A stretch of 64,000 bases of DNA from an uncultured Sulfitobacter sp. (GTDB lineage Bacteria > Pseudomonadota > Alphaproteobacteria > Rhodobacterales > Rhodobacteraceae), in NCBI GenBank assembly GCA_947501805.1, contig CANMXJ010000019.1:1-64000 (forward strand). Reading direction: 5' to 3'. Each line of letters starts with the position of its first letter. Position 1 is the first letter of the stretch. The position numbers and the translations under genes were made by a program. Below are positions 1 to 64,000 of the stretch, piece by piece. The notes beneath the pieces were generated by a model. The model was not told where the DNA came from. It worked only from the letters and a program-made list of their open reading frames with translations, and did no database searches.

Positions 1-11
1 TTCAGTCCCAT
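1..11 (-). CDS. possible 5' end of a further gene at the window edge
   Basis: A good Shine-Dalgarno sequence (AAGGAG, read on the minus strand at about 24-19) precedes an ATG at 11-9 with a seven-base spacer. Only about three codons lie inside the window, so no product can be named. It would be the next gene after the DUF7146-like gene in the minus-strand block. Confidence 0.3.
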
Positions 12-55
12 AGTCAGTCTCCTTTGTTGCAGTAAATGCTATCAAAGGAGCGGCA

Positions 56-763
56 TCAAACCGCGACAGGTCCAAACCGGATCGCGTTGCCATGCAGGTG
101 ACCTAGTACACGTTTCGGAGCCTCGATGTCGGCCAGACTGCATGTCTCCGGATCAAGAAAGACCCGCGAACATCCTTTGACCGTGCCCGCATTGTCGGTG
201 ATCGCCGCAAGAAGTGCCGGGATTTCAAGACGTGTCCCATCCTCGGCTCTGAGATAGACATTTGGATGGAACGCCAGGGCCGGTCCGAACCGGGCGATGC
301 CGCGACCACGCAGATAGCCTTCAGCCAAAGTGTTTTTGATCGGCCTGCCATAGGAGAACAATCTGCGGCCCGCTTCTATCTGACGATTGGAGGTCACGGC
401 CGGTTCATAATCGCTTGTCCCGTCAACTGGTATCACGGGCGCCTCGCCGAGATAGTTAGCGGCTTGCCGCAACAGCTCTTGGTAGGCCACCGGTTCGAGG
501 CGATAATGTAACAGGTCGAGCAAATCACCATACTCCCCCGTGGCATTGTCCGTCCATTTCCCAGCCTGTCGATTGCCATGGGATCGAAGACGCACCGCAA
601 GACTCCGGCCTTTAGCACCAGATACATCCGCCATCTGCCAGTAATTGCCGACTTTGTGTCCTTCGGGAAACCAGTGACGACAGAACGCTTCGGCATGACG
701 CGCCAGACCGCGGGACAGAGCGCCCGGATCCAGTCTTTCAAACTTGCTGCCATAATTGGTCAT
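56..763 (-). CDS. DUF7146/Toprim-type primase-like protein, C-terminally short
   Basis: The 235-residue protein resembles the N-terminal part of plasmid and phage proteins annotated as DUF7146/Toprim-domain (primase-like) proteins. It has the W-TDNATGEYGDLLDL stretch near residues 70-85, the RGRGI element near 152, and the VKGCSR and LGHLHGNAIRFG stretches near the end. In such proteins the last element normally runs on into a Toprim domain with a GIET-type motif. Here a TGA stop comes four residues after it, and the next bases in the other frames do not restore a Toprim sequence. The start ATG has a GAGAGGAG ribosome site upstream and overlaps the stop of the helicase gene by four bases (ATGA), so the two are translationally coupled. 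Recognition is from sequence style. The truncation could be a deletion, or the product may simply lack Toprim. Confidence 0.6.
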   Translation of the reverse strand: MTNYGSKFERLDPGALSRGLARHAEAFCRHWFPEGHKVGNYWQMADVSGAKGRSLAVRLRSHGNRQAGKWTDNATGEYGDLLDLLHYRLEPVAYQELLRQAANYLGEAPVIPVDGTSDYEPAVTSNRQIEAGRRLFSYGRPIKNTLAEGYLRGRGIARFGPALAFHPNVYLRAEDGTRLEIPALLAAITDNAGTVKGCSRVFLDPETCSLADIEAPKRVLGHLHGNAIRFGPVAV

Positions 764-3700
764 GCAGCACTCCTCTCTCCGGATCCGGCTGCTGTGATCT
801 TGTGGCGTGCCATGAGCTGATCCAAGACATGGGTGTCATGGACCGGAATGAACAGGCGCGTGGTCCAGGAGATAATCTCGGTGAAGCATCCCATCGCTTT
901 ATAGCTTTCCAAGGTGGCAGCATTGTAACCGGTGAGTTCGAGCCGATATTCGCTCATCACCCGCGATCTGCGCAGGGTAAGACCGCCAGAAAGCGGCAGG
1001 CTTTGGCCGCGTTTCAGGATCGCGTCGAATATTTCATCGGCGGTGAGCTCGACCGAGCATTCGAGTCCAAGGGCCGCATAGACGTTAGCGAGTTGATCCT
1101 GTGTCACCATACGCCCGATGGCACGCTCCCCATCCTCGGTTTGCAAGCGGTAGATGCGCATGTTGTCGATTGGAAGACGGTCCCAGATCGGCAGCAACAG
1201 ACCCGAGATCAGTGTGAGTTTGGAGACGGATGTTTCCGGCACCGCGTCGACTTCTTTGGTCCAGGCCCGCTCAAACTCAAAGTCACTAACCTCCTCCCAA
1301 TGGGACGCGGGCAGCTCAAACTCCAGCATCCGGTCTGTCGCCATCGGCCGCATCAATTCAACTCGTGCGATTGGCTCGCCTTCTTCGGTCATCAGGCTGG
1401 AGGTTGGAATGAGAACCGCTGTCCGTTCTGATTTGCGGTTGAGCATCAGTTGGGCATTGGGCTGCCTCAGACAAAAATCTTTGACCTTCACCAAAGTCAG
1501 TGGGTGGTTGCGGTCAGTTCGTTCAACTGTCAGCGCAGTCGCCTTCGCACCGGTCGCCGCGTGCTCAAAGATCGTCTTGCGGTCGATGATCTCGAATTTT
1601 TCGGCGCGTAGCGTTTCCAAACCAACCTCATAAGTGCCCGCCGCGATCGCGTCATCGATAATCGCTTCGAGTAATCCACCAAAGCATTCAAAGATCGCAT
1701 CCTGCATATCGATGGTCAGCGCCAGACAGCGATTGAGGAATTGCTGGATCGGCGGCAGCTGCTCTTTCAGCTTGCCGTCACTGTCCATGAGTGACAGGCC
1801 GGTCATCTCTTCGAACCTCGTCTGCGAACACGCGCTGATCCGCCCCTTTGTCAAATCCCAGAAGAAGTTGCGCAGGGCCTTGCGGGCATAGGCGCTTTCG
1901 AGATTATCCTCAGTACGGAACATGTTTTGGCCGCCGGTCTCACGCTGTCCCTTGGTGATCGCCCCAAGCGTGTCGAGCCGTCGCGCAATTGTCGACAGGA
2001 ACCGTTTTTCGCCTTTGACGTTTGTGGCGCAGGGTCGGAACAGCGGCGGCTGCGCCTGATTGGTCCGGTTGGTGCGCCCAAGACCTTGGATCGCGTTGTC
2101 CGCCCGCCAACCCGGCTCCAGCAAATAATGCACCCGCAACCTTTGGTTCTTGACCCCTAGGTCGGCATGGTACGAGCGTCCCGTGCCACCGGCATCCGAG
2201 AAGATCAGGATCCGTTTTGCATCATCCATGAAGGCCTGCGTCTCCCCGATGTTGGATGACCCCGGCCGGTTCTCGACCTTCAGACGTTGATCGCGCGTGC
2301 GTACAATGCGCCGGGAGCGACCAGTCACCTCTGCGACTTGGCCCTTGCCAAAATGCCAGAGGATCTGATCGAGAGCACCTTGCACGGGGGCCAGTGCGCC
2401 GAGCCGTTCGACCATGGCATCGCGTTTGCGGGCGGCCTCGCGGCATTCAATCGGGTTCCCGTCTGCATCGAGAGCGGGACGGGATTTAAGATTGCCATCC
2501 TCATCGGTATAGGGCTCAAAAAGCTGTGTCGGGAAGGAATGCATCAAATAGTCGAGTACGTATTCCCGCGGCGTGATGTCGACATGCAGATCATGCCATT
2601 CCGATGCCGGGATCTGTGCCAACCGGCGTTCCATCAAGGCCTCACTGGTCGAGACAATCTGCACCACGGCCGATGCGCCGGTCTCCAGATCGTGTTCGAT
2701 GGATTTGATCACACTCGGGCATTTCATAGCTGTGATCAGGTGATTGAAAAACCGCTGCTTGTTGCTCTCGAATGCGGATCGCGCCGCGGACTTGGCCTGC
2801 ACGTTCAGCGTGCCTCCCTCAGCAGTAATGCCTGAAGCCTCAAGTGCCGCTTCCAGATTGGTGTGGATCACCTGAAACGCTTCGGCGTAGCTGTCATAGA
2901 TATCGCGCTGTGCAGATGTCAGATCATGAACCAGCATCTCATATGCGACGCCCTCATAAGACAATGATCGTGCCAGATAGAGACCGAGCGCTTTGAGATC
3001 ACGCGAGATGATCTCCATCGCCGCGATCCCGCCCGCTTCCATGTCGGCGATGAACTGCTCGCGCGTTGCAAAAGGTGAATCCCCCGTGGCCCAAAGACCG
3101 AGACGGGAGGCATAAGCCAGATTACCAACGATCGTTGCCCCGGTGGCCGATACATAGAGCACCCGCGCATCGGGCACGAGATTTTGCAGTTTCAATCCTG
3201 CCAAGCCCTGTTGCGAGGCCTGTTTATCACCCCTTCCACCTTCCTTGCCTTTCTCGCCAGCCGCATTGGCCATTGCATGGGCCTCATCAAAGGCGATCAC
3301 ACCGTCGAAGTCTTTGCCAAGCCATGCCGTGACCTGATCGAGCCGCGAGGCTTTGAGGATATCGCCATGTTGACGCTCGGCCGTGCGCAACGTCGCATAG
3401 GTGACAAAGAGAATGCCTTGCGCGAGGCGGATGTCTGAGCCCTGTTTGAACCGGGACAGCGGCACGATGTCGGAGGCGCGCCCGCCAATGGCCGTCCAAT
3501 CGCGAACAGCGTCCTCGATCAGCTTATCGGATTTAGAAACCCAGATCGCGCGGTTGCGCCCGCGCACCCAGTTGTCGAGGATGACACCAGCGACCTGTCG
3601 GCCCTTGCCGCAGCCCGTACCATCGCCGAGGAACCAGCCTTTGCGCAATTGAAACCTGTCTTCGGCATCCGCTTCGCAGGCCACGAGGCGTTGGTCTTCC

Positions 3701-5130
3701 TCGTCATGGCGGAACCAGCTGCTCAAATGCTGCTCGTGCGCCTCCCCCGCATAGATGATACTTTCGATCTGTGCGTCCGATAGCGCGCCGTCGGTGATCA
3801 GGTTTGCGTGCAGTTTAGGCCGGTAGGAGGGAAGAGGTGGCGCGACAGAGGCCATAGCGGCTGACTGTACAAGGGCGGTTGGATGCGGATGTGCGCCTTC
3901 GATGGTGATCGATTGCACCTCATAACCTTCGTAGAGCGCTTCGGTCAGACGGCTTGATTTCTCGACCCAGACTTTGGGTAAATAGCCGATCTCTTCTGCC
4001 TCGATCAGATCAAATGGATGCCGTACTTTCTCCGCCTCTACCGCCCGCACCTGGCTGCGGGCCTTGTCGCGCAAAGATTGGATTGATGGTGGCTGCACGG
4101 CTGGGGACCTTGAAGCGTTTGCTGCCTGCTCAGTTGGCCCAGAAATCAAGCGGGGCGGACAATGGGCTTGCACCAAGGCCAGAAGCGCTTGAGAGCTTTC
4201 CGCCTGATTATGATAGGCAGCGGTCAAATCCGGCGAGAGATCGCGCTTCTTATCAATGACCGTCAGCCGGGTTTCCGTTGTGGTGCCGTGGCGGGCATAG
4301 ACCCGGCCCGCGATTGGCGCGGAAAAGCGGATCGTAGCGATCTCGCCAATGCGCTTGAAAGCAGACCGGAATGCGTTGTTGGAGGGCGAGAAATTGGCAC
4401 CGGAGACTACGACCAGCCGGCCATCCGGCTGCAGCCGATCCAAGGCTGACAGAACATGCTGTCCCATCGCGGCCTTGTAGCGACCTTCAACACCGAGTGC
4501 GGCGGAGAACGGCGGGTTCATGATGATAAGGCTCGGCGAAACGGACGCATCCAGCCGATCATCTATTGAACTGGCATCGTGACGGCTCACGGAAGCATCA
4601 GGGAACAGTTGGCCCAACAGGTCAGCACGGACATCATCGATCTCGTTAAGATGAAGTTTTGCGCCCGCCATCTTCGCGTAGATCGCCAAGAGGCCGGTGC
4701 CGGCGGAGGGTTCTAGAACGACATCATCAGCCCGACATTGCGCAGCTTCGGCAACGATCCAAGACAGTGGCAGCGGCGTCGAGAATTGCTGCAGCTTTTG
4801 CGACGTCTCACTGCGGCGGGTTTGAGACAATGCAAAGCCCGCAATCTTTTCGACCATGGTCAAAAACTTTGCGGGCGTCTCACATTGGCGGCGCATCAGC
4901 GCTCCATATTTAAGCAGCAACAGGATCTGTGCGCATTCGCCGGCTTCATATCCATCCTTCCAGACCCAGGCCCCGGATGTGTCAGAGCCACCGAAAGCGG
5001 CCTCCATAGCGTCGCGAACGCAAGTCTTATCGAGCGCCTTGCCCTGTTCGAAATAGGGAAGCAGTTGATGGGCCGCCTGAAGCAGCGCGGCGGCACGCGA
5101 CGGCGCGCCTGCAGTAAGCATATCTGTCAT
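760..5130 (-). CDS. strawberry-notch-type methyltransferase/helicase fusion
   Basis: This 1456-residue bifunctional protein has an N-terminal SAM-dependent methyltransferase domain with motif I VLEPSAGTG near 138-146 and catalytic NPPF near 205. A superfamily-2 helicase follows, with Walker A GDGTGCGKG near 500, the DEAH box in VIAFDEAHA, a YVSATGA motif III and a GLGRTNRTNQ motif VI, and then a strawberry-notch C-terminal region. Such fusions are common on large alphaproteobacterial plasmids and phage-like elements. DNA modification coupled to translocation is plausible, but the substrate is unknown. I chose the ATG at 5130 rather than one 33 bases upstream because GGAG lies seven bases before it and the protein then begins MTDML. 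A duplicated leader precedes the gene, and its stop overlaps the next gene. Confidence 0.85.
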   Translation of the reverse strand: MTDMLTAGAPSRAAALLQAAHQLLPYFEQGKALDKTCVRDAMEAAFGGSDTSGAWVWKDGYEAGECAQILLLLKYGALMRRQCETPAKFLTMVEKIAGFALSQTRRSETSQKLQQFSTPLPLSWIVAEAAQCRADDVVLEPSAGTGLLAIYAKMAGAKLHLNEIDDVRADLLGQLFPDASVSRHDASSIDDRLDASVSPSLIIMNPPFSAALGVEGRYKAAMGQHVLSALDRLQPDGRLVVVSGANFSPSNNAFRSAFKRIGEIATIRFSAPIAGRVYARHGTTTETRLTVIDKKRDLSPDLTAAYHNQAESSQALLALVQAHCPPRLISGPTEQAANASRSPAVQPPSIQSLRDKARSQVRAVEAEKVRHPFDLIEAEEIGYLPKVWVEKSSRLTEALYEGYEVQSITIEGAHPHPTALVQSAAMASVAPPLPSYRPKLHANLITDGALSDAQIESIIYAGEAHEQHLSSWFRHDEEDQRLVACEADAEDRFQLRKGWFLGDGTGCGKGRQVAGVILDNWVRGRNRAIWVSKSDKLIEDAVRDWTAIGGRASDIVPLSRFKQGSDIRLAQGILFVTYATLRTAERQHGDILKASRLDQVTAWLGKDFDGVIAFDEAHAMANAAGEKGKEGGRGDKQASQQGLAGLKLQNLVPDARVLYVSATGATIVGNLAYASRLGLWATGDSPFATREQFIADMEAGGIAAMEIISRDLKALGLYLARSLSYEGVAYEMLVHDLTSAQRDIYDSYAEAFQVIHTNLEAALEASGITAEGGTLNVQAKSAARSAFESNKQRFFNHLITAMKCPSVIKSIEHDLETGASAVVQIVSTSEALMERRLAQIPASEWHDLHVDITPREYVLDYLMHSFPTQLFEPYTDEDGNLKSRPALDADGNPIECREAARKRDAMVERLGALAPVQGALDQILWHFGKGQVAEVTGRSRRIVRTRDQRLKVENRPGSSNIGETQAFMDDAKRILIFSDAGGTGRSYHADLGVKNQRLRVHYLLEPGWRADNAIQGLGRTNRTNQAQPPLFRPCATNVKGEKRFLSTIARRLDTLGAITKGQRETGGQNMFRTEDNLESAYARKALRNFFWDLTKGRISACSQTRFEEMTGLSLMDSDGKLKEQLPPIQQFLNRCLALTIDMQDAIFECFGGLLEAIIDDAIAAGTYEVGLETLRAEKFEIIDRKTIFEHAATGAKATALTVERTDRNHPLTLVKVKDFCLRQPNAQLMLNRKSERTAVLIPTSSLMTEEGEPIARVELMRPMATDRMLEFELPASHWEEVSDFEFERAWTKEVDAVPETSVSKLTLISGLLLPIWDRLPIDNMRIYRLQTEDGERAIGRMVTQDQLANVYAALGLECSVELTADEIFDAILKRGQSLPLSGGLTLRRSRVMSEYRLELTGYNAATLESYKAMGCFTEIISWTTRLFIPVHDTHVLDQLMARHKITAAGSGERSAA

Positions 5131-5163
5131 TGGAAATCTCCAGGTCAAAGGGTTGCCACCCAT

Positions 5164-5232
5164 CCCCGCAGAACTCTCTCTGACACCGGGGAGGGCTTGC
5201 CCTTCCCACCAGACCCTCCTCTCCCTCTTTGC
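5164..5232 (-). repeat. leader repeat, copy 1 (hairpin upstream of the helicase gene)
   Basis: This spacer shares several blocks with 7021-7086 in the same order: AACTCTCTCT, GGCTTGCCCTTCCC and CTCTCCCTCTTT followed by CGG (plus-strand sense). The centre (5188-5207) forms a GGGAGGG/CCCTTCCC-type hairpin. Both copies sit 35-100 bases upstream of a start codon on the minus strand and so would be transcribed into the 5' leader. A regulatory RNA or recombination remnant is possible, but the function is unknown. Confidence 0.6.
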
Positions 5233-5324
5233 GGAAAACCCATGCTGGACGGCGGTTCGCAGCGTGTGAGGGTCGAATTCTTGTTCCTGAGACGGGATAG
5301 CAGATAGCCATCCCGTCGCTGATC

Positions 5325-6989
5325 TTACTCAGCTGCTGTCACCTGCTGGGTGGCCAACCCGCTGACATCAATCCGCCCCTTGCCAATATTGACTGTGATG
5401 ATCTGATCCTGTCGGCGCAGCCAATAAAGCTCACGATCAATAACGCGAGTGATCGCATTGATTTGCGCCTCCTGGCTGGTCTCGAGCATATTGATGGCGA
5501 GGTCTTCAGCCTCATCACGGAACCAACGTTGCTGCTGATCGAAGGACCCGGCGTCGCTATCATCCGATGGATTGAACAGAGCATGTTCGAGGAAATCGAC
5601 GAGATCGGCACTGGTCGCCTTGGACGCCTTGGTGACCGCGATATCAACCTCATCGAGACCCCAATCGTCTTCTCCTAGGATCAGCCAGTCCGTCGCCAGG
5701 GTCCACTCCTCGGTATGGGTCGCATCTGACAAGGTGCAATGGATTTCCAACTGATCTGGCCGCTCGGTCATCGTGTGGCGTTTGCCCGGCTCGACGCAGG
5801 TTGTGTCGGTATCACCAACGATGCGATATCCTTTGACCGACACCCGGGCCAGTTGGTCATACCAATCGTAGCCTTCAAATCCGACTTTAGGATCATAAAG
5901 CTTGGTTTCAGCACGCTGCGCTGAGAGCGCGCAGGCAAGGTTTTGCTCCTCAATCGCACCGCCGTCCGAGACATAAACAACATCATCGGCGTTGATTGTT
6001 TCAACTTTGCCATAACCGTTTTGGTCGCTATCAGCATGGCTCGGCTCGAAGACACGCAATTGCATCGCAGCCGGTGGCAAATGGATGCCTAGCCCGGCGG
6101 CGCGTTTGAAATTGTCATAGGAGAGCGAATGCGGTCCAGCCGCTTTGATCAGTTGGTAAAAGATCGTGCTGATATGGGTGCGCAATTCATCCATGAAGGC
6201 GTTCTCGACGATTTCCTTACGGGCGGGCAGAACCAGCTTGAGATCGGTGCACTGGATGACATCCAGACGTGCGTAGTAGGATCGATGGAATTCCTGGCCC
6301 ACACTCGGCAATCGGCCATACAGGGTCACCCCGTGGAAATTGACGGTCTCATTGTTGCGGAAGCCGACCGGGCCGCGCTCATAGATCCCGATGCGAATAC
6401 CGTTCCACTCTTCGATGTGCTCGGCATCTGACAGGAAATCTTTGCGCTCGACGCGCTCGCCGTCGACCATGACGTCAATTGGCAGATATCGCGCTGCATG
6501 GTTTGCGGCAGCGACATAGCTTTCGTTGGCTTTGGTGGCGACTAAGATAGTGGTCCCACCGTGGTTGGCGGGGCCGTCATTGCAAGCGATCGGAACCGTT
6601 CCGCCAAAACTGTCCGGCTCAGCATCGATCATCCAGGACTGTGATGTGCTGTGTTTCTGGGCGATAATCCTGACCCTACGACCGGCAAGTGAGAAGAACC
6701 CCATGCCCGCAGCATCCTCCAATAATTGGACGTCGTTGTCCCACGCGCTTTGTCCCAATGTGAACAGGTCTCTGGGATCGTTAAGACCGGGACCGTTGTC
6801 GATCAGGCAGATAACTGGACCGATGTTGGGATAATCGATCTGGCTCACTGAGATCTGTGTCGCTCCGGCGCGGCGTGCGTTTTGAAATAAATCGGCAAAG
6901 ATATCGTCGAGTGTGGCGTTGAACAGACGTGATACCTTTGAAATCGCGTCATCAGCGACACAGGCGTGAAAGGATGTTGGGGTATTCAT
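5325..6989 (-). CDS. GHKL-type (HSP90-like) ATPase, plasmid-borne
   Basis: The N-terminal region of this 554-residue protein shows a GHKL (Bergerat) ATP-binding fold. It has an N-box-like DLFQNARRAGA near residue 31, the DNGPGL G1 motif near 57 and the GMGFFSL G2 motif near 87. The remainder has no domain I recognise. Similar stand-alone ATPases accompany strawberry-notch and ParB-like genes on large plasmids, where their role is not defined. I chose the ATG at 6989 because GGAG lies seven bases upstream. A longer reading frame starting at 7100 would translate the leader repeat, which is unlikely. The gene lies 194 bases upstream of the helicase gene on the same strand. Confidence 0.75.
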   Translation of the reverse strand: MNTPTSFHACVADDAISKVSRLFNATLDDIFADLFQNARRAGATQISVSQIDYPNIGPVICLIDNGPGLNDPRDLFTLGQSAWDNDVQLLEDAAGMGFFSLAGRRVRIIAQKHSTSQSWMIDAEPDSFGGTVPIACNDGPANHGGTTILVATKANESYVAAANHAARYLPIDVMVDGERVERKDFLSDAEHIEEWNGIRIGIYERGPVGFRNNETVNFHGVTLYGRLPSVGQEFHRSYYARLDVIQCTDLKLVLPARKEIVENAFMDELRTHISTIFYQLIKAAGPHSLSYDNFKRAAGLGIHLPPAAMQLRVFEPSHADSDQNGYGKVETINADDVVYVSDGGAIEEQNLACALSAQRAETKLYDPKVGFEGYDWYDQLARVSVKGYRIVGDTDTTCVEPGKRHTMTERPDQLEIHCTLSDATHTEEWTLATDWLILGEDDWGLDEVDIAVTKASKATSADLVDFLEHALFNPSDDSDAGSFDQQQRWFRDEAEDLAINMLETSQEAQINAITRVIDRELYWLRRQDQIITVNIGKGRIDVSGLATQQVTAAE

Positions 6990-7020
6990 CGGAAAGCTCC
7001 TTGGAAAGGGGTGACGCCCT

Positions 7021-7086
7021 CCCGGAAACTCTCTCTCAGAGGGGGAAGGCTTGCCCTTCCCCAAACAGCCTCTCCCTCTTTCCGGC
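7021..7086 (-). repeat. leader repeat, copy 2 (hairpin upstream of the GHKL ATPase)
   Basis: This is the second copy of the leader described for 5164-5232. It contains a perfect eight-base inverted repeat, GGGGAAGG at 7042-7049 and CCTTCCCC at 7055-7062, with loop CTTGC. The flanking blocks AACTCTCTCT and CTCTCCCTCTTT are shared with copy 1. The distance to the downstream ATG is also similar. Confidence 0.6.
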
Positions 7087-7118
7087 AGACGCGCCGCCAA
7101 GGAAGACGCGTGGCGGGG

Positions 7119-7697
7119 TCAGTTCACCGAAGCTTTGGCCTCAGCCAGACAGTAACCGTCATAATCGCCCAGAAACCCCCAGCAGGACGCGACCTCATTG
7201 TCATCCTTTTCTACGACGAAACCGTAACAATTGCCGGTCAGATAATGGTCATAGGTTTGGACCTCTTGGCGCAGATGATCCGCGATCTTGGTGCGCAGGT
7301 TTTTCGAAACGCGGGTGACGCCATATTCTTTGCGAATGTCTTCCAGCGTCACATAGATGTAGCCGACCTGGCCGGAATCCCACGGACAGTGAAACCCCGT
7401 GGTGTTCATGGTGATGCCACTGTGATCATAAAGATAGAGCGGCAAGATGACGGCGCGCCTCGACGCCCGCTCGAACAGCGCATTCATCGATAGTTCGGTA
7501 TCGCTATCGAGGTCACAGAGGTCGATCAGCAGGTCGCGGGGATCGCCATGGTCATGCTTGTCGCCCAGCCTGTAGCGACTGTGCCAGCAATTCATCGTGC
7601 CGAGATTGTCATAGTTGCGTGGGCTTTCGGGATCGGGGTCGTGAATGATCTTGATGGTGTGGTCGCGGTAGGTTTCCTCATAGATCGGGGCTTCCAT
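7119..7697 (-). CDS. hypothetical plasmid protein (192 aa)
   Basis: This soluble, acidic, aromatic-rich protein has no signal peptide or membrane segment. Visible landmarks are YEETYRDHTIKIIHDPD at the N-terminus, CPWDSGQVGYIYVT in the middle and a C-terminal run with GNCYGFVVE and SCWGFLGDYD. The middle motif gives the impression of a family shared by phages and plasmids, but I cannot name it. The start has GAGGAG eight bases upstream. An intrinsic terminator separates it from the gene upstream, so it probably has its own promoter or relies on read-through. Confidence 0.65.
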   Translation of the reverse strand: MEAPIYEETYRDHTIKIIHDPDPESPRNYDNLGTMNCWHSRYRLGDKHDHGDPRDLLIDLCDLDSDTELSMNALFERASRRAVILPLYLYDHSGITMNTTGFHCPWDSGQVGYIYVTLEDIRKEYGVTRVSKNLRTKIADHLRQEVQTYDHYLTGNCYGFVVEKDDNEVASCWGFLGDYDGYCLAEAKASVN

Positions 7698-7715
7698 CGG
7701 TCTTCTCCTCTTTCT

Positions 7716-7752
7716 CGCAAAAAACGAAAAGGCCCGCCGTGATTGGCGAGCC
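7716..7752 (-). terminator. intrinsic terminator
   Basis: On the minus strand an eight-base stem (GGCTCGCC/GGCGGGCC, one G-T wobble, loop AATCAC; 7731-7752) is followed by TTTTCGTTTTTT. It lies just downstream of the 105-residue gene that ends at 7782. Confidence 0.75.
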
Positions 7753-7781
7753 TTGGTCTTTGGATTGGTGATGCAAAATGA

Positions 7782-8099
7782 TCAGGCGGCCGCGCTCTCG
7801 GCCTTCTTGGCCTCTGCTGCCTCAAACTGCTCTTTGCTCAAAAGGTTGAAATAGAGGTTTTCGGTGGCCTTTTTGAAGCCGGGCGGTTTGCGCGGCGCGA
7901 GGCAGCGCACGGACGCGTTACAGCCCTCGCCATGTTCCATCGCGAAATGCGTGACCTGATCGACGAGATCGTCCATCCCGGCTGCGGTAAACTCTTTGCT
8001 GGGATAGGTGCCGCCGAAAATGTCGGCTTTGGTCACAACAAAACCGCCGTCTTTGTGGGCGGGGTAAAGGGTGACTTTGTAATCGCAGGGTTTAGCCAT
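7782..8099 (-). CDS. hypothetical small plasmid protein (105 aa)
   Basis: This small soluble protein begins MAKPCDYKVTLYP and has an alanine/glutamate-rich C-terminus (KKAESAAA). I see no catalytic motif, signal peptide or membrane segment. It is part of the minus-strand plasmid block between the DUF3768 gene and the 192-residue hypothetical gene, and it is followed by an intrinsic terminator. The start is supported by a GGAG-like sequence a few bases upstream (GGAGACCAGTAAA before ATG). The function is unknown. Confidence 0.6.
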   Translation of the reverse strand: MAKPCDYKVTLYPAHKDGGFVVTKADIFGGTYPSKEFTAAGMDDLVDQVTHFAMEHGEGCNASVRCLAPRKPPGFKKATENLYFNLLSKEQFEAAEAKKAESAAA

Positions 8100-8165
8100 T
8101 TTACTGGTCTCCGTGACGGGCGGGACCGGTTCATCCGGCCCCTTGTGAAACCTGTCAGACGGATA

Positions 8166-8193
8166 GGACCGTCCTCGATCATGAGAACGGTCC
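8166..8193 (-). repeat. 11-bp-stem hairpin downstream of the DUF3768 gene
   Basis: Arms GGACCGTCCTC (8166-8176) and GAGAACGGTCC (8183-8193) pair with one wobble around a six-base loop. No T-run follows, so it is not a classic terminator. The flanking sequence GATAGGACCG is repeated at 8683-8692 beside a second hairpin, which suggests a duplicated spacer element. Confidence 0.55.
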
Positions 8194-8217
8194 AGATTTC
8201 AGAAAGCGCTTGGTGAT

Positions 8218-8625
8218 TTAGTATTCGGACGGGAGCAGCAGCGTCAGGACACGACGGGTTCGCTTGGGATCGGCCGGTGTTTCCGCACCGTATTCGTAGT
8301 TTTCATCGTAAAGATCAAATTTGAACCAGACGCGTTCGCCTTCGATCTCGAGCACGCCCATCTCGTGCAATCCGTAAGGGTCGCTATCCGCGTCGAACGC
8401 ATCGAAGGCGACCAGCGCCTCGATGAGCGCCGCGCGGAATTCACCCCCTTGTGCGGCGATGCCAGCTGTCATGACAAGTTTGCCGGGTGGGACACCGGGC
8501 GCTTTGACCGATGCGGTCACGGATGTGCGGAACGCATCGTTTTGTTGCGCAATGATCGCGGCTATCGCGGGATTGTTGACGTCCTGTTCATCTTGCGGTG
8601 CGGTAGAATGAGTTGCCTGGTTCAT
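8218..8625 (-). CDS. DUF3768 domain-containing protein
   Basis: The 135-residue protein matches the DUF3768 pattern: an early IAQQNDAFR segment, a KLVMTAGI segment, FDAFDADSDPYGLHEMG, a WFKFDLYDENYEYGAE segment and a C-terminal RRVLTLLLPSEY. DUF3768 proteins are small soluble proteins of unknown function and are typical of alphaproteobacterial plasmids. I chose the ATG at 8625 (MNQATHS) because GGAGAAAGACC precedes it; a longer version starting at 8664 lacks such a site. Hairpins lie on both sides. Confidence 0.85.
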   Translation of the reverse strand: MNQATHSTAPQDEQDVNNPAIAAIIAQQNDAFRTSVTASVKAPGVPPGKLVMTAGIAAQGGEFRAALIEALVAFDAFDADSDPYGLHEMGVLEIEGERVWFKFDLYDENYEYGAETPADPKRTRRVLTLLLPSEY

Positions 8626-8686
8626 GGTCTTTCTCCATGTCGGGATGGCCGACCCATTCGGCACTTGTTTACCCGACAGTGCGATA

Positions 8687-8724
8687 GGACCGCCCCCGAT
8701 CCCTTGGTGGGATGGGAACGATCC
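8687..8724 (-). repeat. long hairpin upstream of the DUF3768 gene
   Basis: Outer arms GGACCGCCCCC (8687-8697) and GGGAACGATCC (8714-8724) pair with several wobbles. An inner stem ATCCC/GGGAT (8699-8703, 8709-8713) has loop TTGGT. It shares GATAGGACCG with the hairpin at 8166-8193. It lies between the ParB-like gene and the DUF3768 gene. Confidence 0.5.
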
Positions 8725-8749
8725 AAGAGCTGAACCGTGTGACTTGCGA

Positions 8750-10882
8750 TTAAGCGGCGTCGCTCATGAACGCGGGCAGGATGTCCGCGTCGTCAGCCGG
8801 GGAGACTGAGTCAACTTCTACCGAGTTGGGTTTCGCCTGATCGGCCTTTTCATCGCCAACAGCCATTCCATCTGGCAACCAGCGCGATGTCTTGGCAGCG
8901 GCCTGTGCCGTCAAACCAGCCGCCTCTTGCGGCGTGTCGCAGAATGCTTGCTCCATGGATTTTGCGATCTCGGCTTTGCGCAATCCCGACTTATCGTCAG
9001 CCCAACGATCATCAATCAACGCCTTTGCCATATCGAGCGCATGGTCTTTCTTTACGCGACCCCAATAGGCATCGGCCGTTGGGCGCCAGCAGGCGGCCAC
9101 ATCCACATTGAGACGGGATCCAATCGCCTCGATCACGGCGCTTGCGCCGGTATCGTTGGAGAGCTGTTGGTTCAGCGCATAAGCCGCACACCACGCGAAC
9201 AACGCCTGTTTGTCAGGCTCAGGCAGCGCGGACATTTGGGCGAAATCTCCAGGTGCCTTGGCCTCCAGCCACGCAATGTTGAGACCGTCATTGAGCGCCT
9301 CAAGCATGCGTTCAGCGACAGTGTCTTTCAGGGTCTCCCGTGAGGCTGTTGTCGTCGCAGGTCGCAGCGACAGATCAAGCGGTGACTGGCTGCGGTGGTT
9401 GCCAAGGACAGAAATGACCATCGCATAGAGCATCGCGTCATAGGCGGTGCCATAATCAGCCGCCAAATGCGCCCGAATGATCTGATGCCGCGTCGCTCGC
9501 AGATCGTCAGCCAATGAGCGAGGGATGCCCTGTTCCTTTCGCGCAGTTTCCGTCGCATTTATCGGCAACTCAGAGCGTTGCATTGCTTGGGGCAGTTCAA
9601 TGTTTGGCCCTGTTGAAACTGCATCCTCATTATTAGATGCGCTTTCTTCGCCAAGCTGATCTGACGGTGTTGCTTCAGGCTCTGGAAGGTCCTCTGGACG
9701 GACCAAACCGGTTTCCAGGCGCGGCTCACCATTGTGGGAAATGCTCACGATACATCCGGCGACTTTATGATCTTCGTCGGTGTAAGCAACGTTTGCTTCC
9801 TGGATCGCCTCGATCTCGCGGATGCGTTTCCAGATCTGATCTTCTTCTTCCTGAAGTTCCTCTGTCCACGTCTGCTCATCGTAATTCGCTTCCAGGACGG
9901 CGTGACGGTTTTCCAGTTTGGTCTTTTCGGCGGCGAGCTTCGGATCGGGATCGAGCGGTTGGGGATAGATCCGGCCGTATGGACGAAAGCTATCGTAGTC
10001 AACGTCCAGACAGGCCTCCGCCCATTTCCACGTCTTAGTCGCGTCTTTGGCCAAACCCTGCAATTTATCCATCGCAAGTTTCTCGAGCAGGTCCGGATCC
10101 TCCAGATGCATCGCGTCGCGTTCAGCGAAGAGGTCCTCGATGACAGATCCGCCGGCCTGCTTGTATGCGTCGATACCGACGAACAGAGCCAGTTTGGAGC
10201 AGCCGGAATAGGATTTCTGGGTGAGATGATTCCGGATCGAATGGGGGGACGGGTTGTAGTGTTGCTTAACCACCTCCCACGCTTCATTCTGGCGGGCATG
10301 ATCGTCGGTCAATGTGAAGGCCATGACGCAATCGAGAGACATTTCACCGTCCCGAAAGACCTGCATCAAGTCGGGTGACACCGAGGCGAGCTTGAGACGC
10401 CGGCGCACGAGATCGTTGGTAATCCCGAACCGTTTTGCAATTTCGTCCTCAGAGCGACCCTTCTTGCGCAATGCAGCAAAGGCCTCGAACTGGTCGGCGG
10501 CATGCATCGCCGCGCGGATCATGTTTTCTGCAGCGGATGTGTCTTCGGCTTGATCCGGGTCTTCGATCGAACAAGAAATTGGATGGTCGGGTTTGATGAT
10601 CTTATCTTTGGCCAGCTTGTTCAGGGCCGCCAACCGTCGCCCGCCGGCATGCACATGGAATTTCGTGCCAACCTTGTGAACGAGCAGGTTCTGTTTGAGG
10701 CCGGTCTCTTTAATACTGGCGTAGAGTTCGGCGTCCTGGTCATCGTTCACCGGTGTCTTGCGGACGTTCTTAGGGCTGATCACAAGCTTGTTGAGTGGGA
10801 TCATTTGCGGTTCCAGTTCTGGTAAGCAGGCAGCGCCAGCCGCCTTGGACTTTGCTGCGGATTTGGATTTAGGGTTGGTCAT
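8750..10882 (-). CDS. ParB-like partition/nuclease-family protein (710 aa)
   Basis: The N-terminal third is ParB-like. A ParB/sulfiredoxin-fold domain at about 25-130 contains the HAGGRRLAAL motif and is preceded by IPLNKLVISPKNVRK. A helix-turn-helix follows near 155-180 (SEDEIAKRFGITNDLVRRRLK). The remaining 500 residues are charged and low in recognisable motifs. The protein is about twice the length of plasmid-partition ParB, and no ParA lies next to it in the window, so a role as an accessory plasmid DNA-binding protein is as likely as true segregation. GGAGCTCTCCG precedes the ATG, and a long hairpin-bearing leader lies upstream. Confidence 0.8.
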   Translation of the reverse strand: MTNPKSKSAAKSKAAGAACLPELEPQMIPLNKLVISPKNVRKTPVNDDQDAELYASIKETGLKQNLLVHKVGTKFHVHAGGRRLAALNKLAKDKIIKPDHPISCSIEDPDQAEDTSAAENMIRAAMHAADQFEAFAALRKKGRSEDEIAKRFGITNDLVRRRLKLASVSPDLMQVFRDGEMSLDCVMAFTLTDDHARQNEAWEVVKQHYNPSPHSIRNHLTQKSYSGCSKLALFVGIDAYKQAGGSVIEDLFAERDAMHLEDPDLLEKLAMDKLQGLAKDATKTWKWAEACLDVDYDSFRPYGRIYPQPLDPDPKLAAEKTKLENRHAVLEANYDEQTWTEELQEEEDQIWKRIREIEAIQEANVAYTDEDHKVAGCIVSISHNGEPRLETGLVRPEDLPEPEATPSDQLGEESASNNEDAVSTGPNIELPQAMQRSELPINATETARKEQGIPRSLADDLRATRHQIIRAHLAADYGTAYDAMLYAMVISVLGNHRSQSPLDLSLRPATTTASRETLKDTVAERMLEALNDGLNIAWLEAKAPGDFAQMSALPEPDKQALFAWCAAYALNQQLSNDTGASAVIEAIGSRLNVDVAACWRPTADAYWGRVKKDHALDMAKALIDDRWADDKSGLRKAEIAKSMEQAFCDTPQEAAGLTAQAAAKTSRWLPDGMAVGDEKADQAKPNSVEVDSVSPADDADILPAFMSDAA

Positions 10883-10930
10883 CGGAGAGCTCCTTTAAGA
10901 GCCGGACCGGGAGAGCCTCTCTCTCCCTAC

Positions 10931-10952
10931 AAAGCCCGGCAACCCGGGCTTT
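10931..10952 (-). repeat. perfect hairpin in the ParB-like gene leader
   Basis: AAAGCCCGG (10931-10939) and CCGGGCTTT (10944-10952) are perfect nine-base arms around CAAC. The hairpin lies about 50 bases upstream of the ParB-like start codon and is followed on the minus strand by an AGGGAGAGAGAGGCTCTCCC stretch that can also fold. It occupies the same place as the leader repeats of the neighbouring genes but differs in sequence. Confidence 0.55.
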
Positions 10953-11274
10953 CCTTCCTCTGTCTCTCTGCAGCATCGGCAACGGCGCGGAGCAAACGAT
11001 CAACGTACGGCGTCTTGTACTCTGCTTGCGGCCCGAAAACCAAATTTACAGTAACTCTAGATGGGGCAGGGAGCTTTCATCGCGAATAAATCAATGTGAA
11101 TCCGCCGGCAGCTCTATTGAAGCGAGTTGGCTAAGAAGCAAATGTGCTATTAAAATTTTACCGTTTGATAGACTTCTGATAATCATACTTATGTTAAATT
11201 ATTTGCAAACATGCTGATGTTAATCGCTCGACCATATCAGAGAACAGTCGCGTCATCTTACGTTCCGTTCTGCC
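10953..11274. other. gene-free boundary between plasmid block and metal region
   Basis: No convincing gene is visible. The part from about 11140 to 11220 is clearly richer in A and T than its surroundings and includes the palindrome TAAAATTTTA at 11151-11160. A promoter for the ParB-like gene is expected here, but I could not identify a reliable one. Confidence 0.4.
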
Positions 11275-12171
11275 TCAAGGCCTTTGGTCTGATAATCGGT
11301 CGATCTCTAGATTGCTGTGCCGAACCAGGGCCGTCAGCGCTGATCGGGACTGCAATATCGCGCGTGTGCCAGCCGCGGCACATCGGCGTTTGTGCCTGAA
11401 TTCTAGGACTCCGACCGGTGGATCAATGACTGGACGAATGACCAAGTCTGCAGACTTGAAACGAAGTTGCGTGTGTTCATTCTGGCAAATCTCCAGCGCG
11501 CGGATCATGGCTTGCACCCCGTTAGAAGGCCTCTGTTGAACAAGGTTCGTTGCAGCATCGATAACGATGACCAGATCTGCCCCGGCATCACGCACCACAT
11601 CAACTGGGGCTAGATCGCAGTAACCGCCATCCACCAGAATGCGGCCGTCGATTTCGGCCGGGGGCAGAATTCCGGCCAAGGCAGCGCTCGCATACAGCGC
11701 GTCGGTCGCTGGCCCTGACCCAAAAGTAACCCGCTCGCCACTCACTATATCTGTCGCTGTCGCAAAGATGGGTATGCGGCCCGCTTCGAGGGGTTTGTTC
11801 AGGGTTAGGTCGGATAGGACCGCGCGGCCCCAATCGGCAGTCGGCTGCCCGACGCCCCAGCCAAAGTACATTCCTGTAATTGCTTTCTGCGCAACTCTCA
11901 GGTTCTTGACGTAATTCATCATGCCGGGGGTCGAAAAATCCGGTAACGGCGGAAAGCCAGAAATGTCCATATTGATCAGCGTATCGTACCAATCGTCATT
12001 CAGGGCATAGGTCGCGCCGACAGCGGCCCCCATCGACACGCCAACAATGAAATCTGGATAGATTCCAATGTGATTGAGCGCACGCAGCGCACCAACATGG
12101 GCAAAGCCACGTGCGCCGCCACCAGACAAGACCACCCCCAACCGGCGTTTCTCAGTTCGTTCACTGCCCAT
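11275..12171 (-). CDS. patatin-like phospholipase (RssA-type)
   Basis: This 298-residue bacterial patatin has a Ser-Asp dyad: the oxyanion glycine-rich loop SGGGARGFAH near residue 15, the nucleophile elbow GVSMG near 43 and the DGG aspartate in ILVDGGYCD near 160. It would hydrolyse lipid acyl esters; the natural substrate is unknown. No signal peptide is visible. I chose the third ATG (12171) because GGAGG stands eight bases before it; upstream GTG/ATG codons fall in or ahead of the ribosome site. It is the last gene of a minus-strand run that includes two sigma-related genes. Confidence 0.85.
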   Translation of the reverse strand: MGSERTEKRRLGVVLSGGGARGFAHVGALRALNHIGIYPDFIVGVSMGAAVGATYALNDDWYDTLINMDISGFPPLPDFSTPGMMNYVKNLRVAQKAITGMYFGWGVGQPTADWGRAVLSDLTLNKPLEAGRIPIFATATDIVSGERVTFGSGPATDALYASAALAGILPPAEIDGRILVDGGYCDLAPVDVVRDAGADLVIVIDAATNLVQQRPSNGVQAMIRALEICQNEHTQLRFKSADLVIRPVIDPPVGVLEFRHKRRCAAAGTRAILQSRSALTALVRHSNLEIDRLSDQRP

Positions 12172-12227
12172 GATCATCACCTCCATCACAGACGAATTCG
12201 GTCAGGCTGGTCAAGGCAATGGTTTCC

Positions 12228-12347
12228 TCACAGTTGCGCTGTTTCAGTTTCGCCTGTAGCCGCATCGACCAAGTGCATAGTTTCCGCACTACCTTCTTTG
12301 GCCCGATCAATGCTCACCACGGCAGCCCTTGGATTGAACACAAGCAT
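12228..12347 (-). CDS. small hypothetical protein (39 aa)
   Basis: An ATG at 12347 with GGAG seven bases upstream opens a 39-residue frame. It begins MLVFNPRAAVVSID and continues through a hydrophilic stretch with HLVDAATGE to TGA at 12228. Composition and ribosome site look like a real small gene, and it lies in the same direction as its neighbours between the region-4 sigma-like gene and the patatin gene. The family is not recognised. Confidence 0.4.
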   Translation of the reverse strand: MLVFNPRAAVVSIDRAKEGSAETMHLVDAATGETETAQL

Positions 12348-12465
12348 CGTCGTTCTCCGTAGAGCCATGATCGGCTTCGCGCACATCGCCATATCCTACA
12401 TTAATTACTGGCTTCTAAGATACGTAGACGTGTTGGACTTGGTGACATTACAGCCCGCAGCAAAT

Positions 12466-12774
12466 TCAGGAGTCTGGGTTACTCCTTAGAAGGCAATCAC
12501 AACCTGCAAAGCCATGCTGGGGGCAGATCATTTGCATCTCGCCAAATCGTTTCTTTAGACTCTGTCGCCCAGCGGCAAGACACGCGGTTACATCGCGCAT
12601 ACTAAGTCCCAGTTTTTCTGCAACTAGTTGCGCCGATGCACCTTCCACATCAATGGCATGAACTACCATCGCTTGTTCCGGTGGGAGCGTCGGCAAGAGC
12701 AAGTCGACGCAGTCGCATATCAATGCCTCTAGTTCATCGTCATGTACTAGATCTGGCTTGCCTGGAAGTTTCAC
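12466..12774 (-). CDS. sigma-70 region-4-only protein with cysteine motifs
   Basis: This 102-residue protein corresponds to the C-terminal half of an ECF sigma factor. It has a helix-turn-helix typical of sigma region 4 (LVAEKLGLSMRDVTACLAAGRQSLKKRF, residues about 52-79) but no region 2. A CDC pair precedes region 4 (near residue 20), and the C-terminus carries CPQHGFAGCDC. The two full ECF factors in the window have the same arrangement with C-x2-C-x7-C-x-C; here histidine replaces the second cysteine. It may be a regulator that competes with or helps a sigma factor, or a degraded one. The start is GTG at 12774, nine bases after GAGG. It follows the ECF gene at 12971-13600. Confidence 0.7.
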   Translation of the reverse strand: MKLPGKPDLVHDDELEALICDCVDLLLPTLPPEQAMVVHAIDVEGASAQLVAEKLGLSMRDVTACLAAGRQSLKKRFGEMQMICPQHGFAGCDCLLRSNPDS

Positions 12775-12785
12775 GAGAGCATTCC

Positions 12786-12914
12786 TCAGATTACTTTACA
12801 ACAGATCATTCGCCACGCGGTTTCCAAGTTCTTCGAGCCCGTGTCCCTAAAGGAGCGTCGCGGCGGTGGATCGAAGGTTCTGGCCTTACGATGGTTTTCA
12901 CGTCTTCCAGCCAT
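12786..12914 (-). CDS. possible small protein (42 aa)
   Basis: An ATG at 12914 with GGGGG upstream opens a basic 42-residue frame. It begins MAGRRENHRKARTFDPPPRR, contains FRDTGSKNLETAW and ends MICCKVI. Its TGA at 12788-12786 runs directly into the GAGG ribosome site of the region-4 gene, which would suit coupled translation. No family is recognised, and it could be chance. Confidence 0.3.
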   Translation of the reverse strand: MAGRRENHRKARTFDPPPRRSFRDTGSKNLETAWRMICCKVI

Positions 12915-12970
12915 TAATGCCCCCTAAGAAAAACGTTTTTTGAGAAGAAGTCGCATGCCCTCACCAATCC

Positions 12971-13600
12971 TTATGCCTTTGCTACCAATTTAGTCCGGTT
13001 CGGGATCGGAAAGGGCGATACATCGCGAGAATGATCACAGTCGCATTGCATAAACTGGCCGTCGCCGCAGACTGGACAAATCTCTGCGATCTTTTTCTTC
13101 AACGCAGTTCGGCTGCGGTGTGCGCGCACACGTAAGGTGTTTAGGTTAATGCCTAGGTCAGCCGCAATCGCGATACGTGGCTCGTCATGCAATTCAAGCC
13201 GTGACAATAATTCGGCTTGCGCGGGCTCCAGTTTCTGCATGGCTGCAGCAATGCAACTGCAGGCCGGTTCACCAAGATTTTCTGCCGCAGGCTCAAGAAC
13301 CTTGACCTCGATGGCATAGGCTTGAGCGCCCCTACTTCGGGTCGCCCGACGCCGATAGTGATCAATCAGCGTGTGCCGCAACGTGGTGCCCAGCCAAGCA
13401 TCCAGTCGCTCGCCGCTATTGATCGACCTGTGATTGCGTAGAACCTTGATGCAGAAGTCCTGAAAGACATCCTCTGCGTCCTGCGGAGAGTTCAGGCGTT
13501 TACGAAGAAAGCCCAGAAATTTTTTACGGCATTCGATGAGTTTTGCCTCGGCCTCACGACGCGAGACCTCTTTTGTTGGGTGTTTTGGTTCAGCGAACAT
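12971..13600 (-). CDS. ECF sigma factor with C-terminal Cys-rich domain (CorE-like)
   Basis: This 209-residue extracytoplasmic-function sigma factor has region 2 with SPQDAEDVFQDFCIKVLRN and WLGTTLRHTLIDHYRRR, and region 4 with IAADLGINLNTLRVRAHRSRTALKKKI. Two cysteine features are unusual. A CSC pair sits in the linker before region 4, and a C-terminal CPVCGDGQFMQCDC motif has C-x2-C-x7-C-x-C spacing. The Myxococcus CorE (ECF44) group has a similar linker CxC and Cys-rich tail, which senses copper directly without an anti-sigma factor. No anti-sigma gene is adjacent here. AAAGGAGCGAAAC precedes the ATG. It lies downstream of a DUF2946-like secreted protein. Confidence 0.85.
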   Translation of the reverse strand: MFAEPKHPTKEVSRREAEAKLIECRKKFLGFLRKRLNSPQDAEDVFQDFCIKVLRNHRSINSGERLDAWLGTTLRHTLIDHYRRRATRSRGAQAYAIEVKVLEPAAENLGEPACSCIAAAMQKLEPAQAELLSRLELHDEPRIAIAADLGINLNTLRVRAHRSRTALKKKIAEICPVCGDGQFMQCDCDHSRDVSPFPIPNRTKLVAKA

Positions 13601-13629
13601 GTTTCGCTCCTTTCACATGGTTTGTGCAG

Positions 13630-13646
13630 CATCGACAAAATCGATG
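13630..13646 (-). repeat. short hairpin between the DUF2946-like and ECF genes
   Basis: CATCGA (13630-13635) and TCGATG (13641-13646) form perfect six-base arms with a five-base loop in the 53-base spacer ahead of the ECF sigma gene. It is too small to call a terminator. Confidence 0.3.
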
Positions 13647-13653
13647 CAGGCGA

Positions 13654-14019
13654 TCAGACCTGTGAAAGTGTTCGAGGTGGTTGGAAGGGCAGATTTCCTG
13701 CCTGGGATGGCAGGTAACTGGCTAGATGGAAGAGCTGCAGCGCAAAATGAAAGCGCGTCAAAGCCAAGTTGTTACTCGGGAGAATAACGAACATGCAACT
13801 GTGTCCAGCATGGCAGCCTGTTTCTGCAGTAGAGACGGCATGGCCGTCATCCCCCAAACCCAAAACTGTATCTGAGGTGATGGAAACCTGTGTGGGCAGA
13901 ACGCGATGATCAAGTTTTGAAGAGTGCGCCAAAGCTGAGAAAAGAATGGCCAAGATCGCAGCAGTAACTGTTACTGTGCGCATCCATATAACCCAATTTC
14001 TCTGCATTGATCTAAACAT
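13654..14019 (-). CDS. secreted DUF2946-like protein with GCHAGHSC motif
   Basis: The N-terminus of this 121-residue protein is hydrophobic (VTVTAAILAILFSALAHS) and reads as a signal peptide or anchor. The mature part has a CHAGHSC motif near residue 69, a hydrophobic FVILP segment, and a proline-rich end (FQPPRTLSQV). The same layout of short Cys motif, hydrophobic stretch and terminal PP motif is seen in the protein at 57519-57923 and in DUF2946-type small proteins found beside copper genes. A periplasmic metal-binding role is inferred. It precedes the CorE-like sigma gene on the same strand. An alternative start is the methionine at residue 13. Confidence 0.55.
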   Translation of the reverse strand: MFRSMQRNWVIWMRTVTVTAAILAILFSALAHSSKLDHRVLPTQVSITSDTVLGLGDDGHAVSTAETGCHAGHSCMFVILPSNNLALTRFHFALQLFHLASYLPSQAGNLPFQPPRTLSQV

Positions 14020-14225
14020 ACATCCTGACTCTTGTTTTCTAACACTTCGAGATTTAGCACCAGATGCGAAAGAACGACTTGATTTGGATCAATCTTCGAT
14101 GTCGTCCCTGCTTGGAGACAATACGCATGGTAACCTTATTCGTTGCTTGTCTGTTCATGGTAGCGGTTTCACCGTAAGACGAATTTGCTACCCGTCTTGA
14201 GTTCCATAAAAACATCAGGTTTGAC

Positions 14226-14699
14226 ATGTCATTATCCGTCACAGTCCCGCGTCGTTTGCCTCCAGAGGTCGATCTGCTTGTATTGTCATTCTTGGGGCAT
14301 TTCACATGGGAAATACTGCAGGCACCCTTATACGCTAGCCTTGGAAAAACTGATCATTTTGTTGGTATTGCCATCTGTCTACAGGCAACATTTGGCGATC
14401 TGGCCATCGCGCTTGCTGCATTCTGGGGCGCTGCTTTCGTAGGCAAAGGCCGAGACTGGTTTGCGAGGACAGGTCCTGTTGCCGTCGCTGCCATTTTTGC
14501 AATTGGGCTGCTGGTGACCGTTGGACTTGAATACCTTCATACAGAAGTGACGGGCCGTTGGGCCTATGACGGGGTTATGCCACGCCTACCATTTGTGGCC
14601 ACCGGCTTGTCCCCGATCTTGCAATGGGTGTTTGTTCCTATGTTGGTACTTTGGTACATGCGCCGATTGATGCCAAGGATTTCGGAAACATTCCAGTAA
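14226..14699 (+). CDS. four-helix membrane protein of unknown function
   Basis: This 157-residue hydrophobic protein has about four membrane segments: LLVLSFLGHFTWEILQ near 17-32, an alanine-rich one near 50-70, VAAIFAIGLLVTVGLEYL near 86-103 and ILQWVFVPMLVLWYM near 130-146. Conserved-looking polar residues inside or near membranes include HFTWE, EYLHTE and TGLSPILQW. I cannot assign a family with confidence. The start follows a weak AGG-containing ribosome site. It is transcribed away from the minus-strand DUF2946/ECF genes, so 14020-14225 should hold divergent promoters. Confidence 0.6.
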   Translation: MSLSVTVPRRLPPEVDLLVLSFLGHFTWEILQAPLYASLGKTDHFVGIAICLQATFGDLAIALAAFWGAAFVGKGRDWFARTGPVAVAAIFAIGLLVTVGLEYLHTEVTGRWAYDGVMPRLPFVATGLSPILQWVFVPMLVLWYMRRLMPRISETFQ

Positions 14700-14858
14700 G
14701 ACCGCGCAAATCTGAGCCAATGTATTTGGCGTATAGCGCTTGTGTTGAAGCCGGCGGCTGTAATGTTTCGGAGCAAGGAGCGTCTTAAGTTCAAGAGCCG
14801 CTGATATGCATCGGACTTTTCGGCGGTCAGAACTTAAAGCGCAAAAGGCGAAACAGAC
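14700..14858. other. intergenic stretch with inverted repeat
   Basis: No gene is seen. TTAAGTTC (14785-14792) and GAACTTAA (14830-14837) are perfect eight-base arms separated by 37 bases. Within the loop the segments AGCCGCTGA and TCGGCGGTCA are partly complementary, so a larger imperfect stem is possible. Its role is unknown. Confidence 0.35.
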
Positions 14859-15005
14859 ATGAACGCATCAGATACGGCCAACCCTGATCCCCTGACTCTT
14901 CAAAGTGGTGAAAAACAAAGAGCGCGTGTAACCTTTCCGCCATTAGATCAACCAATGCCTGCCAAACTGCACAGTTCTACGCTAACGTTGGTCCTACCCA
15001 TTTAA
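14859..15005 (+). CDS. possible small protein (48 aa)
   Basis: An ATG at 14859, ten bases after AAGGCG, opens a 48-residue hydrophilic frame that starts MNASDTANPDPLTL and ends STLTLVLPI. It runs to TAA 21 bases before the lipoprotein gene on the same strand. Direction and spacing fit a small operon, but no family is recognised and it may be chance. Confidence 0.3.
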   Translation: MNASDTANPDPLTLQSGEKQRARVTFPPLDQPMPAKLHSSTLTLVLPI

Positions 15006-15026
15006 CAAATTTAAGAGATCATACCC

Positions 15027-15317
15027 ATGAAAATGCAGTTCTTCCTTAGTGTAGGCGCTTTAACTCTGTTGGCGGCGTGTGGCAGTGTCCAAAGCTCGGA
15101 CAGCGCTCCGTCGGATGGGTTCATAAAGGAACTACCCGAGGGTGTGCTTGCCATCGTTGCACCCTACCAAGATTTGAACGCTGTCCGGATCGACCCAGTG
15201 GATGGGTGTTTTATCTATCGTCACAATGGGCCGGTTGAGACGACCTTTCTGCCACTACGGTCCGTAAATGGTCGTCCAATCTGCACGCGCCCTGCCGACG
15301 TGCCAATGGTAACCTGA
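15027..15317 (+). CDS. small lipoprotein (96 aa)
   Basis: The N-terminus MKMQFFLSVGALTLLAACGS is a lipoprotein signal peptide with lipobox LAAC, so mature cysteine 18 would be lipidated. The mature part has two further cysteines (DGCFIYRHNG and RPICTRPAD). No catalytic motif is visible. The start ATG lies ten bases after an AAGAGAT-like ribosome site. The function is unknown. It is convergent with the L,D-transpeptidase gene. Confidence 0.65.
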   Translation: MKMQFFLSVGALTLLAACGSVQSSDSAPSDGFIKELPEGVLAIVAPYQDLNAVRIDPVDGCFIYRHNGPVETTFLPLRSVNGRPICTRPADVPMVT

Positions 15318-15356
15318 ATCTTTAGGGATAAATATATGAGAGCAGCGGCGGCTCCG

Positions 15357-16022
15357 TTAGCTTTGCGCCGTTACGCCATCTTCTGGAGGATACAAGAACG
15401 CCGTCGATCCACTTGTTACCTGTTCAAAAAGGCCATTTATGTGGGCCATTACCATACGAACGCATCCCGAACTGGCGCGGCCCCCAATCGAACTCGGGCT
15501 TGGCGTTCCATGGATGCGTAAATACGTGTCGCGATTACCGACAAATAGATAGAATGCGCGCGATCCCAGCGGATTTGTCGGGCCTGCATCCATGCCGTCG
15601 GCATGCTGTTGATAGAGTTCAGGATCACGTTCAATCATAGACGCTGTGGGCGTCCAAATCGGCCATTTGGCCTTCCGCTGTATCAAGTATGTACCCGGTT
15701 CATAAAGGTTCCCGCGCGCGATAGCGACTCCGTAGCGCATTGCAGTACCATCTGTACGGATATGATAGAGATAGCGTGCCACTGCATCCACATGGATATC
15801 ACCGGGCGTGAGCCCATAGTTGGCCTCAACAATCTGCGGCAAGAACCGCCGATGGAAACCCCAAGGATTTGATGTCGCCGGATCGTAGTTGGGCGGCGTC
15901 ACCTGTGCATCCCACGCGTCCCATTTTGATCTATCAGAAGTGGCTGCGGCCATAGCAGAATTTGCTATCGGAGCCGAAAATAAGGCGGCTGTAGTGATTA
16001 CAAAGTGACGTCTCGTTAGCAT
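15357..16022 (-). CDS. L,D-transpeptidase (YkuD domain), Tat-type signal
   Basis: The signature is the YkuD catalytic block HGTP...SSGCVRM near residue 190, with the nucleophile cysteine and the upstream histidine. This family makes 3-3 peptidoglycan crosslinks or attaches proteins to peptidoglycan in the periplasm. The N-terminus, from MLTRRHFVITTAALF, has a twin-arginine signal (RR at 4-5) with an AMAA cleavage region, so a folded protein may be exported. I chose the ATG at 16022 over the one 27 bases upstream because it puts the twin arginine near the N-terminus. It follows the TlpA gene after 132 bases, and peptidoglycan repair after metal damage is one possible link. Confidence 0.85.
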   Translation of the reverse strand: MLTRRHFVITTAALFSAPIANSAMAAATSDRSKWDAWDAQVTPPNYDPATSNPWGFHRRFLPQIVEANYGLTPGDIHVDAVARYLYHIRTDGTAMRYGVAIARGNLYEPGTYLIQRKAKWPIWTPTASMIERDPELYQQHADGMDAGPTNPLGSRAFYLFVGNRDTYLRIHGTPSPSSIGGRASSGCVRMVMAHINGLFEQVTSGSTAFLYPPEDGVTAQS

Positions 16023-16154
16023 AGGCTTGCCGTCCTCATTTATTAGCATTGCACAGGCTCAAGATCAGAAACCGGTATTCTCGGCTGAATGGCTAATCAA
16101 GAATGCGTGTCTCAACCGGTTGCATGGCTCGAAGTCACAAGAAAGCCCATACAT

Positions 16155-16706
16155 TCACTCATCGATGTATTTCTTGCCGCCCATCTGCGTTTCAAAGAAG
16201 GCCAATGCCTCAGCGCTGTCCCAATCCGCAGGTCCCGGTTTGCGCCCAATTTCCTGCCCCTGCGGGTCGATCAAGAGAGTTGTGGGCATTGCTAATATAC
16301 CAAGTTTACGCGTTGCCGATCCTGTTTCATCGATAAAAATTTGGGTCTCATCCAAGCCGAGCTCTTGGTATAGGCCACGAACGTTCGCCAGTCGACCTGC
16401 ATCAGTCGACAAGGCAACCACCAGAAACTGATCCCCGCCAAGCTCCTGCTGGAGGCCTTGCAAGTCCGGCAATTCTTTGCGGCAAGGTGGACACCAAGTC
16501 GCCCAGACGTTCAGAAGAACGTACTTCCCCTTAAAATCGTCGAGAGTGAGTGGATTTCCAGACGCATCACTGAACGCAATGGCTGGGACAGGTTTGGGTG
16601 TGGAGTGTATGCCGAAAAGGAACTTTCCACCCTGGGCGAAAGCTGTTCCAGTGAGAAGCACGAAAAGGGCGGTAAAAAGAGTGTATCGGCGCATCCATCC
16701 ATTCAT
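16155..16706 (-). CDS. TlpA/ResA-type thioredoxin-like protein
   Basis: This 183-residue protein has a cleavable signal peptide (MRRYTLFTALFVLLTGTAFA). Its redoxin domain contains the active-site WATWCPPCRKELPDL near residue 90 and the cis-proline stretch AMPTTLLIDPQG near 140. Such proteins are periplasmic thiol-disulfide reductants for cytochrome c maturation or copper-centre assembly. The start overlaps the stop of the BNR-repeat gene (ATGA), so the two are coupled. The upstream protein contains a CTCC motif that could be its substrate; that link is inference. Confidence 0.88.
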   Translation of the reverse strand: MNGWMRRYTLFTALFVLLTGTAFAQGGKFLFGIHSTPKPVPAIAFSDASGNPLTLDDFKGKYVLLNVWATWCPPCRKELPDLQGLQQELGGDQFLVVALSTDAGRLANVRGLYQELGLDETQIFIDETGSATRKLGILAMPTTLLIDPQGQEIGRKPGPADWDSAEALAFFETQMGGKKYIDE

Positions 16707-17983
16707 TGTCCGTCTCCTAGCCGCGCAAATATCGTGCGAATAATCGTCCCACCCTCGGGATGTATCCTAGCTTTTCCTGAAGGCTGGGTCCACGCAATGA
16801 AAACACCGTCGTTGCCAAGAGCCATGCGAGGGAAACCAACCGTTCTCCCGGTTGGGCTTACAACGATTACACTGGGGTTTGTGCATCCAAATTTTGCATC
16901 AACCGCGCAGATCAACACGGCCTCGCCTTGTGAAGTCTGTTCTACCCATGTGACTAGAGCCGGTCCTTTTGGTTGCTGAAGGACATCAACCCGCCCGGAA
17001 GGAGCGCCATTGTCGATCTCTATGGCCGTTCCAAAGCTCACGCCGTCATCGTCTGAAAAAGCCACCTTCACTTTTGGCACGTCGTCGGCGGCTGTAAACC
17101 AAGCAACCACCGTCTGGCCGTCACTACTGTCGATTGCAGGCCCGTTAACGGGGCACCCTTCGATATGCCAGCCGTCAACAGCAACTGAAGTTGGGGTTGA
17201 CCATCCCTCCTTGTTTTTGCGAACGATTGAGATGTCGTGGATTTCACTAGGTGATCTGTCCCGATAGACGGCAAGAATGGTTCCAGCATCCGTTAGGACG
17301 GCGGACGTTTGGCAACAGGTGCAGGTCCGCTCATCGAGCAGTGTATCATCAGTCATCAGGCCATCACTTGCGATTGAGCGCGCGCGCAACTGCATCACAT
17401 TGGCGGAATCATCCTGAGATCCATAGGTGTCATAGTCTCGGCCATCGAGCCAGATTGCAGTAAAATCACCTCCCTGCCCCGGCAGCAAGGTCACAAATCC
17501 ATGCTCACGCTGTGATCGGTCTTCATGCGGGACAAACGGAGCGCCCCAAGTTTTTCCTTCATCATCCGACAACGCGATCTTGACGTCGTACTGATACGCA
17601 GCGTCACCGTTGATTTGCAGCCAATGAGCGGCAAGCGTCCCGTCTGCCAATGCGACGACAGAGGGGAAATCGGCCCAGTTGACGAATAATTCATTGCTAT
17701 GGACGACAGTCTGCGGCGCAGACCACCCGGACGCATCGCCGATTGCAGTCCTTACCGCGAACCCATTTCCTTCTGGTTCGGTCCAACTCATCAAGACGCG
17801 ACCGTCTCTCGTGGTTGAAAGCGATGGTTCGCACGCACCGTCGGCCACGGGAGCAGCGAGTTCCATAATCGATGAGAAAAGCGCCCCTTCAGCGGTGGCA
17901 ATCTGCACGCCAAGGAAAGGCAATATGCTCACAGCAAGAAAGCTCTTTGAAATCAGTCTTGCCAGTCTGTTCACCAAGAGCAT
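16703..17983 (-). CDS. secreted BNR-repeat (sialidase-fold) protein with CTCC motif
   Basis: This 426-residue exported protein has a hydrophobic signal segment (residues about 12-32). It carries several Asp-box/BNR-type repeats, for example SDDEGKTW near 148 and SDDDGVSFG near 310, that indicate a six-bladed beta-propeller related to exo-alpha-sialidases. Sialidase activity is not supported, because the arginine triad could not be recognised. A clustered DERTCTCCQ motif near 225 and a GCPVNGP motif near 280 are unusual and may bind metal. I preferred the ATG at 17983, with GAGG seven bases upstream, over TTG at 17986. It leads an operon with TlpA and possibly the L,D-transpeptidase, and diverges from the copper chaperone gene. 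Confidence 0.7.
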   Translation of the reverse strand: MLLVNRLARLISKSFLAVSILPFLGVQIATAEGALFSSIMELAAPVADGACEPSLSTTRDGRVLMSWTEPEGNGFAVRTAIGDASGWSAPQTVVHSNELFVNWADFPSVVALADGTLAAHWLQINGDAAYQYDVKIALSDDEGKTWGAPFVPHEDRSQREHGFVTLLPGQGGDFTAIWLDGRDYDTYGSQDDSANVMQLRARSIASDGLMTDDTLLDERTCTCCQTSAVLTDAGTILAVYRDRSPSEIHDISIVRKNKEGWSTPTSVAVDGWHIEGCPVNGPAIDSSDGQTVVAWFTAADDVPKVKVAFSDDDGVSFGTAIEIDNGAPSGRVDVLQQPKGPALVTWVEQTSQGEAVLICAVDAKFGCTNPSVIVVSPTGRTVGFPRMALGNDGVFIAWTQPSGKARIHPEGGTIIRTIFARLGDGQ

Positions 17984-18083
17984 CAACCCGCCTCGCTAAG
18001 TTCCTGAAATTATCATCGCATTTAAATATTCGAGGTGCAAAGGTTCAGCAATGATCACCCCGTTGTCTTTCTGAAATCAGCTG

Positions 18084-18114
18084 TTGACGTTCCAGTGCAG
18101 GAACCAGCTAGCGT
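18084..18114 (+). promoter_or_regulatory. CueR/HmrR-type (MerR-family) copper promoter
   Basis: A -35 box TTGACG (18084-18089) and a -10-like TAGCGT (18109-18114) are separated by 19 bases, the over-long spacer of MerR-family promoters. Inside it lies the perfect dyad GTTCC-AGTGCA-GGAAC (18089-18104). The layout is base for base like the Escherichia coli copA promoter bound by CueR. It lies 27 bases upstream of the copper chaperone gene. No MerR-family regulator is encoded in the window. Confidence 0.75.
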
Positions 18115-18140
18115 ATACGTATAGTCAGAAAGGAATCGAC

Positions 18141-18338
18141 ATGACAAAGTTCTCAGTACCGAAGATGAGCTGTGGCCACTGTAAATCTGCGATCGAGAAT
18201 GCGATCAAAGCAGCGGATGGCGGTGCCCATATGGACTTCGATATGGCCAAGCGGGAAGTCACCGTCAGCAGCGACGTAGAGGCTGGCATCTTGATTTCAT
18301 CCATTAATGCAGGTGGCTATGAGGCACAGGTCATTTGA
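18141..18338 (+). CDS. copZ: heavy-metal-associated (HMA) copper chaperone, CopZ-like
   Basis: This 65-residue HMA-domain protein has the metal-binding motif MSCGHC near residues 9-14 and the expected beta-alpha-beta-beta-alpha-beta length. CopZ proteins carry Cu(I) in the cytoplasm to Cu+ ATPases. The start ATG at 18141 has AAGGAATCGAC upstream; an upstream in-frame start would place the promoter inside the gene. The CueR-type promoter directly ahead supports copper-inducible expression. The matching ATPase in this window lies at 28160-30559. The Rieske gene follows 75 bases downstream. Confidence 0.88.
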   Translation: MTKFSVPKMSCGHCKSAIENAIKAADGGAHMDFDMAKREVTVSSDVEAGILISSINAGGYEAQVI

Positions 18339-18413
18339 TTTTCGTGAAGTAGCTGTTCGCGAGAGATCACTGAGCCGCAGTACCCAGTCTCTAAGCTATA
18401 TGGAGAAAAACTT

Positions 18414-18971
18414 TTGACCGAAACAATTCCCAAAGAGCGTCGAGACTTTCTATATTTTGCCACTGCGGGCACAGGGGCGGTAGCAGTCGGCGCGGCGATT
18501 TGGCCGCTGATAGACCAAATGAACCCCTCTGCAGACGTTGTAGCGCTTTCAACGATCCGGGTGGATATATCTTCTTTGGAGGAAGGCAGTCAGTTAACAG
18601 TAAAGTGGCAGGGCAAACCAGTATTTATTCGATATAGAACCCCAGAAGAAATTGAAGCCGCAAAAGCAGATATCTTTGAAGATTTGCCCGACCAGATCGC
18701 AAGAAATCCGAATTTAAAAGAAGGTTCGTTGGCGACAGACGACAATCGTGCGGTTGCTGGACAAGAACAATTCCTCGTTATGATAGGCGTATGTACACAC
18801 TTGGGCTGTGTCCCGATAGGTGACGGTGCTGGGGACTTTGGCGGATGGTTCTGCCCCTGTCACGGATCGCACTATGATACTGCTGGACGGATCAGAAAGG
18901 GCCCTGCCCCCGAAAACCTTCATATCCCAGAGATGGAGTTATCAGAGGATCTTGTTCTGAAGATCGGTTGA
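18414..18971 (+). CDS. petA: orphan Rieske iron-sulfur protein (bc1 type)
   Basis: This 185-residue ubiquinol-cytochrome c reductase iron-sulfur subunit has an N-terminal membrane anchor (about 14-34) that may also be a Tat signal ([11 protein letters not shown]). The cluster-binding motifs CTHLGC and CPCHGSHYD lie near 126 and 151, with all four ligands present. The length is normal for alphaproteobacterial bc1 Rieske proteins. The start is TTG at 18414, eight bases after GGAG. Unusually, no cytochrome b or c1 gene is adjacent. It follows the copper chaperone, so it may be a spare subunit made under copper stress, when iron-sulfur proteins are damaged. That role is inference. Confidence 0.88.
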
Positions 18972-19028
18972 AGGATGGCTGCAAATTCTGGCTCTATCCC
19001 TATCTCCAATAGCGTAAGATCGAAGGTT

Positions 19029-19670
19029 CTAGGACGCTCCGTTCCCGTGAGAACTGTCATCTGTGCAACTGTTCTCGCAAAAGCAATCTCTGTATTCAGT
19101 TTCACAGCACGCACCACAATGCTGTTTTAATGCGACGCCGATTGCGCCTCTTGCGCGGTGTAGACGTACGCGCAAGTTTTGCTGCGAGACACCCATATCA
19201 TCCGCGACGTTCTTGCGCGTCTCTTCCAAAAAGTCGACCCGCCTCAGTATCTCGGCGTACTCAGGCCGTAGTTCGGGAAGCAATCCGCGAAGGCATTTGC
19301 AAATTGCGTCATCCGACTCTTGTGCGAGATGATCACCGTCCAAGACCAGTTGCTCTTGTGAGTACCGAGCATCGCCACGTTTCCGAACGGTTTCCTTTCG
19401 AAAGTGGTCCATCAACACAGACTTCAGAACGGTATAGAGCCAACCAAGAGCGCTGGCTTCATCGCGCAACTGAGTTTTGCTTTGCATCACGCGGATGCAA
19501 AAACTCTGCAAGACATCTTCAGCCGTGGCTTTGTCTCCGACACGGCGCATCAAATAGCGCTGAAAATCGAGATAATGTGCTTTTAGTGCAAGTTCCAAGA
19601 CGGGCGAACCCGCGCGCTGGTCTTCTTGAGGGTCTGGCAAATGAGATGACTTTTGGGTTAGATCAGACAT
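19029..19670 (-). CDS. ECF sigma factor with C-terminal Cys-rich domain (CorE-like), second copy
   Basis: The 213-residue protein has region 2 (KATAEDVLQSFCIRVMQS, LGWLYTVLKSVLMDHFRKE) and region 4 (VADDMGVSQQNLRVRLHRARGAIGVALK). As in the factor at 12971-13600, a C-x-C pair (CKC) sits before region 4. The tail contains CGACCETEYRDCFC, which keeps the same C-x2-C-x7-C-x-C spacing, plus one more downstream cysteine. This makes a metal-sensing, anti-sigma-independent factor likely. GAGAGGCTTGTA precedes the ATG. It is convergent with the Rieske gene and divergent from nothing nearby. Confidence 0.85.
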   Translation of the reverse strand: MSDLTQKSSHLPDPQEDQRAGSPVLELALKAHYLDFQRYLMRRVGDKATAEDVLQSFCIRVMQSKTQLRDEASALGWLYTVLKSVLMDHFRKETVRKRGDARYSQEQLVLDGDHLAQESDDAICKCLRGLLPELRPEYAEILRRVDFLEETRKNVADDMGVSQQNLRVRLHRARGAIGVALKQHCGACCETEYRDCFCENSCTDDSSHGNGAS

Positions 19671-19740
19671 TACAAGCCTCTCGGGTGAAAATGCGTCCGC
19701 AAAGCATGGCTTTCACTCGTTAAGACCACCATTAAATTGA

Positions 19741-20658
19741 TCAGTTGTTCACAGAACTCTGTGGCAGTGGCGCACTTTGCTCTTGCACAACGCCTTTGCG
19801 TACCACCAGCATAACACCGATGATCGCTAGTACAACGCCGATTAGCTTTAAAATCCCCAACGATTCATCGTAAAATAGCACACCCATCGTCAGTCCAAAG
19901 ATAGGCACTAGAAAGCTGAATGCATTGGCCTGATTGAGTGCTACCTCGGTAAGCACTGACATCCAAAGCACATAAACCAAAGCCGATCCAAAGACTGCCA
20001 ACGTCAACAGGATTGTGATAAATGTAAATGACCATTGGATGAGGGAAGGATCCTCCGTCATGCCCGCGATGATGGCCAGAGGGATGCTTCCGATCAAAAA
20101 TTGCAGTCCCATCGCCATGAGAAGGTCAACTTGCCCAGCGATCATTTTTATCATGACGTTGCTTACTGTGACCCCTAAAGCGGCAAGCACAATGTAGGCG
20201 ACGCCGAGAAGATAGCTATCCTGAGCGCCGTAGAGCAGTTGCGGTGCTGCGATAACGAGGATGCCGAGAAACCCAATAAACAGGCCGAATCTTCCTGCAG
20301 GCTGCAAGCGCTCGCCTAACACGAGCCCGCCAAGACCTGCCGCGAGCAAGGGTTGCGTGTTGGCGATGACCGTCGCGATTCCGGGCGAGACAAACTCTGC
20401 CGCATGAAACATACCGAGAAAACCCAGACTTGTGGCTCCAAACCCCATAACCGACAAAGTCGCCCAGACACGGACTTTGCGTGGAAAAGGTCGGCGCAGC
20501 GCACACGCCAGCCCGACCAAGACTAAACCTGCGATTGTTGCGCGTAAAGTTGCAAAGCTAAGATGCGGTGCCAACTGGATTCCGATTGTCAGCAATGGAT
20601 AGCAGGCCGCCCAGAGCAGCATCACCGTAACTATTTTAGAAATTGATAAAATGCTCAT
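19741..20658 (-). CDS. DMT-superfamily (EamA) transporter
   Basis: This 305-residue membrane protein has about ten membrane helices arranged as two EamA repeats. Landmarks are the LRATIAGLVLVGLACALRR segment near residue 40, the IATVIANTQPLLAAGLGGLVLGERL signature in repeat one (about 93-117) and FSFLVPIFGLTMGVLFYDESL in repeat two (about 243-263). EamA carriers export or import metabolites and the substrate cannot be read from sequence. It lies 70 bases downstream of the second CorE-like sigma gene on the same strand, so it may belong to that regulon. Confidence 0.85.
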   Translation of the reverse strand: MSILSISKIVTVMLLWAACYPLLTIGIQLAPHLSFATLRATIAGLVLVGLACALRRPFPRKVRVWATLSVMGFGATSLGFLGMFHAAEFVSPGIATVIANTQPLLAAGLGGLVLGERLQPAGRFGLFIGFLGILVIAAPQLLYGAQDSYLLGVAYIVLAALGVTVSNVMIKMIAGQVDLLMAMGLQFLIGSIPLAIIAGMTEDPSLIQWSFTFITILLTLAVFGSALVYVLWMSVLTEVALNQANAFSFLVPIFGLTMGVLFYDESLGILKLIGVVLAIIGVMLVVRKGVVQEQSAPLPQSSVNN

Positions 20659-20710
20659 GTGAGAGGCAACCTTTCAACCTAGATGAACCAAGGCAAGCAT
20701 ATAGAAATCG

Positions 20711-21031
20711 TCATTCGGGCTTTGCCGGAGCGAGAGCTAACACGACCAATTGGCAAAAATGGCCTTGCGCGTGCGCGAGTCGGCAGCTCGCTTGAGCTTT
20801 GGAACATCTTAATTGGATCGCAACCTCAGAAAAGGTTTCGCCACGCAGTTCAAATCGCGCAAGAATATCGGCATCATCGGGGTCCATCAGATCTAAAAGA
20901 GTCAGTGCTAGGTCTTGGAATAATCGAATTAGGTCAGCATCTTCCAGATCTTCAGACTCTGCCAAGCCACAATTGCACTTTCGTGCTTTTCGTTGGTCTT
21001 GCTCCGCGCGATCCAAACGGCATGGCCTCAT
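20711..21031 (-). CDS. sigma-70 region-4-like protein with N-terminal cysteines
   Basis: The C-terminal half of this 106-residue protein looks like sigma region 4 (DPDDADILARFELRGETF then VAIQLRCSKAQASCRLAHAQ). The order of elements matches the region-4-only protein at 12466-12774. Its N-terminus has a KCNCGLAESEDLEDAD stretch, a C-x-C pair before region 4 as in its relatives. The usual C-terminal Cys-rich tail is missing, and the end (QLVVLALAPAKPE) looks unrelated, perhaps after a frameshift. GAGGAG eight bases before the ATG supports translation. It is the fourth sigma-related gene in the window. Confidence 0.5.
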   Translation of the reverse strand: MRPCRLDRAEQDQRKARKCNCGLAESEDLEDADLIRLFQDLALTLLDLMDPDDADILARFELRGETFSEVAIQLRCSKAQASCRLAHAQGHFCQLVVLALAPAKPE

Positions 21032-21255
21032 CTTTAGCGCTCCTCATTGCTGCGAACCTTTTGATGAAAGACGGTTGGCAGACCTCTGCGTTACGGAATT
21101 CGTTGATACACTGGAAAAATTATATCTTTGGGGTCATGAGGCTGAGCGGCATCTGTAACGAAAAGCGGACTTCAACGTCCTATTGTTTAGGTGACCAAGT
21201 GACGCCGCCCTGTGGCTTGGCCACAGCGCTGAATGAGAAATGAAAGGAACACGTT

Positions 21256-21381
21256 ATGTTGTTGATTATAGGAACCGGGCTTTTCTTGACGCTGATTTGT
21301 CGTATTTTTTTGATGCAAGCTTCGATGATCGCTAACCCTGAGTTGGTCCGCGTCATTCAAACTGTACAGGATGATACGTAG
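21256..21381 (+). CDS. small single-helix membrane peptide (41 aa)
   Basis: The frame starts MLLIIGTGLFLTLICRIFLM, a clear hydrophobic helix, followed by a polar tail with NPELVRVIQTVQDD. AAAGGAA lies seven bases before the ATG. It is on the same strand as the NhaA gene, about 100 bases upstream of it. No family is recognised. Confidence 0.45.
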   Translation: MLLIIGTGLFLTLICRIFLMQASMIANPELVRVIQTVQDDT

Positions 21382-21484
21382 CTCTTTGGCTTTCGAGAAT
21401 AGCTGCGCAGACCAAACATTGTTCATGTCGCTCAAGACCGCTTATCAGCGTGATTTCAGGCCCGCTGGGTGAACTGGACCCAAA

Positions 21485-22654
21485 TTGGCTATTGAACCTC
21501 TGACGCTCAACAGAATTTCCGGCGTTTTGATCCTCAGCGCCATTGTTCTTGCATTGATTGCGGCCAACTCTCCGCTGGCAGAAATCTATGCAAAGGTTCA
21601 CCATGCGCCAATCCGGATTGGCTTGGCCCCTTACCAGATAGACGCGCCGCTGATTGTTTGGGTCAATCAGGGTTTGATGACTTTTTTCTTTGTGCTTGTC
21701 GGAGTCGAAATCAAGCAAGAGTTGGTGGCAGGCCACCTGTCGACTTTGCGGAAGGCGGCGTTGCCCGCAATTGCGGCGTTAGGCGGCATGATTGTCCCTG
21801 CCCTCATCTATATCGCGTTTACGGCGTTCGAGGGCGACGCGGTGCGTGGCTGGGCGATCCCCATGGCAACCGATATAGCACTTGCCCTTGCGCTACTCTC
21901 CTTGCTGGGAAATCGCGTTCCTGTTGGTCTAAAAGTATTTCTGATGTCCTTGGCAATTTTTGATGACCTCGGGGCGGTTGCAATCATCGCGTTCTTTTAC
22001 GGCGAGGAAGTTCATTCCTTGCCATTGATGCTGGCCGCTCTGACCTGTGCGGCCATGGTCGGCCTGAACCGTGTTGGACAGGCAAAGCCGCTGCCGCTGG
22101 CTATGCTCGGCGCAATACTTTGGTTGGCATTATTCCAATCAGGGATCGAAGCAGCACTTGCAGGCGTCCTGATCGCAGCCGTCGTCCCCAATGAGGCCAA
22201 ACATGATGACAGCAATCCGCCGCTGCTCAGAATCCAGCAACTTTTGCACCCTTGGGCAAGCCTGCTGATCGTTCCGATCTTTGGGTTCTTCAATGCCGGT
22301 GTCACAATCGAAATCGAGACTTTGCAAAATGTAACGGGCGGCGTGTCTTTGGGCGTTTTCTTTGGACTGTTTCTGGGCAAGCAGATTGGCGTACTGGGCG
22401 CGACATGGTGTGCTGTGAAACTGCGCATCGGTGTGCTGCCGCCGGGTGTCGGGTTCCGACACATCTACGGTGCCGGACTTCTTGCAGGCGTGGGCTTTAC
22501 CATGGGCCTATTTGTCACGGCACTTGCGTTTGACGTGGCTGCTTTGGCCGCTATCGCGCGTCTGGCGATACTGATTGGCTCAACCCTGTCTGCCGTGGTC
22601 GGACTTGCTGTCTTGCGGTTTGCGCAAGGCAAGCACGAAGAGCGCATATCATGA
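21485..22654 (+). CDS. nhaA: NhaA Na+/H+ antiporter
   Basis: This 389-residue protein has about eleven to twelve membrane helices. It shows NhaA hallmarks: FFFVLVGVEIKQEL near 60, the unwound helix-4 motif ATDIALALALLSLLG near 127 and the paired aspartates of IFDDLGAVAI near 160, which bind Na+ and protons. NhaA exports sodium in exchange for protons at the inner membrane. The start appears to be TTG at 21485, with no better start in frame. It stands at the head of the plus-strand energy cluster but is separated from it by 200 bases with an inverted repeat. Confidence 0.93.
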   Translation: MAIEPLTLNRISGVLILSAIVLALIAANSPLAEIYAKVHHAPIRIGLAPYQIDAPLIVWVNQGLMTFFFVLVGVEIKQELVAGHLSTLRKAALPAIAALGGMIVPALIYIAFTAFEGDAVRGWAIPMATDIALALALLSLLGNRVPVGLKVFLMSLAIFDDLGAVAIIAFFYGEEVHSLPLMLAALTCAAMVGLNRVGQAKPLPLAMLGAILWLALFQSGIEAALAGVLIAAVVPNEAKHDDSNPPLLRIQQLLHPWASLLIVPIFGFFNAGVTIEIETLQNVTGGVSLGVFFGLFLGKQIGVLGATWCAVKLRIGVLPPGVGFRHIYGAGLLAGVGFTMGLFVTALAFDVAALAAIARLAILIGSTLSAVVGLAVLRFAQGKHEERIS

Positions 22655-22797
22655 CGCCAAAGGGACGCCATCTGATTGTCAGGTAGACCTCTACCACGCG
22701 AAGTTGACGCTTTTTGCGGCGATGATTGGCCTTCGCGCAGGATTTCTTGTCCGAGCATGTAACGGTCTCTCACCGAGAGCGTCTTAGTAGTGAACCC

Positions 22798-22828
22798 GCG
22801 AAAACATGGGACAACTCCATTTTTTCGC
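22798..22828 (+). promoter_or_regulatory. near-perfect dyad before the DUF5676-DUF3141 operon
   Basis: GCGAAAACATGG (22798-22809) and CCATTTTTTCGC (22817-22828) are complementary at 11 of 12 positions around the seven-base loop GACAACT. The structure ends 13 bases before the GAGGAG of the first gene of the operon. It may be an operator or a 5'-leader hairpin; a terminator of nhaA is less likely since no T-run follows the stem. Confidence 0.45.
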
Positions 22829-22854
22829 AACTTCACATTTGAGGAGTGACCCAT

Positions 22855-23124
22855 ATGTCAGATTCAAACCCTATAAGCATCTATACTGTTGGAATGTCAG
22901 TCGGAATTTTGCTGGCGCTCAGTTTTGCCCTGTGCGTCGTGTTCGGTCTGATCTTCGCTGGGGCCACGATGTATCAGGTGTGGTTGCCGCTGCTGCCGGG
23001 TGTGAGCTGGATCAGTTGGCAGAGCGCCCTATTGGGTCTGGTCGAAAGCTATGCCTACGGCTGGTATATTGCTGTGATCTTTGTGCCCGCGTGGAACTTC
23101 TTTTCGCGGAGGACGTCAGCATGA
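22855..23124 (+). CDS. DUF5676 family small membrane protein
   Basis: The 89-residue protein has two membrane helices: VGILLALSFALCVVFGLIFAG and, after a WLPLLPGVSWISWQSALLG loop, LVESYAYGWYIAVIFVPAWNFF. The pattern ending in LGLVESYAYGW..A..F fits DUF5676, a family often beside metal-transport or PHA-like genes. Its function is unknown. I chose the ATG at 22855, eight bases after GAGGAG, over a GTG nine bases upstream. Its stop overlaps the DUF3141 start. Confidence 0.75.
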   Translation: MSDSNPISIYTVGMSVGILLALSFALCVVFGLIFAGATMYQVWLPLLPGVSWISWQSALLGLVESYAYGWYIAVIFVPAWNFFSRRTSA

Positions 23125-24875
23125 ACACCGTAACTTCGATCAAACCTCTCCTTCCCGCTCATGCGGATGAAGCCACTACATCATCTGATACACCACCACC
23201 CCTGCCCGATCCGGCTGCATATGGCCGTGATCTTTGGGAACGTTCAGTGCTGTTTATGGATACGCTGCGCGAACGCGCTGACAACATGATCGCCCATGAG
23301 CGGGCCGGGATGCCGCCCCTTCTGGATTTTAAATATGAGACGTTGCTGGACGCGCGGCAGTTTGGCCGTCCGGCCAATTATGCGCTGCTCAGGATCACCG
23401 AAGTGGATGGCAATTGCTGGGATGATTGCGTAGATATCGCAAAACCACCAGTCATCGTGGTGGACCCACGTGCGGGCCACGGTCCCGGCATTGGCGGGTT
23501 CAAGCGCGAGAGCGAAGTCGGCATGGCGATGTCCGAGGGCCACCCAGTATATTTCGTTGTCTTCTTTCCTGAACCAGTCCCGGAACAGACTCTCGAGGAT
23601 GTTCTGTTCGCCCTGCGCCGCTTTGTCGAAGATGTCTCGGCGCGCCACGATGGGGCCGCCCCCGTCCTTTATGGAAATTGTCAGGCTGGTTGGGCCGTTA
23701 CGCTGTTGGCCGCACATTGCGAAGGTCTTGCGGGACCGGTGGTTCTGAACGGATCGCCACTGTCTTATTGGGCGGGCGAGGAAGGCGTGAACCCGATGCG
23801 TGTCACCGGCGGACTGCTTGGTGGCGCGTGGCTGGCCCATCTGACTGCTGATCTGGGCGATGGGAGGTTCGACGGTGCATGGTTGGCGCAGAATTTCGAG
23901 AGCCTGAAGCCGGAAAAGGCGATCTGGGAAAAATACGCCAACCTGCTGACCAATGTGGACACAGAACGCGACCGTTTTCTCGACTTTGAACGCTGGTGGA
24001 ATGGTTTTTACACCCTCAGCCGCTCTGAAATTCTGTCAATTACCCAGAATCTGTTCATCGGCAACCAACTCGAAAATGGCGAAATGCCGATTGGCGATCA
24101 CTGCGTCGCCGACTTGCGCAAGATCAATAGCCCGATGATCGTCTTTGCGTCCTACGGCGACAATATCACGCCGCCTGCACAGGCTCTTGGTTGGATTCCA
24201 GAAGTCTACAAAGACACAGCGGATCTCAAGGCGGCTGGCCAGCGGATTGTTTACCTGACCAACACACATGTTGGGCATTTGGGCATCTTCGTATCAGCCT
24301 CGGTGGCAAAGCTTGAGCACCGCGCGATTTTGGAAAGTCTGGACAAGATCGAAAAGCTGAAACCCGGTCTGTACGAGATGAAGATCGAAAATCCATCAGG
24401 TGACCCCGATTGCCACTCCCCCGAATACAAAGTCAGGTTCGAGGCCCGCGAGGTAAGCGATCTGGAACATAAGGTGCCCGAACAGGCCTTCGAAAAGGTG
24501 GAGCGCGTGTCCAAAATTAACGAGGCCTTCTACAGCACCTTTGTCAGTCCCTGGGTACGTTTGATGACAACGCCAGCCAGCGCCGAGATGCTGAGATTGA
24601 TGCATCCCATGCGCACCAGCCGTCTGATGTTCTCTGAACGTTATAATCCATGGATGCGGCTTGTCCGGCAGGCAGCGAGCAGCATTGCCGAAACAAGGGC
24701 ACCGTTGGAACCTGACAATTCAATGATCCAGCGCGAGAGAACTGCGATCTCTACAGTTGGAGACGCAATTGAACGGGCTCGTATCGCACGCGATGCGACA
24801 TACGAACGCACGTTCAGGACGCTTTACGGAAACGAGAAACTGGATGCCGACAGCAACCCTCGCATGCCAGTCTGA
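23121..24875 (+). CDS. DUF3141 protein, PHA-synthase-like alpha/beta hydrolase
   Basis: This 584-residue protein has an alpha/beta-hydrolase core resembling class I/III polyhydroxyalkanoate synthases. Landmarks are VVDPRAGHGPGIGGFK near 118, a lipase-type box with cysteine nucleophile YGNCQAGW near 190, and a late histidine in NTHVGHLGIF near 385. The family is catalogued as DUF3141; enzymatic activity is not established. It overlaps the DUF5676 gene by four bases, and GGAGGACGTCAGC precedes the ATG. Acetate kinase, phosphotransacetylase and FabI follow, so acyl-CoA or storage-polymer metabolism at low oxygen is a reasonable guess. Confidence 0.8.
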   Translation: MNTVTSIKPLLPAHADEATTSSDTPPPLPDPAAYGRDLWERSVLFMDTLRERADNMIAHERAGMPPLLDFKYETLLDARQFGRPANYALLRITEVDGNCWDDCVDIAKPPVIVVDPRAGHGPGIGGFKRESEVGMAMSEGHPVYFVVFFPEPVPEQTLEDVLFALRRFVEDVSARHDGAAPVLYGNCQAGWAVTLLAAHCEGLAGPVVLNGSPLSYWAGEEGVNPMRVTGGLLGGAWLAHLTADLGDGRFDGAWLAQNFESLKPEKAIWEKYANLLTNVDTERDRFLDFERWWNGFYTLSRSEILSITQNLFIGNQLENGEMPIGDHCVADLRKINSPMIVFASYGDNITPPAQALGWIPEVYKDTADLKAAGQRIVYLTNTHVGHLGIFVSASVAKLEHRAILESLDKIEKLKPGLYEMKIENPSGDPDCHSPEYKVRFEAREVSDLEHKVPEQAFEKVERVSKINEAFYSTFVSPWVRLMTTPASAEMLRLMHPMRTSRLMFSERYNPWMRLVRQAASSIAETRAPLEPDNSMIQRERTAISTVGDAIERARIARDATYERTFRTLYGNEKLDADSNPRMPV

Positions 24876-24893
24876 ACTGAAAAGGATAACGAA

Positions 24894-25070
24894 ATGCAAT
24901 GGATAATTGAAAACTGGCTGATCCTGCTGTTCGGGGTGGGCATGATCGGCATGCACCTGTTCGGACATCGCCATGGCGGCAAACGGGGCCACGATCATGG
25001 CTCTCACGACCATTCAGACAAGCAGGGCAAAAAGGACAAAGATCAATCCGAGGAAGCTACCGATGCCTGA
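24894..25070 (+). CDS. small membrane protein with His-rich tail, DUF2933-like
   Basis: This 58-residue frame has one membrane helix (WLILLFGVGMIGMHLF) followed by a histidine/glycine-rich cytoplasmic or periplasmic tail (HRHGGKRGHDHGSHDHSD) that could bind metal. The layout matches DUF2933-type proteins such as the one at 31957-32208. AAAAGGATAACGAA precedes the ATG. Its stop overlaps the start of acetate kinase, so translation is coupled. Confidence 0.65.
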   Translation: MQWIIENWLILLFGVGMIGMHLFGHRHGGKRGHDHGSHDHSDKQGKKDKDQSEEATDA

Positions 25071-26271
25071 ACGGGTTATCCTTACACTCAACTCTGGGTC
25101 TTCCTCGCTCAAGTTTGCGCTTTTTACTGCATCCCTTCAGCCAAAGCGGCTGTGGTCAGGGGAGATTGACCGCATCGGACTTACCGGCGGGCATTTTCAG
25201 CTGAGCGATGCCCGTAGCACCGTTGTCGTTGACGAATCTGGAAGGCTCGACAGTCACGAGGCGGCACTCACTCGCCTGCTCATGGCCATCGCAAGCCTGC
25301 CGGGATCGCTCGACCTCGTTGCTGTCGGACACCGAGTGGTTCATGGAGGGCCTGAATGTGACTGCCCCAAGGACGTCACGCCGGCCCTGTTGGCAAGGCT
25401 GCGTCGGCTCGCTCATCTTGCACCATTGCATATGCCGCCCAATCTTGCAGGGATTGACGCGGTGTTGGCAACACGGCCCGAAGTACCGCAAGTGGCCTGT
25501 TTCGATACGTCGTTTCACCATGATTTGCCCAGCCTGGCGCGGATGACCGCCCTGCCCCGAGCCTACGCCAAGGATGGCATCCGTAGGTACGGATTTCATG
25601 GCTTATCTTACGAATACATCATGGAAGCGTTGCGCGATGATGGCGTCGATGTGGATGCCGAGCGGATCATCGTTGCGCATCTGGGGAATGGCGCTTCGAT
25701 GGCTGCCATCCGCAACGGCAACCCGGTTGAGACAAGCATGGGCTTTTCGACAATTGCCGGTCTTCCGATGGGCACGCGTACCGGTGATATTGACCCCGGA
25801 ATCTTGCTGTTCCTGATGCAGGAAAAAGGCATGTCATCTGATGAAATAGCCACTCTGCTTTATGAACAAAGCGGGCTGCTGGGAATGTCGGGCCTCAGCC
25901 GGAACATGGAAGATCTACTGGACAGTCACAAAGAAGCTGCTGCAGAAACCGTCGCATATTTCTGCTATCAGGCGAGGCTACATCTGGCGCGTCTGACCGG
26001 TGCTTTAGGCGGGCTGGACCGCGTTGTTTTCACTGGCGGGATTGGCGAGAATTCCGATGAGATCCGCAGCAGGATTTGCGTCGGTCTCGGCTATCTGGGG
26101 GTCAACATCGACAGTGTGGCCAACAAGTCGGGCTGGACCAAGATATCAAAGCCAGACAGCAGGGTGATTGTTGAGGCACGCGCTACAGATGAAGAAAAGA
26201 TGATCGCGCGTCATGTGGCTGTAAAATTTCTGGCTAAACCGATGCCGCAAGCATCAGAAGTGGAGGCATGA
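25063..26271 (+). CDS. ackA: acetate kinase
   Basis: The 402-residue enzyme makes ATP from acetyl phosphate and ADP. Family motifs are complete: the N-terminal LTLNSGSSSLKF, the AHLGNGASM phosphate-binding segment near 205, GFSTIAGLPMGTRTGDIDPG near 228 and VFTGGIGENS near 322. I chose ATG at 25063 because GAGG lies upstream and the protein then starts at the conserved NSGSSS strand. The start overlaps the DUF2933-like stop. It works with the adjacent phosphotransacetylase in substrate-level phosphorylation when respiration is limited. Confidence 0.95.
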   Translation: MPERVILTLNSGSSSLKFALFTASLQPKRLWSGEIDRIGLTGGHFQLSDARSTVVVDESGRLDSHEAALTRLLMAIASLPGSLDLVAVGHRVVHGGPECDCPKDVTPALLARLRRLAHLAPLHMPPNLAGIDAVLATRPEVPQVACFDTSFHHDLPSLARMTALPRAYAKDGIRRYGFHGLSYEYIMEALRDDGVDVDAERIIVAHLGNGASMAAIRNGNPVETSMGFSTIAGLPMGTRTGDIDPGILLFLMQEKGMSSDEIATLLYEQSGLLGMSGLSRNMEDLLDSHKEAAAETVAYFCYQARLHLARLTGALGGLDRVVFTGGIGENSDEIRSRICVGLGYLGVNIDSVANKSGWTKISKPDSRVIVEARATDEEKMIARHVAVKFLAKPMPQASEVEA

Positions 26272-26274
26272 GCT

Positions 26275-27306
26275 GTGATTCAGCCCCCTGAAAAGCTGCA
26301 AGCCCTGATTGACCGCGCACACGATCTGCCACCGGTGCGCGTCGCTGTCGCCTGTGCCGCGCAATTGGTGGTTCTGGAAACAGTGCGTGATGCGACGTTG
26401 CTCGGTCTAGTCGCGCCGCGACTTGTAGGTGACCCAGACGCAATCCTCAGCCTCGGCCGCGATCTTGATTGGCAGATCGATCCGGATTGGATCATCCCCG
26501 CCACAACCGACAGCGAGGCCGCGTCCCTTGCCGTAACGATGGTGCGCCGGGGCGAGGTTGAGGTCCTGATGAAGGGCAATCTGCACACGGATGCTCTAAT
26601 GCGTGCCATATTGGACAGTGAAACCGGACTGCGCTTGGCTCATCACAGGTGCAGCCATATTTTTCTGCTCGATGTACCCAGCCATGATCGATTGATCGGT
26701 ATCACTGACGCTGCCATCAACATTACACCTGACCTGGTCGCAAAGGGCGAGATTTGTCAAAATGCGATTGATCTGTTTCATAAGCTTGGTGTTCACGCAC
26801 CACGTGTTGCCGTTCTATCTGCTTTCGAGACCGTCACAGATGCGATCCCGTCAACACTTGACGCCGCTGCACTGACACTGATGGCGCGGCGCGGTCAGAT
26901 TACGGGCGCGCAGGTGGATGGCCCGCTGGCCTTTGACAACGCAGTTTCGGTCGGAGCCGCGCGAGAAAAAGGCATCCTGTCAGAGGTCGCCGGAGTGGCG
27001 GATATCCTATTGGTGCCCGATCTGGTGTCGGGGAACATCCTCGCAAAGGCATTGGAGTATCTTGGTGGTGCAGTTGCCGCAGGAGTGGCACTAGGGCTGT
27101 CGGCCCCGGTTGTTCTGAAATCACGCGCCGATCCCGCAGTTGCACGACTGGCCTCACTGGCCGTGGCGGCGTTGATGCTGGACCACAGCAAAAAACAGAA
27201 TACCGAGGTCCCTAATGCCGAGGCAAGCCTAGCCGCCGCACCGCAACCTGAGCATGCCTGCTGCGCGCCGCAATCGACATTAGCTCTTGCGGAGGTAACA
27301 GAATGA
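26275..27306 (+). CDS. pta: phosphate acetyl/butyryltransferase (Pta-like)
   Basis: This 343-residue member of the PTA/PTB family transfers an acyl group between CoA and phosphate. It has the EVLMKGNLHTDALMRAIL segment near 85, SHIFLLDVP near 127 and ITDAAINITPD near 144, and a C-terminal substrate half with VSGNILAKALEYLGG near 247. No N-terminal DRTGG or MaoC domain is present, so it is the short form. Its tail extends past the family end with HACCAPQ, an odd cysteine pair. The start is GTG after GAGG, directly behind ackA, and its stop overlaps fabI. Confidence 0.9.
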   Translation: MIQPPEKLQALIDRAHDLPPVRVAVACAAQLVVLETVRDATLLGLVAPRLVGDPDAILSLGRDLDWQIDPDWIIPATTDSEAASLAVTMVRRGEVEVLMKGNLHTDALMRAILDSETGLRLAHHRCSHIFLLDVPSHDRLIGITDAAINITPDLVAKGEICQNAIDLFHKLGVHAPRVAVLSAFETVTDAIPSTLDAAALTLMARRGQITGAQVDGPLAFDNAVSVGAAREKGILSEVAGVADILLVPDLVSGNILAKALEYLGGAVAAGVALGLSAPVVLKSRADPAVARLASLAVAALMLDHSKKQNTEVPNAEASLAAAPQPEHACCAPQSTLALAEVTE

Positions 27307-28109
27307 ACAGTCCTACCCTTGATCCGGTTCGGTTGCTGGACATGACTGACAAGAAAGGCCTGATTGTTGGTGTTGCCAATGAACATAGTCTGGCCTGGGC
27401 CGCCGCACGCAATTGTGATGCAGCAGGCGCTGATCTTGCGCTGACCTATCTCAGTGACAAGGCGCGGCCTTTCGTTGAACCGTTGGCACAGTCAATTTCC
27501 GCGCCTCTCTTAATGCCCTGCGATGTGGCGCGTGAAGGGGAGTTGGAAACGGTCTTTGCCAAAATCAACGAGACTTGGGGCAAGCTCGATTTTCTGGTGC
27601 ATGCCATTGCTTGGGCACCAGCGGCTGATCTGCACGGGAGATTGACGGATTGTTCCGCCGAAGGCTTTGCACAGGCGATGCAGGTGTCATGCCATTCTTT
27701 CATCCGGATGGCAAAACTGGCCGAACCGTTGATGCATCAGGGCGGCAGCCTGACGACGCTTACCTTTATTGGCGCGGAAAGAGTTGTGGATCACTACAGT
27801 CTGATGGGTCCGGTTAAGGCAGCACTTGAGACTACCGTGCGCTATCTGGCCCATGAGCTTGGCCCGATAGGCATCCGTGTCAACGCGATCTCTGCGGGCG
27901 CAATCAAGACGCGCGCGGCTTCTGGAAACGAACATTTCGACGAACTGATCCACGAGACTGAAACCAAATCACCGCTGCGCCGCACGGTCACCGCTGACGA
28001 GGTGGGGCGCGCTGCTCTGTTGCTGGCCAGCGACCACACAACTGCCATCACTGGTGAAATCCTGCATGTCGATGCCGGGTTTCATATCGATGGCATGGTT
28101 TTTCACTGA
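27303..28109 (+). CDS. fabI: enoyl-ACP reductase FabI (accessory copy)
   Basis: The 268-residue short-chain dehydrogenase has FabI-specific features: the nucleotide-binding [11 protein letters not shown] near 23, AIAWAP near 100 and a catalytic Y-x6-K (YSLMGPVK) near 163. It reduces enoyl-ACP with NADH in fatty-acid synthesis. It is encoded with ackA and pta (ATGA overlap with pta) rather than with fatty-acid genes. A second copy tied to an anaerobic acetate operon suggests a role in redox balance or membrane adaptation; that is inferred. Confidence 0.9.
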
Positions 28110-28159
28110 ATTTCGCCCAGCACTACGGTGCGCAAGGCCGACACGAAAAGGAACACAAG

Positions 28160-30559
28160 ATGAATGTTACTAAAGATGGAATTAGAAAAGCAACAGGTGA
28201 TAGTGAAAACTTCGATACCGTGCCCGAAGGGTTCTCGGGCACGGTCTACACCTGTTCGATGCACCCCGAGGTCCGCAGCACCGAAGAAGGGTCCTGCCCG
28301 AAATGTGGGATGTTTTTGACACCAGAAAGCGAAGGTCACGATCATGACCATTCCGGTCACAACCACGGGCACGACCACGCCAGTGCGACTGTCGCTGAAA
28401 AGGGCCACGAATACGACACCGTGCCAGCAGACTTTGGCGGTACGATCTATACCTGCCCGATGCACGCGAAAGTGCGCCACCCCGGTCCTGGTTCCTGCCC
28501 AATCTGCGGCATGGGGTTGGAGCCAGAAACAATCAGCCTTGAAGACGAGGGCCCAAACCCCGAGCTAGTCGACTTTACGCATCGGTTCTGGGTCGGAGCC
28601 GTTCTGACGGTGCCCCTACTTGTTTTGGCGATGGGACCATTCGTCGGCTTTACGTATTTTATGGAGTTGTTGGGAGAACGCACGTCGCTCTGGTTTGAGC
28701 TCGCGCTCGCAACACCGGTGATCCTTTGGTCGGGTTGGCCGTTCTTCGTACGGGGCCTGGAGTCTTTCCGAACAATGAACCTGAACATGTTCAGCCTCAT
28801 CTCGATGGGTGTGGGTGCCGCCTATGTTTTCAGTATCGTTGCGGTGATTGCGCCGCAGATATTTCCCGATGGGTTTCGGGATGAGAACGGCAACGTCGGC
28901 GTCTATTTCGAGGCTGCAGCGGTCATCGTCACTCTGGTCCTATTGGGGCAAGTGATGGAATTGCGTGCTCGGGAAGGGACCGGTAAAGCGATCCGTGCAT
29001 TGCTGGACATGGCCGCCAAAACCGCGCTGGTGATCCGCCCCGATGGCACCGAAGAAGAAATCGAGCTGGATCAAGTGCAATTGGGAGATCACGTTCGTGT
29101 GCGTCCGGGTGATAAAGTTCCCGTTGACGGAGTGGTCTTGGAAGGCCGCTCTTCGGTAGATGAATCCATGATTTCGGGCGAACCTGTGCCGGTCGAAAAA
29201 GTGGCGGGTGAACCTGTCACCGGGGCCACGATTAACGGCACCGGAAGTCTTGTGATCGAGGCGACCCGCATTGGGGCTGACACGATGCTCAGCCAGATTG
29301 TGCAGATGGTTGCGAACGCGCAGCGCAGCCGTGCGCCGATCCAGAAGTACGCTGATCAGGTTGCGGGCATGTTCGTGCCTGTGGTCATCGCCATAGCTAT
29401 TGCGTCGTTCATCATCTGGTCGATCTGGGGACCAGACCCTGCCATGGCCTACGGGCTTGTGTCGGCTGTTGCCGTCCTGATCATCGCTTGTCCCTGCGCG
29501 CTTGGTCTTGCCACGCCCATGTCGATCATGACCGCGACCGGCACCGGAGCGCAAATGGGCGTTTTGATCAAGAACGCGGAGTCATTGGAACGGTTTGAGA
29601 AGGTCGACACACTTATCGTCGACAAAACCGGCACCTTGACAGAAGGCAAGCCAAAGCTGGTCGCGGTTATGCCAGAAGACGGTCACGACGAAGCCGAAGT
29701 CCTGCGCCTTGCCGCCTCGCTGGAGCGCGGATCAGAGCATCCGCTGGCCGAAGCCATCGTGCGCGGTGCCGAAGAACGCGGCATCGAGTTTGCCAAGGCG
29801 GAAGATTTCGAAGCGGTGACGGGCAAGGGCGTCAAAGGCATCGTCGATGGAAAATCCGTTGCGTTGGGCAATGCGGCTCTGATCAAAGACTTGGGGCTAG
29901 ACAGTGGACCGCTGGTCGACACCGCCAATGCGCGACGCGATGAGGGTGAGACGGTGATGTTCATCGTGCTGGACGGTGCCATCGCTGGGCTGGTCAGCGT
30001 TGCCGATCCAATCAAGGAAACCACGCCAGCTGCGCTCAAAGCGCTGCACGAGCTGGGGTTTCGCATCATCATGGCAACCGGAGACAATGAGCGTACAGCG
30101 CAGGCTGTTGCCAGTCGTCTGGGCATCGACGAAATCCGCGCTGACGTCTTGCCCGAAGACAAGGCCCGCATCATTCGTGAATTGCAAGCAGAGGGCAAAA
30201 AGGTGGCTATGGCCGGAGATGGCGTGAACGACGCCCCCGCCCTTGCACAAGCGGACGTGGGCATTGCGATGGGTACAGGTGCGGATGTGGCGATCGAAAG
30301 CGCCGGTTTTACTCTGGTCAAAGGCAACCTCGACGGCATCGTCCGCGCGCGCAAGCTGAGCCACGCGACGATGCGAAATATTCGCCAAAACCTGTTCTTT
30401 GCACTGATCTACAACTCCGCCGGAGTGCCGATTGCGGCGGGTATTCTTTATCCGTTCCTCGGCATCCTGATCGGACCAATTTTTGCTGCCTTCGCGATGA
30501 GCGCCTCGTCCTTGTCGGTGGTTTTAAACGCATTGCGATTGAAACGGCTGAAGTTCTGA
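28160..30559 (+). CDS. copA: Cu+-translocating P-type ATPase with two heavy-metal-binding domains
   Basis: The 799-residue P1B-ATPase exports copper from the cytoplasm. The N-terminus lacks an HMA domain. Instead it has two HMBD modules with the CxMHP...CPxCGM pattern (about 31-53 and 95-118) flanking a histidine-rich stretch. The transmembrane metal motif [10 protein letters not shown], phosphorylation site [13 protein letters not shown] and [10 protein letters not shown] motifs are all present. The last helices contain YNSAGVP and MSASS, the Cu+ (P1B-1) signature. It follows the fabI gene by 50 bases with AAAAGGAACACAAG before ATG and is followed by nirK. The same HMBD type occurs in the complex-I-like fusion at 48547-50508. 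Confidence 0.93.
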
Positions 30560-30602
30560 AAAGGGTCTGAAATTACCTCGAGAAAGTCATGTAAAATTGC
30601 TT

Positions 30603-30643
30603 CCTCCTGATCAGGTGCAAACTTTTGAGAGCCGATCAGGAGG
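30603..30643 (+). promoter_or_regulatory. perfect 10-bp inverted repeat upstream of nirK
   Basis: CCTCCTGATC (30603-30612) and GATCAGGAGG (30634-30643) are perfect arms separated by 21 bases, placed between copA and nirK. It could be an operator or leader structure for nirK. No T-run follows, and no FNR/NnrR-type TTGAT-N4-ATCAA box was seen nearby. Confidence 0.5.
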
Positions 30644-30684
30644 ACCTCGCAAAGGCAACACAAGCAGTGAAGGGAGACATTCGC

Positions 30685-31866
30685 ATGTCACACAAAGAAA
30701 CTGAAGATAAGAAGCTTACTGAAAACGGAACAAATCAAGCCGTACACCAACATCCGGGTTCTGCACTAAGCCGCCGGAACCTGCTTGTCGGCACGGCAGG
30801 CGTGACAGTCGGAACCGTGATTGGAACATCGGCTGCCATCGCGCAAACAGATCCAGCAGGCACCGCCTCACATGGTCGCCCTTCCGCCAGCCTAGGCAAT
30901 CGTATCTACAGCGCAAACCCGGATCATCCCGGCTTGGCAGACGTTAGCGAAAACCCTGCGAACGTGCCGTCCGCGATCACCCGCACCGAACCAACAACTG
31001 TGCGCATTGATCTAGAGACTATCGAGGTCGAGGCTCATCTGGACGGTGACACACGCTACCGGTTCTGGACGTATAATGGCACCGTTCCCGGACCGTTTCA
31101 GCGCGTTCGCGTCGGCGACACGGTCGAAGTGTATCTTAAGAACAATGAAGACAGCTGGTACGCCCACAATGTCGATTTTCACGCGGTCACTGGCCCTGGT
31201 GGCGGCGCGTCACTGGGTGCGCCCGGGCCTGGAGAAAGCTACAGCTTCAAGTTCAAGGCACTGAATTCAGGTCTTTATGTCTACCACTGCGCAGTCTCGC
31301 CCGTCGCCCAGCATATCAGCAACGGCATGTACGGGATGATCCTTGTCGAACCTGAAGAAGGGATGACTCCTGTCGATCGTGAATTCTATGTCATGCAGGG
31401 CGAAATCTACACTGAGGAACGGTTCGGCACCAGTGGTCTGCTGAACGAAAGCTATGACAAACTGATCGATGAACGTGCAGAATATCTAGTATTTAACGGA
31501 CACGTTGGCGCTTTGACCGACCACTATCCGTTGCAGGCCAAAGTCGGTGAGACAGTGCGCATCTACTTTGGCGTAGGTGGGCCGAACTACACGTCCGCAT
31601 TCCACGTAATCGGCGAGATTTTCGACAAAGCATACTTGCACGGCTCCCTTGTCAGTCCCCCGCTCGAAAGCGTCCAGACTATTCTGGTGGCACCGGGAGG
31701 ATCAGGAATCGTTGAATTCAAGTGCGAGGTACCCGGCCGTTTTGTGCTTGTCGATCACGCACTGTCACGGGCTGAACGCGGTCTTGCCGGATATCTTTTT
31801 GTAGAGGGCGATGAAGCCCCCGACATATTCACCTCACTTGACGAGCCACCTGCTTCGGACGGGTAG
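30685..31866 (+). CDS. nirK: copper-containing nitrite reductase (NirK)
   Basis: The 393-residue two-cupredoxin enzyme reduces nitrite to nitric oxide in the periplasm. It has a Tat signal (SRRNLLVGTAG near 28). Catalytic and copper ligands are visible: the Asp-His pair in HNVDFHAVTGPGG near 158, the type-1 site with VYHCAVSP and HISNGMYG, and later type-2 histidines in FHVIGEIFD and VDHAL. Later elements differ slightly from the commonest forms. I chose ATG at 30685 with GGGAGA upstream. It sits directly after the Cu+ ATPase, fitting copper supply or denitrification at low oxygen. Confidence 0.9.
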   Translation: MSHKETEDKKLTENGTNQAVHQHPGSALSRRNLLVGTAGVTVGTVIGTSAAIAQTDPAGTASHGRPSASLGNRIYSANPDHPGLADVSENPANVPSAITRTEPTTVRIDLETIEVEAHLDGDTRYRFWTYNGTVPGPFQRVRVGDTVEVYLKNNEDSWYAHNVDFHAVTGPGGGASLGAPGPGESYSFKFKALNSGLYVYHCAVSPVAQHISNGMYGMILVEPEEGMTPVDREFYVMQGEIYTEERFGTSGLLNESYDKLIDERAEYLVFNGHVGALTDHYPLQAKVGETVRIYFGVGGPNYTSAFHVIGEIFDKAYLHGSLVSPPLESVQTILVAPGGSGIVEFKCEVPGRFVLVDHALSRAERGLAGYLFVEGDEAPDIFTSLDEPPASDG

Positions 31867-31956
31867 CGCTGAAATTGATTTGCGTCCGCTAGCTGAATGC
31901 GGTCGGCGCAATAGGACTGCAAGAACTTCGCACAAAAAAACACAGAGGACGCTTCC

Positions 31957-32208
31957 ATGGATTTAGATAAAAACGACCATTCAGATCAACCATCAGAACC
32001 ATCTACAGCACCTTCCTTCTGGAAGTCTCGCTTCGGAATAAGCTTGATTATTTCGCTAGGAATTGCCGCCCTGCTACTGGGGTTCGAGCACCGGGTTCAT
32101 ATCTTTGCGGGTAATGGGTTTCTGGGCCTGCTGCTGTTGGCATGCGTTGTGATGCACTTTTTCATGCACGGTGGTCACGGCGGGCATGGGGGTGGTGACA
32201 AGTCATGA
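31957..32208 (+). CDS. DUF2933 family small membrane protein
   Basis: The 83-residue protein has two predicted helices (FGISLIISLGIAALLLGFEH and NGFLGLLLLACVVMHFFM) and a histidine/glycine-rich end (HGGHGGHGGGDKS). This is the DUF2933 layout, common beside copper genes. A metal-buffering role is suggested by the tail but unproven. AGAGGACGCTTCC precedes the ATG. The stop overlaps the next gene (ATGA). Confidence 0.75.
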   Translation: MDLDKNDHSDQPSEPSTAPSFWKSRFGISLIISLGIAALLLGFEHRVHIFAGNGFLGLLLLACVVMHFFMHGGHGGHGGGDKS

Positions 32209-32855
32209 CTGATGCATCCGGCTATGGCCTCTGGTTCTTCGCCCTGTTGAACGCAGCAATCTTTATCATGTTTGCGTTTAGTTTTTTCAAACCAAAGACA
32301 CCGCGCGACTGGCGCAGCTTCGGTGCCTTCAGTGCTTTTCTGGTTGCGCTTTTCGCCGAAATGTATGGGTTTCCGCTTACGATCTACCTGTTGTCCGGCT
32401 GGTTGCAAACGACCTATCCGGGCATCGATTGGTTCTCGCACGACGCGGGCCACTTGCCGGAAATGATGTTCGGCTGGAAAACAAATCCCCATTTTGGTCC
32501 TTTCCACATGATCAGCTTTATTCTGATTGGTCTTGGATTCTGGATGATCTCCACGGCGTGGCAGGTTCTCTATCAAGCCCAACGTAGTGGCACTTTAGCG
32601 ACCACCGGTCCCTATGCGCGCGTGCGTCATCCCCAGTATGTGGGCTTTGTTCTGGTTCTGACGGGCTTCCTGTTTCAGTGGCCGACCCTGCTGACACTGG
32701 CAATGTATCCAGTGCTGCTCTGGATGTACGTGCGACTTGCCCGCGCTGAAGAACGCGAAACCCGTGAAACTTTTGGCGCGCAGTTTGATGCGTGTGCGGC
32801 CCGCGTACCGGCCTTCATCCCGTCGCTGAGCGAAACGCCAAAAGTAACGCAATAA
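32205..32855 (+). CDS. isoprenylcysteine methyltransferase-like (PEMT/ICMT) membrane protein
   Basis: This 216-residue protein has about five membrane helices and a C-terminal ICMT/phospholipid-methyltransferase core: the GPYARVRHPQYVGFVL motif near 136 and the RLARAEERETRETFG motif near 187. These bind SAM and the catalytic core in this family. The bacterial substrates are mostly unknown; lipids or small thiols have been proposed. It is coupled to the DUF2933 gene, a pairing often seen in metal-resistance clusters. Confidence 0.8.
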   Translation: MTDASGYGLWFFALLNAAIFIMFAFSFFKPKTPRDWRSFGAFSAFLVALFAEMYGFPLTIYLLSGWLQTTYPGIDWFSHDAGHLPEMMFGWKTNPHFGPFHMISFILIGLGFWMISTAWQVLYQAQRSGTLATTGPYARVRHPQYVGFVLVLTGFLFQWPTLLTLAMYPVLLWMYVRLARAEERETRETFGAQFDACAARVPAFIPSLSETPKVTQ

Positions 32856-32873
32856 CTAGAAGGGAGTGACACT

Positions 32874-34322
32874 ATGGCCAACCAGTCCGATAACTCTGAA
32901 CCGAGCGCCGATGGCATGGCATCATGGTTTCCGACCGCCTACACGATCCTGTTTGCACTGATCATAATTGTCGCTGCTCTGACATGGATCATTCCAGCGG
33001 GGCAATATGACAGGGCGATGAACGATGAGGTGGGGCGCGAGATCGCCGTGCCCGGAACTTATCAGACGGTCGATGCCAATCCGCAGGGATTTATCGAGGT
33101 CATGCTGGCACCTGTAGCGGGATTTTACAATCCTGACAGCTATGCGGCCAATGCCATTGACGTGGCGCTGTTTGTTTTGTTGCTGGGTGGGTTTTTGGGC
33201 GTGGTCAACGCCACAAAATCCATCGACACCGGCATTCAAACCGCGATGGGGCGTATGAAGGGGCGGGAGATATGGATAATCCCAATTCTGATGTCGCTCT
33301 TTGCGTTGGGCGGCACGACCTACGGCATGGCCGAAGAAACGCTGGCCTTCTATGCGCTGTTGATACCGGTTGTCATCGCTGCGGGCTTTGACGCGCTCAC
33401 CGGTATTGCGATCATCCTGATCGGTGCGGGAATTGGCACGCTTGGGTCAACCATAAATCCGTTCGCAACAGTCATCGCATCTAACGCCGCAGGAATTCCG
33501 TTTACGGAAGGTTTGGCGCTGCGTCTGTTCATTCTGATCGGTGGTTTGGCGATCAGCATCGCCTATGTGATGCGCTATGCATCACGGGTCAAGGCAGATC
33601 CGACCCGGTCTGTCGTGGCAACGCAGCGTGAGGCACACCGCCAAATATTTCTGGGCGATGCGGATGCCGAATTCTTAGAGCCAAAGCTGACCGGCACGCA
33701 AAAACTGGTACTGCTGCTGTTCTTTGCGACCTTCGCCGTAATGATCTGGGGTGTGTCCAGTCAAGGCTGGTGGATGGCGCGGATGGGCGCGCTTTTCTTT
33801 GGCATGGCTATCGTCGTTGGCCTTGTCGCGCGGATGGGCGAAAAAAAACTGACTTCAGCCTTTGTCGAGGGAGCCAAGGATCTTCTTGGCGTGGCGCTGG
33901 TGATCGGGCTGGCCCGCGGCATTGTCGTGATCATGGAACAGGGCCTGATCGCGGACACTATTCTCAACAGTGCCGCCGACACGTTGGGCGGCCTGTCTGA
34001 GATCGCCTTCATCAACCTGATGCTCTGGATCGAGATCGGGATGAGCTTTCTTGTACCGTCCTCATCTGGGCTTGCAGTTTTGTCGATGCCGATCCTGGCC
34101 CCATTGGGGGATTTCGCCAGCGTCAGCCGCGATCTGGTCGTGACTGCCTACCAATCCGCAAGCGGGCTGGTGAACCTGATCACACCGACCTCGGCCGTTG
34201 TGATTGGTGGTCTGGCCATCGGGCGCGTTTCGTTCGATCGCTGGCTAATGTTCATCTGGCCGCTTCTGCTGATCCTGACCCTTTTTGTCATGGCGGCGCT
34301 CAGCGTTGCCGTGATCCTGTAA
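32874..34322 (+). CDS. YfcC-family transporter, probable arginine/ornithine exchanger
   Basis: The 482-residue protein has about twelve membrane helices and resembles YfcC/DcuC-type carriers, with [21 protein letters not shown] near 142 and a late [17 protein letters not shown] near 383. It sits immediately before arcA-arcB-arcC, where an arginine:ornithine antiporter is expected. Substrate assignment rests on that position. GAAGGGAGTGACACT precedes the ATG. Confidence 0.8.
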
Positions 34323-34339
34323 ATCAACGGAGAATTACA

Positions 34340-35569
34340 ATGACTGACCACGCTCTTGGCGTACATTCTGAAACTGGTGAACTGCGGCAAGTGATTGTCT
34401 CGCCACCGGGTCTCGCCCACAGACGCCTCACACCGGACAACCGCGAGGAGCTGCTGTTTGACGATGTGTTCTGGGTCAAGCAGGCTATTAAGGATCACGG
34501 CGTCTTCGCAGACATCATGCGCGGCGAAGGGATCGAGGTGCTGGACGCAATGACCTTGCTGGCCGAAACGCTGGACTTGCCCGATGCGCGCGCCTGGGTT
34601 TTGGACCATCGCATCACCCGCAACGATGTGGGTGTCGGGATGCGCGATGATCTGCGCGCATGGATGGAGGAATTGCCGGGCAGCAATTTGGCGCAGTTCC
34701 TCGTTGGCGGGGTTACAGTTGGCGATCTCCCTTTCACCCCATCCGGCATGTTTGGCAGCTACCTTGGCCACCACGGCTTTGTTCTGCCGCCGTTGCCTAA
34801 TTTTATTTTTACGCGGGATAACTCCGCTTGGGTTTATGGAGGTGTGACCCTTAACCCGATGCATTTTGCTGCGCGGCGTCCCGAAACGCTACTCCTGGGT
34901 GCAGTCTATCGCTTCCACCCACAATTCGCCGGCAAGGCACGGGTGTTGTTTGGGGATCCGACGCAGGAATTTGGCGCTGCAACGCTAGAGGGTGGCGACA
35001 TCATGCCAATCGGCCACGGTGTGGTCATGGTAGGAATGGGCGAGAGATCAACGCCCCAGGCGGTCGGACAGCTGGCTGAAGCCCTGTTCGCTGGAGGCGA
35101 TGTACACCGCATCATTGCCTGTCAGATGCCCAGTTCACGGGCCGCGATGCATCTCGATACCGTATTCACCCACTGCGGCGGCGATGTCGTGACCACCTAT
35201 CAGGAAGTGGCCGACGCAATCACATGTTACGACCTGCGTCCCGGTGCGGGCAAGGCACCGCTCGATATTCGCCGTGACGCACGTCACCTGTTTGAAATCA
35301 CCGCAGAGATTCTGGGCCACAAGAAGCTGCATCTGGTCCCCACCGGCGGTTCGGACGCTGCAGAGCAATCCCGCGAACAGTGGAATGACGGCAACAACGT
35401 GCTGGCGCTGCGACCCGGTGTCGTCATCGGCTATGACCGAAACGACGACACAAACGCGGCCCTGAAGGACGCCGGTATCGACGTGCGGGCCATACCCGGT
35501 GCCGAACTTGGCCGTGGACGTGGTGGCAGCCATTGCATGAGCTGCCCAACCATCCGCGACGCAATCTGA
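34340..35569 (+). CDS. arcA: arginine deiminase
   Basis: The 409-residue enzyme converts arginine to citrulline and ammonia, the first step of the arginine deiminase pathway. Conserved elements are ELLFDDVFW near 33, [12 protein letters not shown] near 155, the HLDTVFTH segment near 271 and the catalytic cysteine in GGSHCMSCP near 397. It is preceded by GGAG. With arcB and arcC it gives one ATP per arginine in anoxic conditions and also produces ammonia that resists acid. Confidence 0.95.
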
Positions 35570-35584
35570 AAAAGGAAATTTCAA

Positions 35585-36586
35585 ATGTCTTACAATCTGA
35601 GAAACCGCCACTTTTTGGCCCTGCGTGATTTCAGCCCACAGGAAATAGGCTTCCTGCTGAAACTGTCTGCCGACCTCAAGGCCGCCAAATATGGCGGCTA
35701 TGAAGTGCCGCGCCTGACCGGAAAAGAAATTGCGCTGATCTTTGAAAAGGACAGTACCCGCACGCGCGTAGGCTTTGAAGTGGCCGCGCACGATCAAGGC
35801 GCGCATGTCACCTACCTCGGACCATCAGGTTCGCACATGGGCAAGAAGGAAACCGTCAAGGACACTGCGCGTGTTCTGGGCCGAGTCTATGACGCAATTG
35901 AATATCGCGGATTTGGTCATCCAATTGTCGAAACGCTGGCGCAGTTTGCCGGGGTACCCGTCTATAACGGTTTAACGGATGAATTCCATCCGACCCAAAT
36001 TCTCGCAGACTTTCTCACCATGAGCGAACATTCGGACAAGCCCCTGAGCCAGATTGCCTATGCATTTCTGGGGGACGCAGGCAACAATATGGGTGACAGT
36101 TTGTTGATCGGTGGGGCCAAGATGGGCATGGATGTGCGCCTGTGTGCGCCTGAAAGTCTGTGGCCCGAGCAAGCGATCCGCGACGAGGCCGATGCCATCG
36201 CCACCGAGACCGGCGCACGGATCACGCTGACTGAAGACGTGGATGCCGCCGTAGAAGGCGTCGATTTCATCTACACCGATGTCTGGGTTTCGATGGGTGA
36301 GCCGAAGGAAAAATGGGCAGAACGGATCGAGTTGCTAACGCCCTATCAAGTGAATGCCGACGTTATGGCACGAACAGGCAATCCGAGGACGAAATTCATG
36401 CACTGCCTGCCCGCCTTCCATAATGCCGACACCGAGGTGGGTGCCGATATTGAAGCAAAATTTGGCATCACAGCGATGGAGGTCACCGAAGAGGTGTTCG
36501 AAAGCCCCGCCTCTATCGTATTTGATCAGGCCGAAAACCGGTTGCACACCATCAAGGCCGTTCTTGTCGCTACGTTGGGGGCCTAG
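35585..36586 (+). CDS. arcB: ornithine carbamoyltransferase (catabolic)
   Basis: The 333-residue enzyme carries the carbamoyl-phosphate motif STRTRVGFE near 58, the HPTQ motif in [12 protein letters not shown] near 138 and the substrate motif HCLPAFHN near 273. In this operon it would run toward ornithine and carbamoyl phosphate from citrulline. It lies 15 bases after arcA and two bases before arcC. Confidence 0.94.
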
Positions 36587-36588
36587 GC

Positions 36589-37506
36589 ATGTTGGTGGTC
36601 GCAGCCCTGGGGGGCAATGCTCTGTTGCAACGCGGGCAGCCCATGACCGCAGAGAACCAACGTAAGAATGCGCTGGTTGCGGCACGGGCCCTGGCCGATG
36701 TCCTGCGCGCGGGGCATCGGTTGGTAATTACACATGGCAACGGGCCGCAAGTTGGCCTTCTGGCGCTTCAGAATCCCGCGGAAGATGGTTATCCACTGGA
36801 TGTACTGGGTGCGGAAACGGCGGGAATGATCGGCTATCTGATCGAACAGGAGCTTGAAAATGTCCTGGACCATGATCGCCCCGTCGCCACGCTGCTGACA
36901 CAGGTCGTGGTTGACCGCAATGATCCGGCGTTTGGGGATCCGACCAAGTTTGTAGGGCCGGTCTATGACCACGAACAGGCACAAGCCATCGCCAGCGCAA
37001 ATGGATGGCACATCGCGCAAGATGGCGCAAAGTGGCGCCGTGTAGTAGCCTCGCCCGCCCCGATGGAAATCCCCGATACCCGCGTCATCCAACTGTTGCT
37101 GGATGCGGGCGTTGTTGTCATTTGCACAGGTGGTGGCGGCATCCCGGTGATCCGACAGCACGATGGCAGTTTGATCGGGATTGAGGCGGTGGTAGACAAA
37201 GACGCGTCAAGCGCCCTGCTGGCCCAGTCGCTGGGTGCGGATGTGCTTTTGTTGCTGACCGACGTTGATGGTGTTTATCAGGATTTCGGGTCCGACACCG
37301 CCATGAAACGCCCATGGCTCTCACCCAAAGACGCCCTGCATTTCGATGCACCTGCTGGCTCGATGGCCCCAAAATTGGAGGCCGCAGCGGCCTTTGCCGC
37401 GGCGGGTGGTTTGGCGGGGATCGGACAATTGCAGGACGCAATTGAGATCATGAACGGAAATGCCGGAACGCAAGTATCAAACGAAATCGGAGGGAATGCA
37501 CAATGA
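36589..37506 (+). CDS. arcC: carbamate kinase
   Basis: The 305-residue amino-acid-kinase-family enzyme makes ATP from carbamoyl phosphate and ADP. Typical segments are AALGGNALLQRG at the N-terminus, THGNGPQVGLLALQ near 47, CTGGGGIPVI near 182 and VDKDASSALLAQ near 203. It completes the arginine deiminase pathway. The stop overlaps the start of the cytochrome c gene (ATGA), which ties that cytochrome to the operon. Confidence 0.94.
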   Translation: MLVVAALGGNALLQRGQPMTAENQRKNALVAARALADVLRAGHRLVITHGNGPQVGLLALQNPAEDGYPLDVLGAETAGMIGYLIEQELENVLDHDRPVATLLTQVVVDRNDPAFGDPTKFVGPVYDHEQAQAIASANGWHIAQDGAKWRRVVASPAPMEIPDTRVIQLLLDAGVVVICTGGGGIPVIRQHDGSLIGIEAVVDKDASSALLAQSLGADVLLLLTDVDGVYQDFGSDTAMKRPWLSPKDALHFDAPAGSMAPKLEAAAAFAAAGGLAGIGQLQDAIEIMNGNAGTQVSNEIGGNAQ

Positions 37507-38006
37507 ACGCTATTGGACACAATACGGCCACAATCAGCGCGGGGGCCATCGCAGTTGCCCTGTCGACTTTCGGGACTTTTGCAACAGCCGCATCCCACGT
37601 GACACAAACCTTTGAAACCACCGTGGAAAGCAGCTTAACCCTCCCGGAAATGAACGCCACCAACGGCCGGTTTTTATTCGGCTCCAAGGCCTGCGTCGTC
37701 TGTCATTCAGTGAACGGTATCGGCGGTGAAGATGCACCGATGCTGGACGCCGAATTCATGAACCAGCCAATGAACCCGTTCGATTTCGCCGCGAAAATGT
37801 GGCGCGGTGCTGAGGTCATGGTGATAATGCAGCGCGAGGAGCTGGGCAATGTGATCGAGATATCAGGACAGGAACTGGCCGATATCACAGCTTTTGTTCA
37901 CGACCGTGAGGAACAGGCAAGGTTCTCGATCACAGATGTTCCCGAAGACATTCAGGAATTGATGGATCATCTCGAAGCAGAAGAGCTCGGTGTGCCCCAC
38001 GACTGA
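37503..38006 (+). CDS. c-type cytochrome
   Basis: This 167-residue protein has a signal peptide (GAIAVALSTFGTFATAAS) and one haem-binding CVVCH near residue 64. A distal methionine is likely among the Met residues of the MNQPMNPFDFAAKMWRGAEVM stretch. It is translationally coupled to arcC but does not belong to the arginine pathway. Electron delivery to NirK or an oxidase is possible; nothing in the sequence decides this. Confidence 0.85.
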   Translation: MNAIGHNTATISAGAIAVALSTFGTFATAASHVTQTFETTVESSLTLPEMNATNGRFLFGSKACVVCHSVNGIGGEDAPMLDAEFMNQPMNPFDFAAKMWRGAEVMVIMQREELGNVIEISGQELADITAFVHDREEQARFSITDVPEDIQELMDHLEAEELGVPHD

Positions 38007-38066
38007 GCGTAGCCCCCAGATCTGGCAGGTCTTCTGCCGACTATCATCGCAAAAAAGGAGTTCAGA

Positions 38067-38759
38067 ATGCAAGCTCAAGACATCATGACGAAAAACGTCA
38101 TATCCGCGGCCGTTGATACGACTGTGGAACAAATCACAGCGCTTATGATGAAGAACCATATCAGCGCGGTACCCATCCTTGATGGGGACGGGACGGTCAT
38201 CGGTCTAGTCAGCGAAGGCGATCTGATGCGACGGGTTGAAGGAGCGGGCAAAGACCATAAATCTTGGTGGCTCTCCCTGTTTTCAGGGTCCGACAATACA
38301 GCGCAGGATTTCATCGCCATGCGCGGTCGGCGGGCCAAGGATATCATGACCAAAAAGGTTGAGGTCGTGGCACCTGATACTCCTGTCGCCGACATTGCAC
38401 GGTTGCTGGAGCAAAAGCGAATCAAACGCGTTCCGGTCGTCAGCAAGGGCAAGGTTGTTGGCATCGTCAGTCGGGGAAATCTGATGCAGGCGCTTGCAAG
38501 TACACCAAGGGTGGCGGTTGATCCATCGACGTCCAACCGCGAAAAGCGCGAAATTGTAATGGGAGCACTGGCACAAGTTCCGGGGCTCAACCCTGCGCAT
38601 CTGAACGTTGTGGTCGAGGGTGATCGCGTTGATGTTTGGGGACTTGCCGACTCGGATGCCGAGGAAAAGGCAGCACGCGTGGCGCTTGATAATATTGATG
38701 GATTGGGTGAAGTCACTGTCAATCTTGGACGGATTCCGAACTATGCTTGGGGAATTTAG
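38067..38759 (+). CDS. CBS-pair protein with C-terminal BON domain
   Basis: The 230-residue cytoplasmic protein has two CBS domains (about 4-60 and 90-145; MTKNVISAA, HISAVPILDGDG, then MTKKVEVVAPDTP and RIKRVPVV). A BON domain follows at about 155-225. CBS pairs bind adenine nucleotides and often report energy state; BON binds lipids or nucleotides. AAAAAAGGAG precedes the ATG. It ends the run that begins with DUF5676, consistent with an energy-sensing regulator. Two hairpins follow. Confidence 0.88.
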   Translation: MQAQDIMTKNVISAAVDTTVEQITALMMKNHISAVPILDGDGTVIGLVSEGDLMRRVEGAGKDHKSWWLSLFSGSDNTAQDFIAMRGRRAKDIMTKKVEVVAPDTPVADIARLLEQKRIKRVPVVSKGKVVGIVSRGNLMQALASTPRVAVDPSTSNREKREIVMGALAQVPGLNPAHLNVVVEGDRVDVWGLADSDAEEKAARVALDNIDGLGEVTVNLGRIPNYAWGI

Positions 38760-38832
38760 CGCCTGAGTTGAGGCGCCTCCAAGATTAGGGCATACAGTAT
38801 TCCAAGATTCAGGCGCACACTTTGCGCCTGAA
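38759..38832 (+). terminator. double hairpin with repeated GCGCCTGA motif
   Basis: The first stem is GCGCCT (38759-38764) and AGGCGC (38771-38776). The second is a perfect ten-base stem, TTCAGGCGCA (38808-38817) and TGCGCCTGAA (38823-38832). GCGCCTGA-TTGA appears in both arms as an imperfect direct repeat. It follows the CBS-BON gene and probably ends transcription, although the T-run is poor. Confidence 0.5.
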
Positions 38833-38861
38833 TTGATTAAAAACCACAAAGAGAGCCCAAT

Positions 38862-39548
38862 ATGTGCCTTTCAGCAGAAGTCAGCTTTACTGCCAGTGTC
38901 CTTCTTGTGGCAGGTGGTACATTCGCCACCTGGAAAGCAAGGCAGATCAATTGGCGGTATATTCCGGTCGCCTTGATGCCGCTGTTCGCGGGCATTCAGC
39001 AATTCATGGAAGGCCACGTCTGGGTCGGTATGAACACAGGTAATCCCGATATGGTCCTCTGGGGGGCCTTGGGGTTCATTTTCTTTACATGGTTCATGTG
39101 GCCGATCTGGATACCCATCTCTGTGTATGTACTGGAACCGTCCGACAGCCCACGCAAAAAGCTTTTCTTGGCATTCGCGGCAATCGGGATTGCGTTCGGC
39201 CTGCTGCTTTACATCCCCCATCTGATTAATCCTGAATGGGTCAGGGTCACTGTCAATCAGGACTCGCTGGCCTATGAGGGCATGATGCTACTGGATTATA
39301 TGATGCCGCGCTGGGTGACCTATCTCATCTATCTGACCCTGATCATCGCGCCACCGTTGCTGTCACGCTATCTGCACATGCGGTATTTCGGCGGCACCAT
39401 CATCGCCGTTGTGGTGGTGGATATTCTGTTGCTGCGCTATGCCTATATTTCGTTCTTCTGCCTCTTGGCGGGTCTTGGTACACTGCACTTGATCTACATC
39501 ATCCTGCGCAATAAATGTGCGCGCGAATGCCCAATGCTGTTTGCCTGA
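38862..39548 (+). CDS. DUF6629 family membrane protein
   Basis: The 228-residue protein starts MCLSAEVSFTASVLLVAGG and has about seven membrane helices. The family features are the N-terminal MCxSAxxSF motif, GIQQFMEGHVW near 44 and the late YISFFCLLAGLGTLHL. The function of DUF6629 is unknown; its members are sometimes found near energy or stress genes. The distance from the CBS gene and the hairpins between them suggest separate transcription. Confidence 0.75.
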   Translation: MCLSAEVSFTASVLLVAGGTFATWKARQINWRYIPVALMPLFAGIQQFMEGHVWVGMNTGNPDMVLWGALGFIFFTWFMWPIWIPISVYVLEPSDSPRKKLFLAFAAIGIAFGLLLYIPHLINPEWVRVTVNQDSLAYEGMMLLDYMMPRWVTYLIYLTLIIAPPLLSRYLHMRYFGGTIIAVVVVDILLLRYAYISFFCLLAGLGTLHLIYIILRNKCARECPMLFA

Positions 39549-39587
39549 TATACGTTCGAGCAAATTCACCCAATCAGGAGCAGCTCT

Positions 39588-40043
39588 TTGTTTTTTTCAC
39601 TAACTCTGGCTGTTATCGCAGTTATTTCAAGTAGTTGGATACATCTGTCTGTCATGCGGTGGGTATCGGTAGGCATGGCAAGGATACCTTTGGAGCCGTT
39701 CAATCGTGTTATGCTGGCCGTGCTGATCCTGTTTGTCGCGCATTTCGCCGGAATAGTTATCTTTGCAGGCATGTTTGGCATCGGTCACCAGCTTTTTAAC
39801 ATCGGCGGGTTCTCCGGTGATGGCGTTGATACGGTGCTGGATTACTTCTATTTCTCCGTCGTCAGCTATACTTCTCTTGGACTAGGCGACATCTTCCCAA
39901 CAGAACATCTTCGCTTTATCACGGGGGTCGAGGCATTGACCGGGCTGCTGCTGATCGCGTGGTCAGGGGCATATCTTTTCGCGATGATGAACCGGCTTTG
40001 GGATTGGCCCCCCTGTGCCGAGCCTGATGACCCAGAAAAGTGA
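39588..40043 (+). CDS. two-helix potassium-type ion channel
   Basis: This 151-residue protein has helices near 1-20, 43-65 and 105-130 and the pore signature SYTSLGLGDIFP near 84, with a T-x-G-x-GD selectivity filter. This matches the Ion_trans_2/two-pore channel family. It is small and lacks a sensor domain. The start is TTG at 39588, after AGGAG. A K+ or non-selective conductance is expected. Confidence 0.82.
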   Translation: MFFSLTLAVIAVISSSWIHLSVMRWVSVGMARIPLEPFNRVMLAVLILFVAHFAGIVIFAGMFGIGHQLFNIGGFSGDGVDTVLDYFYFSVVSYTSLGLGDIFPTEHLRFITGVEALTGLLLIAWSGAYLFAMMNRLWDWPPCAEPDDPEK

Positions 40044-40096
40044 AAAAGGGCACACCCGGCACCTGCTCGCCGGACGCGCCTGTTGTTTGGGGAGTG

Positions 40097-41422
40097 CTAG
40101 TGTTCTTCGCTTGGTTGTGGCGCAGTCCAGCGCGACAGATATATCCGCTGGAACGCGAAGACTGCCGTGATCGCGACGGCTGCATACAGGACAATAAGAG
40201 GGTCGGACTGTAGCTTCATAGACGTGAAGGCAACAAGCACGATAGCGTCAAACACTAGCGCCAGGATGATGATCGAAGCATTTGCGTTCACCTCTTTGCG
40301 CATAAACCGCAGAACCCCCCAATGCACGATCATGTCCATCACCAGATAAAAGAAAGCGCCCAATGACGCGATCCTTGTCAGATCGAAAAAGACCGCGAGG
40401 ATGGAGGCGATAACGACCGTGTAGACCAGCGTGTGACTGCGGATCGGCCCCGACATGCCAAAATGCCGATGCGGGATCATTTTCATATCTGTAAGCATGG
40501 CCAACATCCGCGAGACCGCGAAGACGCTGGCAAGAACCCCCGAGGCTGTCGCTACAGCTGCCAGCACGACAGTGAAGTAGAAGCCCGCGTTACCAAGTGC
40601 GGGTGCTGCGGCCTCAGCAAGAGAATAGTCCTTGGCGGCAACGATCTGGTCTATCGTCAGGCTAGATCCAACCGCAAAGGCCACAATCAAATAGACAACA
40701 ACACAGATCGCGATGGAGATCATGATCGTGCGGCCAACATTGCGGTGCGGATCAGTGATCTCTCCGCCGCTGTTGGTGATCGTGGTGAAGCCCTTGAACG
40801 CCAGAATGGCAAGTGCGACGGACGCAATGAATCCGGTGATATCAAACCCGGGAGATGCCTCGCTTGCTGCTGCGAACTGAAACCCGCTGGCCCAAAGTGC
40901 TGCAATACCAAAAAGTGCGATGCCGCCAATCTTGACCACCGCCATGATAAGCGACAACAACCCAACCGAGCGACTGCCTGCGATATTGACGAGAAAGGCA
41001 AACAGGATAACCCCAACAGCGAGTATGGGCACCAGCGGGCCGCCGGTAATGTCGAACGGACGCAGCACATAGGTAGCGAAGGTCCGCGCAACGAGGCTTT
41101 CGGAAATCACCATCGACAGCGCCATTAGAAGCGCCGCAGCCGCGGCAATTGCGCCCGGTCCGTACGCTTTTTGCAGGATCATCGCGATGCCACCCGAAGA
41201 TGGAAACGCGTTCGACATTTTGACATAACTATAGGCGCTGAAACTGGTGACAATTGCACCGGCAACAAACGATAACGGAAAGAGTGGCCCAGCCAGTTGC
41301 GCGATCTGACCCGTAAGCGCAAAGATTCCGGCACCGATCATCACTCCGGTGCCCATCGCCACGCCGCCGCTCAGGCTGATAGAGCCTTTGTTCTCGGTGT
41401 CGTCGCTGTGTTGGTGATCCAT
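40097..41422 (-). CDS. APC-superfamily amino-acid permease
   Basis: This 441-residue carrier has about twelve membrane helices. The start of helix 1 contains the APC substrate motif MGTGVMIGAGIFALTG near residue 23, helix 6 shows ILAFKGFTTITNSGGEI near 200, and SSGGIAM follows helix 2. It takes up amino acids or related compounds; the substrate is unknown. It is convergent with the potassium-channel gene, with a GC-rich stem candidate between them. Confidence 0.88.
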   Translation of the reverse strand: MDHQHSDDTENKGSISLSGGVAMGTGVMIGAGIFALTGQIAQLAGPLFPLSFVAGAIVTSFSAYSYVKMSNAFPSSGGIAMILQKAYGPGAIAAAAALLMALSMVISESLVARTFATYVLRPFDITGGPLVPILAVGVILFAFLVNIAGSRSVGLLSLIMAVVKIGGIALFGIAALWASGFQFAAASEASPGFDITGFIASVALAILAFKGFTTITNSGGEITDPHRNVGRTIMISIAICVVVYLIVAFAVGSSLTIDQIVAAKDYSLAEAAAPALGNAGFYFTVVLAAVATASGVLASVFAVSRMLAMLTDMKMIPHRHFGMSGPIRSHTLVYTVVIASILAVFFDLTRIASLGAFFYLVMDMIVHWGVLRFMRKEVNANASIIILALVFDAIVLVAFTSMKLQSDPLIVLYAAVAITAVFAFQRIYLSRWTAPQPSEEH

Positions 41423-41760
41423 CTATAATGCTTTCATTTTCAATGCGTTTCAGGTGTGTAACAGACCTTAACACCCATCGGTCCAGTCCCATGATTTCGG
41501 GTGTAAGGGCCTTGAAGGCAGGTGGTCCGCGTCAAGCCTCTCACGTGGCTATCATATAGATAAGTGACTTTGAGGTGAAGGTTTGGCTCAAGATGTGGCA
41601 CAGGAATATGGTAAGCGTCCGGTCTGAATTACGCTCTCTGCCGCCGAAAACCCATATGGAAGCAAAGCCATTTGGATGCCTCCCTATCGAAAAGTAACCC
41701 GCTAATCAGTCTCTATCGACGAGCAAGAGTGAGAAACTTCGACGCGTCCGGCGGAGACAT
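41423..41760. other. gene-free stretch upstream of the APC permease
   Basis: No gene or clear operator is visible in these 338 bases. The promoter of the minus-strand permease should lie in the proximal part. Confidence 0.4.
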
Positions 41761-41796
41761 GAGCGGCAGATGCATCACGACACACTTCTGCCGCTC
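41761..41796 (-). terminator. perfect 10-bp hairpin after the CCGG gene
   Basis: GAGCGGCAGA (41761-41770) and TCTGCCGCTC (41787-41796) are perfect arms with a 16-base loop. The stem begins 44 bases beyond the stop of the 56-residue cysteine protein, and would mark the end of the long minus-strand complex-I-like transcript. No T-run follows, so termination may need Rho. Confidence 0.5.
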
Positions 41797-41840
41797 GCCT
41801 TCGGTTTTGGAAACGTAACTATCACCAATCGTTCTCAGTT

Positions 41841-42011
41841 CTACTTACTACAACAGCAGCCGCCTGATTTGGCGACAGGTGCTTTTTGGGCTGATGGCTG
41901 AGATATAGGCTGAACCTCAGAATCTGTGCTGGTTTTATGTCCACCGCAGCATCCGCCGTTTTTGGTAGTTTCAACTTGGGCTTTATCGGTTTGGGTCGTT
42001 GTGTGGTCCAT
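41841..42011 (-). CDS. small Cys-rich protein with CCGGH and CCC motifs
   Basis: This 56-residue protein starts MDHTTTQTDKAQ. A central NGGCCGGHKT (cysteines at 21-22) and the C-terminal GGCCCSK (cysteines 52-54) are joined by a proline/serine-rich linker. Such adjacent cysteines are typical of soft-metal ligands. It has no signal peptide, so it should be cytoplasmic. AGGAGGCCCAG directly precedes the ATG. It sits 90 bases after the nuoN-like gene on the same strand and is followed by a hairpin, so it appears to be the last gene of that operon. No family name is assigned. Confidence 0.7.
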   Translation of the reverse strand: MDHTTTQTDKAQVETTKNGGCCGGHKTSTDSEVQPISQPSAQKAPVAKSGGCCCSK

Positions 42012-42101
42012 CTGGGCCTCCTGATACTAAGGGTACATACAATAGACGTAGCGGTCCGTGCTTTGTTACAGCGAAAGTAAAGCGCACCCAAAAATTGGGT
42101 A

Positions 42102-43466
42102 TCAAGCCGGCAGGAAACCTGCCAAGAACCCCATCCCGAGCGTTACAAGCGCAGTAATGCCGATGACTGCGACGAGCGCGGGGTGAGGTGACTTTTCGGA
42201 ACTCTCGTCAATATCCTGTGCAGGTTGATACATCGGCACGATGATCCGCAGATAGACGCCAAGTGCCAGAACGGAATTGAGGATGCCGATAACTGCCAGC
42301 CAAACAAAGCCTGACTCAATTGCGGCCGTGAACAGGTAAACTTTGCCGACAAAGCCGAACAGCGGCGGGATACCGGTCAGCGACAGTAGGAATATCACCA
42401 TCACAATTCCCATGACCGGTCGTCTGCGGCCAAAGCCACGCATGTCATTAAGGCTGCGTCCGGATATCATCACCACGGCAAAGGCACCGAGGTTCATCGC
42501 CACGTATGCCGCCCCCAGCACGATCAATCCGGGGACTGCAAGCGAGCTGGCACCCAGCGCCACAATGCCCAACATGAAGTAACCGGACTGCGCTATAGAA
42601 GAATAGGCAATCAGCCGTACCAGATTGGTCTGCACCAGCGCTGTCAGATACCCATATGTCATTGTAACCGCAGAGACCACTGCGATCACCAGTGGCCAAC
42701 CGCTGCTTAAGGGAAGATCGCGAAGCACCTGCGCAAAGGCAAAGATCGCCGCGAGCTTGGTGATGACCGACAGATAGGCTGCGATGGACACCGGCGCGCC
42801 ATCATAGGCATCCGGTGCCCAGAAATGGAACGGCACCAGTGCTGCTTTATACCCTAACCCGATGATCACCGCCACCAGCCCCACCGTGGGTACCAATGGT
42901 CTGCCGTCAAGCGCGCCAAGCGCAGAAAATAGCGTTGATCCTACCCCGCCGAACCAGAAGGTCAGCCCGTAAATCATCACCGATCCGGTGACTGCCCCGA
43001 AAACGAGGTATTTCATCGCGGCCTCTGTCGCCGCATCATCGCGCGGGAATGCCACCAGCGCGAACGAACCGAGCCCCGTCAGCACAACCCCCAGGACCAG
43101 CACCATAATGTCGCCGCCACCCGCCAGCATCAACGCACCAAGTGTCACGAGACAGATCAGCGCATAGACGCTGCCCTCGCGGTCTTGACCCGTGATTTCG
43201 GCGCGCACCATCAACAGTGCTAATGCCGTACCCGGAAGCAGGATCAACTTGGCCCAGCCCGAAATCAGATCTATACGGTAGGTGCCGCTGAACACGGTTG
43301 TGTCAGCGTGCAGCATCGGCAATGTCAGCAGCGTCGCTGCTGCCAGTCCCACCAGCCCAATCACCAGTGCCAGACGCGCGGCACGCATCATCTCGGCCAC
43401 GATCATCAGCATCGCGGCGGATGACAGCAAAAGCTCCGGAATTAGAAAGGAAAGATCACGCTCCAT
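42102..43466 (-). CDS. nuoN: NuoN-like proton-channel subunit of complex-I-like module
   Basis: The 454-residue protein has about fourteen helices and the proton-antiporter core. Visible are the LGLGYKAALVPFHFWAPDAYDGAP segment (conserved lysine and WxPDxY) near 210 and LIAYSSIAQSGYFMLG near 283. Start ATG at 43466 overlaps the nuoM stop (ATGA). It is one of three Mrp-like subunits (L, M, N) of the module; conserved charged residues suggest proton pumping is retained. Confidence 0.88.
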   Translation of the reverse strand: MERDLSFLIPELLLSSAAMLMIVAEMMRAARLALVIGLVGLAAATLLTLPMLHADTTVFSGTYRIDLISGWAKLILLPGTALALLMVRAEITGQDREGSVYALICLVTLGALMLAGGGDIMVLVLGVVLTGLGSFALVAFPRDDAATEAAMKYLVFGAVTGSVMIYGLTFWFGGVGSTLFSALGALDGRPLVPTVGLVAVIIGLGYKAALVPFHFWAPDAYDGAPVSIAAYLSVITKLAAIFAFAQVLRDLPLSSGWPLVIAVVSAVTMTYGYLTALVQTNLVRLIAYSSIAQSGYFMLGIVALGASSLAVPGLIVLGAAYVAMNLGAFAVVMISGRSLNDMRGFGRRRPVMGIVMVIFLLSLTGIPPLFGFVGKVYLFTAAIESGFVWLAVIGILNSVLALGVYLRIIVPMYQPAQDIDESSEKSPHPALVAVIGITALVTLGMGFLAGFLPA

Positions 43467-44926
43467 CAGAAACTCAGGCTTTCCATTGTTGTGTGGATCA
43501 TGTTGATCAGCCAACTCGGCGCGACACCAACCAAAACAGTCAGAATCAAAAGAGGCACAATCACCAGCTTCTCCCTGCGGTCTAGATCGCGCATTTCCAG
43601 CCATTTCTCGTTCTCGGAGCCAAGGAACACGGCGGCGATGGCGCGCAGATACAGGCCTGCGGTTACCACGATGGCAAGGATAGCTATGATCGCCCATGGA
43701 GCGGTATTCAGGGTCGCCAGAAACACCTGAAACTCTGCAGGGAAATGCGCCAACCCCGGCAAACCAAGTGAAGCGAACGCCATCAGGATGAACGACCAGC
43801 CCAACCACGGCACACGGCCCAGCAGACCACCAAATTCACTCATATCGCGGCTGTGGGCGCGGTCCTGCAACATGCCCAGCAAAAAGAACAACGCGCCTGT
43901 CACCAGACCGTGGCTGACCATCTGCAAAGTCGCACCGTCCAATGCAATTGTGCGGATACGCAAATCAACGGTAAGCGCGGCCACCGCCACACCCATCACG
44001 ACATAGCCCATGTGGTTAATCGACGTGTAGGCAATCATTTTTTTCAGATCAGACTGTGCCAGTGCGGCGAAGGCCCCGTATAGCGCGCTGACCACCCCCA
44101 CCGCTAGGATTACCTGACCGGCTTGCGCAAATGCCTCAGGCGTCATTTGCAAAGCAAAGCGTACCAGTCCGTAAGTGCCGAATTTCAGCATCACACCGGC
44201 CAGGATCACGCTGCCCGCCGTGGGTGCCTGAACATGTGCGGCAGGTAGCCAAGTGTGCACCGGAAAGGCCGGTATCTTGACTGCGAAGGTAAACAGCATC
44301 GCAATCAGCGCAAGCATCGCCGCAATGCCTGTCAGAGGTGGCATGTCGATCCAGACGCGCATGTCGAAGGTGCCACTGCTCAGATACAACCCGATAATCG
44401 CGAGCAACAGCGGCAACGACCCCAGCAACGTATAGATAAAGAACATCAGCGCGGCGCGCTGTCGGTCTTCATATCCCCATCCGGCGATCATGAAATACAT
44501 GCCTACCAGCGAGACCTCGAAAAAAACATAAAACAGCAGTCCGTCAAGCGCCATAAACGTGCCAAGTGCGGCCGTTTCGAGCATAAGCATCAACACAACA
44601 TAGCTTGGCGCACGATCGCTGATCCGCGCCGAGTAGATCGCTGACAAAAAGAACAGCAACGACGTGAGCAACACCAACGGCAGGCTCAACCCGTCCAGTC
44701 CCAACCGATAAGCGGCACCAATGGCCGGTATCCACGCGAGTTCCTCAATCTGGGCGAAACCGCCCGCAATAGTGCCGCGCGACCAGATCACAAGCGTGAG
44801 CATGAATACGACACCCGTCACCGCAATCGACATGCCGTGTGCCACGCGGGCCGACCTGTTTGGCAGCACAATCAGCGCCAGCCCGCCCAGAATCGGCAGG
44901 AAGGTGGCAAGGGTCAAGAGTGGCAT
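43466..44926 (-). CDS. nuoM: NuoM-like proton-channel subunit
   Basis: This 486-residue antiporter-like subunit has the helix-5 glutamate in FYVFFEVSLVGMYF near 130, and FAVKIPAFPVHTWLPAAHVQAPT with the helix-7 lysine near 222. LKKMIAYTSINHMGYV follows near 297. These match genuine complex I NuoM, so it should conduct protons. GGAGACATTACC precedes the ATG. It lies between nuoL and nuoN. Confidence 0.9.
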   Translation of the reverse strand: MPLLTLATFLPILGGLALIVLPNRSARVAHGMSIAVTGVVFMLTLVIWSRGTIAGGFAQIEELAWIPAIGAAYRLGLDGLSLPLVLLTSLLFFLSAIYSARISDRAPSYVVLMLMLETAALGTFMALDGLLFYVFFEVSLVGMYFMIAGWGYEDRQRAALMFFIYTLLGSLPLLLAIIGLYLSSGTFDMRVWIDMPPLTGIAAMLALIAMLFTFAVKIPAFPVHTWLPAAHVQAPTAGSVILAGVMLKFGTYGLVRFALQMTPEAFAQAGQVILAVGVVSALYGAFAALAQSDLKKMIAYTSINHMGYVVMGVAVAALTVDLRIRTIALDGATLQMVSHGLVTGALFFLLGMLQDRAHSRDMSEFGGLLGRVPWLGWSFILMAFASLGLPGLAHFPAEFQVFLATLNTAPWAIIAILAIVVTAGLYLRAIAAVFLGSENEKWLEMRDLDRREKLVIVPLLILTVLVGVAPSWLINMIHTTMESLSF

Positions 44927-44938
44927 GGTAATGTCTCC

Positions 44939-46834
44939 TCAGGAATAATACGGTGCGGCCAGCAGTCCGGCCACGATCAGCGCGATGCCGATTGCTGTCA
45001 GTGCAAGTTCGCGATGAATGAAGCCGCTTTGGAGGCGGCGTGCTTGGGCACCAGCGGCAATCATCCGCTGCACAAAGCCAAAGATTGCGGCGTCGATACC
45101 ATTGGTATCTGTGAATTTACTCGCGAGACCCAGTCGCATCGACAACTGTCCGACCCAAAGTGAAAAAGCAAAAAGTGCGGCGTCTGCATGTTCTGCCAGT
45201 TGCGCGGTACCAAGCCCAATTCTACGCACCGTCCCGACCTGTGCTCGCAAAAGGCGCTGCTCCATGGCTTCGCAGTTGGCAGCGATGGCCAAGGCGGGAC
45301 GTAGGATCAACCCGTCCATTCCGCCCGCAACAGCAAAGCCGTTTTGCGCAGGTGTCAGGAGTGGACCAAGCAGACGCGCAGGGGGCACAAACCAACCAAG
45401 TATTAAACCAGCAAGCCCTACGGCCAGTCCCATTGCGGGCACGATCCAGCCGGGTTTTTCAATCTCCGCCCCTAACATATGTTCAAGCGCACCAAAGCCG
45501 AGCCCTAGCCCGGTGGCCAGTGCTACCAGTATGCCCATGCCAATGGTCATAAGTGGGACCGGCACCTGTACAGGCCCCGCGTCGCCATCCCACAATACAT
45601 TTAGCGCGCGACCCATATAGGCACCCGTCAACACCGATCCTGCCAGCGCCAGCGGCAAAAGCCACGGTGCCGCGGTGCTGTCCAGTGCGGCGGCGATGAT
45701 CGCATCCTTGGAAAAGAACGCGGCCAGCGGCGGGATGCCCGCCAGTGCAAGCGCGGCGATCGCAAAACCTGCAAAAATGCCAGGCCGTGCGCGCCCTGCC
45801 CCCGCCAGCGTCTCTAGCCCCGTGCCGTCACGGTCATGCTGAAACACGCCTGCACCTAGAAAAAGGGAACTCTTGATTGCCGCATGGGCGATCAGGTGCA
45901 GCAAAGCCGCAATCGGCGCTCCAGCGCCAATGGCCACCAGCATCAGCCCATATTGGCTACCGGTAGAAGCTGCCAGCAGCCGTTTAAGATCACGCTCTGC
46001 CAGTGCAATCAGTCCGGTGATCACAGCGGTGATACCACCAACAATTCCGACGACCAAAAGCACGCCATCGGGCAACATGGGGGCCGTGCGGATCAGCAGA
46101 ATCGCCCCTGCCGCCACCAGTGTGGCCGAGTGTAACAGCGCCGACACCGGCGTCGGCCCCGCCATGGCACGCATCAGCCAGTCCTGTAACGGCACCTGTG
46201 CCGATTTGCCCATCGCCGCCACCAACAGCAACACTCCAGCCACAAGCGTGGGTGTACCAGTTGAAATAAGTGTAACGGCAATTTCGGATGTGCCAGACAT
46301 GCCAATCAGGATGAACACCCCGATATAGAGACCCGAATCTGCACTGCGCGTGTATAGAAACGCGCGCATTGCGGCACTGGCCACACCCGCGCGGCCATAC
46401 CAAAAGCCGATCAACAGATAGCTGGCAAAGCCCATCATCTCCCAAGCGGCCAGCAGCGTGATCCAGTCACCCGACAGCACCAGTGCCTGCATAGCGGTGA
46501 CAAACAGCAACATTGTCCCAAAAAACCGCACCCGCTCGGGGTCCTTGCGCATGTATCCCGCAGCATAGATCAACACCATAGCGGCAACTGTAGCCACAAC
46601 CATCGAAAGCGTTGCAGTGAGGGGCGAAGCGACGAGGCGGATCGGAAAATCAGGCAAAAAGGGCAGTGAGATGCTCACGACCACACCGTCTGATACAGCA
46701 ACAAAAAGCCCGAGTGCGCCAGCAAACCCAAACACGGCCCCAGTCAGCGCCAGGACCTCGGGCATGCGGCGCAGCGTGAACATCGCCAATGCTGCCAGCA
46801 GTGGGCCCAGCAGGGTCAGAACCAGAATCGTCAT
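44939..46834 (-). CDS. nuoL: NuoL-like proton-channel subunit
   Basis: The 631-residue protein has fourteen core helices followed by the long amphipathic extension expected of NuoL. Segments seen are AAWEMMGFASYLLIGFWY near 127, SAQVPLQDWLMRAMAGPTPVSALLHS near 208 and KRLLAASTGSQYGLM near 288. The C-terminal part is more divergent than the core, with GGMDGLILRPALA near 510. It overlaps nuoK by four bases. In complex I this subunit transmits energy to the antiporter chain. Confidence 0.9.
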   Translation of the reverse strand: MTILVLTLLGPLLAALAMFTLRRMPEVLALTGAVFGFAGALGLFVAVSDGVVVSISLPFLPDFPIRLVASPLTATLSMVVATVAAMVLIYAAGYMRKDPERVRFFGTMLLFVTAMQALVLSGDWITLLAAWEMMGFASYLLIGFWYGRAGVASAAMRAFLYTRSADSGLYIGVFILIGMSGTSEIAVTLISTGTPTLVAGVLLLVAAMGKSAQVPLQDWLMRAMAGPTPVSALLHSATLVAAGAILLIRTAPMLPDGVLLVVGIVGGITAVITGLIALAERDLKRLLAASTGSQYGLMLVAIGAGAPIAALLHLIAHAAIKSSLFLGAGVFQHDRDGTGLETLAGAGRARPGIFAGFAIAALALAGIPPLAAFFSKDAIIAAALDSTAAPWLLPLALAGSVLTGAYMGRALNVLWDGDAGPVQVPVPLMTIGMGILVALATGLGLGFGALEHMLGAEIEKPGWIVPAMGLAVGLAGLILGWFVPPARLLGPLLTPAQNGFAVAGGMDGLILRPALAIAANCEAMEQRLLRAQVGTVRRIGLGTAQLAEHADAALFAFSLWVGQLSMRLGLASKFTDTNGIDAAIFGFVQRMIAAGAQARRLQSGFIHRELALTAIGIALIVAGLLAAPYYS

Positions 46835-47142
46835 CCCTTCAACTCGCGAGCTTCTTCCATCTCGACCGACCCACGCGAACGGAACCGCGCGATGGCGATG
46901 CCAAAGCCAACAGCCATTTCAACCGCCATCACCGCCATGACAATCAGCACAAACATTTGCGCCGCGGGGACGTCCGGATACAGATAGCGCCAGAAGGCCA
47001 CCAGATTGACCAGTGCCGCAGCAAGGATCAACTCTACCCCCATGATGATCATCACAAGATTAGTTTGGCTCAGCGCGCCATAAAGCCCGACCCCAAACAG
47101 GGCCGCACCGACGCTGAGGGCTATTATCAGTTCGGGGATCAT
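46831..47142 (-). CDS. nuoK: NuoK-like subunit
   Basis: The 103-residue, three-helix protein has NuoK characters: LFGVGLYGALSQTNLVMIIMGVELILAAALVNLVAF (shown in family position, conserved glutamate in GVEL) and a second membrane glutamate in MAVEMAVGFGIAI. These two glutamates form part of the proton path in complex I. It overlaps nuoJ and nuoL. Confidence 0.9.
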   Translation of the reverse strand: MIPELIIALSVGAALFGVGLYGALSQTNLVMIIMGVELILAAALVNLVAFWRYLYPDVPAAQMFVLIVMAVMAVEMAVGFGIAIARFRSRGSVEMEEARELKG

Positions 47143-47654
47143 CGCTTGCGTCCTTCACTCGGGTGGATCGCAACCATGGTGGCGGCCACCATCGCCGTCA
47201 GGATCATGAGCGCGGCCGATTCAAAGATAAACATCGAGCGGCCCAAGAGTTCACGCCCTAGTTCTGCCGTTTGCTCGGTCGCGTCCGGGATCTGAAGGTT
47301 CGCCGGTCCCCAATCGGCCAGCCATATAACCGCCAGCGCGGCGACAAATCCGATGCCCCCCGCCCAAAGTGACAGACGTTTCTGGTGCGTCATGTCCATC
47401 GCGCCCATGCCGCCAGGGTCCATCATGAACATCACCATGAAGATCGCCATAACGCTCATCTCCGTGGCCATCATCATGATCTGCAAGACGCCCAGAAATT
47501 CCGCCTGCATCAGCAGGAACATCACACCCACGGCGGTTTGCGAAAACAGTAACGCTAGTGCGGAGCGCACCATTGAAAGAGTGCGAAATACGACGATGCC
47601 GAACCAAACGGCCGCACCGCCAAAAAACATGAGGAAGATCATCTGAGGGGTCAT
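47139..47654 (-). CDS. nuoJ: NuoJ-like subunit
   Basis: This 171-residue protein has five helices, with the NuoJ-type LSMVRSALALLFSQTAVGVMFLLMQAEFLGVLQIMM region around residues 25-60 and the GPANLQ loop. It belongs to the E-channel region that links the peripheral arm to the pumps. Start ATG at 47654 overlaps the nuoH stop; a longer start would read into nuoH. Confidence 0.85.
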   Translation of the reverse strand: MTPQMIFLMFFGGAAVWFGIVVFRTLSMVRSALALLFSQTAVGVMFLLMQAEFLGVLQIMMMATEMSVMAIFMVMFMMDPGGMGAMDMTHQKRLSLWAGGIGFVAALAVIWLADWGPANLQIPDATEQTAELGRELLGRSMFIFESAALMILTAMVAATMVAIHPSEGRKR

Positions 47655-48550
47655 ATCGGGACCACCAGAGTGATGACGCCAACAAGGAATATATTTGCGA
47701 GGGCCAGAGGGATGCCGAGTTTCCAACTGATCTCCAGATATTGCGCCTCGCGAACGCGCGGCACCAGTCGTCCAACACTAACCATCAGACCCGCTACAAA
47801 AAGGATCTTGATCGCGCTCCACGCCCAGGCTGGCAACCATGGACCAAGCCAACCACCGAGATAGAAGGTCACGGTTGCACCCGCCAGTGCCATGATCAGG
47901 ACCATCCGTGCCAGCCGCAGCACGGCAAGGCGCGCACCAGTATATTCGGCCTCGATCCCACCTGCCAGATCACCGCGCGCTGTCGGCAAGTCCAAGGGAG
48001 GCAACCAGCACAACCCCATCGCAGCGGCAACGAACAGCACGAAGCCCAGCGGCTGATAAGCGATGTTCCACAAGGTTGATTGCGAGGTAACGATGTCCAC
48101 GGTCGACAATGATTCTGCACGCATTGCCACGGCAGTAATCGGCATCACGATCAACATCGCATAGGCCACAAACTGTCCCAAAAACCGCCAGCCACCTATC
48201 ATGGCATAGGCACCGTTCGGCCCCCATCCGGCCATGATCAGCGCGACCAAAACATAGGCCAGCGCCGCGTTCAGAAACAAAGCACCTGTCGCTAGATCAG
48301 TGACAATCAAGCCCGGTGCCAGTGGAATTACAGCAACCGCCAAAAGACCAGCTACAAGCAAGACCACTGGTCCGGCTTCAAAAAACAACCTGTCTGGCGT
48401 GCGCGCCAGCAGGGATTCACGCCCTAAAAGTGCAAGCGCTGAAATTGCAGGACGCGCGGGTTCCAGCCGCCCGTGAACTGCCCAGCTTTCCAACACGGCA
48501 ACTAGGTATGCACCCACCGCAAGTGCTACCAGCACAATCAATACGGTCAC
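47651..48550 (-). CDS. nuoH: NuoH-like subunit
   Basis: The 299-residue eight-helix protein is the NuoH/ND1 relative that, in complex I, forms the quinone chamber beneath NuoB and NuoD. Family-like segments are LLPPLDLPTARGDLAGGIEAEYTG (the loop with acidic residues) near 185 and KILFVAGLMVSVGRLVPRVREAQYLEISWKLGIPLALANI near the end (split for brevity in the family alignment). I chose the GTG at 48550, with GGAGG eight bases upstream, over the GTG at 48565, and it overlaps the fusion-gene stop (GTGA). Confidence 0.85.
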   Translation of the reverse strand: MTVLIVLVALAVGAYLVAVLESWAVHGRLEPARPAISALALLGRESLLARTPDRLFFEAGPVVLLVAGLLAVAVIPLAPGLIVTDLATGALFLNAALAYVLVALIMAGWGPNGAYAMIGGWRFLGQFVAYAMLIVMPITAVAMRAESLSTVDIVTSQSTLWNIAYQPLGFVLFVAAAMGLCWLPPLDLPTARGDLAGGIEAEYTGARLAVLRLARMVLIMALAGATVTFYLGGWLGPWLPAWAWSAIKILFVAGLMVSVGRLVPRVREAQYLEISWKLGIPLALANIFLVGVITLVVPI

Positions 48551-50508
48551 GATGTCACCTCCCACGGGCTGATGTCCAGCGATCCGATCCCGGTCAGCGC
48601 GTTGCCCAGCTCCTGTCCCTCCGCGACATCTCCAATCAAAGCTAAATGCGCTGTCGTTGGCGTTTTTATATCTGCTGCAATAACTTTACCTTTATGCAAT
48701 GTTAGGCTCAGTCGGGCTGCGCCACGCGGTGTCTCGACCACGGCTTCGCCCGTGCCTGAAGCAGCGCCAATACTGTGCGGTTCCAGTCTTGCAACCGTAC
48801 CCACAGCCGAGATCAAATCAAGGCTCTGGGTAATCTCGTTGCAGCGTTGCACCAACCGTGCCAACGCATCACCGTCAGTCATTGTGAGCACAGAAAATCC
48901 AATTTCGGCATAAACCGGATCGTCGCTGCGCGTATCACTGGCCATTCCAGAAGCGCGCGCCACGGGGCCGGACAGAGTGTCATTTGCTAGCAATTGACCG
49001 ATCCCACTCAATCTAGCAGCCAGCAGCGGAGTCCGCTGAAGTTTCGCCAGAAATGTACTGAGCTTTGGCTTGAGTGTCGTGACGTCAGTGGCTGCCGCCC
49101 CCTGTACTTTCAATTGAAATGCTGCTGCGCGTTTTTCAATCCAGCTGGACCCAGACTGCGCCCCGAAAGCTGCCAACCAACCAAGGTGACTGGCCACCCG
49201 CTCGCGCTCGACTACCGCAAGACGCGCGCGCGCAATGTCGGGTGCCACGCTTTGGCCGGCCGCTTGCTCAAGCGCGAGACACGCCAGCAGGCGGTAAGCG
49301 ACTGGACTGAGTGGGGACAATGCGGCGAGGTGATCGACAAATTCTGTGGGGCTGGACGGATTTGCAGGCAGCGGATCACTTGAGCCAACCAGACTGTCGG
49401 CGCTGGTGGTCGCCACTGCATCGCCGTCTAATGTCAGCTTTAATTGCAACCCTCCAGGCAGACCCGGAAAAAAAGGCCCGAAGGGAACATCAATCCATTC
49501 CATCTTGAGACCGTCCGCACTTGCAGGCATGTCGCGGGTAAGGTCAACCATCGACATGAAATGAGCCTCGACGCCTTCGACCCTCTCACCACCACCATGA
49601 CCGCCGTGGCCGCCTTGGTGGTTATCCGTGCTGTGTTCGTCATGTGCTTTGCCGTGGGCTTTGTGATCGTGCCCAGAATGTCCGCCAGCTTCTGCGACCG
49701 GCACAAGGTGCATCCCGCACTTCGGGCAGGACCCGGCTTCGTCGCTGACAACTTCGGGATGCATCGGGCAGGTGTATTGCAACGGAGCCTCGGTGCTGTC
49801 GGGCTTTGCGCGCATGTGATGTTGCTTATGGCCTGAGCCATGCGTCTTGTGCTGTTCGTGGTTGTCACCATCCGCAGAATGCCCGCCTTTGGAGCGATCA
49901 TGACAGACAGCGACAGGTTTGGAGTGTTTCTGGGCAGCGACCTCTCGCTTCTGTTTGGGCACAGCATGGCCTCTATGTTCTGATCCAGCGGTTTCGCGCT
50001 CAACCAAGGTCATGCCACATTTCGGGCAATTTCCCGGTGCCTCCTGCACAACTTCGGGGTGCATCGGGCAGGTATATTCCGTGCTGGTTTCCAGTGTGGG
50101 CGCTTCAAAATTCTCTACGTCTGGCTGAAAGGCTGCCACCGCAAAAATCCTGCGTATGTCTGCGATGGCCGCTTCAAGACCGGCTTGGGTCAACGGCCCC
50201 GTCGCATCGGGAACAGGCAAAGGGGAAATGTCATTGGTACCGAGGGTCAGAATGGCCCGTGGGCGCGGCATTTGCGCATAGACAACACAAGCGGCGTCAA
50301 GCAATCCAGCGGGCAGTCGTCCGATGACAACAAGGACATTGGCATGGCGCGGTGTCGCACTCAGGCGCAATCCCGCATCGCCAAGATCGATGCCGACGGC
50401 TCGTGCTATTTCCGCCCCAGGCACCACAAAGCCGCAAAGATCACGCGACATGGCTGCTGCTGCAATCCTTTGAAGCGCGTTCATCGTTCCGTGACGAGCG
50501 CCTCTCAT
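48547..50508 (-). CDS. NuoB-like/NuoD-like fusion with two heavy-metal-binding domains
   Basis: The 653-residue protein combines parts that are normally separate. Residues about 50-125 resemble NuoB (PRHANVLVVIGRLP, YAQMPRPRAILTLG), but the cysteines that hold cluster N2 are missing. Two HMBD modules follow, at 145-168 and 245-268, each with YTCPMHPEV and CPKCGM, separated and followed by histidine-rich stretches (178-231, 277-305). From about 340 on it resembles NuoD/hydrogenase large subunit (VPFGPFFPGLPGG, VERERVASHLGWL), without the HPxTHG quinone loop. No signal peptide is seen, so it should sit on the cytoplasmic face. Start ATG at 50508 overlaps the nuoA stop with GAGG upstream. The fusion suggests metal binding coupled to a proton-pumping membrane arm; activity is unknown. 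Confidence 0.8.
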   Translation of the reverse strand: MRGARHGTMNALQRIAAAAMSRDLCGFVVPGAEIARAVGIDLGDAGLRLSATPRHANVLVVIGRLPAGLLDAACVVYAQMPRPRAILTLGTNDISPLPVPDATGPLTQAGLEAAIADIRRIFAVAAFQPDVENFEAPTLETSTEYTCPMHPEVVQEAPGNCPKCGMTLVERETAGSEHRGHAVPKQKREVAAQKHSKPVAVCHDRSKGGHSADGDNHEQHKTHGSGHKQHHMRAKPDSTEAPLQYTCPMHPEVVSDEAGSCPKCGMHLVPVAEAGGHSGHDHKAHGKAHDEHSTDNHQGGHGGHGGGERVEGVEAHFMSMVDLTRDMPASADGLKMEWIDVPFGPFFPGLPGGLQLKLTLDGDAVATTSADSLVGSSDPLPANPSSPTEFVDHLAALSPLSPVAYRLLACLALEQAAGQSVAPDIARARLAVVERERVASHLGWLAAFGAQSGSSWIEKRAAAFQLKVQGAAATDVTTLKPKLSTFLAKLQRTPLLAARLSGIGQLLANDTLSGPVARASGMASDTRSDDPVYAEIGFSVLTMTDGDALARLVQRCNEITQSLDLISAVGTVARLEPHSIGAASGTGEAVVETPRGAARLSLTLHKGKVIAADIKTPTTAHLALIGDVAEGQELGNALTGIGSLDISPWEVTS

Positions 50509-50870
50509 TCCTGCCGCCTCAGCGCGCCTTGGCTCCAGCCGTACAGCAGGCCAAGGAACAGGATTGCAAGAAAAACACCCATGTCGAGAAGCGCTGTAAG
50601 CCCTTCTTCCCTGTAGACAACGGCCCAAGGATACATGAAGGCCATTTCCATATCGAACGCGAGAAACAACAAGGCGTAGCCATAGTATTTAGCGTGATAT
50701 CGTACCCAGACCGGATCCCGCGACAGCGAGCCTGCCGTTGCGGGCACATCCTTTCCGGGCTCCCTGCGGGTACTACCGATTGCGCGGGCTAGGACATAAA
50801 GACAAATGACAAAACCTACTGTGCCAAGCGTCAGCCCAAATAGAACCGCATATTGGTGAAGCGCGCTCAT
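50505..50870 (-). CDS. nuoA: NuoA-like subunit
   Basis: This 121-residue protein has three helices and the NuoA pattern: RYHAKYYGYALLFLAFDMEMAFMYPWAV near 60, with the conserved F-D-x-E, and a third helix ending in WSQGALRRQE. It is the first gene of the complex-I-like module, with AGGAGAACCTAATTA before the ATG. The module's promoter is expected in 50871-51090. Confidence 0.9.
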   Translation of the reverse strand: MSALHQYAVLFGLTLGTVGFVICLYVLARAIGSTRREPGKDVPATAGSLSRDPVWVRYHAKYYGYALLFLAFDMEMAFMYPWAVVYREEGLTALLDMGVFLAILFLGLLYGWSQGALRRQE

Positions 50871-51090
50871 TAATTAGGTTCTCCTATCAGTGTTTCGTGC
50901 AAATGCCCGACGCTTGCATTTTTGGTAAGTAAGTCTTGCATTTCAGAGCGATACATCGGCTTTTTTTAAGAGCATAACCGAGGCACTCCGTTATTCCGTC
51001 GGGCGGTCCCGTAGAACTTTGAATTTCATCCAGTTCCGCTATTTGCACAAAACTTCGGTTATTCTGTTCGCAGCAGAGCTATGTGAAATT

Positions 51091-51582
51091 TCAATCTATG
51101 CCGTTCTCCTGCTGCAAACGACGGATATAGGCGACCACATTTAGAACATCAGCTTGGGTAACGCCTTCCACAGCAGGCATATTACCAAAGTCCCAATGAT
51201 GAGCCCGCACACCGTTCTTTGCGGCCAAAACAAATGCCATGTCACCGTGATGACCAGGTTCATAAATTTTATGTATCAACGGTGGAGCAATATCTTTTCT
51301 GCCCTGCCCATTCGGACCATGACATGCAGAGCAAACGGCCTCGTAGGTAGCTTTCCCTAACCTTTCTTTTTCTCCAAAGGTCTCTGGCAGGTTTACTGCA
51401 ATAATGCCGTCGTCAAGAATTGGCGGGCCCTTTTTCTCCAGTAACGGACTAACCTCCGATGATTGAAAAACATACCATGCACCAGCAGCCACGGCGACGA
51501 GAGCAAAGAATACTGCGCCCCACCTCATGATCCTCTCTCCTTCATTCAATTCATCAATTTTCCGTTTTTCATTCTCAGACAT
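51091..51582 (-). CDS. membrane-anchored c-type cytochrome
   Basis: This 163-residue protein has an N-terminal anchor helix (WGAVFFALVAVAAGAWYVF) and a periplasmic class I cytochrome domain. The haem motif CSACHGPNGQG lies near 83 and a likely axial methionine in NMPAVEGVT near 135. It could carry electrons for the multicopper oxidase or a terminal oxidase. It is the last gene of the copper operon, 30 bases after the ABC membrane gene. Confidence 0.85.
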   Translation of the reverse strand: MSENEKRKIDELNEGERIMRWGAVFFALVAVAAGAWYVFQSSEVSPLLEKKGPPILDDGIIAVNLPETFGEKERLGKATYEAVCSACHGPNGQGRKDIAPPLIHKIYEPGHHGDMAFVLAAKNGVRAHHWDFGNMPAVEGVTQADVLNVVAYIRRLQQENGID

Positions 51583-51612
51583 ATCTTTTACCGGTAAATG
51601 CTCTGAAGGTCC

Positions 51613-52860
51613 TCAGATTTGGAGCGGCACAAGGGTGATGTCGCGGGTTTCGGATTGTTGCTCTGGCAACGTGTCCGGCGAAAAAAAGCTGGTGATCTCA
51701 TGATACCTGATCCGCGTGTCTTCCAAAGTTTGATAATAGCGAAACAGCTCTTTCAGAGGCGCGGAAAAGTCCTTGTGTGCTGCCAGCACGGCGACAAGTG
51801 CGCCAAGGCTGATACGGCCCTCGATAACGAAATAGCCTCCTAATGAATAGAAAAGGAACGGAGTAAGCGCGGTCAGAAAATTGTTCAGCGCTTTGATAAA
51901 GAACTTCAGGATGTAGATCCGCCTTCTCACCTTCTCCAGCTCCCGAAAACTTGTACTTGCGCCTCCAAATGTGGAGCCAGTCGCCAACTCCAAGCCATGA
52001 AGCTGGTTGCTCAATTGTCTACCAAGGTGCCGTACTTCTTTGATTCTGATCCGCGACAGCCCATTTACGCGGCGCTGAAGCTTGGGGAGCAATATGAGCT
52101 GTATGGGCAATACTGCCAAAGCAGCAGCCCCAAGAACGGGGTCTTGAATGAACATGAACAACATGATTGTTAGGAGTGTTCCCCCCTGCATGACAGGCAA
52201 AGTCAGTACATCTGCAGCAAAACCGCCAACCGGCTCTACCTCTTGGGCAAGGATTGGAACGATCTCACTTTGTGATTGCGACTGCGGGTCGGTACGCCAT
52301 GCCCGATAGACCAAGAGTCTGAAGCGGCGCAGAAATCGTTCTGCAACATAGCCCTTGAAGACGTTAAGTACGTATTTGCTCAACCCATTTACGCTGATCG
52401 CTAGCAGATAGAGACCAGACAAAATCATCAGAAGCGTAACCTGATCAAAGTAATATCCAAGGAACTCAATCGGGAAGCGATCAGCATCCAGCGCATTGTT
52501 CACAATTTGCTTCGGAAGTTCCAACGTAACATAGAGAACGGGCATCGAAATGAGGCTCATCCCGATCATTATTGCCTGCTGTTTTCTGGAATACCGCAGC
52601 ACGGTTTTGAAGAGACTATGTTCCAGTCCACGGACCGCCTGTGACTGGGGTTGCCGATCAACAATCCTGTCACGCCGCAAAAACCTGAGAGCCGCGCGTA
52701 TGAGGAGATAGACGATCACGCCGATAAGCATTGCCGGGGCAAAAACAAAAATAACATGGATGAACGGGTGAATCCAATCAGGCGCAGTATCATCATACTG
52801 ATAGCCAAAAAACTTCGTCACGCTGTGAACAACATCATGATATTTGTCGAAACGTATCAT
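51613..52860 (-). CDS. ABC-exporter-type transmembrane protein without ATPase domain
   Basis: The 415-residue protein has a first helix (about 30-55) and a six-helix ABC-exporter membrane domain (about 95-380) with DPVLGAAALAVLPIQLILLP near 240. The reading frame ends with RDITLVPLQ, exactly where a nucleotide-binding domain would start; no Walker A, LSGGQ or Walker B motif is present in it or next to it. Either the protein works with an ATPase encoded elsewhere or the gene is truncated. Its start is uncertain (ATG at 52860, or GTG at 52869 touching the cupredoxin stop). It lies inside the copper operon. Confidence 0.7.
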   Translation of the reverse strand: MIRFDKYHDVVHSVTKFFGYQYDDTAPDWIHPFIHVIFVFAPAMLIGVIVYLLIRAALRFLRRDRIVDRQPQSQAVRGLEHSLFKTVLRYSRKQQAIMIGMSLISMPVLYVTLELPKQIVNNALDADRFPIEFLGYYFDQVTLLMILSGLYLLAISVNGLSKYVLNVFKGYVAERFLRRFRLLVYRAWRTDPQSQSQSEIVPILAQEVEPVGGFAADVLTLPVMQGGTLLTIMLFMFIQDPVLGAAALAVLPIQLILLPKLQRRVNGLSRIRIKEVRHLGRQLSNQLHGLELATGSTFGGASTSFRELEKVRRRIYILKFFIKALNNFLTALTPFLFYSLGGYFVIEGRISLGALVAVLAAHKDFSAPLKELFRYYQTLEDTRIRYHEITSFFSPDTLPEQQSETRDITLVPLQI

Positions 52861-52869
52861 TATATTCAC

Positions 52870-53403
52870 TCAGTTTTTTGGTTTAGGCGCGAGATGGTCG
52901 TGGACCATAATAACGCCAAACATACCCGCTTCACGGTGGCCCGGGATGAGACAAACAAATTCCAGGTTGGTTTTGCTCGAAAATTTCCAATCAAGTGTTG
53001 CAGTGCTTCCACTCGAGATCGCGATTGAATTGGCGTCTTCATGCTTCATATCAGGGTGGTTTCGCATCCATTGCTGATGCTTGGCGATTTCATCAAATGA
53101 ACCCAGAAAAAACTCATGATCCAGATCGCCGAAATTATTTACGACAAAACGCACGACCGCGCCTTCTTCGATGTGGATGGCATCAGGATCAAACAGCATA
53201 TAGCCACTTTCAGTTTCCTTAATGTTGACTTCAATTGTTCGGGTAATCTCGGCATCCAACCCGGGTTTACCAATAGGAACGTGCCCCGGATGATCATATG
53301 CCTGTGCGTGTGGCTCTTCGCCGATGCCTGTGCTCGCTTGAGCTCCCACCGTAGAGAGGCACAAGACAATAAGCAGCGTCAGAACTTTTGTCGGGGAATA
53401 CAT
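52870..53403 (-). CDS. periplasmic cupredoxin
   Basis: This 177-residue protein has a signal peptide (VLTLLIVLCLSTVGAQA) and one plastocyanin/azurin-like domain. The type-1 copper ligands are visible in DHEFFLGSFDE (His), and in VCLIPGHREAGMFG, which contains Cys, His and Met in the spacing C-x4-H-x4-M. It should be a soluble copper protein of the periplasm, perhaps an electron carrier or copper carrier. GGAGCAGAAA precedes the ATG at 53403. The neighbouring upstream gene encodes a second cupredoxin of the same kind. Confidence 0.87.
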   Translation of the reverse strand: MYSPTKVLTLLIVLCLSTVGAQASTGIGEEPHAQAYDHPGHVPIGKPGLDAEITRTIEVNIKETESGYMLFDPDAIHIEEGAVVRFVVNNFGDLDHEFFLGSFDEIAKHQQWMRNHPDMKHEDANSIAISSGSTATLDWKFSSKTNLEFVCLIPGHREAGMFGVIMVHDHLAPKPKN

Positions 53404-53513
53404 TTTCTGCTCCAATAATGAAGTTTCACAACACGTGGCGGCTTTGTTCGGCAATTTGGGAGAGAGGAGGTAGAGTGACAGGAGGCGGTGAAGAACACCG
53501 CCTCCTGTGCTGA

Positions 53514-54317
53514 TTACTTCAGCTGGGTAACTGTCAGCTTGCCTTTGACAGGTTCCGCGACAAACTCAATGTTCTGACCTTCAGACATTTTTGAGATCAT
53601 CGCTTCATCTGCGCGGAAGACCATCTTCATGGCTGGCATATCGAGGTTCAGCAGCGGCCCGTGATCGATTGTGACCTTGCCACCTTTTGCGTCCACTTTT
53701 GTGATCGTGCCTTTGGTGTATTCCACATCGGCCTGTGCCACTTGCACGTCCACTGGTGCCATCGTCATGCTGGCCTTTACCATCTGGTCCCCGACAGCAA
53801 CGGTGCGGAACATGCCGGACTCGTAGTGGCCCGGAATAAGGCAAGCTGCCTCGAACGTTCCGTCATTTGCAAACGTCCAGATGACCTCGCCCGAAGCACC
53901 GGCATCAAGGGTGATGCGGTTTGGATCGTCATGCTCCATCATCATCTTCGCCATTTCGATCTTGTGGGCAGCGTTGCGCTCCACCGTATCAAGGACGAAC
54001 TCATGCTCCTGCTCACCCTTGTTCTCGATCACAAAGCGGATGGTTTCGCCTTTTTCGAAGGTCATCTCGTCACCTTCCAGCAGCATTTGGCCGTCGTCGG
54101 TCTCAACCATGGTCACGTTGATCGTCCGGTTTACTTTTGCAACATCACCGGGTGTTCCGATCATCATCATTGCTGCATGGTTATCAGCGTGCCCATCGGC
54201 GCCGTGGGTCTTCGGCTCTTCAACTTTCACTTCATCATGTCCACCATGTGTGCCACCCGCGTAAGCTGGTACTGCGAATGTGAAAGCAAGTGCAGTCGTC
54301 AAAAGAAGATTTTTCAT
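53514..54317 (-). CDS. periplasmic cupredoxin fused to CusF-like domain
   Basis: The 267-residue protein has a signal peptide (LLLTTALAFTFAVPAYA) and a His-rich N-terminal region (GGTHGGHDE, HADNHAAMMM). The cupredoxin domain has EHEFVLDTVE and ACLIPGHYESGMFR (C-x4-H-x4-M). A CusF-type Cu(I)-binding domain follows, with DHGPLLNLDMPAMKMVFRA near 215. The combination of a Cu(II)-type and a Cu(I)-type site suggests a metallochaperone that feeds the multicopper oxidase. It lies immediately downstream of that gene. Confidence 0.9.
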   Translation of the reverse strand: MKNLLLTTALAFTFAVPAYAGGTHGGHDEVKVEEPKTHGADGHADNHAAMMMIGTPGDVAKVNRTINVTMVETDDGQMLLEGDEMTFEKGETIRFVIENKGEQEHEFVLDTVERNAAHKIEMAKMMMEHDDPNRITLDAGASGEVIWTFANDGTFEAACLIPGHYESGMFRTVAVGDQMVKASMTMAPVDVQVAQADVEYTKGTITKVDAKGGKVTIDHGPLLNLDMPAMKMVFRADEAMISKMSEGQNIEFVAEPVKGKLTVTQLK

Positions 54318-54363
54318 CAGTTTTTCCTGTAAGTTTGGTTGTTTGATTGGTCAAAAGGCTATC

Positions 54364-55722
54364 TCAGCCCTTTTGCGTTGGTTTCGGTGTCAGAATAGTT
54401 TTTGGGCTGTTGTTGGACGCAAATTCTGGAAGTTCTCCAGTCCACTCATAGGCCTGCTCGCCAGGAGGGTTTTCATACCAACCTGGGTCGGAGTAATCGT
54501 CGGCATCGATCCCGTTGCGAACTTTTACGACCGAGAACATACCACCCATTTCGATGGGGCCATGCGGACCCCAGCCATTCATCATCGGAATGGTGTTCTC
54601 GGGTAATTCCATGGTCATTTTACCCATGTCGCCCATACCGGCCGTACCCATTGGCATATAGTCCGGCTGGAACTGTCTGATTTTTTTGGTCAACTGCGAC
54701 TTGTCGACACCGATGAAGGTGGGCACGTCATGACCCATTGCATTCATGGTATGGTGTGACTTGTGACAGTGGATCGCCCAGTCACCCAAGTGGTCGGCCG
54801 TGAACTCATATGCCCGCATCGCGCCCACTGGGATGTCGATGCTGACCTCTGGCCACTGCGCAGATTCAGGCACCCAGCCACCATCCGTACAGGTCACTTT
54901 GAAATCATAACCGTGCATGTGGATCGGGTGGTTTGTCATCGTCAGGTTGCCAACGCGCACGCGAACCTTGTCTCCCTTATTCACGACCAGCGGATCAATG
55001 TCGGGGAAAATCCGGCTGTTCCATGTCCACAGGTTGAAATCCGCCATCGTCATGATGCGCGGCACATATGTTCCAGGATCAATATCAAAGGCGTTCAACA
55101 TGATCAGGAAATCACGATCAACTGGCATGAACGTTGGGTCCTTGGGGTGAACAACGAACATACCCATCATACCCATAGCCATCTGGGTCATCTCGTCAGC
55201 GTGCGGGTGATACATGAAAGTACCCGACTTGATCAAATCGAACTCATAGATGAATGTCTTGCCAGGTTTGATTCCCGGATGGCTAAGGCCAACCACACCG
55301 TCCATGCCCGACGGCAATATTAGACCATGCCAGTGGACAGAGGTATCCTCGGGCAGTTTGTTTGTCACATAGATACGAATGCGATCGCCCTCGACCGCTT
55401 CGATTGTTGGACCAGTCGACTGGCCGTTGTAACCCCATAGATGCGCGATCATGCCATCGGCCATCTCACGCTCTACTGGCTCTGCAACAAGGTGAAACTC
55501 TTTTACCCCGTTATTCATCCGGTGCGGCAAGGTCCAACCATTGAGTGTGACAACCGGGTTGTAGTCTACGCCCGATGAGGGCCGTGCTGTCACCTGTGTC
55601 GCGGCAGTGTCCATCAGTGCCGCTTCGGGCAGACCCATATTCATAGTCTGCCCCCAAGCTTTAGAGGAAACGAGTGTGGCACCTGCGGCACCGGCTCCGA
55701 GTAATTGACGTCTATTCAACAT
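54364..55722 (-). CDS. multicopper oxidase (CopA/CueO-type), Tat-exported
   Basis: This 452-residue protein has a Tat signal (MLNRRQLLGAGAAGATLV). All copper motifs are visible: HWHGLILPSG near 124, MYHPHADEM near 170, HPIHMHGYDF near 271 and HCHKSHHTMNAMG near 327. Methionine-rich stretches at the C-terminal side (MPMGTAGMGDMGKMTME) resemble those that bind Cu(I) in CueO/PcoA. It would oxidise Cu(I) to Cu(II) in the periplasm. It is followed by two cupredoxins and preceded by a TolC-type protein. AAAAGGAATGATGAT precedes the ATG. Confidence 0.93.
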   Translation of the reverse strand: MLNRRQLLGAGAAGATLVSSKAWGQTMNMGLPEAALMDTAATQVTARPSSGVDYNPVVTLNGWTLPHRMNNGVKEFHLVAEPVEREMADGMIAHLWGYNGQSTGPTIEAVEGDRIRIYVTNKLPEDTSVHWHGLILPSGMDGVVGLSHPGIKPGKTFIYEFDLIKSGTFMYHPHADEMTQMAMGMMGMFVVHPKDPTFMPVDRDFLIMLNAFDIDPGTYVPRIMTMADFNLWTWNSRIFPDIDPLVVNKGDKVRVRVGNLTMTNHPIHMHGYDFKVTCTDGGWVPESAQWPEVSIDIPVGAMRAYEFTADHLGDWAIHCHKSHHTMNAMGHDVPTFIGVDKSQLTKKIRQFQPDYMPMGTAGMGDMGKMTMELPENTIPMMNGWGPHGPIEMGGMFSVVKVRNGIDADDYSDPGWYENPPGEQAYEWTGELPEFASNNSPKTILTPKPTQKG

Positions 55723-55736
55723 ATCATCATTCCTTT

Positions 55737-57200
55737 TCAGTGAGGTGCGCCGCCACCGGCGGCAAGTGCTGCGCCCTCTCCACCGCCGCCACCGCCTGCA
55801 CCGCCACCATAAATGGCAGCTGTCAGATCGGCCTGGGCCATGTAGAAGTCGCTTTTCGCGTTTGCAGCTTCAAGAGATGCAGCCAGCTTCTGGCGCACAT
55901 CTGTCAGCAACTCGAATGTATTCGTGATCATGCCGTTGTAGGACAGCAGACCTTCTTCTTCGACCGTTGTTGTCAGCGGCACCAAGACATCCTGATAATG
56001 GCGCGCGATCTTGTAGGAAGCGTGGTAGGAGGCTTCTGCACCTCTTGCTTCGGAACGTACGTTTACTGCCGTTTCAGCAAGCACGTTGGCTGACTGCAAA
56101 TACGCAAGCTCGGCTTTACGCATCCGGGCCTTACCTGAATCAAAAATAGGTATCGCAAATTCAAGTTCAACTTGGGGCGTAATCACCTTTTCGGTATCAC
56201 CGTCCTCACCAACTTCACGCTCAAGCTCCGCACCCCCAACGATTTCGAGGTCGCTGACAATCCGTGTCTGATCTGTCAGGCCATATGCCAGAGCCTGCGC
56301 TTCGAGGCCTAGTTTTGCCACCCGAAGATCTACACGGTTGCGCAGGGCCTTAGCCTCAATGTTACCAATGCTACCAACTGAGCGCGGCAACTTTGGCAAG
56401 GCATCAGGCACATAGTAATCAACCTCTGTTCCCCAAAGGCCCATAAGCCGCGTCAATTCTTCCTTCGATTTTGTCGCGTTCAGGCGCGCCCGCGCAAGTT
56501 GCCCTGCAAGCTCTGCGTTAAAGGCCTGTTCACGCGCTTGATTGGCTTTATTCAGAGCGCCGGTTTCGCCCAGTTTTCGAGCCAGCTCAGAGCCTGCATC
56601 GGATGTCGCCTTTGCCCTCTTGAGATACCCAACGGCTTCGAATGCAGTTACGGAAGCTATCCATGCCTGACGGGTCTGATTGGCCAAGGCCAACGTATCA
56701 TTAACCGCAGCCAGTTGCGCTTGTCTAAAGTTTGTATCCGCAAGTGCGCGCCGTTTCTTACGGGTTGTGGCCTCCAAAAGGTTTGCACGGATCAGTCCCT
56801 CGATTGCGCGGTATGCACCCAACTCTGGCGCACCAATACCCAAAATTCCGATAGACACGATCGGGTTTTCAGGTGTCGACTCCTGCCAAGCGTCTGCAGC
56901 CGACAGACCAACATTGGCGTAGGAAGCTTGCAATCCTTTGTTATTCAACAAAGCAACCTGAACTGCCGTATCCGCAGAGATAGTCTTGCGATGCACCATC
57001 CCATGAACCTGCTTTTTTAAAGCTTCGTTCTCGGCTTGGGTTTCGGCAAAAACCGTCCGCTTCCCGATAGCCGGCGTTATCTGGCTGGCAATATTGGCAA
57101 ACCCGGCCTTCGGCTCGGTATAGACACCCGGGATTGCCGTCGCACAGGCACCAAGGACTAATGGAAAGCCAACAATTAATGGCAGTTTTGAAATACGCAT
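55737..57200 (-). CDS. TolC-family outer-membrane lipoprotein
   Basis: The 487-residue protein has a lipoprotein signal (GFPLVLGACATAIPG) and an OMF fold with two repeats: TRQAWIASVTAFEAVGYLKRA and SYHASYKIARHYQDVLVPL. Its C-terminus ends in a very glycine-rich tail. It resembles CusC, the outer-membrane channel of copper efflux systems. However, neither a CusA-type RND pump nor a CusB-type adaptor is in the window. It could pair with a system elsewhere or export by other means. Start ATG with GGAGGG; it overlaps the lipoprotein stop. Confidence 0.87.
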   Translation of the reverse strand: MRISKLPLIVGFPLVLGACATAIPGVYTEPKAGFANIASQITPAIGKRTVFAETQAENEALKKQVHGMVHRKTISADTAVQVALLNNKGLQASYANVGLSAADAWQESTPENPIVSIGILGIGAPELGAYRAIEGLIRANLLEATTRKKRRALADTNFRQAQLAAVNDTLALANQTRQAWIASVTAFEAVGYLKRAKATSDAGSELARKLGETGALNKANQAREQAFNAELAGQLARARLNATKSKEELTRLMGLWGTEVDYYVPDALPKLPRSVGSIGNIEAKALRNRVDLRVAKLGLEAQALAYGLTDQTRIVSDLEIVGGAELEREVGEDGDTEKVITPQVELEFAIPIFDSGKARMRKAELAYLQSANVLAETAVNVRSEARGAEASYHASYKIARHYQDVLVPLTTTVEEEGLLSYNGMITNTFELLTDVRQKLAASLEAANAKSDFYMAQADLTAAIYGGGAGGGGGGEGAALAAGGGAPH

Positions 57201-57442
57201 CAGTTACCCTCCGACTGTTCTTCGTTAACGGTGCGCCAATCGCGCGGTCCGGTTGGTCCACGGTATGTGTAGCCCGCAAGCGGATCTTGATATCGGATGG
57301 GTGAAACTACGGCCGTATTCGTAACTGCTTGTTGCGCGGTCACGGCAGGCAATGGCGTTACCGTGTATGGAATAGGTCTGATATCTTGTGCGCATGCGCC
57401 AAGTGTGAGGGCTGATGCCCCCAAGAGTAGTTGAATTTTCAT
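57200..57442 (-). CDS. small lipoprotein, cotranscribed with TolC gene
   Basis: This 80-residue protein starts MKIQLLLGASALTLGACAQD with lipobox LGAC. The mature part is proline-rich, followed by a YTYRGPTGPRDWRTVNEEQSE end. The stop overlaps the TolC start (TGATG), so translation is coupled. No known domain is seen. It might assist the outer-membrane channel or bind the copper oxidase. Confidence 0.72.
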   Translation of the reverse strand: MKIQLLLGASALTLGACAQDIRPIPYTVTPLPAVTAQQAVTNTAVVSPIRYQDPLAGYTYRGPTGPRDWRTVNEEQSEGN

Positions 57443-57518
57443 GAGTAGTACCTGACTGATGGACTTCGGGCTCACGCACTAACGCACGCGAAACGAAGGC
57501 TCCCCTAAGAGCCTTGGA

Positions 57519-57923
57519 TCAGATCAAGTATTGGGGAGGTCGCAGAAAGCTCGAAGAATCAATCGAGTTCATCTGGCCATGAAGTATTAGATAAACTTCG
57601 GTCGCTGTTTGCTCGACAAAAACGGCATCCGTGTATGTAAGAGCGACGGAAACGCAAATACCGCTGCAACAATCACCGTAAGATTGTTTTTCATCGGCCA
57701 CCTTTGACGTAACCGCTGACCCATCATGCTGTGTCATAAGCGACATTTGCTGATGCGTGTGATCGTCAACTTTTGGACCTGAGTCAGCGGCCATCGCATG
57801 GCTTTGGCCATGCATTCCCGACGCTGCATGCGATGCAGACGGAGCAGAGAACACCAACGCAACAGCAAACGAAAGGCATGTAAATACCTTCAGCCACGCG
57901 AATATGGTGTTTTTAACTTTCAT
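57519..57923 (-). CDS. secreted DUF2946-like protein with CCSGIC motif
   Basis: This 134-residue protein has a signal peptide (VFTCLSFAVALVFSAPSASHA), a His/Met-rich region (MHGQSHAMAADSG, DDHTHQQMSLM), a GDCCSGICVSVAL motif and a final FLRPPQYLI. The Cys cluster followed by a terminal RPP motif resembles DUF2946-type proteins in copper operons. The protein at 13654-14019 has the same plan. It is probably a periplasmic copper-binding protein of unknown detail. Confidence 0.65.
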   Translation of the reverse strand: MKVKNTIFAWLKVFTCLSFAVALVFSAPSASHAASGMHGQSHAMAADSGPKVDDHTHQQMSLMTQHDGSAVTSKVADEKQSYGDCCSGICVSVALTYTDAVFVEQTATEVYLILHGQMNSIDSSSFLRPPQYLI

Positions 57924-57946
57924 TAGGGCACCCTGAACAATTTATT

Positions 57947-58045
57947 CTAGCCTGTCAACGCGTCCTGCGCTGGAAGGTTTGCGACTTTTTTCGTGACCTG
58001 CGCTAATTGCCGCGCATTGTGCATCTCTAATAATGAATCGAGCAT
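57947..58045 (-). CDS. tiny hydrophilic peptide (32 aa)
   Basis: An ATG at 58045 with GAGG eight bases upstream opens a frame that starts MLDSLLEMHNARQLAQVTKK and ends PAQDALTG. It lies 11 bases after the previous tiny gene in the same direction. An amphipathic-helix pattern is plausible. Function unknown; a leader peptide role is possible. Confidence 0.4.
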   Translation of the reverse strand: MLDSLLEMHNARQLAQVTKKVANLPAQDALTG

Positions 58046-58055
58046 GGTAATAGCC

Positions 58056-58139
58056 TCACAACATGGCCCAAAGGATTGCGGCTAGAACACCGGCCAAGAG
58101 ACCCATCACGACCACTTCAGGCAACGTAAAAACAATCAT
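58056..58139 (-). CDS. tiny membrane peptide (27 aa)
   Basis: AGGAGAATGTCAC precedes the ATG at 58139. The whole peptide is hydrophobic (MIVFTLPEVVVMGLLAGVLA, then a few more residues ending WAML), one helix. It may be the first gene of the copper operon. Such single-helix peptides often regulate or stabilise membrane pumps, but nothing is known for this one. Confidence 0.45.
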   Translation of the reverse strand: MIVFTLPEVVVMGLLAGVLAAILWAML

Positions 58140-58321
58140 GTGACATTCTCCTATCCACGCACGTCAATCCTAAAGTCCAACTTTCACCAGAAATGGGAAA
58201 GAACTCCACTGGCGATAATGCACTCAATAATTTCTGCAATGCCCCCAGCCCTCCCTGAAATTTGGTGCGACCGTTCCAATCATACTCACCCAATATCCAC
58301 AGGTTCGACGAAGTTGGCTCG

Positions 58322-59245
58322 TCAAGTAATCGCTTTCGAATCAGTTTCCGAGGGCCTTCTCGAACTTCGAAATGCCCACATCATCAGCGCCAAACCAACC
58401 CCGATCATCGGCATCGAAAGCACCTGTCCCATCGTCACCCCCCAACTCCCGAAATGAAGCGCATGTCCAATAGGGTTCAAATCGGTCACAAATTGCATAT
58501 CCGGCTGCCTAAAAAACTCAACGAAACTTCGTGACACGCCATAGCCCACCAAGAATACCCCGGTCAGGGCGCCCGGCATTTGCAGCCAGCCGCGTCGCCG
58601 CGCAAGTACCAGCAACAAAGTACCCAGAACGAGGCCTTCAAGTATTGCTTCATAGAGTTGCGAAGGATGACGAGCGCACAAGTCCGCGACACCCAAGCAA
58701 GTTTGCGCAGTTTGGCCGGGAAAAACGACTGCCCAAGGAACGTCAGTGGGACGCCCCCAGAGCTCATTGTTCGTGAAATTGGCAAGACGCCCAAGGAACA
58801 AACCCGGCGGTGTAGCCAGTGCCAGCAGGTCTGCGGTACTGAGGACTGGTTTCTTGTGTCGAGCACAGTATAGAAAACCAGCTATTACCACACCAGTGAA
58901 GCCGCCGTGAAACGACATGCCGCCTTGCCAAACCATCAGAATTTCAAGTGGGTTTTGTAGGTAGTATTGCGGCTGGTAGAACAGGACGAAACCCAGGCGA
59001 CCCCCAAGTATCACGCCGAGGATGATCCACGTGAGTAGATCCTCAATTTGATTACGGGTCAGCGGCGGGCCGTATTCGGTCCAGACTTCAGATCGCTTGA
59101 TTGTCAGCAAGCAAATACGCCAGCCAATGAGCAGGCCTACGATATAGGCGAGCGCGTACCAACGCAGGGCGAAGCGAAAACTGCCAAACTCAATTGCAAA
59201 GAGTTCGGTGCCGATATCAGGGAAAGGAATGGCGGCAGTCAGCAT
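58322..59245 (-). CDS. lgt: prolipoprotein diacylglyceryl transferase
   Basis: This 307-residue seven-helix enzyme attaches diacylglycerol to the lipobox cysteine. Family segments are the early [25 protein letters not shown], the catalytic [15 protein letters not shown] region near 108 and [25 protein letters not shown] near 152, with the conserved arginine. It is probably an accessory copy, as lgt is usually chromosomal. Its start overlaps the ATC-hydrolase-like gene. It could supply the lipoproteins of the adjacent operon. Confidence 0.93.
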
Positions 59246-60030
59246 TGCTTGTCTTCCTTCCTATCAGATTTAGGAAGCTGTTTTGATCCGCGTGCTTTCC
59301 AACACATGTCGCAAACAGGGTCTCCGGCCGATAGAGTTTGTGGCCTTTGGTAGTGCCCCCGCTTACCATCGGCGGCGATAATGTCTGCACCCGGCGTATC
59401 ATAGCGGCACCAGCTTTGCCGAAATGCCTCAAGCAGTTCAGGATCTTTGCGGCGTACAGCGGCAGCGCGCGCGAATGTCTGTGGCGGGCAATGCGTGAAA
59501 TGTGTGTGGATATCTTCGCCCTTGCAAAAAACTTGAGCATCATAGCCTGGCGCGCCGACTGGACGAAAGGGGAAGATCAACAACCCGCCGAGAGTCCACC
59601 GAAGCCTGCGCCCCGGATCACGGCTGATAATTCGTGATGGCAGCGATGACAGAACCAGCATGCGGCGATACAGATCCCACCCGATGTCAGCCATAACAGA
59701 ATGTGCAGATGCCGCCGCAACCCCCTGCGCCCGCAGCGCTGCGTCGGCGGCGACGGTATAGATCGCTAGTTCCACCATCAGGCGACTGCCAACATTTGGA
59801 ATTTGTGACAGTTCAGCATTTGCTCTCATTTCCGCAGTTTCACGCTCTAGCGTCTTAAGAAAGCGACCAACGTCGTCGGACAACCAGCGCACTGTATCAC
59901 CCTGGGTCAATTGCAGCGTCCGACAGGTCAGATGCCGACGGCTCATGCGTCGAACGTCTCTCAAAAAAATCCACCGCACCGCCCTCCATCCCAAGGGTGT
60001 GGGTCCGAAGGTCGTTTGGCGTTCAGTCAT
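59239..60030 (-). CDS. ATC-hydrolase-like (L-2-amino-thiazoline-4-carboxylate hydrolase family) protein
   Basis: The C-terminal half of this 263-residue protein has family-like motifs: [18 protein letters not shown] near 210 and GDPVCDMCW near 240. A histidine pair lies in HTHFTHCPP near 180. The N-terminal half is helical and alanine-rich. The family hydrolyses thiazoline rings in characterised members, but many relatives have other roles; the cysteines could be catalytic or bind metal. It is coupled at both ends, overlapping the TVP38 gene and lgt. Confidence 0.65.
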
Positions 60031-60709
60031 AGGACAGCTGCTTTCTGCGACGGTCCCTTACCGCCACTATAATCAGAGGCACCAGCGTCAAAGCGCCCAG
60101 CCCTATCGCAGCCCAGACGGCGCGATCTGATTGTCCACTAACGGCTTCATTGCCGAAATGGGCTAGAATAAAGCTGGCCGGGATAATGCCCGCGAGCGTG
60201 GCTACCGCAAATCGCCAGACATGCAGACGGCTCAATCCGGCAGCATAGCTCACAATATCGAAGGAAATGAACGGCAACAGGCGGCTTGCGAATACCGTGA
60301 ACGTCAGGAGGTTCTGCGATCCAAGTAACCCCGCATCAAGCTTACCACCTACCCACCGGACAAGAATATCACGGCCCAAAAACCTTGCTAGCCCGAAGGC
60401 GATCAGCGCGCCAAGCTCTGCCCCTATGACGATGTATATCGTACCAAGTGTGTGGCCGTACGCCGCACCAGCAGCAAGTGCGATCGGAGCGCTTGGAATT
60501 GGCGTAGCAACAATCGCTGCTGCCATCAGACCAATAATGAGAATTGGCCCCCATACACCAGCGGCGTTCACCCATTCAGAAATGCTGTCACTCTTTAACG
60601 CACCAACAATTTCTGAGAGAGGATCGATGAATATCGCTGCGATGGCAAGGATACCCACCACGACAATGGTAGTCCTCACCTTCCATCCATTGGAGCGCAT
60701 GCGCGTCAC
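60023..60709 (-). CDS. TVP38/TMEM64 (DedA-like) membrane protein
   Basis: The 228-residue protein has about five membrane helices and the SNARE-associated/TVP38 core: ATPIPSAPIALAAGAAYG near 68, LGALIAFGLARFLGRD near 97 and FASRLLPFISFDIVSYAAGLSRL near 142. These proteins are linked to lipid scrambling or small-molecule export, with no agreed substrate. I chose GTG at 60709, eight bases after GAGG. Longer starts add an unlikely hydrophilic leader. It heads a coupled set with the ATC-like gene and lgt. Confidence 0.85.
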   Translation of the reverse strand: MTRMRSNGWKVRTTIVVVGILAIAAIFIDPLSEIVGALKSDSISEWVNAAGVWGPILIIGLMAAAIVATPIPSAPIALAAGAAYGHTLGTIYIVIGAELGALIAFGLARFLGRDILVRWVGGKLDAGLLGSQNLLTFTVFASRLLPFISFDIVSYAAGLSRLHVWRFAVATLAGIIPASFILAHFGNEAVSGQSDRAVWAAIGLGALTLVPLIIVAVRDRRRKQLSYD

Positions 60710-61114
60710 CGAAGGCACCTCAACGGGTTCGACAGAAAGACTGCCAAGCGGTTTCTGGAGGTGGCAACCATCTCTCTGGAATAGAGAGACAGAAACTACG
60801 TATGCAATTGGTGCGTACATCGTCTTCGGTTGCGACACAGTCAATCTTCAAACTGGGTGATTGATATCGAGTGCTGCTACATAACATCAAGCTTGACCTT
60901 CAAAATTGAACGAGTGGAAATCCGCGTTACTTTTGCTTTAGCGCTTCCACCTACGGGAGGGTCAAGACGTGTTTGCGCTGCTACAGCTTGAATCTTCTGA
61001 ACAGGTAGCCGGTGTTGGCAAGATGTTGCTGCACAATCCAATGACGCGTCGGAAACGAGGTGGGCGTCGACCCAACCAGCCGACGCCCGGAAACTCCAGC
61101 TTGCTCTGAGAGCG

Positions 61115-61624
61115 TTAGTCCTTTTCGCCATCGTCGGATTGCCCGTCCGGCATCATAGACCCGCCTTGCATTTTTTGCATGCGTTCCATCATCGCCGCAG
61201 GAGCCATCATTTCCTCGGGTGTCACCGCGCCGTCGCCATCTGCATCAAGATGCTGAAACCGGTCCACCATCATATTGCGCATCATTGCGCTGTGAAGGGT
61301 TTCAAACTCTTCGATGGAAAGGCTTCCGTTTCCGTCAGCGTCATTTTCTGTCAACTTCGCCTGCATCATCGCGCGCATTTCTTCGGGTGTAACGGTCCCA
61401 TCACCATCAGCATCCATCATTTGCGTCATGTTCTCATGCATGCGCTGCATCATGCCCTGCATTTCAGACATATCGCCCATCATGCCGCCGCCTTGCATCA
61501 TCATTCCATGGGTGTTTATTTTGCCTGCCTGATTGCCATGACCATGATTGGACTGGGCAAAAGCGGCCCCTCCGAATGCGGTTACTGCCAGAACTGCTGC
61601 TGCGATAGTTGTTTTACGGGTCAT
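61115..61624 (-). CDS. Met-rich periplasmic EF-hand protein
   Basis: The 169-residue protein has a signal peptide (TTIAAAVLAVTAFGGAAFA). Three EF-hand loops read DADGDGTVTPEE near 71, DADGNGSLSIEE near 95 and DADGDGAVTPEE near 126. The first third is rich in methionine and histidine (HGMMMQGGGMMGDMSEM and QRMHENMTQMM), a pattern that binds Cu(I). It is divergent from the two-component genes, which suggests control by that system. A calcium/copper-binding stress protein is a reasonable reading. Confidence 0.85.
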   Translation of the reverse strand: MTRKTTIAAAVLAVTAFGGAAFAQSNHGHGNQAGKINTHGMMMQGGGMMGDMSEMQGMMQRMHENMTQMMDADGDGTVTPEEMRAMMQAKLTENDADGNGSLSIEEFETLHSAMMRNMMVDRFQHLDADGDGAVTPEEMMAPAAMMERMQKMQGGSMMPDGQSDDGEKD

Positions 61625-61733
61625 TTCTGTTTCCTCATGTTTTGTTTACGATACACTTCATGTGATAGTTTTATGTCCCGGTGAAAGGTCTGTGAAGCGA
61701 GGCATTGTATCACTGTGTCGCAACGCATCAGAC

Positions 61734-61750
61734 TGTTACACCCTGTGACA
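61734..61750 (+). promoter_or_regulatory. candidate response-regulator box
   Basis: TGTTACA (61734-61740) and TGTGACA (61744-61750) are ten bases apart, the spacing of a tandem OmpR-family binding site, and together form an imperfect palindrome. The site lies in the divergent spacer 45 bases ahead of the response-regulator gene, so autoregulation or joint control with the EF-hand gene is possible. Confidence 0.45.
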
Positions 61751-61795
61751 AATCTCTCGAGCAAAGCGCCTCAAGTGTAGGATAAAGAGGACAAT

Positions 61796-62518
61796 ATGAC
61801 GGAACAGCCTCATATACTTGTGGTCGATGATCACCGCGAAATTCGCGATGCGGTTACGCGATATCTGGAAAAGAACGGTATGCGTGCCACCTCGGCGCGT
61901 GACGCAAGTGAGATGGATGAAAAACTTTCCAAAGGGCAATTCGATCTGATCGTTCTCGACGTCATGATGCCGGGCGAGGACGGACTATCTGTATGCCGCC
62001 GTCTGTCTGCCAATGGTTCGATCCCGATCTTGATGCTGACCGCACTTGATGAAGAGACAGACCGCATCGTTGGCTTGGAAATAGGTGCGGACGACTATCT
62101 ATCAAAGCCGTTCAACCCGCGCGAATTGATCGCCAGGATCAAAGCAATTCTACGTCGCGTCTCACGCTCTGAACACATTGCGGGTACTTTGTCTGGCCGC
62201 CGCATCGCATTTGCGCATTGGGTTTTGGATACCGACAGTCAGTTGCTTACAGATGAGACCGGTCAGAAAGTGGAACTGAGCAGAGCAGAGTTCAAATTGC
62301 TCACTGTCCTGCTTGAGCGCCCTCGGCTTGTTCTGAACCGTGATCAATTGCTTGATCTAACGGCAAGCAAGGCGGCTTCAGTCTTTGACCGGACCATTGA
62401 CAATCAAATCAGCAGGCTACGTCGCAAGATCGAACCTGGTCCAGCGCGACCGCGACTCATCAAGACAGTCCGTGGCGGCGGTTATTGTTTGGTGGCAGAT
62501 GTGACGGAGTTGGGCTGA
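61796..62518 (+). CDS. OmpR-family response regulator
   Basis: This 240-residue regulator has a receiver domain with the phosphoryl-accepting aspartate in LIVLDVMMPGEDG near 55 and lysine in LSKPFNPRE near 104. The winged-helix DNA-binding domain spans about 140-235, ending RLIKTVRGGGYCLV. GAGGACAAT precedes the ATG. Its stop overlaps the kinase start. With the Met-rich sensor next door it is a candidate copper-responsive pair (CusR/PhoP-like). Confidence 0.93.
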   Translation: MTEQPHILVVDDHREIRDAVTRYLEKNGMRATSARDASEMDEKLSKGQFDLIVLDVMMPGEDGLSVCRRLSANGSIPILMLTALDEETDRIVGLEIGADDYLSKPFNPRELIARIKAILRRVSRSEHIAGTLSGRRIAFAHWVLDTDSQLLTDETGQKVELSRAEFKLLTVLLERPRLVLNRDQLLDLTASKAASVFDRTIDNQISRLRRKIEPGPARPRLIKTVRGGGYCLVADVTELG

Positions 62519-63894
62519 TGCTGCATTGGCTGGATAGTCTGCGTGTACAGCTAGTGCTTTTAGTAATCGCAGCTCTTGTATTAGCTCAGGCCTTCAGCCT
62601 TTTATTGTTTGTAGACGAGCGTAGCCTTGCCGTTCGCGCGGCCCTTGGTTTTGAGGCCGCGAGCCGGGCAGCCAATGTCGCCCGCTTGATCGAGGAAGCG
62701 CCGATAAGCTTGCAACCGGCAATTCTGCGAGCTGCAAATTCTCCACTTGTAAGATTTGACCTTTCAAAATCTCCAGCCGTTGATCATGAAACACATGCCG
62801 ATAACGGAGCCGTCGAAGAACGCGTGCGCAGCCTTCTTGGTCAGTCAAGCCAGCGTGAAATTCGTGTGGAACTGCACGAAGCAGATCAGGGTATTCTTCC
62901 TATGCCTTATATGGGTCCCGAAATGACCCAAATGCATCAGGCGATGATGCGCGGAAAGCTGTCCGCGATCGAAATGCAGCTTTCAATTTCGCTGACTGGT
63001 GAACAATGGCTGAATGTAGCTACACGGTTTGAGCGCCCACCCCTGCAATGGCCTTGGTATTCGTTCGTCAGTTTCGGTATGACCGCGGCGCTTATCCTCA
63101 TAGTTGCATGCTGGTTCTTGCTCTCACGATTGATCAGGCCTCTTTTACAGATTTCTCAAGCAGCGGACCGACTTGGGCGAGGTGAAAATGTAGAACCCCT
63201 GCCAGAGATGGGCCCCAGTGAAGTGAGAAACCTTACGCGGACGTATAATCGTATGCAGGAAAGACTAGGTCTTTTTATTGCAGATCGAACGCAGCTCTTG
63301 GCGGCTCTTGGCCATGACCTTCGGTCTCCTCTCACGGCTTTGCGTATCAGGGCAGAAATGATCGATGATGACGAGACGCGAGAGAGGGTAATCACCTCTG
63401 TCGAAGAAATGCAGGGTATGGTGGATGAAACGCTTGCCTTTGCTAAGGGAATGGCGACCGCAGAAAACTATGAGGCGGTAGATTTGGGTGCCTATCTTGC
63501 GTGCCTCCAGTCAGACATGTTGGACAGCTTCACACTAGAAGAAGGTGAAAAAGTAACGGTCCGCATTCGTCCTCAATCTGTACGGCGTGCCTTGCGCAAC
63601 CTTATCGAGAATGCCCGGCGATACGGCGAAACCGCGCATGTCACGTACCACCACTATGCAGAGCATGCTTTTGTCGCGGTCTCTGACAACGGACCTGGTA
63701 TTCCGGAAACTGATCTGGAAAAAGTGTTTGCGCCGTTTTTCCGCCTTGAAAGGTCACGCTCGCGAGAAACCGGCGGTACAGGTCTTGGCCTGTCTATCGC
63801 ACGTACCATCGCGCGTGCCCATGGTGGGGATGTCAGTCTGTCAAATCGCCCCGCAGCCGGCCTCATGGCAACCATGAAACTCCCAATAGAGTAA
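62518..63894 (+). CDS. sensor histidine kinase with Met-rich periplasmic segment
   Basis: The 458-residue kinase has helices at about 10-31 and 182-203, a periplasmic domain between them, a HAMP-like linker (IRPLLQISQAADRLGRGE), the dimerisation box GHDLRSPLTALRIR with histidine 266, and ATPase boxes NLIENARRYG, DNGPGIP and GGTGLGLSIA. Near the end of the periplasmic domain (about 129-144) lies PYMGPEMTQMHQAMMRGK, with many methionines and one histidine. Such segments suggest Cu(I) or Ag(I) binding as in CusS, though the domain itself is not a CusS match by eye. I chose ATG at 62518 because it overlaps the regulator stop. Confidence 0.9.
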   Translation: MLHWLDSLRVQLVLLVIAALVLAQAFSLLLFVDERSLAVRAALGFEAASRAANVARLIEEAPISLQPAILRAANSPLVRFDLSKSPAVDHETHADNGAVEERVRSLLGQSSQREIRVELHEADQGILPMPYMGPEMTQMHQAMMRGKLSAIEMQLSISLTGEQWLNVATRFERPPLQWPWYSFVSFGMTAALILIVACWFLLSRLIRPLLQISQAADRLGRGENVEPLPEMGPSEVRNLTRTYNRMQERLGLFIADRTQLLAALGHDLRSPLTALRIRAEMIDDDETRERVITSVEEMQGMVDETLAFAKGMATAENYEAVDLGAYLACLQSDMLDSFTLEEGEKVTVRIRPQSVRRALRNLIENARRYGETAHVTYHHYAEHAFVAVSDNGPGIPETDLEKVFAPFFRLERSRSRETGGTGLGLSIARTIARAHGGDVSLSNRPAAGLMATMKLPIE

Positions 63895-64000
63895 ATTACT
63901 CAAATACAGGCGCGATTATGGGTTCAGTCGTCCTCACTTGGGCCTGTGTGGGTGGGGCAAAGAAGTAGGTAGGTTCCTCCGCCCCACCGATTGAGAATTC

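Follow-up and report, generated by a model that had tools for sequence, protein, structure and literature searches.

The window, meaning the whole stretch of DNA that was analysed, comprises 64,000 nt from an uncultured Sulfitobacter sp. (assembly GCA_947501805.1, contig CANMXJ010000019.1, positions 1 to 64,000). Its minus strand carries, at positions 42102-50870, an operon with the order nuoA, fused nuoB-nuoD, nuoH, nuoJ, nuoK, nuoL, nuoM and nuoN, in which the ATG of the fusion overlaps the stop codon of nuoA (Table 1). The coordinates and gene content given for this operon in the original prediction were correct according to Pfam, and all seven core subunits of the complex I membrane arm are present. 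Searches with NuoB, NuoC, NuoE, NuoF, NuoG and NuoI as phmmer queries gave no match in the window or in the remainder of its contig, nor over the 100-odd module loci, save for a NuoG-resembling formate dehydrogenase in locus L211; the two ordinary complex I operons used as positive controls were both matched. The lack of NuoC, E, F, G and I genes near the module, noted in the original prediction, was borne out. In the host genome, the single match to NuoC and the single match to an ordinary NuoB are both located within the main operon, on contig C1.

Table 1. Positions in the window of the operon, the domains of its products and the neighbouring genes.
Feature	Positions	Strand	Basis or remark
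NuoA-like subunit	50505..50870	-	Pfam Oxidored_q4 4.2e-25
Peripheral NuoB/D fusion, 653 aa	48547..50508	-	NuoB-like part, HMBD x2 + His-rich linkers, NuoD-like part
First HMBD (CPMHPEV...CPKCGM)	49996..50079	-	PF19335
Second HMBD	49699..49779	-	PF19335
NuoD-like part, N-terminal FMSMV motif	48547..49560	-	Quinone histidines replaced; Complex1_49kDa 1.5e-18 (partial)
NuoH-like subunit	47651..48565	-	Pfam NADHdh 8.3e-52
NuoJ-like subunit, Met-rich helix 3	47139..47654	-	Pfam Oxidored_q3 2.7e-19
NuoJ helix 3, residues 54-78	47421..47495	-	Limits from weak AF2 model
NuoK-like subunit	46831..47142	-	Pfam Oxidored_q2 3e-19
NuoL-like proton channel subunit	44939..46834	-	Proton_antipo_M 2.4e-56; tree
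NuoM-like proton channel subunit	43466..44926	-	Proton_antipo_M 2.2e-66; tree
NuoN-like subunit	42102..43466	-	Proton_antipo_M 3.8e-50; tree
Neighbours of the operon: cytochrome c, ABC membrane domain without ATPase, cupredoxin, cupredoxin+CusF, multicopper oxidase, outer-membrane efflux protein	51091..57200	-	Pfam
P-type ATPase with two HMBD + second multicopper oxidase, same island	28160..31866	+	Pfam

The peripheral subunit had been described as a fusion of NuoB-like and NuoD-like parts, which was confirmed, but the two heavy-metal-binding domains (HMBD) within it had been overlooked. The score of the fusion against PF19335 (97.7 bits for the whole protein, in two stretches, 3.3e-28) exceeds the gathering cut-off of 23.6, and the HMBD motif was found in 63 of 66 long fusions, being absent from L102, L103 and L105 and from the whole of a second subfamily. 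Cysteine is found at none of the four N2-cluster positions in any of 77 relatives, the NuoD quinone-site residues His36, His40 and Tyr83 (host numbering) are kept in 0/90, and the NuoD stretch 169-185 is lost in the module. Comparison of 36 fusions revealed no invariant or nearly invariant cysteine outside the HMBD, and the NiFe-binding large-subunit cysteines of group 4 [NiFe] hydrogenases are absent from them. The B part scores highest against MbhJ (1.1e-6) and the D part against MbhL (3.7e-22), almost level with NdhH (3.5e-21); the NuoD fold was matched in a second look with Foldseek (VIA-align), the matches listed spanning the D part. The losses at the N2 cysteines and the quinone site had also gone unnoticed in the original prediction, as had the Met gains in NuoJ, K and A described below. 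Altogether, these sequence comparisons support a module that would operate without NADH or iron-sulphur input.

The eight-gene order was found in Alpha- and Gammaproteobacteria, Actinomycetota, Chloroflexi and Bacteroidota, and it was intact in 52 of the 54 loci having both ends, so that the recurrence across genomes proposed as a check was observed in several phyla. One scan of relatives covered the best 80 of 94. The genes of the module are a mobile set. Their dN/dS values are low, indicating purifying selection. In a tree of 61 rows, whose Mrp references were the MrpA and MrpD of the host only, the NuoL, M and N of the module branched with NuoL, NuoM and NuoN and apart from the main complex I of the host; the grouping with that complex which would have spoken against the original prediction did not appear. 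An ordinary NuoH was also present in 34 of 34 host genomes checked, for which 35 loci had been hand-picked from the 80. The second subfamily lacks the HMBD, shares the common Met gains and has a Met motif of its own; two of eight loci initially taken as outgroup turned out to belong to it. Several rows were dropped from the alignments: L064 (NuoJ, NuoM and NuoN), which has a main-type J-K-L-M-N set, and L061 and L075 (NuoM) and L045, L075, L078 and L099 (NuoN), where the module gene was judged to lie off the contig end and a paralogous subunit had been picked instead. A Paenibacillus match (H13) proved to be an ordinary complex I operon and was kept as a reference only.

The membrane subunits were compared with ordinary references (57 NuoJ, 33 NuoH, 32 NuoA, 12 NuoK and three each of NuoL, M and N). 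Helix 3 of NuoJ contains 8-10 Met, with 9-10 in 85 module sequences, vs 1-4 in the 57 ordinary NuoJ; in the NuoJ encoded in the window they are residues 60, 61, 62, 66, 69, 73, 75, 77 and 78. Met residues 28, 61, 62, 66, 69, 73, 77, 78 and 86 of NuoJ occur in 85/85 and 10/10 sequences vs 0-1 of 57 ordinary ones, and M141, in the last helix, is also among the ten shared NuoJ Met. Fixed Met gains common to both subfamilies number 10 in NuoJ, 4 in NuoK, 3 in NuoA, one each in NuoM and NuoN, and none in NuoH or NuoL. The gains in NuoK (31, 69, 72 and 76) and NuoA (74, 76 and 79) surround the E-channel acids, which are retained (E36/E72 in NuoK and D79/E81 in NuoA, E. coli numbering for the latter). 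The seven helix-3 Met that are shared showed no more clustering on a single face than chance would give (P 0.13); the AF2 model of NuoJ is weak (pLDDT 64). A five-residue Met stripe on helix 3, chosen post hoc, appears clustered. Several acids of NuoH are lost, with E157 replaced by Ala/Ser and E241 by Arg (E. coli numbering); its N-terminal segment with E36/R37 aligned differently in two runs and was left out of the claims. The proton-channel residues of NuoL and NuoM are retained in comparison with only three ordinary references each, and NuoN, set against three references, keeps its lysines, whereas its E133 is replaced by Val/Leu, being lost in 75/75. The prediction of a proton-coupled machine without NADH therefore stands as regards the largely intact channel residues and the absence of electron-input genes, but the loss of NuoN E133 implies that the coupling cannot match that of complex I exactly.

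The proposed link with copper was found to be common but not universal. Among subfamily 1 loci flanked by 5 kb or more, copper families were present in 25 of 52 flanks vs 1 of 20 controls; no copper family was found in the flank of the other 27. The controls were arbitrary stretches on long contigs, unmatched as to plasmid origin, and non-copper pumps can also be picked up by the P-type ATPase query. In subfamily 2, 10 of the 12 loci scanned had copper genes in their vicinity. The non-copper neighbours examined were unrelated genes. Upstream of nuoA, a CueR-type operator with up to three mismatches was found in 29 of 80 stretches and in 122 of 400 shuffles, without excess, whereas with up to two mismatches the figures were 8/80 and 13/400, several of the eight being near-identical copies.

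The loss of the redox sites, the retention of most proton channels and the gain of copper-style Met suggest the handling of copper rather than of NADH. On these grounds we propose, with a probability of about one in two, that the module is a redox-free relative of complex I in which Cu(I) replaces quinone and which probably exports Cu(I) in a proton-coupled manner; transport, its direction and the identity of the metal are what we infer. The HMBD and the His/Met-rich tethers would gather cytoplasmic Cu(I), which would enter at the place where complex I binds quinone and pass through the E-channel by way of the NuoJ methionines. The charge of the ion might substitute for the protonation steps brought about by quinone reduction, so that the passage of Cu(I) would be coupled to the movement of protons in NuoL, M and N. 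The likeliest direction would be export powered by proton influx, given the detoxification genes nearby and the metal-binding domains on the presumed cytoplasmic side, and cupredoxin, CusF and multicopper oxidase could act as periplasmic receivers. We advance slightly more tentatively that the quinone/N2 site may have been discarded and a Met-lined soft-metal path through NuoJ, K and A acquired in a plasmid-spread, proton-driven Cu(I) exporter.

Copper might instead act on the proton path without being carried, in a copper-gated proton valve or pump in which Cu bound to the peripheral subunit and to a gate at NuoJ helix 3 would open or close the flow of protons. This helix of NuoJ/ND6 is described as gating a water wire in complex I (PMC7613608), the Met cluster lies exactly there, and the proton channels are retained. 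We nevertheless consider such a valve unlikely, since the ten shared NuoJ Met (M141 included), together with those of NuoK and NuoA, exceed the need of one gate site, and the neighbourhood is made of detoxification genes. The same machine might also serve another cation, either Ag(I), another transition metal or, as in Mrp, an alkali cation, with the HMBD as buffer or sensor: Mrp antiporter subunits are among the relatives of NuoL, M and N, the HMBD carries a general heavy metal name, and copper neighbours are absent from half the loci. Thioether ladders fit Cu(I) or Ag(I), which we count against this possibility along with the copper genes that adjoin subfamily 2, and it appears less probable than the valve. 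A copper-based redox enzyme, with Cu in the peripheral subunit taking the place of N2 and passing electrons, would agree with the upstream cytochrome c and multicopper oxidase genes, but is improbable in view of the lost quinone-site residues and NuoD stretch 169-185, the absent donor genes and the placement of the Met in membrane helices. Finally, an ordinary complex I borrowing the electron-input arm of the main operon, or a decayed duplicate, has in its favour the additional ordinary NuoH of the hosts, but it is very improbable because every member has lost the N2 ligands and quinone residues, and the recurrent gene order, the low dN/dS and the separate L, M and N clades, together with that same ordinary NuoH in all 34 hosts, exclude decay.

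The coupling between quinone chemistry and distant proton pumping in complex I is a long-standing question. If Cu(I) does replace quinone in the module, this would be a kind of transporter for which no described equal was found (the module was not described in the literature searched, which leaves out preprints and most subscription papers), and would offer a naturally redox-free system in which to test how the E-channel drives proton pumping. A relative with most of the pump and no redox chemistry would allow coupling to be studied without electrons, and its fixed changes concentrate in the gate helix and the E-channel. Were Cu(I) moved, the module would also represent an unrecognised plasmid copper system, the current annotation of its subunits being NADH-quinone oxidoreductase.

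Among known systems, the DAB pump couples a complex-I-type proton subunit to a non-redox cytoplasmic protein, as described in PMC13144422, but DabA is carbonic-anhydrase-like and DabB is a single proton-conducting subunit; the Pfam results of the operon include no DabA-type protein. Mrp offers a precedent for non-redox cation/proton exchange by NuoL/M-like subunits (PMC7419157). The module differs from it in having NuoA, B/D, H, J, K and N, and its L and M subunits fall with NuoL and NuoM rather than with the MrpA and MrpD of the host, so that subunits of MrpA/MrpD type were not found in the 61-row tree. The B and D parts are nearest to MbhJ and MbhL, and the Ni ligands are missing as in Ehr complexes, which are described as group 4 relatives without Ni/Fe ligands (PMC6349859). 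The Ehr-type likeness of the original prediction did not hold for the Ehr-like loci examined: of the eight outgroup loci, six are Ehr-like, lacking Ni ligands and keeping the FeS cysteines of the NuoB-like partner, which we infer to be a defining Ehr trait, whereas the module has lost these cysteines too (77/77). The absence of FeS and Ni ligands rules out an Ehr or hydrogenase identity, and the membrane arm, with NuoA and NuoN, is of complex I type. With complex I itself, the module shares NuoA, H, J, K, L, M and N in the same order, the branching of L, M and N, the pump residues (those of the L, M, A and K channels being retained) and the NuoD fold; it differs in lacking NuoC, E, F, G and I, in the loss of the N2 and quinone sites, in the fusion of NuoB with NuoD, in the inserted HMBD and in the Met gained in NuoJ, K and A.

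The module of the window is a family and not a relic. A genome scan with a profile of the D part returned 94 relatives, and the best 80 of these 94, tallied by record titles, comprised 35 Alphaproteobacteria, 34 Gammaproteobacteria, 7 Actinomycetota, 2 Chloroflexi, 1 Bacteroidota and 1 unplaced record. In addition, tblastn against plasmids gave 10 records with at least 80% query coverage, from Nitratireductor, Sulfitobacter, Roseovarius, Paracoccus and Rubrobacter. In a phylum sample of 398 genomes, the module was found at E < 1e-100 in five, the window's own included, and the next match appeared only at 2e-16, indicating a sharply bounded family; within Sulfitobacter, 4 of 57 genomes carry it besides the window's own. 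The order A-BD-H-J-K-L-M-N, where BD is the nuoB-nuoD fusion, was conserved in 52 of the 54 loci spanning nuoA to nuoN, the exceptions being L064, interrupted after nuoH and with another J-K-L-M-N set upstream, and Afipia L074, possibly a broken copy, where K and L were not detected. L067 and Rubrobacter marinus L080/L020, where NuoH is divided between two ORFs, may be broken copies as well. A stray NuoN-like fragment lies upstream of the module, on the minus strand, in L021, L022, L025 and L092, and is annotated in three of them as a proton-conducting transporter subunit.

The module is, by descent, a member of the complex I superfamily. In trees, its L, M and N subunits join NuoL, NuoM and NuoN, separately from the host's own copies, and an ordinary NuoH (E 4e-115 or better) was also present in 34/34 module-bearing genomes tested. 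Where change was measurable among 10 pairs, dN/dS values were 0.03-0.10 for J, 0.02-0.06 for K, 0.04-0.09 for H and 0.10-0.37 for D.

The module has no redox site. Cysteine was found at none of the four N2 positions in 77 B parts, and no invariant or nearly invariant cysteine occurs outside the heavy-metal-binding domains (HMBD) among 36 fusions. In the D parts (host numbering), His36, His40, Tyr83 and Asp85 were each kept in 0 of 90 and Arg86 in 8 of 90, while 89-90 of the 90 have gaps at positions 169-185. In NuoH, E157 is replaced by Ala or Ser and E241 by Arg in 85/85 modules, both residues being invariant in 33 ordinary NuoH; D213 and E228 are retained. Apart from a NuoG-like formate dehydrogenase in L211, none of NuoC, E, F, G and I was found beside the scanned modules.

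The pump is mostly retained. Invariant residues were E144, D178, K229, H254, K342 and K399 of NuoL (77/77), E144, K234, K265 and E407 of NuoM (75/75), K158, K247 and K395 of NuoN (75/75, with K217 in 74/75), D79 and E81 of NuoA (E. coli numbering; 78/78), and E36 of NuoK (86/86), where E72 is Glu in 82 and Asp in 4. On the other hand, NuoN E133, which adjoins the E-channel, is Val or Leu in 75/75, and this loss argues against a coupling identical to that of complex I.

Residues gained by the module, defined as present in at least 90% of each subfamily and at most 10% of ordinary complex I, are rich in methionine in three subunits. Among gains common to both subfamilies, Met accounted for 10/23 in NuoJ (171 columns), 4/10 in NuoK (101) and 3/9 in NuoA (120), vs 0/7 in NuoH (298), and 0/14 in NuoL (579), 1/13 in NuoM (478) and 1/10 in NuoN (449), the last three judged against three ordinary references apiece, which makes false gains easier, not harder. 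Met content was raised in J (0.110 vs 0.044 in ordinary subunits) and K (0.091 vs 0.041), slightly up in A (0.043 vs 0.037), and lower than in ordinary subunits for H, L, M and N. NuoJ positions 28, 61, 62, 66, 69, 73, 77, 78 and 86 are Met in 85/85 subfamily 1 and 10/10 subfamily 2 proteins, and in 0-1 of 57 ordinary NuoJ (27 taken from references and genomes that carry the module, and the 30 best-scoring from other Pseudomonadota). NuoK M31, M69 and M72 (86/86) and M76 (84/86) had no counterpart in 12 ordinary proteins; NuoA M74, M76 and M79 (78/78) occurred in 0, 1 and 3 of 32, respectively. Ordinary NuoJ proteins have 1-4 Met in helix 3 (54-78), compared with 9-10 for subfamily 1 and 8-9 for subfamily 2; a weak AF2 model of NuoJ alone (pLDDT 64) shows 54-78 as a single helix. 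According to PMC7613608, this NuoJ helix in complex I acts as the gate of the water wire that runs from the quinone site to the antiporters, and the quinone cavity is built by ND3, ND6, 49 kDa, PSST and ND1 loops. The new thioethers thus occupy the gate and surround the E-channel acids, and the methionines may form a continuous path.

The J, K and A methionines are common to subfamily 2, reached through weak matches, whose fusions lack both HMBD and N2 cysteines and carry a conserved GMMGG.PYGR motif near the FMSMV position. Gene order is the same, hosts include Halomonas, Roseivivax and Acuticoccus, and both subfamilies form one clade in each tree part (L 100/98, M 100/99, N 100/97). Strict copper families were found near 10 of 12 subfamily 2 loci scanned, a set that includes four related, non-independent loci (L202, L203, L204 and L211) and one remnant (L214). 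Neighbours are CopB, a multicopper oxidase, a sensor kinase with regulator, a cupredoxin, CopD and CopC in L202, and CueR, a P-type ATPase and a multicopper oxidase in Roseivivax and Acuticoccus.

In subfamily 1, copper families occurred at 25/52 loci (flanks of 5 kb or more, 554 kb in total) vs 1/20 unmatched 20-kb control stretches taken from genomes that carry the module (Fisher p 7e-4). At loci without copper matches, ten proteins examined proved unrelated, among them a ribonucleotide reductase, a protease, molybdoenzymes and a kinase. Fusions contain 0-8 HMBD motifs; the three of 66 long fusions with none (Thiogranum L102 and L103, Hymenobacter L105) retain His- or Met-rich linkers. DUF6629 was present in 8/52 of these flanks, and the module has an APC permease or potassium channel nearby in L211, L213 and L019, on Acuticoccus, Halomonas or Roseovarius plasmids.

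Coordinates of the module, its neighbours in the window and features at related loci
Feature	Sequence	Position	Strand	Observation
Module	window	42102-50870	-	eight genes, nuoA to nuoN
B-D fusion	window	48547-50508	-	B part, HMBD (PF19335), D part with N-terminal FMSMV
ABC transporter membrane domain without ATPase domain	window	51613-52869		between cytochrome c and cupredoxin genes; similarly named protein in Sulfitobacter SK025 copper cluster
DUF6629 protein, ion channel, APC permease	window	38862-41422		downstream of module
Acetate kinase with phosphate acetyltransferase; arginine deiminase, ornithine carbamoyltransferase, carbamate-kinase-like	window	24973-27306 and 34340-37506		same island; respiration-free ATP routes
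J-K-L-M-N set with ordinary NuoJ	L064, Halomonas MAG	112-5777		about 3 kb upstream of module
Remnant, NuoA and truncated fusion gene	L017, Xanthobacter Py2 plasmid	13735-14426		copper-type genes adjoining
Remnant, NuoA and truncated fusion gene	L214, Martelella plasmid	11693-12468		copper-type genes adjoining

Altogether, these sequence data demand that a soft-metal ligand replace quinone and that the function be linked to protons. The reading we favour, at a probability of about one half, is that the module would export Cu(I) coupled to proton influx. Its main rival is a copper-gated proton valve. The case for export is weakened by the lack of copper neighbours at half of the subfamily 1 loci, the loss of the NuoN glutamate and the use of unmatched neighbourhood controls. 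Literature searches found no described equal of the putative Cu(I)/proton function.
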